Part shown: piece after piece, positions 1 to 64,000 of the stretch | Numbering within the stretch: the stretch's first letter is position 1 | Layout of the letters: each line of letters opens with the position of its first letter | Translations under genes and position numbers: made by a program | The notes under the pieces: model-generated | Databases searched by the model: none | Told to the model about the DNA's origin: nothing | Seen by the model: only the letters and a program-made list of their open reading frames with translations | NCBI GenBank assembly: GCA_026225945.1 | Contig: JAMJFZ010002500.1 | Span: 2,192,501-2,256,500 of the forward strand | Direction of reading: 5' to 3' | DNA: 64,000 bases | From: Cricetomys ansorgei | Lineage: Eukaryota > Chordata > Mammalia > Rodentia > Nesomyidae

Positions 1-117
1 GCAAGAGTTAGCAGAGCCCCTTATGTTTTAGATTTAATCCTTATTTTTATCAAATTAATATATTACTTGGAATTAAAATGTAAGCAGTACTACAAGCATG
101 GGAAGAGTAGCTCCTTG

Positions 118-180
118 GGTATAGGGTTGTTGCTAAGTGGTAGAGTGCTGACTGAGCATGCTCATTGTCCTCAGTGTAAC
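118..180 (+). repeat. ID/B4-like tRNA-derived SINE fragment
   Basis: A short stretch resembling the tRNA-derived head of rodent ID/B4 elements (a 'gctaagtggtagagtgctgac' type A-box region) is followed by an A-rich tail with CAAAA runs near 190-230. It is diverged, so the family is uncertain. Confidence 0.4.
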
Positions 181-375
181 CCCCTCATACTGGCAAAAAA
201 TACGAAACAACAAAACAAAACAAAACCACCACCACCAACAAAAACCTCTTACCACATATATACTTCAGATCCCACTCACCAGCAGCAGCGTCTTTTGGTT
301 TGGGCTTTGCATTTTGAGATACCTCTCTTTGAAGCTTTGCTGGCATAGAACTTGCTACTTGTAGGCAAACTTGAG

Positions 376-440
376 GCAATTTTCTTATCCCTACTCCTCA
401 AGTGCTAGGACTTCAGACGTGTGCCACTGTGCCTGGCCAT
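376..440 (-). repeat. Truncated B1-like SINE
   Basis: The plus strand reads 'ctcaagtgctaggacttcag' followed by 'gtgtgccactgtgcctggcc', the antisense left end of a diverged B1/proto-B1. No right part is visible. Confidence 0.5.
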
Positions 441-780
441 GTTCAGCCTTCCCTAATGATAACACAATTAACTTCGCAGGTTTAACTATGCCATTATCTG
501 TCTTCAGATAATGTAGTTGAAGCTGAAAATTTAGTTTTTCATGCCTCTCTATTCGTATGCTTTTGAGAGCCCCATATCTCATAAGTACAGATGATTCTAG
601 TATTCCAGTACAACCATTTCATAATTTCTGGTTAAATCCATGGACACTTAGTATTTTGTTTTACTGAACATGCAAGCAGAACTCACAGTTAACAGAGAAA
701 GGGAGAGGACAATTAGCTAATGTAAAAAGTGGCAGGCATGATGTCACCACAAATCCCCTGGGTATTGAAAGGCTAAGTGG

Positions 781-926
781 ATTTTTTTTTTTTTTTTGGT
801 TTTTTGAGACAGGATTTCTCCATAGTAACTCTGGCTGTCCTGGAGCTCACTCTCAAACTCAAAGAGATCTGCCTGCCTCTGCCACTTGAGTGCTGAGATT
901 AAAGGCATGTGCCACCACCGCCCAGC
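781..926 (-). repeat. B1 SINE
   Basis: A full-length-looking B1 in antisense. It has a poly-T start (the A-tail), then 'tttttgagacaggatttctc', 'ctggctgtcctggagctcac', and at the far end 'gtgccaccaccgcccagc'. Confidence 0.9.
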
Positions 927-959
927 AGGCTAGAGGATATTATGAATAAATTTATGTCC

Positions 960-1250
960 AATAATTTGACCTTGATGAGATTTTTAAAATGCCATAACCA
1001 CAACCAAACAAAATGTGGACATATCCCATATTCACAGCAAAGACGATGCAGTGTTGTCTGTAAGTCACTTCCCAACTTGATCTAAACATTCAACTCAATC
1101 AAAATTCCATTGTATGACTTCATGAATACACAAAGATTGATTTTAAATGTTATACGGAGTAGTGAAAGACCTAGAAAAATTCATGGAATCTTGAAGGGTA
1201 AGAAGTTTGGAGGACTGATGCTACCCAGCTTCAAGACTAACAGTGGGGCT
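960..1250 (+). repeat. L1 ORF2 fragment (degenerate LINE-1)
   Basis: The text around 1095-1235 ('caactcaatcaaaattccat', 'gaccta gaaaaattcatgg', 'gaggactgatgctacccagc') matches the 3' part of rodent L1 ORF2 in sense orientation. It is too damaged to code. Confidence 0.7.
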
Positions 1251-1290
1251 GCAGAAGCCAAGACAGTGACTGTGCTGAAAGAATGTGCAA

Positions 1291-1494
1291 AGAGAGGGCT
1301 GGAGAGAGTCACGAGTGCTCACTGCTCTTGCAGAGGACCCAGGCTGGGTGCCCAGCACCCCGATGGACAGCTCAAGTCCACCTGTAACTCCAGTTTCATA
1401 GTATCTGATGCTCTCTTCTGGCCTCCAGGCTCCTGCACACACGAGGTGCACATAAACTCACACAGGCTCACAGAAGTATGATATAAATGTTATG

Positions 1495-1533
<39 letters not shown>
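1291..1533 (+). repeat. B2-family SINE with (TG)n tail
   Basis: It begins 'agggctggagagagtcacgag' and continues through 'gctcttgcagaggacccagg' and 'tctgatgctctcttctggcc', the B2/B3 consensus order. It ends in a pure TG run at about 1498-1533. The open frame across it is a by-product of the SINE, not a gene. Confidence 0.85.
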
Positions 1534-1534
<1 letters not shown>

Positions 1535-1624
1535 AATCAATGAGTCAGAGCAGAAAACCCACATAAGCAGGGTTAACTGATCTTTAACAAAGGAGGAAAA
1601 GTAATACAATTGCTAACAGGTACT

Positions 1625-2310
1625 TTTTTTCTCCCTTTTATTAAAAATTAACATTTTTGACATTTAATATACCCTGATTACTGTTTCCCCTCCATCTATG
1701 TCTCCCAGTTCCTTCCCACCTCCCCTCCAACCCAGATCCACTCCCTTTCTGTCTCTCATTAGAAAACAAATAAACTTCTAAGGGACAATAGTATATAAAA
1801 TATAATACGATGAAACAAAACCCAAAACATCAGAATTGGGCAAAACAAACAATGGAAGGAAAAGAGCCCAAGGGAAAGCACAGCAGTCAGAAACCCACTT
1901 GTTCATACACTCTGGAATCCCATGAAAATACTGAACTGGAAGCTATAATATATGCGCAGGGACCTGGTATAGACCCTTGTGGGCCCAGTGCGTGCTGCTT
2001 CAATCTCTGTGAGCTCATTTGAGTTCCGCCGTGTTCTCTTGGTGCCCTCCTCCCCGCTCTGGCTCTTATACTCTTCTCTGTTTCCTTTCCTGTGGCCTTG
2101 CGGAGCTTGAAGGAGAGAGATTTGACAGAGACATCAGGTACAGTGCTGAGTGTTCTAGCTCCTCTCTCTCTGTTTAGTGTCTGACTGCGGGTCTCTGAAT
2201 TTGCTCTCATCTTCTGCCGAAGGAAGCCTCTCTGATGATGGCGAAAGATACTCTTTTTAACAAATGGCCCCAGGCAGCTGGAAACCATCACAATGCAAAT
2301 CCAAGAGGAG
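1625..2310 (-). repeat. L1 3' UTR, antisense (old Lx-type)
   Basis: The order of landmarks is that of a rodent L1 3' UTR read backwards: 'ctcccagttccttcccacct', 'tatatgcgcagggacctgg', 'caatctctgtgagctcattt', 'ggaagcctctctgatgatgg'. Short open frames here are not supported as genes. Confidence 0.75.
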
Positions 2311-2639
2311 GGTTAGGAGGTAAGGACTCCTTGGATAGCAGTGATTCTTGCCGGTTCTGACAACCTGAGTGTAATTCCGGAACCCACATGGTAGGAGGAA
2401 AGAGCTGACTCGCGCATGGAGCCTGTGGCGTGTGTGCGAGCGCTTTCAGTGCCCCCTGTCACGCTCACGCTCTCCTTCTCTCCCCCTCACTCTTGCTTTC
2501 GCTAAATAATTCAATAAATGAGTAACTTAATTTAATGGAAAACCTTTCAAAAAATCTTAGAGTAGGTGAGACTCTAGACAACCTGTACATACAGTGAGGG
2601 CCTTAACTGGAATTCCACAGACCACCATGTCTGAAAGAA

Positions 2640-3460
2640 TTGACTCATTCATTACATTTTTCTGCTGTGCCGAAGACTGTTGTAAGAGAATGAATAGAAA
2701 ATATGTGTCAACGACATGTCTGATGCATTATCCACATAAAACTATGTAAAGAACTCATTTCAGCAGTAAGAACACCAAGAAGTCTATTAAGAAACGGGCC
2801 AAACATCTTAACAGACGCCTTAGCAAAGGCAGTAGACAAATGTCAGACAATTGTGTGAAACGATGCTTTGTCTCATGTGCCAGCTACAAAGAGCATAGAG
2901 CATATGTAAGGCAGTCGTACCTCCACAGCCTCTGGCCACAATCCAGACAGTGGCTGTATGAGCAAGAACATGGGCCAACAGGAATACTAGCTCTCTGGAA
3001 TGAGCTAATGGAAATGCAAAATGGTAGAGTGTTGGTGGATTCTTATAATGCCACTTCAACTTTGACTATACAATCACACACCTTAGTAATACACAGGAGG
3101 ACTAAAAACTTACTCACGAGAAACCTGTGCATGGATATTTACAGTAGTATTATTGGTGGCTGTCTAAACTGGAAAGTAACCAAAATGTTATTCAGTAGGA
3201 AAATGGATTTTAAAAGACTGTTGTATCTAGAGAACAGAATATTATTCCACACCAAAAGTAAATGGTGTATCAGCTGTGGAAACAAAACAAAGCCCAAAGG
3301 AAACTTAAATACTTATTACATAGTGATATATAGCGATCTGAAAAGGCTGAGTAGTGTATGATTCTATATATATGACTTCCAACAAAGACAAAAAAAAATC
3401 CCATGGAGGTGGTAAAAAGACGGGGTAGAGTGGGGTGGTTGCCAGTGGCTGGGGGTAGAT
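2640..3460 (+). repeat. L1 ORF2 3' end fragment
   Basis: Phrases such as 'gaaacgggccaaacatctta', 'acagtagtattattggtggc' and 'gaacagaatattattccaca' follow the terminal part of rodent L1 ORF2 in sense orientation. The 173-residue open frame at 2840-3361 is part of this relic and is not an independent gene. Confidence 0.7.
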
Positions 3461-3829
3461 AAGCATGATCAGGCAGAGATTGGTGTAGGTTTAAGGTCAG
3501 TGAAACTGCTCTGCACTGGTGGGTGCCAATCATACATTCCCCCATACATAGAGACAAGTTTGACTCCAGGACCACAGCCTGATAGGAACTGTAGACTTTG
3601 GACAATAAACTTGCATCAGGGTATGTTTCTCAGTCTAGCAGGTGCTCCAATCAGGAATGCTGGTGATAGTGGGGCTGTGTATAAGGCGGAAGGGGAACAT
3701 GCATTGTACGTAGCTCCAGCTCTGTGCTGCTGTGAACTTAAAACTGCTTTAAAAAGTAAAGTCTACTAAAGAAATCTAAAAAGCAAAACAAGGCAACGTG
3801 CCTCTGTTGTCCCCTTATCCAGCTATCCC

Positions 3830-3915
3830 ATATTTTATTTGTTTGGAAGGACTGGAGATTGTCCCCAGGGCGCTGCACTGCTGGGCAGGAGCCCTTCTGC
3901 TGAGCTATAATATAC
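3830..3915 (-). repeat. ID/B4-like SINE, antisense
   Basis: The plus strand reads 'ggagattgtccccagggcgc' and later 'ctgctgagctataatatacc', a diverged antisense tRNA-derived SINE head. Confidence 0.45.
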
Positions 3916-6540
3916 CTCTGACCATATCTGACTCTAGACAATATTCTTCCCCCTCCCCCGGTTTCTCTGCCCACTCCCACTCTTGTGTGAATACGTGTTA
4001 GGTGCTCATCTCTAACGCTGGCAGGCAGTCTATATGTCTTATCTTTTCTTTTCTCCATCTCACTGTCTTCTGCTTACGCTTCAGCAGTTATTCAACTGTA
4101 TTCTTTACCACTCCATTAACTTTAAAAACTTTTCTGCTATCACATTCACAAAGTATTTCTGAAACATTTTGTTAATTCTATTGTATCCTTGTCAGAATTT
4201 CTGTTTAGACTGCCTGTGTTTCTCTTTGTGGTTTTCTTTTAATACCTTTTCTGTTTCCCACTGCTGTAATAAAATTCCCTATTGAAATCAATTTAGGAAA
4301 CAAAGGGTTAATGTGGGCTCACAGTTTGAAGTTACAGGCCATTGTGTCAGGAAAGTCACAGTGGCAGGAGGTCCAGGCAGGTGGTCACATTGAATCCACA
4401 TTCCAGCAGAGAGAAATAAATGCTTGTGCTTACCTCTTTTTCTCTATTTCATACAGACTAGAATCCCAGCCCAGGGAATGGTGTCACCCACAGAGGGCAG
4501 ATCTTCCCACTGCAGTTAACTTAAAATAATCACCCACCGGAATGCCTAGAGGCCCATAGCCATGCTGGTTCTAGATCTCATCAAGTTGAAAACTGAGTTT
4601 AACCCTCAGAGTACTTTCTGGTCTTACATATCTTACTTACTCATTAAGTACACATATGTTAGGCATATTTCTGTATACTATGCACCATAGTAAGTGAAGT
4701 AGGTTCATTCAGCAAAGAGGACATTGCCTTTCTCACAGGGCTTAGATCTTAGCAATTAAAGTCAGAACCCAGAAGGAGATGGGATGGTATTTCAGATGGT
4801 TGTTGGTGCCACATGAGGGAGAGGTAATGCAGGGAAGGGTACAGAGTGCGCTGGACAGGGATGCCTCGCCAGTCAGATCCTGTTTGAGGTTGCATCTGTG
4901 CGCATATGGGGATGAGTGTTTCAGTGAGCGATAAGAGAGGTCCAGCATTGCCTGGCTGATGATGTGATCATGGGGCATGGTTAGATGTTCTTCGTGTGCC
5001 CTGCCTTCTGGAGCATGCTTCTGTTAGAACTGTTCTCATAACTTGTTGTTGTGTATTTTAAATTGCACCCCATTTCCATAACTTCAAGTAGGTATACTCA
5101 ACACCTAGAACCTTCTCGTTGAATTTTACATTCTCACATCCTATCCATCACAGTAAGCATTTATATCATCATCTTTGATGCATTAAATTAGAAATAAGAT
5201 GCTTACGTCAACAGCTCCAAATTTGGGGTTAGGAGTCTGAATTAGGATGGAGGATTTTATATGTATTTTTGCTTGCCCTCTGAGATCAGTGACTCTTTTG
5301 CTTCATTTTGATTTTTGGTTTTGTTTTGGTTGGGTTCTGGTTTTTGGACATGTGCTCTCGTTCAGCATAGACGTTAGGGTCAAAATTGTGTAGACCATAG
5401 TGGCCTCATCCTCACTTATACCTTCTGTGCACTGTGACGATGTCTGCTAATGATCAGCAATCAAGTGGAACCTTAAGTCTGTTTGCTACACAAGTACCAA
5501 CAAGCCAGTCATCGTTGCTACTTTTTGCAATCTCTTGGTTATTTCTCTCTTTGAGTCACAGTAACGTTGGGGTGAACCAACAGGAAGTGTCTACAAGAAT
5601 ATTTTTCTGTGGCTATGAAAGGAAGACCATCTCAGCTAATTTCACTAGATCCAACCAGCTATGGACCTGGGAGTCTTTGTGGTACCTTGGACAAAGAGCA
5701 GTGTTCACCAGAAATACTGTAAAACTGAGTCATCTGCCAGACGGAGGCAGGCACATACATGCTGGGCTCACAGAGTCAGCAGCAAAGCAGAGCGTTGGAG
5801 GAGGGAGATTTTATGGTTTGTCCACAGAAGGAGAAGACTGAGGGGTCCACATGCTGCTTATCCTCTGAGGATTAGAACCTGAGTAAAGGATGTCAGCTCT
5901 GAAAGTAGACATTTCCTTTCCTTTACTGTTACTTCAGCTCTGTACCCTCGAGTCTGTTGATTAGATTCATTTCTCTGGAGCTTCAGTCGGTCTTAAAGAT
6001 TTCCTGCCAGCCTTTTTAGTAGACTGACATTTTCTATAGTTCCTCAAGGTACGTTCTAGGGCAGTAGCCCAGTAGCTTAGTGACTTAAGCCCTCATATAG
6101 AACTGGGAGTCTCTCAGTAATGAATGTCTTTTCTCCAAAGTTCAAGACTCAACGGGTCTGCCCCCAAACACTCTGTTTTAGCCCAAGAGGGATGGACCTT
6201 GTGATTTCAAGGATAGTACCATTTCTTCATCAGTATCAGCCAGTGATTTCATTTCCGATCACAAGCTTGCCCCTCCATTTTTCTTCATATACTCCTTCCT
6301 CTGTCTTTTCAAAACACAGTTTTAGAAAAGTACCCATCCATCTTCTTTCTCAGTTTCTAACACAAGTCATCACCTCCCATCCCAGGTTAAATTGTTACTT
6401 GTCATAAAATACCATTACTCTGAATCCTGTCTATTACTTTTGATATTCATAGCTGACTTTGACTGGATGATTACACTTACATAGTTCTGGTACGAGCTCT
6501 TGATTCCATTGCATGGCATTGTAACAGTAGTCATTTAATG
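3916..6540. other. Intergenic sequence, no gene recognised
   Basis: No exon, RNA gene or clear recent repeat was recognised. Open frames here, such as 5434-5841, have no family resemblance, lie in ordinary AT-rich DNA, and are not supported as genes. Confidence 0.6.
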
Positions 6541-6544
6541 GAGG

Positions 6545-6690
6545 TGATCAGCTTTCCCCCATTTTACAGTTAAAGAATTGGATACTTTAGAAGGTTGTAA
6601 TTTACCAGATGTCACACAGCTAGTAAATGGCGGAGCCAGGATTTGAGTCTGTGTCTGTCGAGCTATATAACTGTCAGCTTTAGGCAACAG
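6545..6690 (+). repeat. MIR (ancient mammalian SINE)
   Basis: The stretch 'cccattttacagttaaagaa' ... 'gatgtcacacagctagtaaa' 'tggcggagccaggatttgag' is the conserved MIR core followed by its 3' half. MIR predates the placental radiation, so this DNA is old unique sequence rather than a recent insertion. Confidence 0.8.
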
Positions 6691-6699
6691 GTTAACACA

Positions 6700-9240
6700 G
6701 TTGGAAGTTCTTGAAGAATTCAGAAATCTTGGCATAAAAAATGTAGGACTGAAAAATCAGTCCCTTACAGCAGATGTCACATGCAGGAAGTGGAGAGTGG
6801 GTTTCATTTGTTTCAGAAAGTGTGCTCCAGAGGAATCATCCTGAGGCTCGCTCACAGGAGCAGTTTTCCTTTTGTTCTTCTACACTGCAATTCGCCCCCT
6901 TCTAGATTGTTCTCGTCAGCACGAAACAAGCCTCATTTCTTCCTTGTTGGAAAAGCAAGCAAGCACAAACCACTTTCTCCACGTCCTACTTTTCCCATCT
7001 CCTATCACATTTCCCTGGCCCTTGTACAGCAAGAGTTGGCTTTTCCGTCCGTCCTCCCTTTGCTGTCCCTCGGCTTGTCACCAGTAACCTCACATTGCTA
7101 ATTCCTTGGCACATCTGTAGTCCCTGCCTTACCTAACATTATAATTAAACAAAGAAAAAGACAAAGTTGTTTTCTTTTTGTTTTACTTTAAGAATGATCT
7201 CTTCTTAGCTTCTGGAATGCTACATGTTCTCCTAGGCTACCTCCCTCAGTAGCCACTTCCTGAAAGGACTGCTAGGTGTGTGGCTGGCAGTAACCAAAGA
7301 GTTAGCTTTGACAACGATGACCACGACTACTACTAATCTCCCTCTCCCTTCCTCCTTCTTCTCCCCCCTTTCTCTTTGCATTTCTTCTGGTGAATTCCCT
7401 CATTCTTAGTGTACCCAGATCTTGGCCACACCAGTAGAGAGATACGGGCCAAAGCAGGACTACATCCTACATCCCAATAGGTCACAATTCTCTGCTTGGT
7501 GATAGCCACATTTTGATGATTTTTCTGGTAACACTAACTTGAAGATATAATGCCTAGGCCAAAGGTGACACTAAACTGAGCACACCTGCATCTCACAGCC
7601 AGGGAAAACTATGTAGTCTGAGCAGGGTGTGTGTCCCTTGCCCACTTCAAGGCTGGCAACAGTCTAGCCAAACTTGAGTCTGCACCACTGGCACACAGGC
7701 AGCTGTTTAATGCCAGTGAATGGGGTGGTAGGGGGGAGGGGGAGGGCTTCACCTGGGTCTAAAAGCTTCTACTTTCTCTTTGTAGCAAGTTACCACTACA
7801 GAAAGCAGAATTCTGGCTAGTTTTTGTGCCCTGTTGCCTGTGGGTGGAGTCCTCTCTGCCAGTTCTTCTGCCCCACCCAGATCTAAGGAGGAGGGCTACA
7901 GGAAATCAGCAGTGTCGCTAGCTAGCTCTGTTCCAGTTGCTCAGTCTTGTCTGGGGCGGAAGTTATAGAATTCTCCCAGGTACTGTGCTTCTCTGTGATG
8001 GCCTAGTACTGAGTTTAAAAGACTAAAGCCTGGAGTTAGTTTTTTGTCCCTCTCCCCACATTTGGTGGACTTGGAGGGGTGCCAACATGGACAAATCTTT
8101 CTTTCCTGTCTCTCCAGTGCCCTTTCTTATTATCAAATGAAATCTAGACACAGTGGTCTCTCTATTGGCTTTGTTAGGTATTAGGAAGATAGTTCAGGCT
8201 ATGAACAGCTGATCAAAATTTGTGTGCCTGTGGGAAGATAGTTACTACAGGACCTTATTTAGCTGCCAACTTGTTCTGCAGTCTATCAGCTAGACTTCTT
8301 AGTCAAGCCAAACACACCCTGAATACAGCCCACAAGTGGGGATGTCTAGACTGTGATTTTAGTTCATAGCCTACCCTACTTACTCAACACATGCTTGCTG
8401 AATACTTATTGTGTCCTAGGTGCTATTTAGGAGCTAGGGATACAGAAATGAACAACGGAGGCCTTGCCCACAAGCCGCTTTCATTCCAGTGCAGAATGTG
8501 AACCATAACATAAAGAAAACATATTGGATTGCTGGGTAGACAAGTAGGGAAGAACAGGAAAGCTTGTGATAACAGAGAGGAACAGGGCCAGGTCCGATTT
8601 TACAAAATACACCCAGGGAAGGTTGAGCAGACATTTACAGAGGGTGGGTTTCTGCTATGTAGTCACCCTGTGAGAGAGATAAATAGTTTTAGCAAGGGAA
8701 AAACATGGCAATTATTATATTATTATGAATTACAAGAGACAAGTATAGATATTTAAGGAATGGATATCTTCAAGTCATAGCCAGTAACACTAGTATTTTT
8801 TTTTATTATTATTTGAAGGTTTTATTGTACATTCTCTGAGTAATACAAAGGCTGTTGACAAAACAAAGAGCAGAGGACTTGGATTCAGAGGACTTCAGGT
8901 CAAGTCATCTAGCGTCCTTTACAAGCAGCGAGGCATCAGGTATGTCATTCGGCCTTGAATATCAAATTTAGCCTACAGTTGCTGTGTAGCTGATGTTTTC
9001 CAAGAACGCCATGTGGGGTACTTGCATGTGGTGGTGAGAGTTCCCCTAATTCAGAGATAAGCGGGTCCCAGCACGTATTTTCTTTTCTTTCCATCTTCTA
9101 GGCTCCCTGTGAAAGCATTTTGAGTACGCATTCTGTTCTGTACTTTCAAAATACAGCTGCAATGATTCCTGGCCAGTCAGCCCTGAGTGTATTTCCTTTG
9201 CATGGAATCTACCCCCTAACCTATCTCACTGGCTGCTTTC
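6700..9240. other. Intergenic sequence with one possible old repeat
   Basis: No gene was recognised. Around 8375-8500 the text 'gcttgctgaatacttattgtg', 'ggtgctatttaggagctagg' and 'gatacagaaatgaacaacgg' resembles an ancient L2-type mammalian repeat, at low confidence. A poly-pyrimidine patch lies at 7340-7370. Confidence 0.5.
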
Positions 9241-9242
9241 TT

Positions 9243-9322
9243 TGTGGTGCTTGCAGTTGAACTCGGGGCCTCCTGCATAGTGGCCAAGTGTTCTACCACT
9301 GACCTTCGTCTTGGTCCCAACA
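9243..9322 (-). repeat. ID/B4-like SINE, antisense
   Basis: The plus strand reads 'gcttgcagttgaactcgggg' and 'agtgttctaccactgacctt', an antisense tRNA-type B box and A box in the spacing of ID/B4 SINEs. Confidence 0.55.
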
Positions 9323-10505
9323 AATACAACAGATCTTTTCAAGTAGACTTACTATGTAGCACAATGCAAATTTTATGTAAATAAGAGAAACGACCTTCAG
9401 AGAAATCGGTGTTTTAATTTTCATATGCAGTGTGATTAAATGTGATTATGTTTTTATTGAAGAGGGGTATAGGGAGATGGAAGTTTCACATAGACCAGTG
9501 GGAAGCGTGCTGAGGTGATTAGTATACTGCACGTACTAAGCCAAAGGGGATTTTCTTCCTGCCTATTATCAAAAGGGCTCGAACAATTGCAGATTTACCA
9601 CTGTGACTAATTTAGGTGTATTTCTTATGTTGGAAATGTTGCTGATGGTAGCTTTGGGCTTTGTGTATGAGCACTGCCCATGTAAGCAGAGCCACTTCGA
9701 TGCATTCCTGACCTGCCCAGTCTTTACCAGGGACAATGATACGGCCACGATAACCATATTCTTTCAAGCTCACTGACATTGACTGCGCTAGTGGGGACCC
9801 TCCAAGTCTTTGCCCCGTTGTTTTCCTCTCATGAACACCCTCTCTTGGTCATATTTCTTCTGCCTTGTTCTCTCCAAATAACTAATTACTAGTAATGTCA
9901 AATATATTCTTAGACATCTTCATCAAGTATTGAAGCACATTGTTTATTCATATTTTGACCACTTTTCACATAGACTCTTTATAATTTTCTTACAGACATG
10001 TGGTTTTCATGCATTCTGAAAACAAGGTGTTTATTAATTATAGACACTCAAGGTGCTATCTTCCCAGTTTGGGCATTTTAAAAATGTTTGCTTTGTTGGT
10101 ATTTCTTATAAAGGAATTTAGAATATGCTCACTCAGTGAAATTTAATATAGTCTTATTTCCCTAAAGTCCTTTATGTACATTGCTTAGGGAACTTTCCTT
10201 TACCTCAATGTAAAGTGAAGAAAAAAACCCAAAATAGCTTACTCAACTGTATTACTATTCCTGTTCAGTTATTTAACCCAGGTGAGGATGCATTTTGTTT
10301 GTGATATGAGCTAAAGATCCAATGTTATCATTTTCCACGGTTTTCTTCTGAATATTTTTCCTTGCTGGACATTCTTTTTCCCTGAGACTCATACACATTG
10401 GTTACATGCCATGTTTCTTTCTATAGGTGGTTCTGATTTTGTACTGACTTTTCTCTATTTATGATCTGATTTTTCTTACTTATTACATCATTATTACATC
10501 TTTTG
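9323..10505. other. Unique AT-rich sequence, nothing recognised
   Basis: No gene, exon or clear repeat was seen. It lies upstream of the pyrin exon at 11678 and could hold that gene's promoter and untranslated first exon, but no convincing interferon-response motif was picked out by eye. Confidence 0.5.
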
Positions 10506-10507
10506 TT

Positions 10508-10660
10508 TTGTTCTGTTTTGAAACAGGGTTTCTCTGTTGTAACTCTGGCTGTCCTAGAACTCACTCTGTAGACCAGGCTGGCCTCGAACTTACAGAGATC
10601 CACCTGGCTCTGCCTCTAGAGTGCCAGGATTAAAGGCATGCACCACCACTGCCCAGCAAT
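10508..10660 (-). repeat. B1 SINE
   Basis: A near-consensus B1 in antisense: 'gaaacagggtttctctgttg', 'tagaccaggctggcctcgaa', then 'aaggcatgcaccaccactgc'. Confidence 0.92.
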
Positions 10661-11216
10661 TACTACATCTTTATAGAAAGTTTTATAGGTAGTAAGCATA
10701 GTGCTTCTTTGTGAATATTTTAACTTATTTTTCATATTTTATCCTTACCTTTTCATGCAGATTTTAGAATCATCCTTAGAAATTCTCTTTGAGGTTTTTA
10801 ATGTAGTTTGGATATTAATTGATAAGGTTGACATCTTCATTTTATTGAATGTTTCCATTTAAAATATCACATGCATACATCGTAAATTAATAGAGAGGCA
10901 AACTATTGAACAGTGGGAAGAATCCTTAAATAGACAACTCCTATACGGGCAAGTGATTTCTGGCAGAGGGAAATGAAGAAGACATGGTCTTCCCAATTTG
11001 ATTATGAGAAGATTCATACCATGTAAACAAAAGGGTCTTCACATCCTTTCATAGCATATAAAAAAGAATCTAGACTAGTCATAGAAATACAAGGTAAGAG
11101 ATGACATTTAAAATCTTTAGAGAACATAGAAGAAAATGTTCTGATTTTGAATTTTTAAAAGATGGGACACCAAAATGTGGCATATGAGTAAATAACCTGG
11201 CAAATTGTAATTGTAT

Positions 11217-11219
<3 letters not shown>

Positions 11220-11267
<48 letters not shown>

Positions 11268-11328
11268 GTGTGTGTGTGTGTGTATATATGTGTGTGTGTG
11301 TGTGTGTGTATATATGTGTGTGTGTGTG

Positions 11329-11366
<38 letters not shown>
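11220..11366 (+). repeat. (TG)n microsatellite with TATATG interruptions
   Basis: About 145 bp of TG repeats broken four times by 'tatatatg'-type units, ending in a CA run that can fold back on the TG. All open frames over it are repeat artefacts. Confidence 0.95.
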
Positions 11367-11368
<2 letters not shown>

Positions 11369-11677
11369 CACACACATATATATACTAACATTTCAAATTG
11401 TATGCCTGAAGTATAAACACTGTATCACATGACATATGCCTCAACTAATCTGCCTTAGAAGGAACAGGAACACAGGCCCATCTTCTATGAATTCCTAAGC
11501 ATCACGCGCCCTTTGAAGTTGTCCTTTTCCAAAACTAGTGACCATCTTGCATAGGGATTCATTTTTCATATTTCAACCAATTCTCTCTTACTGCATGGTA
11601 ACCGTCTTGCCTTGTATATCCTGAAAGTAGACTTGCTTAGAATGGAGTAATCTTACAGTGGAGGCTTTTTCCCCCAG

Positions 11678-11968
11678 GCTGATCCCAAGGCTGTGAGATG
11701 GAGAATAGAAACAAGGAGTACAAGGAGATGCTGCTGCTGAAAGGCCTGGAACAAGTCACGGAGGTGGAACTGCAACGGTTCAAGTTCTTTGTCACAGATG
11801 AGTTTAAAATTGCCAAGAATAAACTCGACACTGCAAACAGAACAGAGTTAGCAGATCAGCTGATTCAAAGTGCAGGCCCAGTATGTGCAGTGATGAAGAC
11901 CATCCGTCTTTTCCGGAAGTTGAATTATATTCATGTTGTAAACAGTCTTGAGGAGGAAAAGAAGAAAG
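11678..11968 (+). CDS. Aim2: Aim2 exon with start codon: pyrin domain
   Basis: The start codon is at 11698 in an exon bounded by a pyrimidine-rich acceptor (ending cccccag at 11677) and a donor at 11969 (AAAG|GTATG). It gives 90 codons plus one base. The product is a complete pyrin domain of the AIM2 subtype: MENRNKEYKEMLLLKGLE at the N-terminus, an ELQRFKFF helix, a central NRTELADQLIQSAG segment, and VMKTIRLFRKLNY near the end. These match the six-helix pyrin fold, which recruits ASC by pyrin-pyrin contacts. No internal lesion is seen, so this part could still be expressed. Bases 11678-11697 are 5' untranslated. The untranslated first exon upstream was not identified. Confidence 0.9.
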
Positions 11969-14744
11969 GTATGTGGAAATGACTCTTCCTTTAATGACAT
12001 GAGAGAGATAAAGCCCCCGTGAGTGTTGTATACAGGGGATTCACTTAATCACCAATTCACCTCCCTGCTTGAGCGTCACTAAGAAGTGTGTTACGAAGTT
12101 CCTCAGCCGTCTCAGATGCCAGCAGTCAGGGCTGCCACCCATTGTCTCTTTCTCTACTGGTCTCTGCTTCCAATCTAATTGCAGAAACTGCAGACACAGT
12201 ATGGCAGTGTTAATGTCCATGGTCCCATTACAGAACACTTAGGGTTGTAATACTCTGCTGAAGGCCTGATGACATCATTAAGAGAGTATTACCTTCTTCA
12301 TACAAACCAGAGGATTGTTTAACTTTGCCCTTCTTCACAGACTATCTACTGCTGTCCCGAGCCAGCCTGTCATGGTCCCAGTCTGTCTTTCTTTAGGAAG
12401 CACGTGTGCTTTTAGTCCATGCAGTCTATTCTTTTCTCCAGTATATGACATTATGAATTTCCAGAACACAAAAATCTTGTTTATATTCAATAAACCTCCA
12501 CTCAATCTCCACCAAGATTTTTTTTTGCATTTTTGTCCAGTTCCTAATTGCTCCCTAAGAACAATTGGTGTATCCTTTGTGTTCAAATGACTAATAAGAG
12601 TGAACAGAAGAAGCCCCTATCAAGGGAATCCCAAAAATGAGAGATTCCAAAAGCAATAGTTTGGGGACTAAGTAATACAGAAGCTGCACAATTTTAACAG
12701 CTTGCAGGGTAGCTGCCTGTGTTGTAACATGAGTAATCTCTCAAGTGTTGTTTATATCCAAGTTTAAGTGATGAAGTAAGGGTAAAATTCCATACAGATA
12801 AAAGTTGTTAAATAATTTTGAGGAACTTAGAGCAAGGCCAAGTACTCTATATTCAAAATATGGCTGAAGTTGGCAGGAATATGTAGTTCTTCCATATGAC
12901 CACAGGGTGGCAGTAAGAGCACATAGTTCCTCCAGGTGACTACTTTTGATTATCCAGTACTGGCAAGCCAACTGAATAAAGTTTGGTAATATCTTTTAGT
13001 TTTTCCCCAAATCAATTCATATTCCTGATTTTTTTTTCTGTCTAGGGTGAAACCCTGTTACTGAAATTTTTCTTCCATTTTACTCTTTTAAAGATGATGA
13101 GATTGTATCAGCTTCATTAACTCAAGATGATCTACCATGAGACCTGGTTGAAAACTCAGGTAGCTCTGCATGCTGACCTAGAAGTCAGTTTATTTCCTTT
13201 ACAGTTTAAAAGCTCTATCTGAGGTCATTCTCCAGCCCACTTGAAGTGCAGCACAGTTGTACCCGTGGTGTACCTGCCAATTTCTATGTTGTTTCCTAGA
13301 AGTTTCATTTTGCATCTATTCTGGTAAATGCCCATCGTGTATGCATGATGCTCTGGTGATGACCTTGCCTCATGAAAAATGGGGGCTACCTGAACAAATT
13401 AAATAATGTCGTTAAAGAATGACCGCATGACCATTAGATGAAGGCTGAACAGGAAAACAGATGAGAGGATATGAGGGCGTGTAAGTATGATAAAGCCAAG
13501 AAAATCTAACCAGATTCTTTAAATATAGTGAGACGATCAATAGATGAAAAACATGGCTCCAGTTATTGAAGAAATTGAGATTATGTCATGGGAAGAGGGC
13601 ACTCTCCTGATGCTTGTACAGTAACACTGTGAATGGCACGGAATAAAATGACGTGTTTTTTCCTTTGGGATCCCATAACTCTCCATTCTCTTCTCCTATA
13701 CAATCAATACAGACTGGATGTTTTCATGTGCACGTTTCTCAAAAAGTTTCATAGAACTAACCATTGGAAGATCAGTTTAACTTCTTGCAAGCCTGTCTAT
13801 CCATTTGACATTAGTCACATGTCATCTCCATTTATAAAGTTCATGCTCCATAGCAGCAAGATGGAGCTAAAATATGACCAAAAAATCTACTAAAGTTTGA
13901 AGTAAGTTTATAGTTTGGTGTTGGGCTGCATTCAGAGCTGTCCTTGGCTTGTGTAACCCACAGGTCATGAGTTAGACATGCCTACAAGAGCGAAGGTCTC
14001 TATAATATCCCCGACGGAGAGTCAACTACTTTCTGTTGTCTGAAATAAAGTGACAGAGAACTTACTGTGTGACTAGAGAACCCATTCTACTGTTTGTCAT
14101 GTTCATTAGATCATTTGATTTCCATCAAAATCAAGTCCTTGAACATCTAAGAATGGTTAAGAATATGTGAGGAATCACACCTAATCATTTATGACATGCT
14201 TTGCCCATGAGTTTTTTATGTAATGGAACATTGACCATCTTCATAGATGGTCACTTCAGAAGCAAGACACCAAGTTGCCTTTTCAGAATAAAATAAAACT
14301 TGACCATTGACCTAGGTATCCAGCTGCATTATGGGGACATTGATAAAAAGCAATCAAGTCAATCATTTAACAACCCACTTATCCGTTTACTAATGTACCT
14401 TGAATCCTTATTAATGAGCTTTTATGCTCAGGGAATTAGGATTAAACCCAATATGCATATTGGTAACATCTTCTCCAATAATTTATTGTAGCTACAGTTT
14501 TTTAAGATACTTTTTTCTTTTAAACCTTATGTTAAAGTTTCCCTTATACTTTGCAACTGTAGCGTTCTACACATTACCACATATGACATATGCCATTAAT
14601 TCTGTATATGTGTTTTTTTTTAATCAATTAACTTGACTTTTACTCTTAAAGACTTAAAAGGCTTTTTTTTTGTAAGTCCTGAGACGTGAGGTTGACCCTT
14701 AGGTTTTCACTTCTTCCTCTTTCAAAAGTGCTTTTAATATTTAT

Positions 14745-14910
14745 CTACTCATTGGGGGGACGTATGTGTGTCATAGCACAGTTATGAAGGTGAGAGGACA
14801 GTTTGCAGGAGTGGGCCCTCTCCTTCCACTAAGGGAGATCTGAGGTTGAAACTCAGGTTCATCAGGTTTGGTGGCCAGTGCCCCTACTCACTGAGCCATC
14901 TTGTTAGCCC
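14745..14910 (-). repeat. B2/B3-family SINE, antisense
   Basis: It ends on the plus strand with 'ctcactgagccatcttgtta' 'gccc', the reverse of the B2 head. Before that come 'ggaggacagtttgcaggagt'-type text and an antisense B box near 14845-14880. It is diverged. Confidence 0.7.
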
Positions 14911-15229
14911 GCGGCTTCCGCTCGCTGGAGGACAATTTTCTAGGTAAAATATTCTTATTAAGCAATTATCTATTTTCTTCTCCATTGTTTGAAATGCATT
15001 ACCCCACTTCCTCCTGGCTTACACGGTTTCTGCACTGGTTTAGATTAACCTTGTTGTCCTATCTATCAGGTGTTCTGCAGGGTCCATACTTTGGTTCTGT
15101 TCTTTTAGTGATTGGTGTCTGCACATTTGAGAAAGAGAAAGCAGTAATTTTTATTTTTGTTGCTGTTGTTGTCATTGCTGTTGTCCTCATCCTGTCTCTC
15201 TGGATCTTTCCATTCTTTCTTCTCCTTCT

Positions 15230-15422
15230 TCTTCTTCTTTCTTCCTCTTCCTCTTCCTCTTCCTCTTCCTCTTCCTCTTCCTCTTCCTCTTCCTCTTCCT
15301 CTTCCTCTTCCTCTTCCTCTTCCTCTTCCTCTTCCTCTTCCTCTTCCTCTTCCTCTTCTCTTCTTCTTCTTCTTCTTCTTCTTCTTCTTCTTCTTCTTCT
15401 TCTTCTTCTTCTTCTTCTTCCC
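15230..15422 (+). repeat. (CTTCCT)n followed by (CTT)n pyrimidine tract
   Basis: About 120 bp of perfect TCTTCC hexamers run into about 65 bp of perfect CTT triplets, giving roughly 190 bp of pure polypyrimidine on this strand. Predicted Leu/Ser- or Glu/Lys/Arg-rich proteins over it are artefacts. Confidence 0.97.
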
Positions 15423-16763
15423 TCACTCCTTATTCTTTAACCCAGGCTGTGTTCTGTGGTCAAATATGGATACCAACTACACTGCTTGGTCCAGTAAGAT
15501 TACCAACTAGACTTTGCACTCAGACAGAGCTGCTGGCTAGTCTGTGATCGTCTCTAATTAACTAAGTTTAGAGGATGTAAGTCCTAAGCGGACAGCATTG
15601 CTACTTAGAATCTCTACTTGTGCACGGCCGCAGATTGGGTTCTGAGGCTGGGAAAGGTTGTGCTGCTGGGCCACTTGGAATGGGTAGGGCCAGAGAGTGC
15701 ACTCCACAGATATGTATGATCTCAGACTTTCCTCCCAGTTTGGCCCACTCAAAACCTCAGGCTGAGGGCAAAACTCATTTATCTCTGTCTCATCACGTCT
15801 TAGTCATTAGAGTTGGAGAGACCAGAGGCCCTACTTTAAAGAAATATTGTGGTACAAACTTGTCCTTTTTTGGGGGGAGGGTACACTGGAGGTGGGTGGG
15901 GTGAGTTTCTCATAGGCTGTGGCTAGCAAGGTCAGATGCTTCCTTTCAAAGATATTTTTGGGCATGAGATTGCCTGTGGTCTTCGGGAAGACTGATGCAT
16001 TGCTCTGAGATTGATGGGGTCACCACTCCACCGTGGAGGTTGGGCAGATTTAGATGCTGCATTCCATGTGTGTGTATATGTATATATATTCACCCAGCAA
16101 GTCTGGAGAAGCCTACACGGAGTACTAAGGCTGAGTGGAAAGATGGCCATGATTCAAAGCCAACAGATCTGGTGTGCCTCTTAAAAGTGGTATTGGAAAT
16201 TCTCTCTGATTGAGTGACTCCATAAGATAGCACTCTACAGACCTGCTTCTGTTTTGTTTGTTTCTATTGAGCCCTGTTATTCCAGTCCCGCCAGTGTCCC
16301 CAGTATTTCTCATGGGGTGAAAGTGTGCCTTCTACAATGCACCCCATAATGCTGATGTGCCACATGCTCACCTCTGCCCTCCGTCCTCACATAGGTGTGG
16401 GGCCACAGGGTTCTCCCCACGGTATGGTGCCAGCTTAGGTGGAAGATAGCATGTTTAAAAATGAATCATTTCTCTCAGCCTCTCGAGGAACGTTTAACAG
16501 TCCTGTGGTTTCATCCAGAAGGTGCCTCTGTTGCATTCTGAGATATTCCCTAATGCGCCATGTCTGTGGATAGCTGTGAGTTGGATTCTCATGAGGAGCT
16601 GCAGATGGGAAACTCCTAACCCATCGCCCTGCAGCTGTGTCCCTTCTGATTTTGTTCTTGGGAGATAATGATACTGTAATGTCTCAGCCATGCTTGCTCG
16701 TGTATTTCAGGTTGATGTGTCTTTTTCTGGTTTCTTCTTTTCCCCCTTCTTCTCCTTCACCAG

Positions 16764-16918
16764 TTGATAGTAAGTACAAGACAAATACAAAGAAGAAAGG
16801 AGCGCAGCAAGGAGGGAAAAAAAGCCAAGCTAAAAAACGTCCTGTTGCCTCTGCCAGCAGCCAAGCCAAAGTCGTCAAGAAAAGCTCCATTACAAAAAAC
16901 AAGCTACCTCAAGCTAAG
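16764..16918 (+). CDS. Aim2: Aim2 second coding exon: basic linker
   Basis: The exon is bounded by acceptor 'cttctccttcaccag' and donor AAG|GTAGGC. It is 155 bp and joins the pyrin exon in phase 1 (G|TT gives Val), restoring frame, so the two exons total 142 codons. The encoded segment is Lys/Ser/Ala/Gln-rich and strongly basic. It starts VDSKYKTNTKKKG, contains QAKKRP, and ends KLPQAK. In AIM2 the equivalent stretch is the flexible linker between pyrin and HIN domains. No lesion is visible. The phase match to both neighbours is the main evidence that it belongs to the same gene. Confidence 0.85.
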
Positions 16919-18909
16919 GTAGGCTAGTGCAACTGCCTTAGTCATTATTAGAGCAGCCTCTCTGACTGTCCCTGCATCCAGCGTCAGAGCATTCAAATGA
17001 GGGAAACAAGGCTAAGATAGGAACAATATGTCTGCATTCCAAAGAGAAAGTCGCCCAAATCCATCAGTTACCTACCCGGGATGTTTCTAATTTCTGCCAT
17101 GCTCTGGATACATTAACACGTTGGTATGTTAGCCTCCACTGGAAGAAACCTCTGATAGGGACCGTTTTCAGTGATTATGTTTTAGGGTTCTCTCACCATT
17201 AGTCCTTGTGAGGGGCTTTACAAAGTGAGGGAATGGGGAGAATTTCAAGTTCAGTGAAATTGTTGGAAGAGTTCAGCCTGTCCTATGGGAGAGTTGGGGA
17301 CTAGGAGGTCCTTCAGGATCTTCACAATGTGGACGGAAAAGACAATCTCTTTACTTACTGTGTGCCTGCTCTTTTTGTGGTGCGATGGCTCTTTACAGCA
17401 GAGGGGAAAAAAACTTGAAGAGTCTCAGCCCCTTAGCCTTGACAGAGAAGCATGCAGGGACCCACCACAAAATCCACCAGGCACATGCAGTTTCGTTTCT
17501 TGTGAAGCCAGTGTCATGTCATTTTATAAGGAGTGAGCTTAGAGTGCACACCATTCTGCCTGGAGCACCCACCCACTTCCTCTGTACTTGGCTCAGAAAT
17601 GTCTATAATTGTCAAGAAAACAAAACCAGTCTAAAGTGTTACATTTTAGCTAGCAATCATGAAACTTGTATTATACAGTCTGGAAAATCCAAGGAAAGTA
17701 CCTAGGACTGAAGACAGGGAATTCTGTGATAGTCCTCAGTGAACTTGACATTTTCCTACTTTGGACAAAATTGAGTGTGGGATGCTGCTCACCAGATGTT
17801 ATTTATGGGCTCACATCCCAAGGTCTCCCAGAGATTCGCTTCAAAACATACTTGTCTGTGCCTCTTTTTCTCAGTGTCTCCCTTCGGTTGAATTGCTTTT
17901 AAAAAATAGTATTGCTTCTAAAATATATACATGCACCAACAAACCCTCAGGCACACACATGCATGTGCACATACACACTGTCTCATATTGCTCTTACTTT
18001 TTTTAATTTGGAAAAACAGAAAACAAGATGTGAATAAAATTGCCATTATCTTATTGTGTAGAGAAAAGCCCATTCATCAGTGACAATATCCTTGTAGTAT
18101 GTTTATGTGGGTTATTTGTGCATTTATCCAAAAGGAATGTATTTCATTCTTTCTTAAATAATTCTATATTCTGTTATATTATCCCTATAAAACATATTTA
18201 ATATTTTATATGTCGTGTTATAAGATTTTATTTGACAAAATTCTCTTGGTATTTTTCTATGGTTTAAAACTATAAATAATAACATTTAATTTTTTTATGT
18301 AAACTTTTTATCTCATTGCTTCTAAGAGAGTAAACTCACAAAGATTGAGTTGGTTTCTCATTTTTAATTCTCCCTTTAATTCATCTGTAGGACCTCATCC
18401 TAAAATATCTTCATTTACTCTCATTTAATGATCTGAACTTTTACTGTGCACAGGGATATTCCTGGGAAACTGGGGAGCCCTGTGCGTACCACTGTGCTTT
18501 CTCACCCTTATCCAAGAGTCAAATTAAATGCTCAGAACAGTGTTGGAGGGAGAAAACTGCTGTAATAGAATCAGAAGCAGACAAGATGAGATTAAGCTCC
18601 TTGTAACAACTCAAGTTTGACACACTCTGTCACAAATTACATGGTAAACGAGGATTCTGATTCAGAAATTCTGTCTCCAGAGTCAGTTACACTGCCCTAC
18701 CTGAATATAGAATGTGAAATGTGTTCTTTCAGTCTAGAATCTAGATTTCTTTCTAGAGTCTAGATAATTCCAAGCTTCTAATTTCTTCCTAACTTCTCCA
18801 TGTTTTCTTCACTTCAACCTTCTTTGATTTCCTGGGGTTTTATTGTGAATGAAGACTACCTCAGTAACAGTGTTGACCCAGAGTTAATGTCTCTTCTCTC
18901 TCATCACAG

Positions 18910-18999
18910 CCTCCAAAGAAGAAGAAGAGAGTGGCAGAATAGGAAGCCATCAGAACTAAATTTGAAGAAAGATCCACTGGTATTCATGGTGCTGAAACC
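18910..18999 (+). pseudogene. Aim2: Aim2 first HIN exon, truncated by LTR
   Basis: Acceptor 'ctctcatcacag' precedes an exon that opens in phase 0 with PPKKKKRVAE and then a TAG stop at 18940-18942. The following bases keep AIM2-like coding (EAIR, then KDPLVFMVLK after a +1 shift of frame). The similarity ends at 18999, where the LTR begins with TGCCAGG. A read-through of the first three exons therefore gives 142 + 10 = 152 residues ending in a basic PPKKKKR tail. The KDPL..MVLK piece is the start of the HIN domain in PYHIN proteins, and everything after it is replaced by retroviral sequence. Confidence 0.85.
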
Positions 19000-19653
19000 T
19001 GCCAGGCTGGCCTAGAGCTGAAAAGGGGTCGAAGTGTGCTTAGAACCCCAGATGTCTTATCCTGAGAGTGGCAGGAGTTTGACAGCTCCCCCTCTTTACT
19101 CTGGTGCCAACAGACTCCAGCAAACATTAACAGCTGATAAACTTTCCCCAGGGGTGGACAAGCCCCAGTGCACATAACCACTGACAAATTCCTGCTCTAC
19201 CAAGGCTGCAAGGATTGGTTGCTACATATCTGACCACTGCAGCTGGATGATTCTTGTCTGGGTTTCCTCTCTTCCTTTATGATCTTATAACGTCTCTTTC
19301 CCTGGTCCCTGTAAACCTCTGCTTATGCAAATAGAGCCTTTTTAATACTCTAGCCTTGCTTAATACTCAGCCAATGACATATGACCACCTAGGCCTGGTT
19401 GTGAGCCCTTGCATGCAAATGAAGCTTTCTTAGTACCCCTGCCCTGGCCAATAGCACATCACATATGTCACCCCCCCACACACTTTCTCTCTTAGGACAT
19501 ATATATCACTCCCCTTGCTTCAATAAACTAGCTGTTCTCTGAAGCAGTCTCCTGGGAGTTCGTTCTTTTTGTACTCACACAACTCAGGATCCTCTTCCTG
19601 TCCCTGCCAAACTCCCCCTATCATGCTGGGATGGAGCAGAGTTCAGCCAGGCA
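19000..19653 (+). mobile_element. Class II ERV 5' LTR inserted in Aim2 exon
   Basis: The left end TGCCAGGCTGG and right end CAGCCAGGCA are near-perfect inverted repeats with TG...CA termini, which defines a 654-bp LTR. It holds octamer-like ATGCAAAT motifs near 19325 and 19414, a TATA-like 'gacatatatatcac' near 19497-19510 and an AATAAA signal at about 19522-19527, so its transcription direction is plus, the same as Aim2. A primer binding site follows two bases later. The preceding host bases are gaaacc (18994-18999), the expected six-base target site, but no second copy was found downstream. Confidence 0.85.
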
Positions 19654-19655
19654 GC

Positions 19656-19673
19656 TGGCACCCAATGTGGGGC
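19656..19673 (+). other. Primer binding site, lysine-tRNA type
   Basis: TGGCACCCAATGTGGGGC differs at two positions from the site complementary to tRNA-Lys1,2 used by many betaretrovirus-like elements. Its place two bases after the LTR end confirms the LTR boundary and the plus orientation of the provirus. Confidence 0.8.
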
Positions 19674-20329
19674 CAGAGGGGGTCACCAAGATGTACAGGA
19701 GGAAGGTAAATCCAGAGGGAGATCATGCACCCAGCCTTGCCTCCTTACTGAGGGCTGTCAGATTCTCTTTTTCCTTCTTTATTTTCGGCTTTTGTCATTT
19801 TAAGGGACCAGATATGGTTGAGGGGCAGCTGACACCTTTGGCCAGGGTAATTCCTTGGCATGGGTAGAAGGCTCCCAGCTCTATATCTGGACCCAGAAGA
19901 CCCATAAGGGTATTGGCTATAACCCTATATACTTCTCCTGTCTCTAAAAACCCAGTATCTCAATGACCAAGTCAAGGATTCCTTTGAAATCTGCAGGCTT
20001 ATGCCTGGAACTCTGAGGGACCCCCCCCCCCTCATACACACACACACTCCTCATGCCAAGGCCCTAGGCTGGACCACATAAGAACTCTAGTCTCTGGGTC
20101 TCAGTTTCTTGTGTCAGGTCCTAAACAGCTTCATTGTCCCTTCTCTATTCCAAGCCCTGTTTATGTTTCAGTTAGACAGTTGGATTCTCTTGGTGCAACT
20201 GCCCACCTGCAGAGGCAATCCTCCCTGCTGAGGCAAGCCACCAGGTGAATTCAACCTGGTGGCACATGTTAGGGTTTCTTGGTTTTGTTTTGTTTTTTTA
20301 ATAATTAATTTTTTTTTTTAAATTCGGCT

Positions 20330-20500
20330 GGAACTGAGATGGAAAAGTCACCTGGCATTCAGGAGCCCAGGAACCACACAGTTTTGACAGGAAGGTGCCC
20401 TGGCAGTTGGGAGCCCAGGGCCATACAGCTCTGAGGTGGGAAGGTGTCCCCAGTGTTGAGCTCTGAAGGGAAATATCCCCGGCTGAGCTGTTCTTCATGC
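20330..20500 (+). repeat. Imperfect ~50-bp tandem repeat
   Basis: Successive units share 'cctggca...ggagcccagg...ccacacag' spacing at 20350-20395 and 20397-20445, with a weaker third copy after 20445. A similar 'gcggagccctg' repeat runs through 21290-21500. The two arrays give this part of the retroviral interior its low-complexity character. Confidence 0.55.
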
Positions 20501-22459
20501 TTCTGGCCAAGCTGAGGTGTCCTTCATCCTTCTCGGTAGCTGTCTCTACTTGGGAGAAAGGCAGCAGCTGAAGCTGTGCCCCCTCCCTACTCTCTGTAGA
20601 GTCCAAAAGGCTGCTCTTTATATAGCGCCCCTGGGAAGCATTTGGGAAGTCCAGAGAGGGATGAGGGGCTCAGCTTAGGGACATTTGTGTTAGTTGGGGC
20701 CACTTCTGTGCTGCTCTTCCAGATTGGGGGATGCCACAGCCCGCTGGGAATGGGGTCTCTGATAGTCCCAGAGAGGAGCTTTCTTATGTGGGGTCTCAAG
20801 TCCCAGTGCTCCCCAGCCTTGCAGAGCCAGACTTCCCCAAAAGGGAAATATACTGGCTCCCCAGTGGTTCTCGGCACCATTGGGGTTCATGGTAGGCACA
20901 AGGGGTAGTGCCCCCCAACCCCACCACTGCCATACCCAACAGGTGGTGAGGGAGGCAAACATTAGCCACAAGCAGCAGTTGACAACAGGAGGGGCTAAGC
21001 TTGCTGGGTAAAGTCAGATTAGCTGTGAGGTGCCATTTGGGGCCAAGAGCAGGCAGCTAGCAGCCCAGTTCTCAAGTTTGTCAGCCTGCTGCCATGGCAG
21101 TTGTTGGCTGGCCAAGGCAGCCTGACAGTTTGACGCCTAGAGGAGGGTTGGGTCTGGCAAAGGGGCAGAGCTGAGGCGGAGCTACTGCCACATGGAGTGG
21201 GTCCACAGAGTCCAGGCTGTGGATGCTGAGGGGAGCAGGACCCAGGCCCCACTGAGTAAGTATGGAGGGGCAATCAGCAGTGGACCTCTCCACAAAAGTG
21301 GGAGCCCCTCTATGTGGACCGTGGGCGGGTGGAAGGACCCAAAGCGGAGCCCTGGGCTGTGGACTGTGTGTAGGGGGATAGGGCCCTCAAGACATGGGAG
21401 CCCTCTGCTGGGTAGTATGTAGGGGGTGCCCAAAGCAGGAGCCCCGTGCTGCTGCAGACTGGGAGGAGGCCATATGCGGAGCCCTGCACTGTGGACTCTG
21501 CTTATTGCAGAGCCCCAACAGCATGCACATCCGCACGTAGGGCTGTGCTGGTGGTCCCTGTGACTCTTTCCTGCTCCCCATCTCTCCCGACCCCTCCACC
21601 CATGCATCATCCTTCCCTCCCCTTTTCCAGCTGCCACGGGAAGGTGTGGGATGGGCCAGGGGTGGGGTCAGGAGGTGACCAGGGAAGGCCAGGGTAGGCA
21701 GGATAGGATGGCAGGTCCCTGACTCACTCAGCAATGACAGCAAGATGGCGGAATGGGGTGGGAGAGGGTCAGGGGTCTCCCACATATCCCAGACCCCTGT
21801 GCTGCCCCATGCAGGTAGATGAAGGGCAGGTGCAAGGTAAAACGTTTTTCTGTCCTTTCAAATCTCTGCTGCCTTCTGCAGCCCTTTTTCTAAAGCAACA
21901 ACAACAGCAAAACAACAGCAAACAAACAGAAACAAAAACCTCTCAGTCTTTTGAACATGAGCTAAGGTAGTTTCAATGGCTCAAAAAGCCAATAAAAAAG
22001 GTCTCAGGAGTTAGGCAATGGCTCACCCTTCCCCAGACCCATACTGTTGTTAAAAGATTTCCTCCAAAATCTATGAAGTACCAGGAAAGCCACCTGTCTA
22101 GGTCACTGAAAAGGAGAGAAAAAGGAGACAGATCATTCCCAATGGAGACCATTGCTACCTATCTCATTCTGTTTGGTTTTGGTTTAACACTAAAACTTTC
22201 TGAAGTTATTTTGTGATAGTAACATGTGCCCCCCTCCCACTCCCACCACCACCACCACCATCAATGTGGCACATCCATCTTGGCTTCTGGAAAAGGAAGT
22301 GACCACATGGCTGGTCAGAAAGACAGGCCTGAGTGCCATCATTACTATGGTCGAAACAGTAGGCTATGTGGAGATACTAACATGTGGCTGGCAGCCATCT
22401 TTGCTAAGGTCAAAACAGCAGGTCATATAATTTCACATCTGCAGAAACCTTATACAATT

Positions 22460-23900
22460 TAAGGTAGCTTCAAGTCACCCAGATATTTCTAACAAAATGG
22501 ATATTATTATGATAATTTCTGTCCTAAAGCAATGTTTATGTAAGATATCATTTTAAAACAATGATTGTTTACTAAGGTATTAAAGTTAATTGTACTTTGC
22601 ATTTTTTCTCTTAAAATAAAAAAAAGTATTTTATCTTTGATATTACAGGAATGCACAACTGAGAGATTTTAAACTTTAAGAGTAAAAATTGACATTCTAC
22701 AAAATTTGAGTTTTACATAAAATCATAAATTTACAAATTAAATATTCTTAAAGAAATGACTTTTAAGTTTTTGTGATTATAGAACATCTTAAATCTATAA
22801 ACTGTTTATGTTATGGCACCTTTATTGAACTTCAGGCTTCTAAACATCAGAAATAAATAAACATTTCTTAAACATCAGAAGTCCAACATCAGGCTTCTAA
22901 AAAATAATATGACAAAAAACAGGTGTATTTGATAAATAAGGTTTATACATTCCTAAGGTCTATTCAGGTTCACAGTAATATTTGTTTAAGATTTAGGTAT
23001 TTAGATAATCTGAGTTACACAAAAGACTGGTCTGTAATGGTGCAGTATACAGTAAGAGTAAAGCTACCAGTCCCTCTATGGACGGCGTTTTTGGGTTTAT
23101 ACATTTATTGAATATGTCAAATATTCAACTCAAATTTACAGACTCTAACCTAACAGAGATAGAAGCTGTAACATCCTAATTCTATTCGCCATACGACCAT
23201 ATGTTGCTTAATATATAGTAATTATTAGATAATTAATACATTATCTATTGTAATATGTTGGTTATCTATCACATATATAGCTAATAAATAATTGATATAG
23301 GATGTTTAATAATATAATTATTATTAAGTTATATTAAATTGATAATATAATTATTGATTATATGATGTTATATGATAATCATGATTACGAACATCATTTA
23401 CTATATTATTGATATTATTGTTATTGATCATAATATTGTTGGTAATTAATAATAATGGTAATTACTAGTTATGATTATTACTGACGTTATTATTAAAACA
23501 TTATTGACAATAATTTGATGATTATTATTGGCAATTGTAAGATTTTAAAGATAAAGACATGCAAGCTTAAAGTCAGTCCTTTTACAGATGCTCAAATTCT
23601 TTAATGTGTTCGGATATGTACTTACAGTCACACAGAGTACTAACTCTGTGATTAATTCCAAAAATAAGCTTTAGTTGGCCTCCTGTTATATATTTGTAGT
23701 CATATAGTGTACTAATTTATTCCAAAAAATAAGTTTCATTTAGCTTCCTATATGTGTTTTCAAATTTAAATCTAAAACAAGTAACTAAAGCACAATATGT
23801 ATACTTAATATATATAGATATACTTAATAGATAATAGGTATACTTGAGATATTATGGTCCTCAAATCTTCCAGAGATATGCTAAAGATGGCATTTAAATG
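22460..23900. repeat. AT-rich low-complexity block with inverted TAAT motifs
   Basis: This stretch is strongly AT-rich. It is densest at 23195-23530, where TTATTA and TAATAA words alternate on both strands and could form many small hairpins. No gene or recognised element is seen in it. Confidence 0.6.
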
Positions 23901-24889
23901 TTTTAGCTTTACCCAATAAACAGTGGCCATTCCTAACAGTAAACCTTGAGGTCTCCAAGAAGTTAACTGGGTCCTGCAATAAAGACCCCACCTGGATCTT
24001 AATAATGCTAACCACTGGTCAAAACTGCCCCATGCCTCCAGGTTTTACACAAACTGTGGACACATTTGGGTTGGCTGCTTTGCTCTGCCTAACCTGGGTG
24101 AGATCAGCCCTGGGCAGCCAAAGGCCTGCACCATTCTGTATGACACCTGGGGATCAAATACTGTTTTGTGACAGATGACGTCTGCACCCAGTGAACCACA
24201 AGAGCCTTGGGAATTACCTAGTAATGGGTCTCTCTCATTAATTGATACACAGACCATCTAGATTCTACAATTCATCCTTCCACAGCTCTCTGATGGCTTG
24301 ATGGCTGGGTATAGTTTTTGGAGCAATAAACATCTGCCCGCTCTTCCCTCAGTCCTCCCTTACACACACACCTCCTCCCGCAGGCTTCAGCTGCCTTCTT
24401 AGTCCTCTCCACATGTAAACGCAGGCCTCAGATTTCACCTTGCTAAAACTGTCAGGCCTCTAGCTGATAAAAACAAATTGCCATGTACCAGACCCTTACA
24501 GAGATAAATTCAGCTAAAAACCTACTTTTACTATTTCTTTATTCAAAGGAGTTTACCCTACAATGCCTACGCCTCTCTCATGGTAAGTGATTAGATAAAA
24601 GGTCTATGCAAGTTCTGAGGATCTAAAAGATATTTTAAGATATATAAATACAAATTACAAACGGGTGTGTGTGTGGTTCTATTTGGATATCAAGGACTCA
24701 GAGTCTGATAAGCTGGTATCACCATTATCAGCCGCAAGCTCAGGGTTCTAAACTTCCTTTGGTCGTTTGTCTTCTGAATGTAAACTCGGAGATGCTTCTC
24801 ATCAGGCTAAAACATTTTTGTCCAATTTGTGTTTCTAGCTCTCTAGACAGACAAAATGCTTATTGTTCTGGCCTAGGGCCATGACTTTT

Positions 24890-25570
24890 GCTGTAACTCA
24901 AAAGGCATGTGTTTGCACGTCGGTACAGATTATAAACAGTGGTAACCTAAAGTATCTATCTTTTTGTAAACTTAAAAATTTCTTGTGAGCCTCAGGAAGT
25001 TGACTTGGATCCACTTCCCATGGGTCAGATTCCAGATTTGCATGGACCACAATCCACACTGGGAAAGGCACAAAACAACTCATTTCTCATGTGCTGGCTG
25101 CCTTTCACATCATGGGTTTGCTCCACCAACTTAAAACAGACAAGGGGTCTACATTCATGAGCTCCCAGTTTAAAACCTTTGCTCCACATGGGGTATCTCC
25201 CACCAAATGGTAATACCTGATAATCCACAGGGCCAAGGTATCATAGAATGGACACACCAAACCCTGAACAATCAACTTAAAAAACAAAAACCAGGTGATT
25301 ACTATTCAGTTGTTAATGGCCCTAACAACAGTAAATTTATTTTGTATACATATAAAAATTCAAAATGCCCCTCCTATTGCTACTCATTGGAAAACTCACG
25401 AAACTACGCCAAAATTACTGATGAGATAGTGAGAGCCACTGGATGGGACATAGAAGGGACCTGATCCCCTACTAACCAACAGGATGATTTGCTTGTCTTC
25501 CCACAGGACGAACCCAGGCTTATCTGGGTCCCAGCTGGAAAGGTCTGGCACGTCTCCACCAATCTAGAAG
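24890..25570 (+). pseudogene. Betaretrovirus-like integrase remnant
   Basis: Reading across several frames, the plus strand shows an integrase core and C-terminal order: a HIMG segment, then a TDKGSTF stretch at the position of the second catalytic Asp (the following residue is changed from the usual Asn), then NPQGQGIIEW with the catalytic Glu at about 25230-25250. A tail follows with GTWxxPDPLL-like text, 'LVFPQDEPRLIWVPAGKVW', typical of the C-terminal domain. Frameshifts and stops separate these pieces. The enzyme would have joined viral DNA to the host genome and is now dead. Family: class II ERV, agreeing with the lysine primer site. Confidence 0.75.
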
Positions 25571-26143
25571 ATGATATGGCTCTTCTTGGAAGAAAAGGGG
25601 ACCCAAACAAACTGCCCCAATGGTTATGCCTGCTACCCTATGGCTGACCTGTACATCTCCCACCAACTTGTCCCATACCCTAGGCCTGTACTAACCCACA
25701 AAAATGTTCTCCAACAGGAAGATGAAGTCCAAAAGGAGTTGGAGTGGCCCTCTCCTGGCTGCAATATAATCCAGTATGCTGAGGAGCTTCTTTCTACAAC
25801 CACCCACCCCTATGCTTCTCAATGCTTCTTCTGTGCATCACTCTCTTGCCCCCTACTTGCTGCAGTTCCAATTAACCTCTCTTTACAGGAACCTCAGGGA
25901 GATAATCCCCTCAGACTCCCTCTCAGGAATGTATCTCTCTTAGACCAGACTCCTACACTCCCAGTCTGCCTCTCTGGGTCCCATTTGACCCCCAGCTCCC
26001 AGTGCCTTCTTAATGTCTGCCCCCCTTCTGCTTCCCCATCTCCCAGTTATTTCTATGAGCAATTCTGGCTTCCCAAAAGAAAAGAGCTTTTGACTAGGAA
26101 GATGGATACAAAACGAAATGTGTTTTTAATAAGATTCACCTAG
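25571..26143 (+). pseudogene. Env-like remnant of the class II ERV
   Basis: A 190-codon frame follows the integrase directly. It contains several Cys in spaced pairs (QCFFCASLSC), a hydrophobic LPVCLS motif and many Pro/Ser, as in betaretroviral surface-unit segments. It has no signal peptide, cleavage site or membrane anchor, so it is at most a fragment. The placement, where env should be, is the best evidence. The protein could also be a chance frame. No 3' LTR follows before the next Aim2 exon at 26303. Confidence 0.4.
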
Positions 26144-26302
26144 CTCCTTCTCTTAGACTTGCTAAGTAGAAGCCTGTTAGTTTGGAACCTGGAATTATTC
26201 CTTACATTTCTTATGGAAAGCTGATCCCATCTTGTCTAATACCTGATTCGTGTGCTGTACTTCTTTGGCCATCGTATCAGAGTGTTGTAGTTTTTCCCAC
26301 AG

Positions 26303-26400
26303 ATAACAGAGAAAAAGGATAGAGCAGTATACGATACACATGTTGACACAGGGAGGATGGGAGTATTGGTGCTTTGAAACCAGAGCATTGTTTAGTTTTT
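26303..26400 (+). pseudogene. Aim2: Aim2 second HIN exon, decayed
   Basis: After acceptor 'gtttttcccacag' the plus strand encodes ITEKKDRAVYDTHVDTGRM followed by GVLVL. This is the AIM2 pattern at the start of the second HIN exon (the 'TE-K...Y-I-D-TG-MEVL' strand pair of the second OB fold). A TGA at 26375-26377 interrupts it where Gly is expected, another stop follows at about 26390, and recognisable similarity fades after that. Its presence beyond the retroviral remains shows that the ERV lies inside the Aim2 locus and that DNA in between was lost. Confidence 0.75.
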
Positions 26401-27405
26401 GAGGTTATAACATAGTGACGCCATTTCCTTCTCTTTCTTCACTCCAAACCCTTCCACGTACCTTTTCTTGCTTTTGTTTTTCAAATGCATGACCCCGTTT
26501 CTTATTAGTTGTGGTTATAAGCACACATGTAAATCTACGTACATACATAAATACAACCTGATCAACCTGTATAATGTAACTTCTGTGTATATTTCCAGGG
26601 TTGGCTATTTGCTATTGGATAACTAATTGATGTGCTCTTTCCTGTGATAGACTGTCTTTACAATGAAAACTAAGGTTAGGGGATTTGCAGCAGTCACAAC
26701 AGTTTCTGGCTCCCTCAGAGAGCTGCGGTTACAGTGCAAACATACGAGAAAACCTAAGGAAAGACAATCATCTTCAGAGAGTTATGAGGCAGAAATATTT
26801 TCTACCGGAGAGAAGTAGTGCATGCTAGCCACCCCGCAAATTACAATTAAGTTAAAATCTGAAAAAATCCCCCAAGGTTGCGCTTAGAGTGGCATGATAA
26901 TGGAGATCCCCAAGGAACCTCAATCACAGGGAGAGTTTGCACCCATTTTCAGGTGCATTACAGTGGGTGATCATGAGAAAGTCTAGGCATAGGCTGAGGG
27001 AAGAACAGACGAGCTTCTGTGAGAAAGTCATGACGTCTTCCCTTAGTCTTCTCATACAGAATAAAAATGCCTCTAGGGGAGAGCAACAATAGTCCCCATT
27101 ACTCTTTATGTCATAGAAACACTTTGAAATAGATGGGAGGAAAAATTGTTCTTTTGGAGCAAAAGAAGAAATAGGTTCTAGGCGTAGAATACTACGAATC
27201 TCCAACATCTGGTGGAGGAGAGAATTAGAGCTGAAACCTCCTCTAACTTAGAAACACAGTATTCAGTGTTTGCCACGTAGAGCAGCTGAATAGATCAATG
27301 GAATATTCTCTGATCACTTTGCGTGCTCTTTATGACTCTGCTAAGCAACCATCAGCTAACAGCTCACAACAGCAACTTGTAGGAAACAGTCAAGAGTGTG
27401 TGTTC
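26401..27405. other. Intergenic, nothing recognised
   Basis: No further AIM2-like coding, including the small terminal HIN exon, could be recognised. The 94-residue minus-strand frame at 26924-27208 has no family resemblance and is not supported. Confidence 0.5.
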
Positions 27406-27407
27406 AG

Positions 27408-27482
27408 GGCTAACCTGTAGCTCAGAGATAAAGTTCATTCCTAGCATATGCCAGGTCCTGGGTTCAACCCGCAGCATTGTAC
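27408..27482 (+). repeat. ID/B4-like SINE
   Basis: 'agggctaacctgtagctcag' followed by 'aggtcctgggttcaacccgc' is a tRNA-derived head with intact A and B boxes at the usual spacing. Confidence 0.7.
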
Positions 27483-27872
27483 AGGATCTATAAGTGTATT
27501 GGAGTACTCAAAATAGACAGGACAGATGGTCAATTTTCATATTGAAAATGGAGACTGAGAAGGAATGAAATGGAAATATTGAAAACGAGAGAGATATTTA
27601 CAGTGAGGCAAAATGCCATAAATGCCATCAGCAGGATGACCAATACACCTGATACAGCAAAGAATGAATCAGAGGACTAAAAATTGACCCCTGTCAGACA
27701 AGACAGGAAATTTTCATTTAAACTATGTTTGTATACTTATACACTGACTTATGTATATTATAAGTGTTATGGGTAGATAGTTAATAGTGTGATTCCTTAT
27801 GACTTTTTCAGAGCTCCTTATTATTCTACCAATATCCTTCCTTCTGTATTTATCCCCCTCACTCCTTGTAGT

Positions 27873-28200
27873 TGTACGTTGCTGTGGTAGATCAGGTTGG
27901 AGGCATTTTTCATAACTGCAAACCCTGCCAGACCTCAGCAGAGGGAACCACCATCTTGGTCAGTTCATACTGGACAGTGGAACCTCAAGTGTCTGAGCTT
28001 ACGTGTTTTTATTCATTCAGAACTCCTTAGGTGTTCTACTGATACCACATATAGATCATAAGCAATTAAACAACCCCCAGAGAAATTCAATACCTGAAGA
28101 AAATACAAAATAAAATAAACTTCCACATTTCCCCTTTTCTGTATAAAAAAAAATTGCATTACCTTTTCAACACAATTTAACACTACACACAAGCAAAACC
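27873..28200 (-). mobile_element. LTR-like repeat, copy 1 of 3
   Basis: It shares with 29428-29744 and 62579-62850 the sequence 'aaccctgccagacctcagca', 'gtggaacc' + 'catctgagct' and 'aaat(c/t)caa(t/c)acctg'. It carries TG...CA-like ends when read on the minus strand (TGTTGTGGAAG... ...TAACA in the best copy). It is the most diverged copy and its 3' boundary is unclear. Confidence 0.55.
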
Positions 28201-29427
28201 ATTTACAAGAGGAACAATTATGAGGCTTTTAATGCACATGACCAAATGATACCAAATATCTATCAAGCTTTTCACAATGTCTTTGGACAACAGAAAAATA
28301 TTATCAATGTCCAATTATCTGGAATTCACTCACAATCTGGGCTCCTCCAAAGAACTTGGATCACTTCTCTAGCTCTGTCCTCTGCAGCATACACAACTTG
28401 TCCTCAAGGCTTCAGCTGGCTTCAGTCCATTGCTGTTGCTCTTGGTGGTCATCCCATGGTACTGGCATCTTCAGAAGGCTGCTGGGGTCCCTTGCTGCAA
28501 CTGGGCTGCACTTTCACCAATAGCCTCTCCTGGGCTCTCTTCACTGGACTAGGCCTCAACTTCCTTACATGACCCCTTCGATCTGGACCTTCAACTTCCA
28601 CTGAGGCTGCCCTTCACCAATAACCTCTCCTGTCCTCTTAGAGTGCCAAGCCCCAGCTGCCCTCCAAAGACTGACTCCTTTATGCCTTCAAAACCAGTAC
28701 CAGTTGGGTGACACTTACAGTACAGTTCAGCTACCAGCACGAGATATTACCTTGGCCAGTTCTGGAAGACAGTGTCTGTGTGCTGACCTGGGGGAAAACA
28801 CTTTCCAGGTTTTAAGATAGAGTCTGGTTTGTAAGAAAAATAATTGGTCACTTTGTCTGCAGTAAAGGTCCCCTTGTGGGTGGAGTTCTCATCACCATCA
28901 CCATCACCCAGACTGCTTGGTGAAACATCCTGATGGTTTGGCATTCTTTTTCACCACCACCACGGGTAAACAAACAACCCCTTCCATAGATTTCAAACAC
29001 AACAGTTTGAACTTCATGTACACACAATGCAGCTATCAGAAAACACAGATTGTGGAACAGTTCACTACCACCAGCAGCAGGAGGGAGCATCGGCTTCATG
29101 ATCAGAAAAAGCAGTAAGATATTTGCTTTTTCCTGTTCCCAAGTGAATTCTTTATCTCTAAGGGCCTCCATTCTGTGGTTCTCACCTCGGAGCTTTCCCC
29201 CTCATTTATTTATTAATTTCACAGCCTTTTCTCTTCATAGAAGCTTATTTCCATTCTCTCTCTCCTCTTCCATCAGAAGCCTTCAATTAATACCTTAATT
29301 TCAATCCTCTGGTAGCTTCCCTGAGTGTAATTTACCAGACTCTGAGGTCTGTGTTTCTTTCTCTTCTTCCTCGTCTCCACACTGGATCATCTAGTATGAT
29401 GTCCTGCCCCACGTTGGTATGCCATCT
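28201..29427. other. Intergenic, nothing recognised
   Basis: No exon or known repeat was recognised. The frame at 28246-28572 and the His/Thr-rich frames near 28900-29120 lack any family features. Confidence 0.5.
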
Positions 29428-29744
29428 GTAGTATTACATTGCTGTGGCAGCTCACCAAGGAAGACAAGGAGGCATATTTCATAATTGCAAACTCTGCCAG
29501 ACCTCAGCATAGGGAACCACCATCATGGCAAGCACCGTCCTCAACAGTGGAACCCTGAGCATCTGAGCTCAGGTGTATTTATTAATTCAGAACCCCTCAG
29601 GTGCAGATCAGAAGCAATCTAACATCCCCCACAGAAATCCAACACCTGCAGACAATACAAAATGTCAAGGCCTACGCATCCCGTTTTCCAGCAGTGCACA
29701 GAAACAATTATTTTAAACATAACTAAAAATAAACTTTCACAACA
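29428..29744 (-). mobile_element. LTR-like repeat, copy 2 of 3
   Basis: It aligns through its length with the copies at 27873 and 62579. Landmarks are 'aactctgccagacctcagca', 'cccacagaaatccaacacct' and 'gcagacaatacaaaat'. No internal retroviral sequence adjoins it, so it is a solo LTR or a similar short LTR element. Confidence 0.65.
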
Positions 29745-29989
29745 ACTCCTCCTTAGTGAAACCCTATTATTTTTTACCATTTCCTCCATCAGCTCATTTG
29801 TACCTGCTGTTATCCTGTGTTGTCGCCTACATCTGACCCCTGCAATGTCTTTTTTTTTAAAACTTAACTGGTCACTGCAGTTATTCAGGATATGTACACA
29901 CATCTGAAGATATGGATGGAACCAGGATCTCCAATAACAGAGAATGTGTGACCTTTTTCTTTCTGGCTCTCGGCAGCTTCGCTCCATGT

Positions 29990-30420
29990 GATCTTTTCTA
30001 GTCCTACCCACTTACCTGCAAACGTCACGATTTCATTTTCTTTACAGCAGAATAGTATCCCATAGTGTGTATGCTCCACATTTTCATTATTCGTTGGTCG
30101 GATGGCATTTAGATTCTTCCACTTCCTATCTATGACTATGGCTGATCAGATATCTGTGGAGTTGAGTCCTTTCTGCATGTGCAAGAAGTATAGCTGGATC
30201 ATATGACAGATTTATCTTTAGCCTTTTGAGAATTTGCCACGCTGATTTCCAGAATGGCTGGACCGATTGCATTCCCACTGACAGTGAGTGAGGTTTCACT
30301 GTTCCTCCCATCGTTTCCAGTGTCGTTGGTTGTTTGGTTGATCTTTGCCATTCTTACTGAGGAAAGATGAAATCCCAAAGTTATATATATATTTGATTGT
30401 TTGGGACAATGAAAATTCTT
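29990..30420 (-). repeat. L1 fragment, antisense
   Basis: 'ttacagcagaatagtatccc', 'tatctgtggagttgagtcct', 'gaatttgccacgctgatttc' and 'ctgacagtgagtgaggtttc' correspond to the L1 ORF2 3' end read backwards. Decayed. Confidence 0.65.
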
Positions 30421-30499
30421 TGAGATGTTTCTGAACTATTTTCTTCTTTTAAGAATATTCTGTTCAGGACACAGGCCCATTTAAAAAAATTTTTTTTTA

Positions 30500-31370
30500 C
30501 TTTATTTTTTCAGTTCATTATGTATTCTGGACATTAATCCTCTATATAGCAAAAAATATGTAACAAAAACTACAATACCAGGCACGAGAAACCCTCTTTT
30601 GAGTAATTGGTTAGGGTTGTCCAAGAGACTCCCAAAGCCTTACAGGCTATTGCTATTACCTTTGGTTGTTGCCCCTCCTCCAAAAATAAAAAAAAGATGA
30701 ATCCCTCTTGCTGAAGATGCTATGCATTTCAAATACAGGGTTCAGAGGCTCCTGAGCTGGAATTGACCTGATAGTCTCCTACCCATGGATTATCGTTTAT
30801 AGCACCAGAAGGTGCTATACAAGCTTCCAAAAGAGGGAAGGACCCGTTAGTATCACCTGGCTATGATACCCATGATCCATAACAATGACCAACATGGCGC
30901 AATAACCTGGTAACCAACAGTTTGCTAATTGTATTTAAGACCCACCCAACAAGAAAGAAATCATTCTTATACTAGAAACCTAGTCAACTACCCAAAGCCA
31001 GTGAAGTTGTAGGTTTGAGAGGAGAACGTACAACCACTACTTTGATAAACTAGCATAATCCCTAACTACACTCTAAACGTTTGCCCTTATACCCGTAAAG
31101 AAGTGTAGTCCTCATCCCTCATGAAGAAAATTTCTTCTTGCAACAGATGGAGACAATACAGAAAACCTCAAGCAAACAAAATGCAGAGTTGTGGGTCCCA
31201 AACCCACTGGATACATCTATAATAGAACACCAAAGCCTCAGAGAACATTGTGGGAGAGGGGGCAGTAAGATTGTGAAAGCCAGAGCTTGGCTCCCTAGGC
31301 ATACACGGGTACTAAACTATTTGGCCCATATGGCCTCTGCTACAGCTTGTTAGCTCTGGCGCCTGTCATA
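30500..31370 (+). repeat. L1 3'-end/3'-UTR-type repeat
   Basis: Text such as 'ggttagggttgtccaagaga', 'acacggg' and 'gaacattgtgggagaggggg' 'cagtaagattgtgaaagcca' is shared in order with 37070-37760 in this window. It matches the style of rodent L1 3' UTR segments. Not coding. Confidence 0.6.
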
Positions 31371-31384
31371 AAAATACAAATAAA

Positions 31385-31890
31385 TGAATCTGTCTGAATT
31401 TTAATACAATTTTATTTATAGACGCAGAAACTTGAAATTCATATAATTTACCTATGACACCAATATTAACCTTTGGATTTTTTTCTGAACATCTAAAAAA
31501 CGTGTTGGTATTTAGGTGGACTATTCTGTAGATATCTGTTAGGTCTATTTGATGCATAATGCCATTTAATTCTGACATTTCTCTACTTTTCTGTCCCAAT
31601 GGCCTGTCTATTGTGTTGCAGTAAAATCACCTGCTATTTCTGAGGTGGAATTAGTCTGTGTCTTAAAGTATGGTAGTATGCTTTTTATGAAATTGGGTTG
31701 AGCCACAGTTTGGTGCACAAATGTTTAGGATTTCAATATTGTGTTGGTTCTTTGTTTCCTGGATTAGGATGTGCTGTCTTATATGTCTCTGGAAGTTTGT
31801 TCCTAACTAGCAGAGCCATGTTATAATTTTGACCACTTTGTTAGATCTCCTATCATGGTAAAGAACGTGAGATTCTATGATTAATGGATA
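31385..31890 (-). repeat. L1 ORF2 fragment, antisense
   Basis: 'tctgttaggtctatttgatg', 'cacctgctatttctgaggtg' and 'gttggttctttgtttcctgg' are antisense L1 ORF2 words. The short frames across it are not genes. Confidence 0.65.
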
Positions 31891-33435
31891 TGATAACTAA
31901 ACAATTTGATCAGTAATACCCTGTCCAGGGATGCACTCTGAAAAGATGTCTCTTTCCTTTTTCTCAGCCAGTGAAACCCTTCCTTGGAACATAAGTCTTG
32001 ATAACCGCAATTCAGACTGGACTCCAGACCCTACCTTCTTTTTAACTTGACTTCTTTGACTGCATAACACCTGATCCTCAAGAAAGGGACTAGCACACTC
32101 ACACACTCAAAGTACAAGCTGACATATTTCTTGAACTCTATGTGTTTCACTCTGATCTTTAGAGCACAAACTATTTTATAGTAACTTATGAAAGGATAAA
32201 AGAGACCCAGAGACTCCTGGGGAAGCACCACTTTTAGATAAAAATGTTTATTCTTTTTTTTCTTCAAATTTTGAAATAGATGGAAAATATGGAATCTATA
32301 CGATATAAAATGTATAAAGAACAAAGTAAAAGAGCCCTGTTTCCTAGGATTAAAAGCTGGATTTTATATGTATTTTATTTCACTATGTGTCATATCCACA
32401 CTTTTCTTCTGCACTTGCATCTTATCATTATAAACGTCATGGCCAGTGTTGCTCAGGTGTCCATAATTGGGAGTTTAGGGACATTTCCATAAATGAATGA
32501 GGAATGGGTGGTTCTCTCTCCCTCGTCCTCCCATAGATGACCTAGAAGGAGAAAAGGATGAAGTCAGATCAGTAGAGATGCGGCTGGTCGACTCTTCTTT
32601 ACTCACACGTCTCTATGAGCCACCTCTTATCCCCATCCTCACCTGACTCCTTTACTGAATCTCTACCTTTGGAATCAGCCCCTCCCCCAACCTTTGAGAA
32701 CATAAAATGAGCTATTCATACCTACCTAGCATGAGCACAGATAAAAGAGCAGGAGATATCAGGGAGCAGTAGTGGGAATGGAGAAACTGCAGTGCCAGAG
32801 GCAGGAGTTGAGTGGAAGGTATTATTGCATGGATGGTTCAGAGGAGGGTGCGGAAGGCATGGCTGATGCAGCTGTTGGGGTGGGGGAGGGGGGGAGTTTG
32901 GAATGTTTGCCTTATGGTCCTTAGAATAAAGGAGATCCAAAAGCATTTCCACAGGAATGAATAGGTCAGTTCTTACATTTTATCTATGCATTAGTAGTAA
33001 TCTTTGGTAGTGAATCCCATTGTGCGACAAGGGTGTGGATTTTGGTACCTTGTGCTCTGATTTGCTGAAACTAAGCCACGCCTGGGAAACAGATGGTGTA
33101 TATTGTGAGTTCCGTTAGTGATACTCTGATGGATCCGCTTTGATTATTTCCATGTTACATGTGAGGCCCCCGACCTTTAGGGTCTTTGGTTAATATGAAA
33201 ATACCAGAGCCAGAGTTTGAAACACGTCAGACCCAAGTTCCTAGCAAATAATTTCTCTGATTTGATAAATACAACCATTTTATTATTTAAGTTAGAGAAT
33301 AATAATTTGGGAGTATCTGTGAATATCCTCTTTTTACTATGATTTCACATTCATTAGATAAGCCAGGGACCTAGGGGAAAGAAATCCAAATACTACTGCT
33401 CTGTTAAAGGATTGTAGCAATAAAATGACTCCTAA
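31891..33435. other. Intergenic, nothing recognised
   Basis: No coding exon was recognised on either strand. I searched by eye for the small terminal HIN exon of the minus-strand gene here and did not find it. Confidence 0.5.
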
Positions 33436-33439
33436 CAAT

Positions 33440-34262
33440 ATTCTGCTGATCAGTGTCTCACTCAGCCATCACCAGAGAAGCCCCTCCTGTCGTAGGTGGA
33501 AACTAACACTGACACCCACAGCCAGACAATATGTAGAATCTGAGAGACCTTGAAACACTCAGACTTAAATGGGATGTCTTCATCAAACCCCTCTCCTCAG
33601 AACTCAGGAACTATGGAGAAGAGGCGGAAAGACTGTAAGAGCAGAGGTATGGAGGAGACCGGAAACAAAGCCTTCTAAACACAGCAGGACCAACACACAT
33701 GAGCTCACAGAGATTGAGGCAGGATGCAGAGGGCATGCACAAATCCATCCCAGACTGGGTCCCAGCTCTGTGAAGGGGAAGTGGATACAAGATCCCATCC
33801 CTAACCAAGAAGCATTTGCGATAGACAACTGCTTGTAAGGGAAAAATTAGTTTCCTCCAGTGGAATCTCACTTGGTAAACAAATGATCTACTTAAAAGTC
33901 GATGGCCAATTCAAAACGAACTCCAGGGTAGTTTTGGAGGTTTTATTGTTGTTGTTACACAATGCTTTTGGCATTTAAAAAAAAATCTTACCAGTCTTTT
34001 GCTTGTATATTATGGTTTCTGATCTTTTATTTCTATGAATTGTGTGTGTGTATGTGTGTTGTGCTTTTTTTCATTCTGGTTGGGGTTTCTTTAATTTGGG
34101 GGGGGGGTTGTTGACTGTTTATTCCGTAAAGAAAGACACAGGAAAGGAAGGGGTGGAGTTGGATAGATGGGGAGGAGCAGAGGATATGGGAGGAGATAAG
34201 GGAGGGGAAACTGTGATAAGAATATATTCTATGAAAAAGTATTTCCAAATAAAAAAGCAAAA
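33440..34262 (+). repeat. L1 3' UTR, sense, with poly-A-like end
   Basis: 'cttaaatgggatgtcttcat' 'caaacccctctcctcagaac', 'catgagctcacagagattga' and the terminal 'gaggggaaactgtgataaga' 'atatattctatga' follow the rodent L1 3' UTR from start to end. The end is A-rich. Confidence 0.85.
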
Positions 34263-34428
34263 AGAAACAAAGCAAAGACAAATAACCGTATTTTAAAATG
34301 ATGGTAATAAAGTGTTTACATATGCTAGCATTTAAACTTAATTTCCTTTTCACCTGTTACAGTCAAGTCTTAGACTGTGAAAGAAGTGATTGTCAGGAAG
34401 AGGAATAATGATGCCTCAGAGCACACAC

Positions 34429-34617
34429 CTGCAGGTAGCTGTGCCTCACGGATCTCAGCTGCCACTTATCCACACTTGAGCTCAATTCAAAGCAAAAGAG
34501 CCTAAGCTTATCCCCTGGCTCACAGTACGTATTGGTAAATTGTCCGTGTACCACCACTTCCATCTTCCCTGTTCTGTCTTCTATTCCGTAGTAAATGAAT
34601 CCTTTCCTCACAGTTTT
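34429..34617 (-). CDS. HIN domain, second exon
   Basis: The minus-strand acceptor 'atttctttttcag' precedes 189 bp (63 codons, phase 0 on both sides), ending CTGCAG|GTGTGT. It encodes [20 protein letters not shown], then a Gly-Asp-Lys-Leu-Arg-Leu segment (about residue 40) and a final VRHSYLQ. These are the second OB-fold strands of a HIN-200 domain, part of the sugar-phosphate-binding surface. The frame is open. In other PYHIN genes one more short exon with a Lys-rich VIKAK-type end follows, and it was not found downstream. Confidence 0.85.
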
Positions 34618-37600
34618 CTGAAAAAGAAATTGACATTCATCTCCTGAGAAGTGTGTCACAATTTGTCACATCTATGAGACATAAATAGTGTTAGCAGAAT
34701 CTTGTCTCTGATAACGCAAATATGGTACAAGACAACTTCAGACAGTCTGGTTCACAGGTCTTGCCTTTGGAAGTGTCTCTCGAGGTTTTCTTACTTAAGG
34801 TCTTTATCTGGTGGGTTATTCTTATTAATTAATTAATTAATTAATTAATTAATTAATTTGAGACAGGGTTTCTCTCTTGTAGCTCTGGCTGCCCTGGAAC
34901 TCAGTCCGTAGACCAGGCTGGCCTCAAACTCTGTTCCACCTGCCTCTGTCTCCCAAGTGCTGGGATTAAAGGCATGCACCACTACCGCCCGGTATGATGA
35001 ATTATTCTAGAGAACTTTTGCTTCTACCACACTGGTAGAGATGCAAGTTCTTAAGGAGCTCAAGTAGGGGAAAGTCAGAATAAACTGATTGCCATTGTAG
35101 GCGCCTTAGGTAATGAATGCCACAAAACTCGAGAAGAGTGTCTTGTGGCTCATTGTGAGTCTGAGACTATCTAAGTCCCAATTAAATGGGGACTTTTTCT
35201 CAATGCACACATTTATTTTATTCATTCTATTCCAAATATTTTAGGCAGACGGGGATAAAAGTAAAAAGCCTCTGCTGACTATGTACAGCAGAAGATGAGC
35301 TCTTACTTTGAACAAGTGGTTAGGTTGTCTAAGCATGCTATTTGCAGGGGCATTGGAACTGAAAGACACAGGTCAAGTCCAATAATTCCTCAGTCTCCTA
35401 TATATTGTCTTGTCTAATGTCAAAACTTGAGAAAGTAAACTGTATTTCTCTAGTATATTATACTTGTTTCTCTTAAGATGGAAAGTAGAAGTCACTTGCT
35501 CAACAATCTCTTGGTGAATCTAGACCAAGTCAGAATGGCTGAGCTCAAGGAACAGTGAACAGTGAATGATGATATGGCTGTGGAGAAGGGGGGATCCCAG
35601 TTCTCTGTTGTGAGATTACAGGCTGTTTCAGGCACTCTGGAAACCAGTGTGTAGAATTCCCTAAGCTAAACATATGTCTTTCATATGACCAACTATACCA
35701 TTGCTTGGCATATACCCAGTAGAATTGACATCTTTAGAAATATCTGTTCAGCCCTGTTCATTGCTGACTTATTTACAATAGAAGATAAAACATTCTAAAT
35801 ATCCTTCAGCTGATAAATGGATAGTGAAAATGATTCATATACAAAATAAAATACTATTTAACTGTAAAGAAAAAGGAAAATTTCAGTAAATGAATGGAAC
35901 TAGAAATTATGCTGATCCAGGTAACCCGGACCAGTGGCATGTCAGTGTCGACACGCATGAAGCAAGAAGGAAATCCAGTTCAACATGACTCAGTAGCCAG
36001 TCTTGGTTCAAACTTCTAAAGTCTGCAGCAGGCAGTTTATTTTAGGCATATTTAAGTATAGCAAAATTTTGGGAAAACATTTTCTAATGGTAACTCAATC
36101 CCATGTGTAAAACAAAGCTTAAAACATGTTTACGTTGAAACTTTTAACAGAACACATATGACCTCTTCCATAAGAATGGGTTCTATTGACTGGGAAACAA
36201 TGCTCAAAATAAGAGTCTAGGAAGACTGACTGAGATAAACCTAAAAGTCTGGAGAAGTCAGATGTGGCCTGGCCCTACAGAGAGCACAGAAGTCACCTAG
36301 GCTGCTAACCACCTCTGCTCCATTTTTAAAGTGCGTGTGACATCTCCCATAAATGTGGGTTCTATTGACTCAGAAACAATGCTCCAGATAAAGGTCTAGG
36401 GAAGAAGAATCTGGGATAAATGTAATAGTCTGGGGGAGTCAGGTGTGGCCTTGCCCAACAGACAGCACAGTCACCAGGTTATTAACTTCATCCATTCCCA
36501 GCCTTCTTGGTGGAAAACAGATTATACATCTCTTCTGGTGAAGAGACAACATTGAGTGTTTAAATCCCTTGTTTCCCTAGTTCTTATTTGTGAGCATAAG
36601 GACCTTGTGTCCTTTATACAAATATATATGTTTTCTCTTATTTGTGGATGCTAGCTCCAAATATTTAGATGCAAATACATAATCTGAAGTCACCACAGAT
36701 ACCAGAAAAGTAAAAGGGGACCATGATAGAAACATTAAGGATGAAAATAGGAAGACATGGTTTCTATGAAATGGGAAATAGAAGAAAATGGGTGAGGAGC
36801 ACTTACCTTAGAAGAAAAGAGGAACAACAACATGAGGGAGAGGAAAGGCAAAAGGATATTTAACACTAAGGAAATATGAAAAAGGCATAGAATATTATTC
36901 TAACTTAATTTTTTTCTAATTTAAATTACATATAATATAACACACACACACACACAAATAAATATTGTGTAGTTTGATTGAAGTTATGCCAACTGGGGTG
37001 ACAATGCTCCATAACCCCCCAAAAATCTTTAGACTATTTCACAAAAATCCAGTGCCAAGCACAGAATACTTCCTTTCAGGTTGTTAATCAGGGAAGTTCA
37101 AGAGACCAAACTAACAATACAGGCGACTGCTGTTGTCTTTGATGCCTTCCAGGAAAAGAAAAAGATTCTCTTGCTGAAGACACCACATAGTTCAGACACA
37201 GAATTTGGACGAACTGACTGATGACTAACTCTTATAGTTTTAGAAGGAGCCATGCAGACTGTCTAGCCATGTGCTGTCTAGCTATACTGCCAATGAACCA
37301 CAACGGTGGCCAACGTGGCAAGGTATTCTGAAAGGTAAAATAGTGACACTTATATCCTTGGGTAATCAACAGCTATGTGATTGGATATAAGGGCCACTCA
37401 GTAGGAGGGAATTCATGCCCAGTACTGTAAATTGTTGGAATGTTTAGTCTAGAGGAAAATGTACCCTCAGTTGCCTAAACCAGTGTAATCTTAAACTGCA
37501 TTCTAAATATTTATCCTTTTAACAACAGAGAAATGGAACTCTCACCCTCTCCCAAAGAAGCTTCTTTGTGTAGCAGATGGAGACCATTACAGAATGCCAC

Positions 37601-40600
37601 AACTGGCCGACATGCAGAGATAACTGACTACGGGGTGTCCTCATCCAGTTAATACATTTACAACACAACCCCTACACTTGAGGCTCAGGAAACATCACAG
37701 AAGAGGTTGCATGAAGGTTGTAAGAACCAAAGTGTCAAGCTATTTACTTCAGGATAGTCTCTTCTAAAATAAAATAAGATAAAATAAAATAAAATAAAAT
37801 AAAATAAAATAAAATAAAATAAAATAAAATGGACCTGAAGCAGGGTGGGACAAGTCATTCTGGGAGGAGTTGGGAGAAGAGTGAAGGGTGAATATTATCA
37901 AAACACTTAGCATGAAATTCTCTAAGAATTAATAAAAATATTATAAATAAAATGAATGGAAATAAGAATAGTTTAAATGCAAGGTAATCAATAAGTTAGC
38001 TACTTGTTTTCTCATTATTCTGTTTATCACAATTATCCAGGCAATGACTTCAACCATTATTCATATTTCACTGGCTACTTGTAAGGGTATGGAAGAATGC
38101 AAAGAAATAAAATCTTAAGGATATAATAATTGATATGAAACACTCTAATTGGATAATCAGAAATGATAAAATGCCAAGCTTTGTGTTGAATCTCTTTTGA
38201 AAACATTTTCATAATGATACCTTGAGAAGAATAGGAAGAAACTATCCTACACCTTAAAGTGAGAAACTTCACTTTTTTCTCTCCCTGATCAGGGAGACTT
38301 TGCTTTTTCATGTGCAGTGAACCAATCATATTCCAACTGCTAAGTTAACACTTAAAATCTGACATCGCAGATGAAATCTTAACAAATAACGTGATGGCTT
38401 ACCATATACACTGCAAACACTCCATTAACAAATGTTCCTCCTCGTTGTAAACAAATATTATTAATTTTGGGTGTTGCATTGGCTCTTCGCCTCAGCGAAA
38501 GTGGGATATTCATCACAACACTGCCATTCACCTCTGACACACTGGAGCTGCGGTATATCTCCAGAAACCCATTGCGGCCAATATAGTCTGAGATGATGAT
38601 AACTCTCTTGGGGATGAACTTCTCCTTCAGGACTACGTCAAACACCTTCACCCTGAAGAATTCAGTCTCAGTAGCCACCGTGGCATGGAACATCCTTTTG
38701 TCCTCTCTCATGTCGTATGTAAATGGTGCTGTTGCTTTTAACACCATTACTTGTTTGGAACCTTGTTGGTGACCTTCTTCCTCAGATGGTTGCTTAGGTA
38801 GAGTTGTCAGTCTTGGTTTCTGCACAGAATGTACACAGGAAAGCCATGCATAGGTAAGACAGAAACTAAGGAATACCCTTGTTAGATAAAATGGGAAAAT
38901 CTAAGTAATGCCTCCATGCTATGACATAGGTAATGGGGAAAGATCTGGGCAGTAATTTCAGCATATAGTAATTACACACTGTAGGTAAGTGGGTTGTATT
39001 AATGTCTTTGTGGTGTTCGGGGCTGCACTCAAGGCCTCATGAACTCTGGACAAATTCTCTCCCTGTGAACTACATTCTACATCTAACAGCACATTTTACA
39101 ATTTAAATTACAAATCTTTTCTAAAAAAAAAACAAAAACAAACTTAATACCGCCCCGTAAAAAGCTTAGGTATGCAGCCAACGGAAGCAAGCTAAGCACT
39201 CTGCTCATCTGAATGATTCAGAAGCTCTTCCACTTGCAAAAAGCAGTACTGGAGGAGAATCCTGGATTTGGAAACGGTGGGAAGGGACAGTCACTTGATC
39301 ACTTGCTTGTCCCCACTGTCCTCTGCAGTCTGCATATTCTCTCTCTGTTCCCCCTCCCCCATTCTTCACAGACCCAGCGGCACAGGAACGTGCAGAGTTG
39401 TGACTCAGAAATGCATTCAATTCAGGTAGCATTGCCAGACTCTTCACTGTATTTGTAAAATATATTCATTAACAAGTCTTTGATCCAAAATAAAAAAAAT
39501 TAGATTTACCCATAAGATAACGTTTAATTACGTTCTTTAAGGAGGAGGGCGGCCAGGTGCTCATTAAGTCATAGATTTTCTTTAGGGAGTAGAGAAGAAG
39601 TATAAAATAAATTTAGGGAAGGTTGTCAAATCTTGTATTTTAAAAAAAAAAAAACAACAACAAGTGATGTATTTAAATAAAGCATCACACATCATAGGTG
39701 TTACGAGGAAGTTCTTCCAAGATTGTACTAATTCCTGTCATCATTATAGTTGAGAGCAGCCAATCCTTACCTTGAGTGGTATTGCTGGAGACACTGCAGT
39801 AGTGGGGGAAGTGCTGAGCACTGTTGCCAAAGCTGCCTGAGCAGGAGGACAGTTGCAGGTCAGTGTTGCTTGAGACAGCAGGAGAGGATTAAAACTGCTG
39901 GGCACTGCTGCTCTGGTCACCTGAGGAGCATTGCTTCTTCTGGATTCTGTTTTTGCAGACACCGGAGCTGTATGGCAGGCACCGGACATTGCTGCTGGAG
40001 TCACCTGAGAGGCCTGAATCGTGCTGGTCACTGTTGCTTGAGACATCCTACAGGCCTGGACACCGTTGAGCACTATCCTTGGAGACTCCAGAGGAGCTTG
40101 GTGACTACAGGGAAGTGCCGAAGTTACTTGGGAGGTCAGGGTGCTGCTGGAGGCTGTCACTGGAGACCCCTGAGAAGTCTGGTCACTGGTAGAAAATGGT
40201 ACTGACAGACCCTGTGGTATTTTCTGTGTTGTATATGATGTTTTTGGAAACTTCAGGGGCGTCTGGAGGCTGCTGGACACTGCAGTTGGAAGCCTCTGAG
40301 GAACCTGGGGTTTACTCACTGCTGGACGTCTGTTGGTTGCTGCAAGTTCTGGAAGTTTATGCTCTGTCTGGGATAACGGTGTCATCATGATGCCACATGT
40401 TCTGGTGACTGTGTCTTCAGTCTTCTGAAGGAGAAGAGCTTTTTAAATTCTCTGTATCCCAATAAATGGCTTTCAGAAACCAAATCAAACATGTCCTTGC
40501 ATTTCCCTTCTTTATAAAAAGGTCTTCCCCTCTGCCCGTTTTCCCATGGGCTACAGGAAACATTACTGATCACATGTGGGCATCCCCAACACCTAGCCTC

Positions 40601-43600
40601 TTTCCTTCTGAATCAGAATGTCATTTAGAAACTTGGGCACTATATTTCAGATGTCTGACTTAGAATCCTGATTCTCCGTATCTTACAAAACCGGACAAAG
40701 ATAACCTGGTTTAATTCATCTCAAAGTGTTATTGTACTACAAACAGGGCTTACAACAATTTGTCTCCCATTTATGGGTTTTTTTCTTCCCTCAGAATTCC
40801 AGGAAAACCACTCCAAATTGTCTGTGTGTTGGCACACAGGAATCCCTGTCACCTTCCTTTCAGGTGGTCTGATTATAATTGTGCAACAGGTACCCTGAAA
40901 TCTGACCTACAGAGTTAAATTTGTGGGACATGGGATGTAGCTCAGTTGATGTAGTCTTTACCTATTATGCACTAGGCAAGACTTATTTTAATATCTTCTT
41001 AGGTTAAAGTTTTTTCAATAATTGTTTTATGTTTGTTTAGATGAAATTTATATATTCATATATTATATGAAATTTATATGTAACAGATATATTATATATA
41101 TTCCATATATATTATATATATAATGTATATATTCCATATATATATCCCATATATATTATATATATTTGGAACATCTGTATATAAGGCAATACAGGCATTT
41201 GGAGCCTTTCATACACTTATCTAAACTTATACGAAGCATAAAACTTTAAAGATCTTAAATGTAGCTTCAATTAAAAAGTAAAAATATGTAAAAACTTCCA
41301 ACTATCTATCATGTTTTCTTTGTATGTTTCTGCTCTCTGGGGATGCAAGTCTTCATGAACCAGAATGAGGAAAAGAGATCCATCCAATAGTGGTAATTTG
41401 ACAATGAATGTAATATCAAAGAAAAGAGTCTTTTGAAGATGATGCAGGAGTAATAGTAAACAGTAAAAGTGAGAGTGAAAACTCTCCTCTACAGGTCCAG
41501 CTGCAAAGGGGTGTGCAGACTTGTGGCCCAGAACTGCATTCAGTTCAGGCAGCAGTGTATGATGATTCCCCAGTGCTTGGAATATATTCATTAAACGTCT
41601 TTGCTCCAAAACAAAAATGAATAGATTTAGAATAAGATAATGTTTAGGTATGTTCTTTAAATGAGAAGGGGTGGTGAGGTGCTCACTGAATCATAGGTCA
41701 CCTTTATAGAGCAGAAGAGAAGTATAAAAAGAATTTAGGGAAGGTTCTCAAATCATATACTTAAAACCAACTAGTGACTTATTTAACATCATACATCATT
41801 GGGGGCTAGTAGGAACTTGTAGTAGTTTATTTTTCGTTGTTTCTAAAACAATTGTTTTGTGCACTGTTAGGGGAAGGGTTGCCTAGGTCTTGGCATTTTG
41901 CATTGTTGTGGTTGTTCAATTTAATTAGGGGATGTTTGAATGCTCATGGTTTGCACGTGCTATCAGTAGAACACTGAATCAGTAAAAACACCTGAGGTCA
42001 GACACTCAGGATTCCATTGTCAAGTATGGGGCAGGCCAGGATTGTGGTTCCCTCTGCTGAGGTATGGCAGGGTATGCTCCTATGAATATACCACTGTATC
42101 TTCCTTGTGAGCCTACACAACAGGTATACAACTACATGAACTTCTTCCAAGATTGTACTAACTCCTGTCCTCATATTATGATAACAGCCAATCATTACCT
42201 TGAGTGGCTTTGCTGGAGACACTGAAGTACTAGGGAAACTACTAGGTATGTTGCCAAAGATACCTGAGGAGAACTAAAGTTGCTGGTCAGTGTTGCTAGA
42301 GACCATAGAGGAGAATTAAAACTGCTAGGCCTTGTTGCTCTGGTCACCTGATGAGTATTGTTACTGCTGGATTCTGTTTTAGCAGACACCTGACGACTAT
42401 ATAGTAATACTGGGCATTGTTGCTGGAGACACCTGAAACACCTGAGCATTGCTTGTAATTGTTTCATGAGACATCCTACGGGCCTGGACACTGTTGAGCA
42501 CTGTTATTGGAGACTCCAGAGGAGCTTGGTGACTGCAAGAAAGTGCTGAATTTACCTGAGAGGTCGGGATGCTGCTGGAGGCAGTCACTGGAGACACCTG
42601 AGAAGTCTGGCCACTGGTGGAAAATGGTGCTGAAGCACCTTGGGATATTCTCAATATGGTGTGTGATCTTTCTGGAAGCTTCAGGGGAGTCTTGAGACTG
42701 CTGGAGGCTTTGTTTGAAAGCCCCTTAGGATCCTGGGATTCACTCAAATCTGTGCATCTGTTGGTTGCTGCAACTTCTGGAAGTTTACTCTCTTCCTTGA
42801 ATAACCGTGTTGTCATGGTGCCACGTGATATGCTGACTGTGTCTTCACTTTTCTGAAGGAAAATAGCTTTTTAAATTCTTTGTATCCCAATAAATGCTTT
42901 TCAAATCAAATAAAACACACTTTTGCATTTCCCTTCTTTTAAAAAGACTTTTCTGCTCTGCCAATTTTCCTGTGGGCCACAGGAAGCATTATAGATCACA
43001 TGTGGGCACCCTGAACACCTGGAGTCTTCACTTCCTAATCAGAATGTCCTTTACAAAATTAGGCAGTGTAGCAGGTTGCTACAGAGCTTTTTTACCCTCT
43101 AGCTCAAGAAAGAGAAAGGAAAGATAGAAAAAAAGAAAGGAAGGAAGGTATGAAGGAAGGAAGGAAGGAAGAAGGAATATTCACAGCCCTTTTTGGCCAT
43201 TTGATGCTTGGAGATCAGGAGCGAATAGTGAGCTGGACTAGCATCACAATACTATATTCCCAAACCTAATTTCTCCAACATAGTTCCGCCAACCAATAAA
43301 CCAACTCACCGAGACCAACAACCACCCGACCCAGACTCTCCAGGTCTCAACCCTTATATATTGTAAGCAAAGTTCCCAAAAATCCAAGGAGCATGCAATC
43401 ATAAAGATGAGCAACACAAGCAAAACAATTGCATGTAAGCAAATCATAGCCACAGGCAGTGAACAGTTTAAATGAAACTCATTATGATCCACTATACCTG
43501 GGATGAGAACAAAACAGAGTCGGGATGCCATTTTGTGTTTTTAAAGAAATCAAAATCACAAAATCTTCCCACTAAAGGAGATTAAATCTACCTCACCTGG

Positions 43601-46600
43601 ATCGGGATCCTGACTCTGCATATCTTATAAAACTGGATTAAGATAACCTGGTCTGAATCAAGCCATAGGGTCTGGGAAACAGGGTTTACACTAAAATTGG
43701 CTCCCATTGTTAGGGGCAGACGGAAGGGGACCCCCGAGAAATCACCAGGACTCGAGATCCATGCAAAAGCAGGAGGTTTATTTCCAACGCGTTGGGGTCT
43801 GCTCCCACAGATTCCTCAAGCGAGGCAGGTGGGAGTGACCAATTAGCACATTCTGAGTATGATTTATATATGTTTTTCAAAGGCAGAGCATAGCAACAGA
43901 TTATCAGGCATGAGTCTATAGTGATGTATCAACTTTTAAACTGATTGGTGCTGGCATATAGCAAGGTTGCGGGCACTAGAAAATGTAAACTTTAGGGTCT
44001 TAGTCTATGTGGGTGGGGGGAGATCCTTAGCCCAGGGCCATTAGTCAGAGGTCCATATCTTGTTTGCCTCAGAAATTGTCTTTCTTACAGAAATTGTTTC
44101 GCTTCAGTTTTGGGAACTGTTCTGAGTCACATTGCCCCTGACTTGGGCCTACACAATTTTGGTGCTCTTAGAAGCCTGACTAAAGTTTGGCTGCTTTGGT
44201 CTTGTCCTTTCATCCCCCCCCCCCCCTTTTACTTGTGACTGTTAGAATCATGGAACAGCTGTTTCTAGCTCCTGATCACTAGCATTGGTTAGTTCATAGT
44301 CACTCCCTGGAGAATTTTTAAGAAACTGGCGCTGTTGTCTGAGAACCATAATCTGTACCGCACTGCTTCTTTCTTTAACAAAAGCTATTAGCTTGTTTAA
44401 AATGCAGGGCCCAAAGGTTAGAGCCAACAATAACATTACCAAGGGTCCCAGTAGTGTAGATATTAAAGTTGTCATCCATAGGGATGAATTGAACCAGGAT
44501 TCAAACCAGCTCTGATTTTGTTCTCGTTCTCACTTTCTTTTTGCAAGTCCTTCTCTGATTTTTTGCCATGCAGTCTTTGACTACTCCAGAGTGATCTATA
44601 TAAAAACAGCATTCCTCACCTAAAGTGGCGCAAAGTCCTCCTTGTTGGAGAAAAAGTAAATCCAAACCTCTCCTGTTCTGTAGCACAACCTCTGAGAGTG
44701 AGGTTAATGACTCTTGCAAGTGGGAGATAGAATTTTCTATTCTTTCTGTGTCTATATCAATGGCAGCTCGCAGACTCTGGTACTGTTGTCCATGTAGAAG
44801 TAGGGAGGCGGTTCCTGTGGCAACTCCTGTTGCCCCCACCCCTAATAGGAGTGACAGGAGAACTGTTAAGGGTTCCCTTTTTGCTTTAAGTGGAATCCTT
44901 TGCCATCTGTCTAGGAGTTCATCATAAGGATGGTAGATAAGGCGAGGGATTAATTGGACTAATAAACAATAATCTCGACTCTGATTAAGCACTCTGGAAT
45001 GTACACAAGGAGTCAGTCCTGTTGAGCAAGCCTGCCACCCATTGTTGGGGGTGTAAAATATAAGAATCTGGGTTATCTGAAGGCTAAGTGACATTGCAAA
45101 GACAGAGCTGCTGGTGGGAGGGAGGGACAGTTCCTATACATAGCCCTTGGCCAGTGACTGACTGTAGGATCAGTTTGGCTTTCTGCTGCAATCGACATTC
45201 TAAGGAGTTGGTGGTCTCTGAGATTGAAGAGTTCAAGGTTAGTCCCTCATAATAGGGGGATTCAATATCATAGCACAACCAGCAGGACTCAGTTAGATTT
45301 ATATTAGACTGGTTAAGCACTTGAAAGACATTATCTATAAGGGTTAACTTGGGGTCAGGGGTAGTGCGTGGAATCCCTGTATTTGATATATTTTTGGGTG
45401 GTACCGTCTTATGAGGGGTTCCCTGAGCAGGTGTAGTAACCCCAGGTATAATAAGGTCTCCTCGAGCAGGTGTAGTTCTTGGTGGTGATATCCCGGGCAG
45501 ACTTACTGTCCTTGAGGAACCTGGTTGTGTCAAGGGTGGGGCAGGCCGGTGAGTTAGAGCTTTACTGCGGCCTAATCAGGGGGGTCAAGACTTTGTTGGG
45601 CCCTATTAAGGTACTTGGGGTTTGGGTTTGAAGTCTCAAAGTGAAAATGAGGCCATCATCATCACCTTTTTTATACAACCTCAGTCCCCAAGTGCGTCCT
45701 TTAACCCACTCCGTGAATTCCTTTCCTTTCTGGGTGAACTGAATTATGATAGGGTTGCATTCTAGCTTAGTACAGGGACCTTCCCCTTCCCAGTTTCCAC
45801 TTATTTCCAAGGCACCTGCTCCCATACTGTTGTAGATGTTCGTGCATCCCACTCACTTTTTGTTAGTCCCCCATTAGCGGTGTGGTTTCTTTTTACGGTT
45901 ATCAGGCCCATCTTGAAGAGGGTTTCCAATAGATATCACCGCTAGTTTCGCAGCCCCAGCTTTTACAGAAAAAATCTCCAGATCCGCCACATTTGGAAAC
46001 CTGGGACCTCTTCCTCCCGTCCCGGGGACAAACATAGATGGGGACTGAACGGAGCAGGGCCCTTAAGGTAGGGTGACCACAACCCACATATCTGCCTAGC
46101 CCAGCAGCTTTCCTGGCCGTACAGGAATGTTGGCTTGCAGGGCGGCCATCACACTGGGGAAGACCTGTTGATTCTGTGTCGAAATGAGGAACGTCCCAAT
46201 TTCCTGCTGCTAAGCGGCACAAGTCAAAACTTATGTCAGGCCACCACGTGTCCTTTGGTTGATTCCTAGTAACAGAAGCAAATTCTTTTCCCGTGGCAGA
46301 CAAGACCTGCCAAGTCAGCCTGACAGGCACATGGGGAGTGGCACAAGAGAGTCTTAAATTAGTCATTAAAATCATTAAGAAAAATTGATACATAGTTACT
46401 GAGCTGATGATCTGGCAATATTGAGCTTGAGAGGATTTTTAGGGTGTCTGGTAACCTTCCAAGAGTTTAGAGGCTTTGCTGGCTTCATGTGGGTGAGATG
46501 GACCCATGCAGCGACCCCATCCACCTTGAGTGCGGTGGGTGTCGTCAGGAGTATTTGGTATGGTCCCTTCCAGCGTAACACGAGGGCCTCCGGCTGGAAA

Positions 46601-49600
46601 TGTCTAACAAGGACCCAGTCTCCTGGCTGGAACTGATGAGGCTCAGGTCCGGGACCTGTCTGATAAAGGGCATGGAGCTTAGGCCATAGTTCCATATGAA
46701 TAGGACTGACTGCCTGGAGTCTCATCAATAGGTTCTGTTCAGCATGGTATGTCACTGTAGGGGGATGTAAGGCTGGAGTCAATGGGGTGGTGGACCCATA
46801 AAGTATTTCTAAGGGGGTTAGTCCAAACTGATAAGGGGTATTTCTGGCCCTAAATAGGGCTAGAGGAAGGAGCACCACCCAGTCTGCGCCAGTCTCTAAG
46901 GTCAATTTAGTTAAGGTCTCTTTTAGGGTCTGATTCATTCTCTCTACCTGCCCAGAACTCTGGGGTCTGTAAGCACAATGTAGTTTCCAATCAATCCCCA
47001 GAAATTCCCCCACTCCCTGGCTTACCTTGGATACAAAGGCTGGTCCATTATCTGACCCTATGAATTCAGGGGTGCCAAACCTGGCAAGAATCTCCTCTAT
47101 AAGTTTCTGGACCACTACTGCCGCCGTTTCTTTCTTAGTTGGAAGGCCTCAACCCATCCTGGAAAGGTATCTACAAAAACTAACATATAACCATACTTTC
47201 CTGGTTTGACTTCAGTGAAGTCTACTTCCCAGTAGACTCCAGGCCTATTTCCCCGGAGTCTCTTTCCAGTTTGAGTCTTTGTGGGGTGTGCATTGACCTT
47301 TTGGCACACCTTGCAATCATCTACAATGGCTTTGGCTTTTCCCCTAATCCCTGAAAAGGTCACTCCTGAATTCAAAACTGCCTGCTCCATCTTTTTGCTT
47401 CCTAGATGGGTGAAATGGTGCATCTGGTATAGCATGGCTTCTGCCTCAATCCCTGGCAGGATGACTTTTCCCTCTGCAGTTTTCCAACATCCATCTTGGT
47501 AATAATTGGTGGGGTCTTTTTGTATCAGTCTCAGTTCATTCTTGGGGTATTCACACTCTTTTCACTTCTTAGTGGGCTCCGGGAAGTGTTCCACCAATAC
47601 GGCCATACAAGGGCCTCTTCTAGCTGCTTCCTTTGCTGTTAGGTCGGCTAGGGCACTTCCTTTGGCCACTTTGTCTGTCGTCTTTTGGTGGCCTGGACAA
47701 TGGATGATTGCCACTTCCTTAGGGTCCCATAGGGCCCCAAGCAAGTCTGTGATTTGTTCCTTATTTTTAATTGTTTTTCCTTCTGAAGTGAGCAAACCCC
47801 TTTGTTGGTAAATGACTCCATGTACATGGGCTGTGGTGAAAGCGTACCTGCTGTCCATGTAGATGTTGTTCCGACCACCCTTCCCCAACTGCAGCGCCTT
47901 AGTGAGGGCAATCAGTTCAGCCCGCTGAGCTGAGGTCCCGGGTGTGAGGGGTGCTGCCCAAACTACCTCTGAACTGGTAACCACGACTGCTCCGGCTTTT
48001 CTTTCACCATCTAAGAGGTAACTGCTCCTGTCTGTGAACCATGTGGCTTCTGCATTAGGTAAAGGCTGGTCTCCCAAGTTCTTTCTCCACCCATGGTCCT
48101 CTGCCAGTACCTCTGTACAGTCGTGTACTGGAGGATCAAGGTCTGGTTCTGGCAGCAGAGTGGCTGGGTTCAGCACCGTGGAGGTCTGAAACTGAATTCT
48201 ATCAGTGTTTAATAACAGAGATTGAGAGTAGGTTATCCTTGCATTTGTTAGCCTTTGGTCTGGAGGCTGTGTGAATACTCTTTCAATTGTGTGAGGGGTG
48301 GCAATCGCCAAAGGCTGCCCCATGGTAAGCTTGTCAGTGTCCTTTACCAGAGAGGCTACTGCTGCCACCATTCTCTGGCAAGGGGGGGCAACCAGCAGCC
48401 ACCGGGTCCAACTTCTTTGAGAGGTATGCCACTGGCTGCTTCCAAGGGCCCAATATTTGGGTGACAACTCCTTTGGCTATCCCTTTACTCTCATCCACAA
48501 ACAACTGGAAAGGCTTGCTCACATCTGGAAGTCCTAGTGCTGAGGCTGTAACTAAGGCTCCTTTAATCTGATTAAATGCTTGTTGTTCTTTGTCTCCCCA
48601 TGCAAATGGTGTGGACTCTTTCATCAGGGGATAGAGCAGAGCTGCTAACTCAGCAAACCCTGGGATCCACAGCCTGCAAAACCCTGCAGAGCCTAGAAAC
48701 TCTCGGACTTGACAGGCAGTCTGAGAGGCAGGGATGTGGAGGATAGTCTCTTTTCTGGCAGGAGACAACCACCTCTGTCCTTTTAGTGGATATCCCAGGT
48801 AACTTACTTGTCTTTTGCAGATCTGAGCTTTCTTGGCAGAGGCTCGATACCCCAGGCATCCTAGTTCCTCTAGCAGTTTTCTCGTTCCTCTCTGGCAGTC
48901 CTCCTCACTGTCTGCTGCCAAGAGGAGATCATTCACATATTGTAAGGGGGTGAAGTGGGGGTGATTAACTTTGAACTCACAGAGACCGCGTTGCAGTGCT
49001 TCATCAAAGATGGTAGGAGAGTTCTTGAATCCTTGAGGCAGGCGGGTCCAACCATGGACACTGTCCATGAGTGCCAGGGTCCGGATCTTGCCACTCAAAG
49101 GCAAAATACTCTTGGCTTTGGGGAGCCAGTGGAAGGCAAAAGAAGGCATCCTTAAGGTCTAACACACTGTGCCATTGCCTGGAGGGAGGCAGAGCACTAA
49201 GCAAAGTATATGGGTTAGGTACAGTTGGATGTATATCAATAACTTGCTTATTTACCTCTCGGAGATCTTGCACTGGTCGATAGTCATCAGTCCCAGGTTT
49301 CTTCACAGGCCGTAACGGCTGACTGGCACCTTCAGAGCACACCCAATTTTAATAATTTTCATATATGGGGCTTAATCCCTTCTCTGGCTTCCTTAGGCAT
49401 GGGGTATTGGCGCACTGCCACAGGGTCCGCCCCTGGTTTCAGTTCCGAAAACACGGGCTTGGTTAACAGCTAGACCTAATCCTGCTGTTTCTGCCCATGC
49501 TTCTGAGTATAGACTCAGCCATACCTCAATCCCCTTTGCTGGGGGGGTCGGTTGCTCAAACAGACGATACTCATCATCAAGTTGAACTGTCAACACTTGT

Positions 49601-51559
49601 ATAGGAATCCCACGGGGGCCCAGCAGCTGGACCCCTTGTGGCCCAAAATGTATTTGGGCCTCCATTTTTGATAGGAGGTCTCTCCCCAATGAGGGGTAGG
49701 GACAATCTGGAATGACCATGAACAAATGGGTTACCCGGCCCACGTCAATGTCCACTGTTCTTCAGGTAGTCCATGAGTACTGTTTGGTTCCTGTGGCCCG
49801 TTGGACCCATGATTTCTTGTGAGAAATGGGACCCCTAGGAGCACTGAGTGTTGAGCCCCTGTGTCCCCTAGGAACTGTGTGGGTTTCCTCTCCACTCTTA
49901 GGGTTACCGTAGGCTCAGGGAGGGAGTCCGAGCCCCGTCTCCCCTAGTCGTTATCTTCTTCTAGGGAGAAGGTCTTTATCTTAGGTCCTTCCCATCTAAA
50001 GTCTCTTTTTTTCTTCTTGAGTGGGCACTCGAAGGCCCAATGGCCTTTCTCTCTACAATATGCACACTGATCCTTCTCTAAGTGGGGGTTAGTTCCCTTG
50101 GAAGTGTAGTCTTTCTTCTTTTCTGGTCTGTCAGTTCCTTTACTTCCTCTCATTGCTGCTGCTAAAATCCTTTCCAAATTCCTGTCCTGCCTCTTTTTCT
50201 TTCTGAGTTCCTTCTGTTGCTCAGTCTCTCTATTATTATACACTTTCTCTGCTACCAGTACTAACTCTCTTATCGACTTTTCTCCTAGTCCATCTGATTT
50301 CTGCAGCTTTCTCTTGATATCCCTACTTGCCTGATTAATGAAAGCCATTGCTACTGTAGCCTTATGGTCCTGGTGATCTGGATCATAAGGAGTGAACCGT
50401 CTGAAGGCGTCTGTAAGACATTCTAAGAAGGCAGCCGGAGACTCTTCAGGCTTCTGCTTGATATCATAGACTTTAGTCAATTTAGTGGGCCATCTCGTGG
50501 CCGCTTTGAGACCTGCCAACAGAGCTTGGCAATAGACCTTCAGATGCTCCTTACCTTCAGCCGTGTTATGGTCCCAGACTGGATGGGTCAAGGGAAATCC
50601 AGCATCTATCGCTGCTGGGTTCTGGAATGGCATCCCTGTGTCTGTAGGAACATTTTTCCTAGGTTCAAGGATAATACGCTCTCTCTCTTCTGTTGTGAAT
50701 AGGGCTCATAAGAGCTGCTGAATATCATCCCAAGTAGGCTGATGTGTAAAAAGAACAGTTTCTAAATGGTTAATAACTCCTTTTGGGTTCTCCAAAAAGG
50801 GAGGAATCTGGAATTTCCAGTTGTACAGATCTGCAGAGGAAAAAGGCCAGTATTGCATAGCCTGATTGCCATCTGCATCTACTGGGCCACAGGCCCTTAG
50901 TGGGAAAGCCACCATTGTGTCAGGGGTGGCGCCTCCCTTGCTCCGGGTCCCTGAGGCCGGTCCCTGGACCGGAGGCACGGGGAGTCCTTTGGTAACAGGA
51001 CCTGGTAATGGAGGGTAAAGGGGAGCCACGGGTTGAAGTGCAGCTGGGGGAGGAGGTGGTGGGAAGGTCAAGGGAAGAGGAGCAGTGGGAGGGATGGGAG
51101 GAGGATAGGGAGGGGGAGAAGTGTCCAGGAGGAATAAATCTTCACTCTGGTCTTGCAGAATGCTCTTTATTTTCTTCTATTGTTCTGGCTCTTTTACAGC
51201 CAGGGCCTGTGGAGAAGTACTCGGGGGTGGGAGGAAAGATTTTATCCATTGAGGGAGGATCTTCTATCAGGATTTTCCAAGTAACAATATAGGGGACTTG
51301 GTCAGGGTGACCATGGGGTCCCTTTCTGAAAACTATCTTCTCAACAGCAAAAACAGTGGGTAGATGGAAAGCCCCCCGGGCGGCCATCCAACATTAAAGG
51401 CAGGCCGCTCCGAAGAACGAGAATGAATTTTTATTTTTTTCACTTCAACTGATTGATAAGTTTCTCTGTCCTTGACTTCCTTAAAATGAGCCATAATTAT
51501 GTCAAGAGATTTAGATGGAGTTTGTCCCCTTTCCGGAAACAAAGTCAGTCCGAGTCCAG

Positions 51560-51619
<60 letters not shown>

Positions 51620-54600
51620 TCACACAGAAACAGCAGCGCACCCACTGGTGCTTCCGGAAATATGTCAAGTAAGCACTTGGCACCATTGTCCGCCCAGAGC
51701 TGTCGGCCAGAGAGTCTGTCGGCGGAAAGGCCACCACAGCCTCCAGATTCCAAGCAGGTCAGGACCCCCAGGTGGGTCCTATGACCCCAGATGGGTCCTC
51801 TCACAAACCTAGCTTCCCAACACGAGTCTTCACGACCCCAGACAGGAGGGTCGCTCGTCAGCAGCCCTCCTACGGCTGTGGTGTTAATGGCAAATAAGAT
51901 ATAGCCTGTTGACTATGGGCCTTGGGCTAAGAGTTTCTCCCCCACCCACGTTGACTCACAACCCTGGGTTTACATTTTCTAGTGCCCGCAACCTTGCTAT
52001 ACGCCAGCACCAATCAGTTTAAAGGTCAATACTTACATCTCTATGTAACCAATGAAATTGTGCCTCATACTCTATTGCTAAGCTCTGCCTTTGAAATGTC
52101 TACATAAACTATAGGTAGAATGTGCTGGGGGTCGCCCTCCTTTCCTTGCTTGAGGAATCTGTGAAGGTGGACCCCAATGCATTGGAAATAAACCTCTTGC
52201 TTTTGCATTGTCTTGGTGATTTCACAGGGGTCTCCTTCCTTCTGACCCTAACAATAGGAAGCATTAAAGGTGAAATGAAAGGTTCTGCTGTCACAGGTAC
52301 AGTTGTAAATGCGTGTGCAGGCCTGACCAGAACTGCAGCCAGTGCAGTTATGCTCTTTAAAGAAGAAGGGCGGCCAGGTGCTCATTAAGTCATAGATTTT
52401 CTTTAGGGAGTAGAGAAGAAGTATAAAATAAATTTAGGGAAGGTTGTCAAATCTTGTATTTTTTAAAAAAAAAAAAACAACAAGTGATATATTTAAATAA
52501 AGCATCACACATCATAGGTGTTACGAGGAAGTTCTTCCAAGATTGTACTAATTCCTGTCATCATTATAGTTGAGAGCAGCCAATCCTTACCTTGAGTGGT
52601 ATTGCTGGAGACACTGCAGTAGTGGGGGAAGTGCTGAGCACTGTTGCCAAAGCTGCCTGAGCAGGAGGACAGTTGCAGGTCAGTGTTGCTTGAGACAGCA
52701 GGAGAGGATTAAAACTGCTGGGCACTGCTGCTCTGGTCACCTGAGGAGCATTGCTTCTTCTGGATTCTGTTTTTGCAGACACCGGAGCTCTATGGCAGGC
52801 ACCGGACATTGCTGCTGGAGTCATCTGAGAGGCCTGATTCGTGCTGGTCACTGTTGCTTGAGACATCCTACAGGCCTGGACACCGTTGAGCACTATCCTT
52901 GGAGACTCCAGAGGAGCTTGGTGACTACAGGGAAGTGCCGAAGTTACTTGGGAGGTCAGGGTGCTGCTGGATGCTGTCACTGGAGACCCCTGAGAAGTCT
53001 GGTCACTGGTAGAAAATGGTACTGACAGACCCTGTGGTATTTTCTGTGTTGTATATGATGTTTTTGGAAACTTCAGGTGCATCTGGAGGCTGCTGGACAC
53101 TGCAGTTGGAAGCCTCCGAGGAACCTGGGGTATACTCACTGCTGGACGTCTGTTGGTTGCTGCAAGTTCTGGAAGTTTATGCTCTGTCTGGGATAACGGT
53201 GTCATCATGATGCCACATGTTCTGGTGACTGTGTCTTCAGTCTTCTGAAGGAGAAGAGCTTTTTAAATTCTCTGTATCCCAATAAATGGCTTTCAGAAAC
53301 CAAATCAAACATGTCCTTGCATTTCCCTTCTTTATAAAAAGGTCTTCCCCTCTGCCCGTTTTCCCATGGGCTACAGGAAACATTACTGATCACATGTGGG
53401 CATCCCCAACACCTAGCCTCTTTCCTTCTGAATCAGGATTTCTTTCAGATACTTGGCTAATAAATATTACATATATGGCTTGGAATCCTAACTCAGTATA
53501 TTTTAGAAAAGTGGAGAAAGATAACCCGATCTGATTGAACTCAAAGAGTTATTGTATGGCTAACAGGGCTTCCAGCAAAATTGGCTCCCATGTATGGATT
53601 TTTCTTCCCTCAGCTTTCTAACTAAACCACTCTAAATTGCTGGTTGGCACACAGGAATCCCTGTCACCATCCTTTCAGGTGATCTGATAATAATTGTGTA
53701 ACAGGTTCTGTAAAATAATGTACCACAGAATTAAATTTGTGGGACATGGGATTAGCTCAGTTGATATAGTCTTTGTCTATTATGCAATAGGCAGGACTTA
53801 TTTTAATATCTCCTTAGGTTAAATTTTTTTCAATAATCATTTTATGTTTCTTTAGATGAAAATACTATAAAAATATGAGTGTGTATGTATATATGTATAC
53901 ACACCCATATATACATATATATTTATATATGGAACATTTGTACATAAGGCAATACATATGTGTAGGGCCTTTAATACACTTATCTAAACTCATAAGAAGC
54001 AAATACTTTAAATATCTTAAATGTAGGTTCAAGGGTAAAAACTTCCACTGTCTGTCATTGCTTTCTTTGTCTTGAGGAGTGTGCAGACTTGTGGCCCAGA
54101 ATTGCATGCAATTCAGGCAGTATTGTATGATGCCCAGCGCATTTGTAAAATATATTTGTTAAGAAGTCTTTGCTTAAAAAAAAATAGAAAAAGAAAATAG
54201 CTTTCCCAAGCTGATATCTTTCAAACAAAAATTATTATTAACAGCCTATTCTCCAGGCTTATACATGTTTTAATTGTATCATCATTTCTTACTGACAGAT
54301 AATTAAATGTGTGCATGGATTTCACTTTCCAAGTAATACAACCCTAATAACTAAAATGATAAAATATTGATCATATAGAGAGTCTTTGTATAATGGTAGA
54401 ATGTAATAAAATAACTAAGCATTTGTGAATAGCTGTCAGGATTTCACAATATACAGTAGAGAAATGAATGGCTCCATTAAATAAATTAGTTAGTGGGAGA
54501 TTAGATTTTTGTCATTGTAAATTGGTGTGGAATATTTTGAATGAATGGACCATAGAATTAATATTTCTGTCAGTCATATTGTAGCTCAACTAGAAGAATG

Positions 54601-57136
54601 CTGCCTAGCATTTAGGAAGCCCAATCAGGCTTCATTTAAGTAATGGTAGTGTTTTACACGATCAATCATGTGATAACTCTGGTTAAATGAAACTACTGCA
54701 CATAGCTGGCTGGGATCATAATGTATTTCATGGTAACCTACACCTTGTCAAGAGCAAAAGCCTTTCACTGAGGTCTTGATAGAACATTTGATGATGTCAT
54801 GATGGATTCAGTTGTATGATGGGATTGTGAAGTCTTCAGTTTTTGTAGTTTTATCCCTCTGGTTCACAAAGAAAAATATATTTCCTACTGGTAACGGCTA
54901 GTTTTTTGTGTATTGGGGATTGAACCTGGGGTCTTGTATTTGCTAAACTGGACTCTAGAATGGAGTCACTCATTACTGGATTCTGATTCTATTTATTCCT
55001 TGGGACCTGCATCCACTGAGCAAATAGCCAGAGAAGAGCAGAGGATCGCCGCATACAGTAGTAGAAACGTTTCTTTTCCATCACTCTTCTCTTCGTATTT
55101 GATGATAGAACAGTAGACCTAGATTTAGACAGTATAAGCTCGTGATCTTTTCCTTTAACAAGCTTTACAAAGTCATGTCCTTAAACTGAAGGTTACTTTT
55201 GTAGATGTCTTAAAAAGAAGTAATGAGAGGCTAGAGAGATGGCTCAGTGAACAAGAGTATGTGCAACACACGCATGAGGACCCAAGATTGGATCCCAGAA
55301 CTCAGATAAAAATCTGATTTTTCCACAAGTTTTCCTGTAACTCCAGCACTGTGGAGGGCATAGACAGGATGGTCTCTGAGGCTGGCTGTCTACCAGCCTT
55401 GCTCCAGGTTCAGGGAGAGATAATATCTCAAAGGAAAAAGGCAGAGAGTGTTCAAACAGCATAGTTGAAGTCCTCCTCTGGTCTCAAAAAAGATGCATGC
55501 ACACACGTGTATATAACACACAACACACACACACACATTCATAAAATGATGAGTTTTGCTTATGTTACAGGTAATTATATTGTACTAAAGGATACAGTGG
55601 TTCTGTAGTCCTAAAGCAAAATGAGTGACCAGAATCCATGATTTTTTGACCCTTCACTTCAGTTTTGCTAGGTCCTTGGCACTGATAAAGAGCTTAAAGA
55701 GAAAGATACCGAGGACAGCTTAGTGGATACTTTTTCAGTAAGATCTTAAACAGCATACCTCTGATGAAGGTGTCTTCATAGCTGGTTGTAGTTCCAAACC
55801 TTCATTTGTGTTGGAGATAAGTTGGGAAGTATTGGGTTCATTCTGCTTGGGTCTTTCTGCTACAGTGTTTTCTTCTGCTTCAACTGTTAAAATAAAGAAA
55901 ACACAATAAACTGAATGAAGCTGGTATGTTATAAGACAGCTGAAGTCCATTCAGGGTATTTTGCCTCCTGCTTGTGTCTCCGAATACTTCCTGATTGTAT
56001 CTCAGAATAGTTCCTACCATGGACCAACAATAGGTTTCCTTGCTCTTCCCAGGTACAACCGATATAGCCTTCCCTCATGGAGACGCCTATGCACACCAGC
56101 CAAGCCCCATCCTAACCCTCTTACCCTATAGTTTGCTTTTAAGAATCCAAAATTTGCATGATTATATGACAGATTGTTTTCTGTAGCTTACCCCAAATTA
56201 GAGAATCACAGGGAAAAAGTGTGACTTGATCCAAAATGTAACAATGGATTAGTGTTGAACTTGGAATATTGACCTTTGGGTTCCTTTTGTTTTCTTGAAA
56301 CAGCATCTCATCAGGAACCCCAGGCTGGCCTTAAAATGGAGATCTCTCTACCTCAGCTAATTAAATGCTAAGATTACAGGTGTGAGCCAATACGGCCAAC
56401 ATTTTTCATGCATTTTAAATACAGTGACTTTATAAGAAGGAACTTATTCACATCTCTTAGATTCAGAATTCTACTTAAATATTGATACTTATTACAAAAA
56501 ATATATTAATGATGGTGTTTCTTAATTTGGAATTGTATTAATTGACTTAAGTATTTTCAAATGTGCTATTAAAATTTTATTTAATAATTTTCTACCCATT
56601 TCACTGTATTGGAAGCTCTCGCCAATCTGAACAATTTCCACTTTGTTGTTTTCTTTACTTTCACCGACCCCAAAGCCTCCAACTACATTAGAGTTCCTGC
56701 AGGACAGAAGTTCTCTAAGCTATCAACAGCGTATTAACATCTGAAGTGCTGCCATTCTGTATGTCCGGAGGCTCAGTGGGGAAGGGGCATATCAGCTGTG
56801 ATCTCTGCAAGGAGCTAGCAAGTCTGGGGAGGGTGAAGAAAGGGTGGACAACCATGGTGCTCCTCTATTACCTTCTGCCATCTTTCTCCTAAGCGTATCA
56901 GCAAGGTCTCCAAGTCCTGGAAAGTCTCGGCACATTCCTATCAATTTACTCAATCCAGCATCCTTTTGGAACTTTTCTTCCATCAAGTCGGCGATCTTCA
57001 CTCTGTCATAATCGTCTTGCGTTTTCTTAGTCAGCTGTAGGTCATGGATCAGTAAGGACTTAACTATCCTAAAATTATAGTTATTGATACACTCTAATCC
57101 TGACAGAAGGACAAGTTTCTTGTATATATTCACCAT
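34429..57136 (-). CDS. PYHIN (Ifi20x/MNDA-type) gene, multi-exon
   Basis: Seven coding exons on the minus strand are joined by consensus splice sites with matching phases: pyrin (57136-56872), linker (55883-55759), three 654-bp Ser/Thr-rich linker exons (53244-52591, 42852-42199, 40424-39771) and two HIN exons (38819-38403, 34617-34429). Family members bind DNA through the HIN domain, sit mostly in the nucleus and modulate STING, inflammasome or transcription responses to interferon and DNA. The closest relatives by layout are mouse Ifi20x genes with a long repeated linker, such as Ifi207 or Ifi203, but I cannot assign an orthologue. All exons sum to 986 codons without the terminal exon, or 768 if the broken middle repeat exon is skipped. 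An 8-kb provirus lies in the intron between repeat exons. The terminal exon was not found. Confidence 0.8.
34826..34993 (-). repeat. (TTAA)n and B1 SINE
   Basis: A run of ATTA repeats (about 34829-34858) abuts an antisense B1: 'gagacagggtttctctcttg', 'tagaccaggctggcctcaaa', 'gtgctgggattaaaggcatg'. The TTAA run is the expanded A-rich tail of the SINE. It sits in the intron between the two HIN exons. Confidence 0.93.
35530..36990 (+). repeat. L1 ORF2 3' end and 3' flank
   Basis: 'tcaggcactctggaaaccag', 'gcttggcatatacccagtag', 'cttatttacaatagaagata' and 'ttcagctgataaatggatag' are sense L1 ORF2 terminal words at 35620-35880. The following kilobase is decayed and is interrupted by a duplicated block (about 36115-36300 resembles 36330-36470). 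It lies in the HIN intron of the minus-strand gene. Confidence 0.65.
36115..36475 (+). repeat. Imperfect direct duplication, ~190-bp unit
   Basis: Two successive copies share 'tgacctcttccataagaatg' / 'gacatctcccataaatgtgg', then 'ggttctattgact', 'gaaacaatgctc', 'gtctagg', 'ctgg.gaagtca' / 'ctgggggagtcagg' and 'gtggcct'. The family was not recognised. Confidence 0.6.
37070..37960 (+). repeat. L1 3' UTR-type repeat with (AAAAT)n
   Basis: It parallels 30500-31370 ('gttcaagagaccaaactaac', 'aggaaacatcacagaagagg' 'ttgcatgaaggttgtaagaa'). A (AAAAT)n microsatellite occupies about 37767-37830, followed by an L1-like terminal segment ending in A-rich sequence. Confidence 0.6.
38403..38819 (-). CDS. 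HIN domain, first exon
   Basis: A 417-bp exon (139 codons, phase 0/0) between the minus-strand acceptor TTCTGTGCAG and donor TATG|GTAAGC. The HIN-200 hallmarks are clear: [14 protein letters not shown] near residue 25, [19 protein letters not shown] near 45-63, a [15 protein letters not shown] strand pair near 66-80, and TPKINNI with NGVFAVYM at the end. This is the first OB fold and the inter-fold linker. No lesion is present, which contrasts with the destroyed HIN of the Aim2 copy. The N-terminal 20 residues ([15 protein letters not shown]) continue the linker. Confidence 0.9.
39539..40614. repeat. Near-identical tract shared with 52359-53434
   Basis: Over about 1.08 kb this block matches 52359-53434 with roughly 1% differences (eight in the 654-bp exon). 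Outside both edges similarity drops abruptly, for example after 'ccttctgaatcag' at 40614 and 53434. The sharp edges suggest gene conversion rather than simple tandem duplication. Confidence 0.8.
39771..40424 (-). CDS. Ser/Thr/Pro-rich linker exon, copy 1
   Basis: 654 bp (218 codons, phase 0/0) between acceptor 'ttctccttcag' and donor CTCAAG|GTAAGG. The protein is rich in Ser, Thr, Pro, Ala and Gln, with short recurring words ([20 protein letters not shown]). It is predicted disordered and has no catalytic motif. In the PYHIN family such exons lengthen the spacer between pyrin and HIN domains and vary in number. The symmetric phase means the exon can be duplicated or skipped without breaking frame. 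Fully open. Confidence 0.85.
41040..41170. repeat. AT dinucleotide microsatellite
   Basis: Interrupted TATA runs ('atattatatatattccatat' type) are matched by a shorter run at 53880-53930 in the parallel unit. Confidence 0.85.
42199..42852 (-). pseudogene. Ser/Thr-rich linker exon, copy 2 (broken)
   Basis: This copy has the same length (654 bp) and good splice sites (acceptor 'tttccttcag', donor CTCAAG|GTAATG), but the reading frame is damaged. One extra base near 42395-42405 brings a TAG at 42397-42399. A compensating loss of a base lower down, between about 42230 and 42290, returns to the correct frame before the donor. Between them the shifted frame still resembles copies 1 and 3 (QVSAKTES). 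If spliced in, it would truncate the protein before the HIN domain. If skipped, the phase 0/0 design keeps the rest in frame. Confidence 0.8.
43105..43175. repeat. (GAAA)n/(GGAA)n microsatellite
   Basis: A purine run of AAAG and GGAA tetramers just inside the duplicated unit. Confidence 0.9.
43708..44212 (-). mobile_element. Gammaretrovirus-like 3' LTR
   Basis: 505 bp with TG...CA ends on the minus strand (starts TGAAAGGAC at 44212, ends CCCCTAACA at 43708). The polyadenylation signal AATAAA is at 43783-43778 on the minus strand. It is followed on the 5' side by the polypurine tract, so its position as 3' LTR of the minus-strand provirus is secure. It is similar, after inversion, to 51888-52253. 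Confidence 0.9.
44213..44230 (-). other. Polypurine tract
   Basis: On the minus strand AAAA followed by about 13 G lies immediately upstream of the LTR start, the plus-strand DNA primer site of retroviruses. Confidence 0.8.
44248..44500 (-). pseudogene. env: ERV env: membrane anchor and tail
   Basis: A hydrophobic anchor ([20 protein letters not shown]) is followed by a short cytoplasmic tail containing Cys and a YELT-type motif. It is out of frame with the ectodomain reading frame at 45094-44501, with a shift and a stop near 44515-44550, so no full transmembrane subunit is encoded. Confidence 0.75.
44501..45094 (-). pseudogene. env: ERV env: SU C-terminus and TM ectodomain
   Basis: This is the longest open env piece (197 codons). 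It runs through a basic cleavage-like KAKREP, a Gly/Ala-rich fusion-peptide-like stretch, a heptad-repeat region, the conserved [10 protein letters not shown] segment and the CX6CC cysteines of gammaretroviral TM subunits. In intact relatives this subunit drives membrane fusion. Here it lacks a continuous anchor and has no start or signal peptide of its own. Confidence 0.8.
45084..46393 (-). pseudogene. env: ERV env: surface subunit
   Basis: Three open pieces in different frames cover the surface subunit. The first is 46393-45902 (signal-like hydrophobic start, then receptor-binding-type sequence with many Cys, for example FFCKSWGCE). The second is 45852-45562. The third is 45533-45084 (Pro/Thr-rich hinge, then a CWLC disulfide-isomerase-type motif near residue 84 of that piece). 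Frameshifts near 45900 and 45545 break it. The start codon at 46393 lies directly after the pol stop at 46396. Confidence 0.78.
46396..47435 (-). pseudogene. pol: ERV pol: integrase
   Basis: Two overlapping frames meet at about 47115. The first carries the zinc-binding His/Cys end (HHFTHLG, then CKVCQK) and the first catalytic Asp (WEVDFTEV). The second carries the second catalytic Asp (IGSDNGPAF) and the Glu (SSGQVERMN) plus a C-terminal domain ([27 protein letters not shown]). All catalytic residues persist, but one frameshift separates them. Confidence 0.85.
47562..48467 (-). pseudogene. pol: ERV pol: connection and RNase H
   Basis: An open 301-codon piece with the RNase H order: WFTDRSSY (the usual Gly before Ser is Arg), [13 protein letters not shown] with its catalytic Glu, YMDSRYAF with Asp, and HCPGHQK near the end. 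It is in a different frame from the reverse transcriptase piece, overlapping it at 48334-48467. A stop separates it from integrase at about 47562. Confidence 0.82.
48334..49342 (-). pseudogene. pol: ERV pol: reverse transcriptase
   Basis: Fingers and palm are recognisable in two frames. The first, 49342-49004, has [16 protein letters not shown] and then [10 protein letters not shown] with the first catalytic Asp. The second, 49149-48334, has [11 protein letters not shown], then YVND at 48939-48928 where YVDD is expected, then [12 protein letters not shown] and the [16 protein letters not shown] segment. The Asp-to-Asn change (AAT at 48931-48933) removes a metal-binding residue, so the enzyme would be inactive even if the frameshift near 49080 were ignored. 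Confidence 0.85.
49393..49943 (-). pseudogene. pro: ERV pro: aspartic protease and RT N-terminus
   Basis: After the gag TAG the same frame reads into a protease with the active-site triad [10 protein letters not shown] at about 49837-49808. A frameshift follows before 49755, and the next frame continues with [14 protein letters not shown], the protease C-terminal hallmark, then the beginning of the reverse transcriptase domain with a stop at 49393. Protease would have cleaved the Gag-Pol polyprotein. It is now broken. Confidence 0.8.
49944..51071 (-). pseudogene. gag: ERV gag: p12-like, capsid and nucleocapsid
   Basis: One frame is interrupted only by a TGA at 50708-50706. The upstream part is Pro-rich ([16 protein letters not shown]) and runs into the capsid start ([27 protein letters not shown]). 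The downstream part is the capsid C-terminal half and a Lys/Arg/Glu-rich stretch, then one zinc knuckle [14 protein letters not shown] (residues about 190-203 of that piece) typical of gammaretroviral nucleocapsid. The reading frame ends in TAG at 49946-49944, followed by GGG and protease in the same frame, as in gammaretroviral read-through. Confidence 0.85.
51142..51530 (-). pseudogene. gag: ERV gag: matrix region
   Basis: The N-terminus that should begin Met-Gly (myristoylation site) reads AGG GGA CAA ACT at 51530-51519, so the start codon is lost. Matrix-like text follows ([15 protein letters not shown]). A frameshift near 51370 puts the rest, with [18 protein letters not shown], into another frame. 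A further break lies between 51142 and 51071. Confidence 0.78.
51562..51617. repeat. (CA)n microsatellite in ERV leader
   Basis: About 27 CA dinucleotides sit just upstream (on the minus strand) of the gag region. In the retrovirus-sense strand it is a TG run, and the frames over it are artefacts. Confidence 0.95.
51618..51887 (-). mobile_element. ERV 5' leader, no primer binding site recognised
   Basis: On the minus strand this region has leader-like text with repeated 'ggacccacctgggg' / 'aggacccatctgggg' words and a 'ctggggtcgtgaag' segment. The junction to the inverted LTR is near 51870-51888. The expected LTR-PBS-leader order is not present. Confidence 0.6.
51888..52253 (+). mobile_element. 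Truncated LTR, inverted relative to the provirus
   Basis: Read on the plus strand, it matches the minus-strand LTR at 43708-44212 from about 120 bp inside its U3 to its end: 'gggcc(t/c)tgggctaag', 'ttacattttctagtgcccgc', 'aaccttgctata', 'gccagcaccaatcagttt', AATAAA at 52187-52192, and the CCTAACA end at 52253. The two LTRs therefore point away from the provirus body in opposite senses. The missing U3 start marks the breakpoint. Confidence 0.85.
52254..54180 (-). repeat. Tandem exon-bearing unit 3 and start of a fourth
   Basis: It resumes inside the conserved intron segment ('acaggtacagttgtaaatgc' parallels 41493-41512), carries the third 654-bp exon, a tRNA-like piece (53739-53800) and AT repeats (53880-53930). 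It ends in another copy of 'cagacttgtggcccagaatt' 'gcatgcaattcaggcag' at about 54083-54120, the beginning of a further unit. Confidence 0.75.
52591..53244 (-). CDS. Ser/Thr/Pro-rich linker exon, copy 3
   Basis: 654 bp, phase 0/0, with acceptor and donor identical to copy 1. Fully open. I count eight base differences from copy 1, seven of which change the residue (for example Lys/Ile, Gln/Arg, Thr-Pro/Met-His, Ile/Asn, Val/Met, Thr/Arg). In transcript order this is the first of the three repeat exons after the 125-bp linker exon. It is presumably a disordered spacer between pyrin and HIN domains. Confidence 0.85.
54181..55225. other. Intron of the minus-strand PYHIN gene
   Basis: No exon was recognised. 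A short antisense ID-like tract ('ttggggattgaacctggggt') sits at about 54910-54945. The rest is AT-rich unique sequence. Confidence 0.55.
55226..55545 (+). repeat. B2/B3-family SINE with (CA)n tail
   Basis: 'gaggctagagagatggctca' 'gtgaacaagagtatgtgcaa' is the B2 head. 'gtaactccagcactgtggag' and 'ctctggtctcaaaaaagatg' 'catgcacacacgtgt' follow in family order, ending in CA repeats. Confidence 0.85.
55759..55883 (-). CDS. PYHIN linker exon
   Basis: 125 bp between acceptor 'ctttattttaacag' and donor TCAGAG|GTATGC on the minus strand. It joins the pyrin exon in phase 1 (G|TT, Val) and ends in phase 0, which fits the following 654-bp exons. The residues are acidic and polar ([20 protein letters not shown], then [16 protein letters not shown]). 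It is not as basic as the equivalent Aim2 exon and no clear nuclear localisation signal is seen. Confidence 0.82.
56285..56402 (-). repeat. Diverged B1 SINE
   Basis: 'tcttgaaacagcatctcatc', 'aggaaccccaggctggcctt', and 'gctaagattacaggtgtgag' 'ccaatacggcc' form an old antisense B1. Confidence 0.75.
56872..57136 (-). CDS. PYHIN pyrin-domain exon with start codon
   Basis: ATG at 57136 opens an 88-codon plus one-base exon ending GCAGAAG|GTAATA. A possible acceptor ('cttgag') lies two bases before the ATG behind a pyrimidine-rich stretch. The protein is a complete pyrin domain of the MNDA/IFI16/Ifi20x kind: [70 protein letters not shown]. It differs clearly from the Aim2 pyrin at 11698. The domain mediates homotypic assembly, including with ASC or other PYHIN proteins. 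No lesion is present. The frame beyond the donor is intronic read-through. Confidence 0.9.
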
Positions 57137-57174
57137 TGCTCAAGTTATGGGTGAAAGGGTTTAAGAAATATGAA

Positions 57175-57736
57175 ACATAGGAATGCAATCACATATAGGG
57201 GGAAATGCCTTCCCAAGTACGGCCATTAACAGTACTCTTCAGTCTCCTCCCCACCCACAGGGAAATGACCATTAAGCTTATCAGCAGGATTCACCCTTCC
57301 CCAGCATACCAGGAGCCACCCTGTCCCAAGGGGCTAGTCCAAGGGCACAGGTTGACCACGCCCCCCCGGATCCCGCGCGAAACTCCCGACCAATTAGTCT
57401 AACATAGAGAGCTCGGAGCAATCAGCTGCACGAGCCCCCATCCCCAGACCCCTTTGCCCTAACCCGATAAAAGGGCTGGGAGGGAAGGGATCGGGGCCCG
57501 CCATGCTCATCTCCTGCGTGGGATAGGCGGGACCCGGACGCGCGCCGGTAATGCCTCAAGAAGCTTCACCATTTGCTCCTTGGGGCCGCTTCTATCCTGC
57601 GTGTTAGAACGGTCCCAGTGCACTGGAATAAATCCTCTTGCTATTTGCATCGATATCCCGTCTGTGAGTCTCTGTGGGGATGTGGCGTTCCGGTTTGGAC
57701 CCTGGGGGTCCCAGTTTGGATTCCTGAAGTCCAACA
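57175..57736 (+). mobile_element. Solo LTR (class I ERV-like), antisense to PYHIN gene
   Basis: It has promoter- and polyadenylation-type signals in LTR order: CCAAT-like 'gaccaattag' (57388-57397), GATAAAAG TATA box (57466-57473), AATAAA (57627-57632), a GT-rich stretch, and a CCAACA end at 57736. The region is locally GC- and CpG-rich. No primer binding site follows, so it is a solo LTR. It lies within about 40 bp upstream of the pyrin exon, in the opposite orientation. The exact left end is uncertain. Confidence 0.75.
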
Positions 57737-58080
57737 ATGGGTGAGCCTACAAGAGAATAACAGCACAGAGAATGACACATAAATGGACAATTTCAAAATC
57801 TGGGTTTTCGTGGGTGAGTGAAAAACGCAATGCTGTGGTGTTATCTATCTCTTCGTATGTAAGACAGTGAGAGTTGACTACTAAATGTGCCACTGTGAAA
57901 TGTGAGTGTAGAACTGCTCAGCTAACTAACAAGTCTAAAGTCTTTCTTGTTGATAATGATAGCTCAGTTAGTTCAGTGATGTTTGTAATGGAAGAAAGTA
58001 TGGAAACCAGCTGTTGCTAGAGTGTTTTGAGTATGGACTCTGAGGGTTGAAATCCTGTTTGGGTTTTTTATTTTTATTTA

Positions 58081-58127
<47 letters not shown>

Positions 58128-60500
58128 GTATTGGTGTTGGATCCTGGTTCCTCTTTCCATACTTTATTGTGCTGGATCCTGTTCCTAGATGCCCACTTGT
58201 GGGTTGCTAACTTATGCTCAAGTGGGCTATCTGTAAATGAGATGCATCCTCTCACCATGTATATAGATGAGTATTGACTGTAACAGGAAAGCTTTTGCTG
58301 GGGAATTGACCCAAGAGTCCATGTGGCTCTTCATTAAAAAGCTTTTATTAGCACCCTGCCTCACTGGGTGTTAGAGCTTGTTCTTTAGGTGGGTCCTTTG
58401 TGCCCATAGTTCTGTCACTTTGCTACACGCTTCCTAGTGCAGGATGGCAGCCTTTGCTGGGCAGAATTATTTCAATAGCCACTGTCTGTTTCTGGGGAGA
58501 AGCTGGGAGGGGAATGTTTGTGGGTAGTGGTAGGGGTAGATCTGGGGAGATGGGGGGAGTTGGGAGAATGAAAGGAGGGGAGAGGGGAGGTCAGGATGCA
58601 CTGTATAAGTTGTATAAGAGAAGATGAAATTTTTAAAAATGAAGGTTTTATTTATTCTGGGATTTGTAATAATAAGCCAAAACATAAGCTGATGTGACAT
58701 GATAGGAGATCTTGATACACTTTATGTATTTTGCTTACATGTGAACACTCATACTTTGCTGTTGAAATATCTCTTTTGATTTTGGAGTAGTGATCACAAT
58801 CTCAACAAAGTGTTGGATAATATAGTATTTGGGATATTTACATTAAAACCCGTCTTCAGCCAGCAAATCCTGAATCTCAAAATATATTCAGCCCCAATGG
58901 TGTAAAGAGGTACCCTTAACTTAGCCTGAGGAAAACAGAAAATGAGAACTAGTGTTCTAACTTAAACAAAATTGCATCTAAAGATGAAAGTCTCAAAAGT
59001 ATCCTCTGACATTCAGCCCCTAGGTAGTTCCGAATGAGACAATGCAAGGGAAAATAAACTACTGAAGTATGATAAGAAAGTGGTATGGAAAGTTGACAGT
59101 GCCTCCGAGTAAAACCTGAGCAGAGTGAAAAACAAAGTTGACTGGGTGTGCCTCTGCTTCAGGAGTGAAGCCCTCCTCAGAGAGAGGAGAGACAGGAAGG
59201 ATATCAGTGGGGTGACTGAGGGAGGAAAGACTTAAGCTCACTAATGCTTTCCTCTTCAATTGTTAGGCACAGATTATAAGGAAAAGGTAAGAAGGGGAAT
59301 AAAGACATGCCATAACAGAAGTGGCCGTAATAGAAGCCAGAAAAAGTTGCTATCAACCTACTCTTAAGGACATAACACCATCAGTTAATTAACATCTTTT
59401 GTCAAGTTTTACTTAAGATGTGTAGCTATATGTTGTTAATAAGACATTTGTTAAAGGTGGAAATTTTAAAACAAGTCACTTTGCATAATAACTAATAAAA
59501 GCCAATTTTTCTATATTAGCATTATCTTAATTATTAATAAAGATAAAAATTCCTATCAAAAAGCAACAAAATGATAATAGTTAACACCCAGGAAATAGAT
59601 AACAGTATTAATAGAGTGGTCTAATAATAACAGAAAAAAAACCAAAATTTTATCATCGATTTAAGAGTATATATCTCAATTACTATATGAGCAAGGTTGT
59701 AACTTTGCTAAAAACTTAGTCTGAGCAATGTAACTGATAAACTTAGCAATATTGATTTTTATATACATACAACTCTGAAACCAACATTTAAAAACTCTGG
59801 TACAAGTGAGTCTTCAGAATATTTTAAAAGTATGTAGTATATACCCATTTTTAATTAACCTCACACCTCTTTCCCACATTTACCACCAGAAAACAAAACC
59901 AAAGAAAACTAAAAAGAAAAAAAAAAGCCAAAGCAATTAACTTTCAGGATGGCACAAACTAACAGTGTCTAAAGTACTAAATGTGTTTATAAAATCATTG
60001 AAACACTGTGCATGCAATAACTATGAATCTGAGACATTTCTACCATCAGTCCTCATGCTGTGTGACATTGGAATACTAGATGATGCAGCTCAGCGTTTGT
60101 AACTCAGTGTTATTTCATCGTAATTTTTCAGGTCACTAACTTGTGTTTTACCCAGTCACTCACTACAGCCACTCTCAGCCGAGCACTCTCCTGTCAAGAC
60201 AACTAAAGTCTGCTTCTCTGTATTCACCTATTCACACTTACCTCTAAGAAGTTTATTTTATACTCTGAAACACGACAGAGGCTTCTCTTGGCTTTGTCCT
60301 CTCTGGTAGAGAGTGAAGCATCAGAATCCAGCTACTGCAGGGTCACGGCTGAGTGCTGCCTGTACCAGGTCTACTCCCTTTGGTCTCAACCAACAGCATC
60401 GACAAAGATTTCACCTGGAATCGTGTGCATTTCACAGAGTACCTACTCTGTGGAAAACAGGACCAGGATTCACCTTGTTAGAAATTTCTTCAGTGGTATC
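57737..60500. other. Upstream intron/intergenic sequence
   Basis: No exon was recognised. A (TTA)n microsatellite occupies about 58075-58127. An L1-3'-end-like purine-rich piece (58500-58640) contains 'gagaatgaaaggaggggaga'. The rest is AT-rich. Confidence 0.55.
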
Positions 60501-60522
60501 CAGATTTTGCAGAGTAGGAAGT

Positions 60523-60567
<45 letters not shown>
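60523..60567 (+). repeat. (TG)n microsatellite
   Basis: About 21 TG dinucleotides, ending 'tacacgtg'. Confidence 0.95.
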
Positions 60568-60568
<1 letters not shown>

Positions 60569-60762
60569 ACGTGATAGAGGATAAAATAGTAAAAATAGTA
60601 AATATCTCGGAGAGTGAGCAGGAGGATTTTGTAATCTCCTGAAATTCAAAGGGAAAGAAATGTTTTTAGAGACAATAAAAAAACAGACGCTGGTTAGAGT
60701 GTACCGAGAGAGTGCAGTGGGGGGAGGAGGAGTGAGGAAGCAGCTACATCAGCATTCATAGC

Positions 60763-60772
60763 TTTCGGTTTC
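60763..60772 (-). promoter_or_regulatory. Interferon-stimulated response element candidate
   Basis: The minus strand reads GAAACCGAAA, a perfect GAAANNGAAA core bound by ISGF3 and IRF proteins, flanked as AGGAAACCGAAAGC. It lies 3.6 kb upstream of the pyrin exon and points along the PYHIN gene. Ifi200 genes are interferon-induced and have an untranslated first exon a few kb upstream, so this is a reasonable promoter element. The exon itself was not identified. Confidence 0.5.
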
Positions 60773-60799
60773 CTCAGGTATTGAAGCTCAACAGTTTTC

Positions 60800-62575
60800 T
60801 TCTTACAGAAACTTAATTACCATGAGAAGTCAGAGAAAGTTAGTTACACTCAGGCTTTTTCTTACAAATCTTAATAGGTACAGGATTCAAACTTAAAATC
60901 TTCATGTCCCGCAAACTTACATGTGGGTTCCTAGGAACCTGCATTCCTTTGAATGAAGGGAAAACCTTAGACCAGGAAGCTTAGTCATCCAGCCACTTCT
61001 TGCTTTCCTGCTCAGGGTGCAGGCAGCAGCAGGAGAACTTGGCTGCTGCTATCTGTATTTAAACCGGTTTCAAAGAAAACCTGAGATGAAATCGCTTTTG
61101 GTTTAAGTCGTTCCTGTATCATTCACTGCATTCCTTAGTAGTTTCCAAGCCTTGGTCTTACCAGAGCATAACGCTGCAAACAGGCAACTCCAAGCTCCAA
61201 TCTTGAATAAACAGAAAGCAATTTGGCATTATCCTTCCTCTTGACTGTACAATTAAGTGCCTTCCTTCAAAGATAAACTTAATGCTTCCTTACTGTTTCT
61301 GTATTACTAATGGGTAAGCACAGGGTGCTCTGGGGACTTGAAAACTCTGAGAGCTCTGAGAGTTGGATAGTATCATGGGCTGAAATATGCTTGTCCTGCA
61401 TTTTCAGGGAAGGAGAGTTTAACGTTTCAGAAGTGTTGTAAGCCTGAGGCATAAAGCCAATGACACCAGACAGTAGATGGTTGTGTCTGCAAACAGGACG
61501 ACCAGTCTGCTCTCGGGGGTCTGCTGACTCACCTGTGTAGAAATTATTGGCATAAGTTGCTTTCCAGGTGCTAGTCGTGGGCACTACTGGATCTCTCTAC
61601 CTTTGGTAGTAATCAACATGTAGCACGCAGAAGAACAACAGCAAGTGCTGTGTTCTAGGGTTGCGGCTCTCCTACAGGCTTTGCGTATCAGGGTCCTTAG
61701 CCGTGTAAGTTAGAGCTCTTGTGTAGACTTAGGACATTAGCACACTTTGCACTTCAAGTGTTACATCTCTGCAAGGGACGGGATCCCTTGACGACATCAC
61801 AGCCTAGGGACAATTCTAGGTGTAGGGATTCCTCAGTCCTTCCTGGGGTCCAGTGTCGAGGATCCCTGGTCTGAGGTGTCTGACACCTTCGGCGCTAAAG
61901 GCTTGACCATTCTCAGTCACCTCTCAGAACCTGGTGGTTTCCCTTTTCTGGCTCTTCACAGGCTAGTCCTCTGCTAGCCGTCACCTTTACTCCTAGTCTC
62001 CTTTCTTTCTGTTCTGGCAACTCTCTCAAAGTGTCCAGTTGTCTCTTCAGTTGTCCAGTAGCCTGGCCAGCTTTGCAATTTGGTCTGGTGACAGCCTAGA
62101 TGCCACTGCTCCGTCACTGCCTGTGCCACGGCTGCCATTCTGCTGCTCATTGTTGTCATATAGCCAGGTCAGACCTCATCGCCAAAAGTAGCCAAGAACA
62201 GAAGCTAGAGAGAAGCCACGTATTGGGTCACTGTGCTTCTGTAAGAGCCACCAGAGGAGAGTTTCTTCCTGCCCACTGAATAGCCTGATTATATGTCCAG
62301 AAAAGACTGTCTGGTCCAGTCACAGTACCTTATACACCCAAGAAAGCATTTCTGTTTGTACCAATCACAGATGGTCTTTTGCTAGGACGTTAGGGGGGAG
62401 TACTTCCCCTTCAGCCTGTGTGAAAATGGTTGCAGGGAGACTCAATGTTCTCCAAGGTTTGTGACAGCATACACTTAATACCCAGTGCTTGTAAAAGCTT
62501 CCTGGAGCCTCTTGTGCTTTCAGAAACAGCCGTGAGCTGCAATTTCATGGTTTCCTCCAAGCATCTCTAGCATGC
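60800..62575. other. Intergenic, nothing recognised
   Basis: No exon or named repeat was recognised. The short frames at 61279-61584 and 61974-62159 carry no family features. Confidence 0.5.
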
Positions 62576-62578
62576 AGT

Positions 62579-62850
62579 TGTTAGGCTGCTGTGTCACTCA
62601 TCAAAGAAAACACGGAGGCATCATAGGTGCAAACCCTGCCAGACCTCAGCAGAGTGAACCTCCGTCACAGCCAGCGTCATATTCGATGTGGAACCCCGAG
62701 CATCTGAGCTCAGCACTCCTCAGGTGCAATCAAACGTTCCCCACAGAAATCCAACACCTGCAGACAATATAAAACTCCCAGGCCTAGGTAGCCCCGCCCA
62801 GAGCAGTACACGAAACAACTAAACACAACTAAAAATATACTTCCACAACA
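62579..62850 (-). mobile_element. Solo LTR-like element, copy 3 of 3
   Basis: 272 bp with TG...CA termini on either strand (plus strand starts TGTTAGGCTGCTGTG and ends TTCCACAACA). Internal sequence is shared with 27873-28200 and 29428-29744. Orientation is given as minus because a TATA-like 'ttttatattgtctg' lies in the right place on that strand. The flanking six bases do not match. Confidence 0.65.
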
Positions 62851-64000
62851 GAAGCATAGGCAATCAGTGTTAATAGAAGGTTAGTCAGGGTGTATATTTG
62901 GCTGACAGTCTTTTGGGGCATATGAGCCAGTACAGCAAAGCAGGGTCCAGTCAGTGGCTGTTAATTACAGAGTCAAAGTTCCTAATCTCTCAGCATATTT
63001 GTTTGTTTGCAGGAAAAGGTACTATAGAGTGTCTGCTTGTAACAAGAGCTTGGAGAACTTATCATTAAATGGCAATTTTATTAGAGCTTCTGCAGCACTA
63101 AGCACTTATTCAATGCTCAGGAAGAAATGAAGAAATGAGGACATATATAAAATCTGGAAAATAATGTCCAAAGGCAACTAATATAGACAATTGATCTGTG
63201 AGCTTCTACAGGGAAGAAGAAGGTGATTGTCTTAATTCCAGCCCAGAGCCTCAGAGGAGATGACTGAAGTATGCAGTTGGAGCCATCTGAAGCCTCTGCT
63301 GAAACAGAAGTCAAGGAAAGCCCAGACTATGTGGAACGAGGGCCACAGACACCTGTGGCTCCTTATGTTTCTTTTACAGGCTTCGTGTTGTTTGTGTGGA
63401 TAGGGATGTGTGAGCTGGGCTGTAGCAGGATATTAGAGAGATCAGAAAAGGGTCAGAGAGCGACCCCACTTAGAGGTTAGGTTGTCAAGCACACATGACA
63501 GGAAGGACATGATTAGGGTTCGGCATGTTTTTTCACGCTCTAATTATTTCCTGTGAAACGTGTTCTCAGCAGGCATTAAGCAAATCATTGTCTAAATAAG
63601 AGCTCAGAGCAGCGCTGTACACTCCATGCAGCTGAAATTTTAATAGAAAAAGTAAAAAGCACTAACAATTTCATTTGTCTTGACACTTAGAGATTAGCTA
63701 AACAGAGAGTAGTCCCATCACACAGAAAATCAGAGCAAAGGCAAAAGCAGACACCCTAGGTTGACAGACAAAGATTGTCAAAGGCAGCTTACACCCTGGT
63801 TGCTGTTGGAAGGCAGGAGAGGAAGCAGATTGTTGTGCTTGCAGTTCCTGTGGTCTAGTCTGAACATATTAGGAGAAGATGGAAAAGAGGCCGAGAAAAG
63901 GCATGTTAAGATACTTGTTTTTAAAGATCTGTTCGTTACTATCTTGGTCTAGTCAACATGAATAAAGGGAACCAGACGGTTCATAAGCAGAAGCTAATGT
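62851..64000. other. Intergenic, nothing recognised
   Basis: No exon, RNA gene or clear repeat was recognised up to the end of the window. Confidence 0.5.

Follow-up and report, generated by a model that had tools for sequence, protein, structure and literature searches.

Layout of the Aim2 locus

We analysed a 64,000-nucleotide stretch of Cricetomys ansorgei DNA (the window). It carries an Aim2 gene in which the PYD and linker exons are open and the two HIN exons persist as remnants on either side of a defective endogenous retrovirus (ERV) (Table 1).

Table 1. Features of the Aim2 locus, in window positions.
Feature	Position	Strand	Details
Aim2 PYD (pyrin) coding exon	11698..11968	+	open; ATG at 11698, donor GT at 11969; Pfam PYRIN 3.7e-13
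Aim2 linker exon	16764..16918	+	open; AG acceptor and GT donor intact; splices in frame
Aim2 HIN exon 1 remnant, 90 bp	18910..18999	+	behind AG acceptor; LTR next at 19000
5' LTR (TGCC...GGCA), 654 bp	19000..19653	+ (same as Aim2)	AATAAA at 19522; repeated family
Primer-binding-site-like sequence	19656..19673	+	read from sequence
Internal part of defective provirus	19654..26018	+	GC-rich leader, AT-rich middle; abrupt end
Probable 3' part of Aim2 intron before HIN exon 2	26019..26302	+	AG acceptor at end
Aim2 HIN exon 2 remnant, ~78 bp	~26303..26380	+	in-frame TGA at 26375-26377
Old L1-like repeat	26381..26660	+	adjoins HIN exon 2 remnant; start uncertain by ~10 bp

The PYD is of AIM2 type. 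Its nearest PDB chain was 2n00 (AIM2, E 1.2e-30), and AIM2 chains matched at E 1.2e-30 to 1.6e-26, whereas IFI16 reached only 1e-3. Identity was 61.9% to mouse AIM2 and 59.5% to human AIM2, and the linker exon matched mouse AIM2 at 39% over 51 columns (tblastn). These matches and the splice sites agreed with the original prediction that the PYD exon, the linker exon and the first 90 bp of HIN exon 1 are present. On the contig, the Aim2 PYD lies on the + strand at 2204198 and the HIN matches on the - strand at 2226983-2324904, so that Aim2 borders the PYHIN cluster on one side, in the opposite orientation. The mouse and human Aim2 genes are likewise reversed at the end of theirs (PMC3458909).

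The HIN exon 1 remnant showed two lesions upstream of the LTR, an in-frame TAG at 18940-18942 and a frameshift at about 18955-18961, where the AIM2 match shifts from frame 1 to frame 2 (tblastn). The remaining ~108 residues of this exon left no trace on the + strand in 18950-34000, where their best score was equalled by 51 of 60 shuffled queries, and we rejected the idea that they are concealed within or beyond the ERV. With ~325 bp of HIN exon 1 absent, a deletion is needed in addition to the insertion.

The second HIN exon, which had been placed beyond the retroviral remains, does lie there, in broken form. Its start (27 AIM2 residues) scored 73 against a shuffled maximum of 37, none of the 60 shuffles reaching 73, and this piece was closest to AIM2 among four reference HINs (44.7% to mouse AIM2). 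The rest of the exon was not found in a search in which 56 of 60 shuffles equalled its score. The HIN of AIM2 type (HIN-C) is present only as remnants. The repeat at which exon 2 breaks off, presumably an antisense L1 3' end, begins at a boundary common to its copies; among the best 40 of 958 candidates, the longer matches showed 70-73% identity and some ~100-bp pieces 80-84%.

The LTR and the defective provirus

The LTR had been predicted to start at 19000 in the middle of the HIN coding sequence. This boundary was borne out by two other copies (L050 and L052), which align across all 654 bp at 69% to the window LTR and are near-identical to each other, and by 18 other loci that start at positions 4-8 of the window LTR. 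A further 41 stretches in the genome matched the LTR with 69-84% identity (best 40 of 1355 candidates scored). The element is therefore a TG...CA LTR of a repeated family, a feature of endogenous retroviruses. The primer-binding-site-like sequence resembles the tRNA-Lys sites found in class II (ERVK-like) elements, and a motif recognised by eye near 25100-25300 may be an integrase-like remnant. A Pfam scan of three pieces of the provirus gave no retroviral match and one sub-threshold chance match.

At the other end of the provirus, 29 of the 39 other places listed (best 40 of 126 candidates) stop at window positions 26017-26020, with six stopping earlier and four later (up to 26030). Relatives of the provirus 3' part had a same-strand match to the window LTR downstream in 14 of 19 cases, a linkage of LTR and internal part that rests on relatives with LTRs only 68-79% like the window LTR (main matches). 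Four nearer LTR relatives that were re-examined (L024, L025, L029 and L031) had no internal sequence within their 1.5-kb flanks. No second LTR was found anywhere in the 64-kb window, which rejects a 3' LTR at another place in it, and the provirus lacks both its 3' end and its 3' LTR. Positions 26031-26386 had no other genomic match among those listed, and 26019-26302 is probably a piece of the Aim2 intron.

The absence of the provirus 3' end, the 3' LTR and the HIN exon 1 remainder fits one deletion. In the sequence of events that we favour, an ERV would have entered HIN exon 1. A single later deletion, running from the provirus interior into the intron, would then have taken all three.

An assembly artefact, in which the junctions unite stretches that lie apart in the animal's own genome, is very improbable. 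Some contig pairs, such as C436/C376, gave matches of equal score and query range, which suggests imperfect haplotype handling in the assembly. Against this, the window contains no N, independent lesions flank the ERV on both sides, and the Aim2 PYD and the exact LTR copy each occur once genome-wide among the candidates scored and matches listed.

Genome-wide search and loss of DNA sensing

We searched the 2.53 Gb assembly for an intact second Aim2, as the original prediction had proposed, and found none among the best candidates scored. The Aim2-like PYD gave a single match, that of the window (8 candidates scored). Pfam HIN matches numbered 11, all on the opposite strand in the neighbouring cluster (16 candidates scored). 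Of 16 translated loci compared with the four reference HINs, an IFI204 HIN was the best match for 14, which represent 11 distinct exons because three were seen twice, and the 11 Pfam matches were rejected as AIM2-type on this ground. The broken exon 2 remnant (L020) had AIM2 as its best match. One locus on another contig (L022) had AIM2 as its best but weak match (36%, one TAA, genome E 5.15) and no Pfam HIN match; we took it as a chance match.

No complete open frame of PYD plus HIN exists at the locus, given the TAG, the frameshift, the missing remainder of HIN exon 1 and the cut-off exon 2. A DNA-binding AIM2 cannot be made from this copy, as the original prediction had held. Since small mutations, an old virus-derived insert and missing sequence have ruined the DNA-binding half, DNA sensing by this copy is most likely gone. 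With no further AIM2-type HIN and no second PYD in the assembly, AIM2 DNA sensing has very probably been lost in the species, an absence that is not absolute because the search scores best candidates only. We put the probability at roughly 85% that this is a single-copy Aim2 orthologue, dead as a DNA sensor, whose HIN half was broken by multiple lesions, including an ERV insertion followed by a deletion.

AIM2 loss is already known in many mammals, and the present case is a further instance. AIM2 pseudogenes have been described in cow, llama, dolphin, sheep, elephant and dog; these are also single-copy, with an HIN-C remnant carrying frame shifts and/or stops and no intact AIM2 found (PMC3458909). 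The present case differs in being a rodent, in having an ERV and missing sequence within HIN exon 1, and in its fully open PYD-linker part; the word 'retroviral' is absent from the main text of that paper. Truncated AIM2 remains also occur in the bat Pteronotus parnellii, where no other members of the family are left (PMC4764838), whereas here other PYHIN genes still have HIN exons. If AIM2 is absent, this rodent would offer a naturally occurring knockout near to the laboratory models.

Order of the lesions and a possible PYD-only product

The original prediction held that AIM2 was lost through the retrovirus. The loss is supported, but the cause is not, since the stop and the frameshift precede the LTR and exon 2 is separately cut off at the L1-like repeat. 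The retrovirus is one among several lesions and cannot be shown to come first.

LTR-pair dating is impossible for the window copy, and dating through other copies failed when none of three short upstream stretches matched any piece of the element, so that the age of the LTR was taken from its terminal branch or private substitutions. The terminal branch was 0.129 in a first tree, built with 23 of 29 other LTR loci (L026, L041, L043, L045, L047 and L051 left out), and 0.124 in a second (bootstrap 5-95%, 0.077-0.149). Private substitutions, counted with L052 additionally left out, amounted to 35 in 454 columns (44/511 and 18/304 at other cut-offs). With the 454 columns, a lower rate was seen in only 2 of the 22 other copies, which makes the window LTR a comparatively young member of its family. 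The L1-like tree was built with L077, L079, L081 and L083, 4 of the 7 other loci; L078, L080 and L082, with alignments nearly the same as that of L079, were omitted. The terminal branch of the L1-like repeat was 0.24-0.28, and on these few comparison copies the repeat looks older than the LTR.

The ERV insertion may have been the inactivating event, with the stop, the frameshift and the decay of HIN exon 2 following as neutral decay, a reading to which we give somewhat less than an even chance. The LTR interrupts HIN exon 1 and bears a sense poly(A) signal, and the HIN remnants hold few other small lesions: the 90 bp of exon 1 have one stop and one frameshift, and the ~78 bp of exon 2 a single stop. 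Two of these lesions lie 5' of the LTR, however, and the longer L1-like branch also speaks against an insertion that came first. Both points suit the converse order, which is plausible without reaching even odds: the HIN half was already dead, through the stop, the frameshift or the disruption of exon 2, and the ERV entered a pseudogene as a passenger. The age of the L1-like fragment counts here provided that it inserted into exon 2. So old an insertion might predate the split from mouse, yet mouse Aim2 is intact; a deletion may therefore have joined the repeat to exon 2, and its age would then be uninformative.

A transcript from the Aim2 promoter would splice exons 1-3 and terminate at the LTR poly(A) signal; it could encode no more than 152 aa of PYD and linker and would lack the DNA-binding domain. 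Exons 1-3 are predicted to splice, at canonical sites, into an open 152-aa frame that encodes a PYD without a HIN and whose stop would fall in the last exon of the LTR-polyadenylated RNA.

Pyrin-only products of this kind are known. The mouse AIM2b splice variant is one product of the Aim2 gene and is made beside full-length AIM2, whereas here a pyrin-only protein would be the sole possible product (PMC3458909). Human POP3/PYDC5, encoded in the PYHIN locus, is likewise PYD-only and shares 61% identity with AIM2; it is a separate gene with exon duplication suggested as its origin, and its inhibitory action has been tested (PMC7555848), whereas the present product is a predicted one.

These precedents, together with the open frame and its splice sites, are consistent with exaptation, in which selection would retain a short protein of PYD and linker because it dampens or modulates PYD signalling, as POP3 does; we consider this unlikely. 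In simulations the frame had a 0.6-4% chance of staying open under neutrality at 0.077 substitutions per site, the age estimated for the insert. The PYD had 10 private changes against 12 in mouse at 84 positions, no excess, and the HIN remnants 7 against 3 at 47 positions, all small counts. However, the insertion age may be overestimated because private changes from before the insertion are counted in, and at 0.03 the neutral survival chance rises to 14-28%. For the PYD exon alone the neutral chance at 0.077 is 6-17%, and the signal thus depends mostly on the linker. It is doubtful, though conceivable, that the LTR made a PYD-only regulator out of a DNA sensor gene, with promoter, PYD and linker under selection and the LTR as transcript end, and that the predicted product modulates PYD signalling where AIM2 itself is absent. 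Such a species would make it possible to ask directly whether the remaining PYD is junk or has become a regulator. The predicted 152-aa product has a basic tail, PPKKKKRV, that resembles a nuclear signal.

Lesions in the HIN half of Aim2

The PYD exon, the linker exon and the first part of HIN exon 1, followed by an LTR with a second HIN exon beyond it, were read correctly in outline by the original prediction. The four splice sites of the PYD exon, the linker exon and the start of HIN exon 1 were canonical, and in the PDB the PYD matched AIM2 chains with E values of 1.2e-30 to 1.6e-26, IFI16 reaching only 1e-3. The HIN exon 1 remnant carries a TAG at 18940-18942, at a position occupied by glutamine in mouse AIM2, and shortly 3' of it the AIM2 match shifts frame. 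The LTR starts directly after the remnant, and the remainder of HIN exon 1 was not found, an equal score being reached by 51 of 60 shuffles.

Coordinates of Aim2, LTR and neighbouring PYHIN features in the window
Feature	Position	Strand
Aim2 PYD exon	11698-11968	+
Aim2 linker exon	16764-16918	+
Aim2 HIN exon 1 remnant	starts 18910, 90 bp long	+
LTR	19000-19653	same strand as Aim2
Neighbouring PYHIN gene, PYD	56792-57139	minus
Neighbouring PYHIN gene, HIN exons	38379-38900, 34393-34665	minus

HIN exon 2 could be identified by its first residues at 26303-26380 (score 73, against a shuffle maximum of 37), which include an in-frame TGA; its remainder was not found, with 56 of 60 shuffles reaching the best score. 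Directly 3' of this remnant lies an old repeat, whose longer matches were 70-73% identical and some ~100-bp pieces 80-84% (best 40 of 958 candidates scored). The start common to its copies falls 8-20 bp before the window match begins, ~26374-26379, which fits a retroposon end. The terminal branch of the repeat (0.24-0.28 with four comparison copies) exceeded the LTR's own (0.124). If the repeat inserted at that spot, the HIN half would have been broken before the ERV arrived; if a deletion brought it there, its age is uninformative. The gene is disrupted in its HIN half as predicted, but the retrovirus was over-stated as the cause: the ERV is one among several lesions and may not have been the first.

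The LTR and a probably truncated provirus

With the best 40 of 1355 candidates scored, the LTR matched 42 stretches of the genome including itself, the remaining matches being 69-84% identical. Its ends are fixed because two relatives, near-identical to each other, align across all 654 bp. For the 3' part of the provirus, 29 of 39 further places ended at window 26017-26020, while 6 stopped short of this and 4 ran on, to 26030 at most (best 40 of 126 candidates scored). Past that point the examined copies mostly run on in sequence common to one another, and a match to the window's LTR lies downstream on the same strand in 14 of 19 copies (~0.9-1.0 kb further in L054, L055, L056, L062 and L068; short in L056, L059 and L060). 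Some of the 19 are the same sequence on two or three duplicate contigs. The provirus in the window has therefore most likely lost its 3' end. Since the remainder of HIN exon 1 is also absent, one deletion from the provirus interior into the Aim2 intron would be the simplest account. However, in L054, L055 and L068, where the internal sequence matches, the adjoining LTR resembles that of the window at 68-79%, and four nearer LTR relatives (L024, L025, L029 and L031) showed no internal match in their 1.5 kb flanks.

A GC-rich stretch (55%, window 20001-22000) occupies the expected gag position; no + strand frame above 102 aa was found between 20300 and 22000, and the provirus may be non-coding there. 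Matches with identical score, identity and query range on paired contigs (L026/L027, L047/L048, L071/L072; C436/C376, C784/C280) suggest uncollapsed haplotypes in the assembly.

Search for another Aim2 and the surviving PYD-linker half

The genome searched comprised 2.53 Gb in 4302 contigs, the window being C1662:2192501-2256500. The Aim2 PYD query hit one place. The Pfam HIN model hit 11, all on the minus strand of the window's contig, and the mouse AIM2 HIN query (E up to 10) gave 13 matches: 11 minus-strand places of the cluster, the broken remnant and L022 on another contig (E 5.15). Compared with four reference HINs, all 11 cluster exons were nearer an IFI204 HIN, and the broken remnant was closest to AIM2. 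L022 was also closest to AIM2, but weakly (36%); it contains one TAA, drew no match from the Pfam HIN model and was taken as chance. Neither an intact AIM2-type HIN nor the intact second Aim2 that could have overturned the prediction was thus found in the assembly among the best-scoring candidates, which is strong but not absolute evidence of absence. AIM2 DNA sensing has very probably been lost in Cricetomys ansorgei.

As a DNA sensor this copy most likely no longer works, but transcription of its remaining half would still be possible. Spliced exons 1-3 give a predicted open frame of 152 aa, whose product would be a PYD and a basic linker ending in PPKKKKRVAE. The LTR AATAAA at 19522, if used, would put the stop of this frame in the last exon, and the transcript would then be expected to escape nonsense-mediated decay. 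Across 454 well-agreed LTR columns, 35 substitutions were private (0.077; other cut-offs gave 0.059 and 0.086). In a neutral simulation scoring intact frame and splice sites, with ranges reflecting the indel rate, both survived in 0.6-4.0% of runs at 0.077, 14-28% at 0.03 and 0.01-0.5% at 0.129; the PYD exon alone survived in 6-17% at 0.077. Against mouse and human sequences, private residues numbered 10 in the window versus 12 in mouse for the PYD (84 positions), and 7 versus 3 for the HIN remnants (47 positions). These figures are suggestive of selection on the PYD-linker half, short of proof because the LTR age takes in any private changes predating insertion. The gene may encode a PYD-only protein.

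AIM2 pseudogenes are recorded in cow, llama, dolphin, sheep, elephant and dog, and mouse AIM2b as a pyrin-only splice form (PMC3458909; Cridland et al., 2012); losses are recorded in bats, with one truncated AIM2 (PMC4764838), and carnivorans (PMC7291609), and a pseudogene in hippopotamus (PMC13253634). POP3 is also described (PMC7555848). AIM2 was counted in 75 of 84 Euarchontoglires (PMC13253634), so absences from rodents, primates and their kin have been documented before. Among the titles and abstract openings searched, with subscription papers mostly outside, none showed AIM2 disrupted by an ERV.

Neighbouring PYHIN genes

Parts of a neighbouring PYHIN gene lie on the minus strand at 34393-57139, and its HIN exons were of IFI204 second-HIN type by reference comparison. 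Two HIN exon matches of the cluster, L005 (C1662:2324638-2324904) and L006 (C1662:2285931-2286101; its TAA falls outside the shorter match L013), contain an in-frame TAA, and decay may therefore extend to other PYHIN genes. Three copies of a stretch with a long linker-like frame lie at 39528-41270, 42138-43065 and 52348-54032, the first and third copies being 89.8% identical over 1.7 kb and the middle one 79-80% identical to both. A second retroviral insert, gammaretrovirus-like, lies within the neighbouring gene at ~44248-51176 on the minus strand; it carries long open frames, with env- and RNase H-like pieces above Pfam cut-offs and a protease-like piece below.
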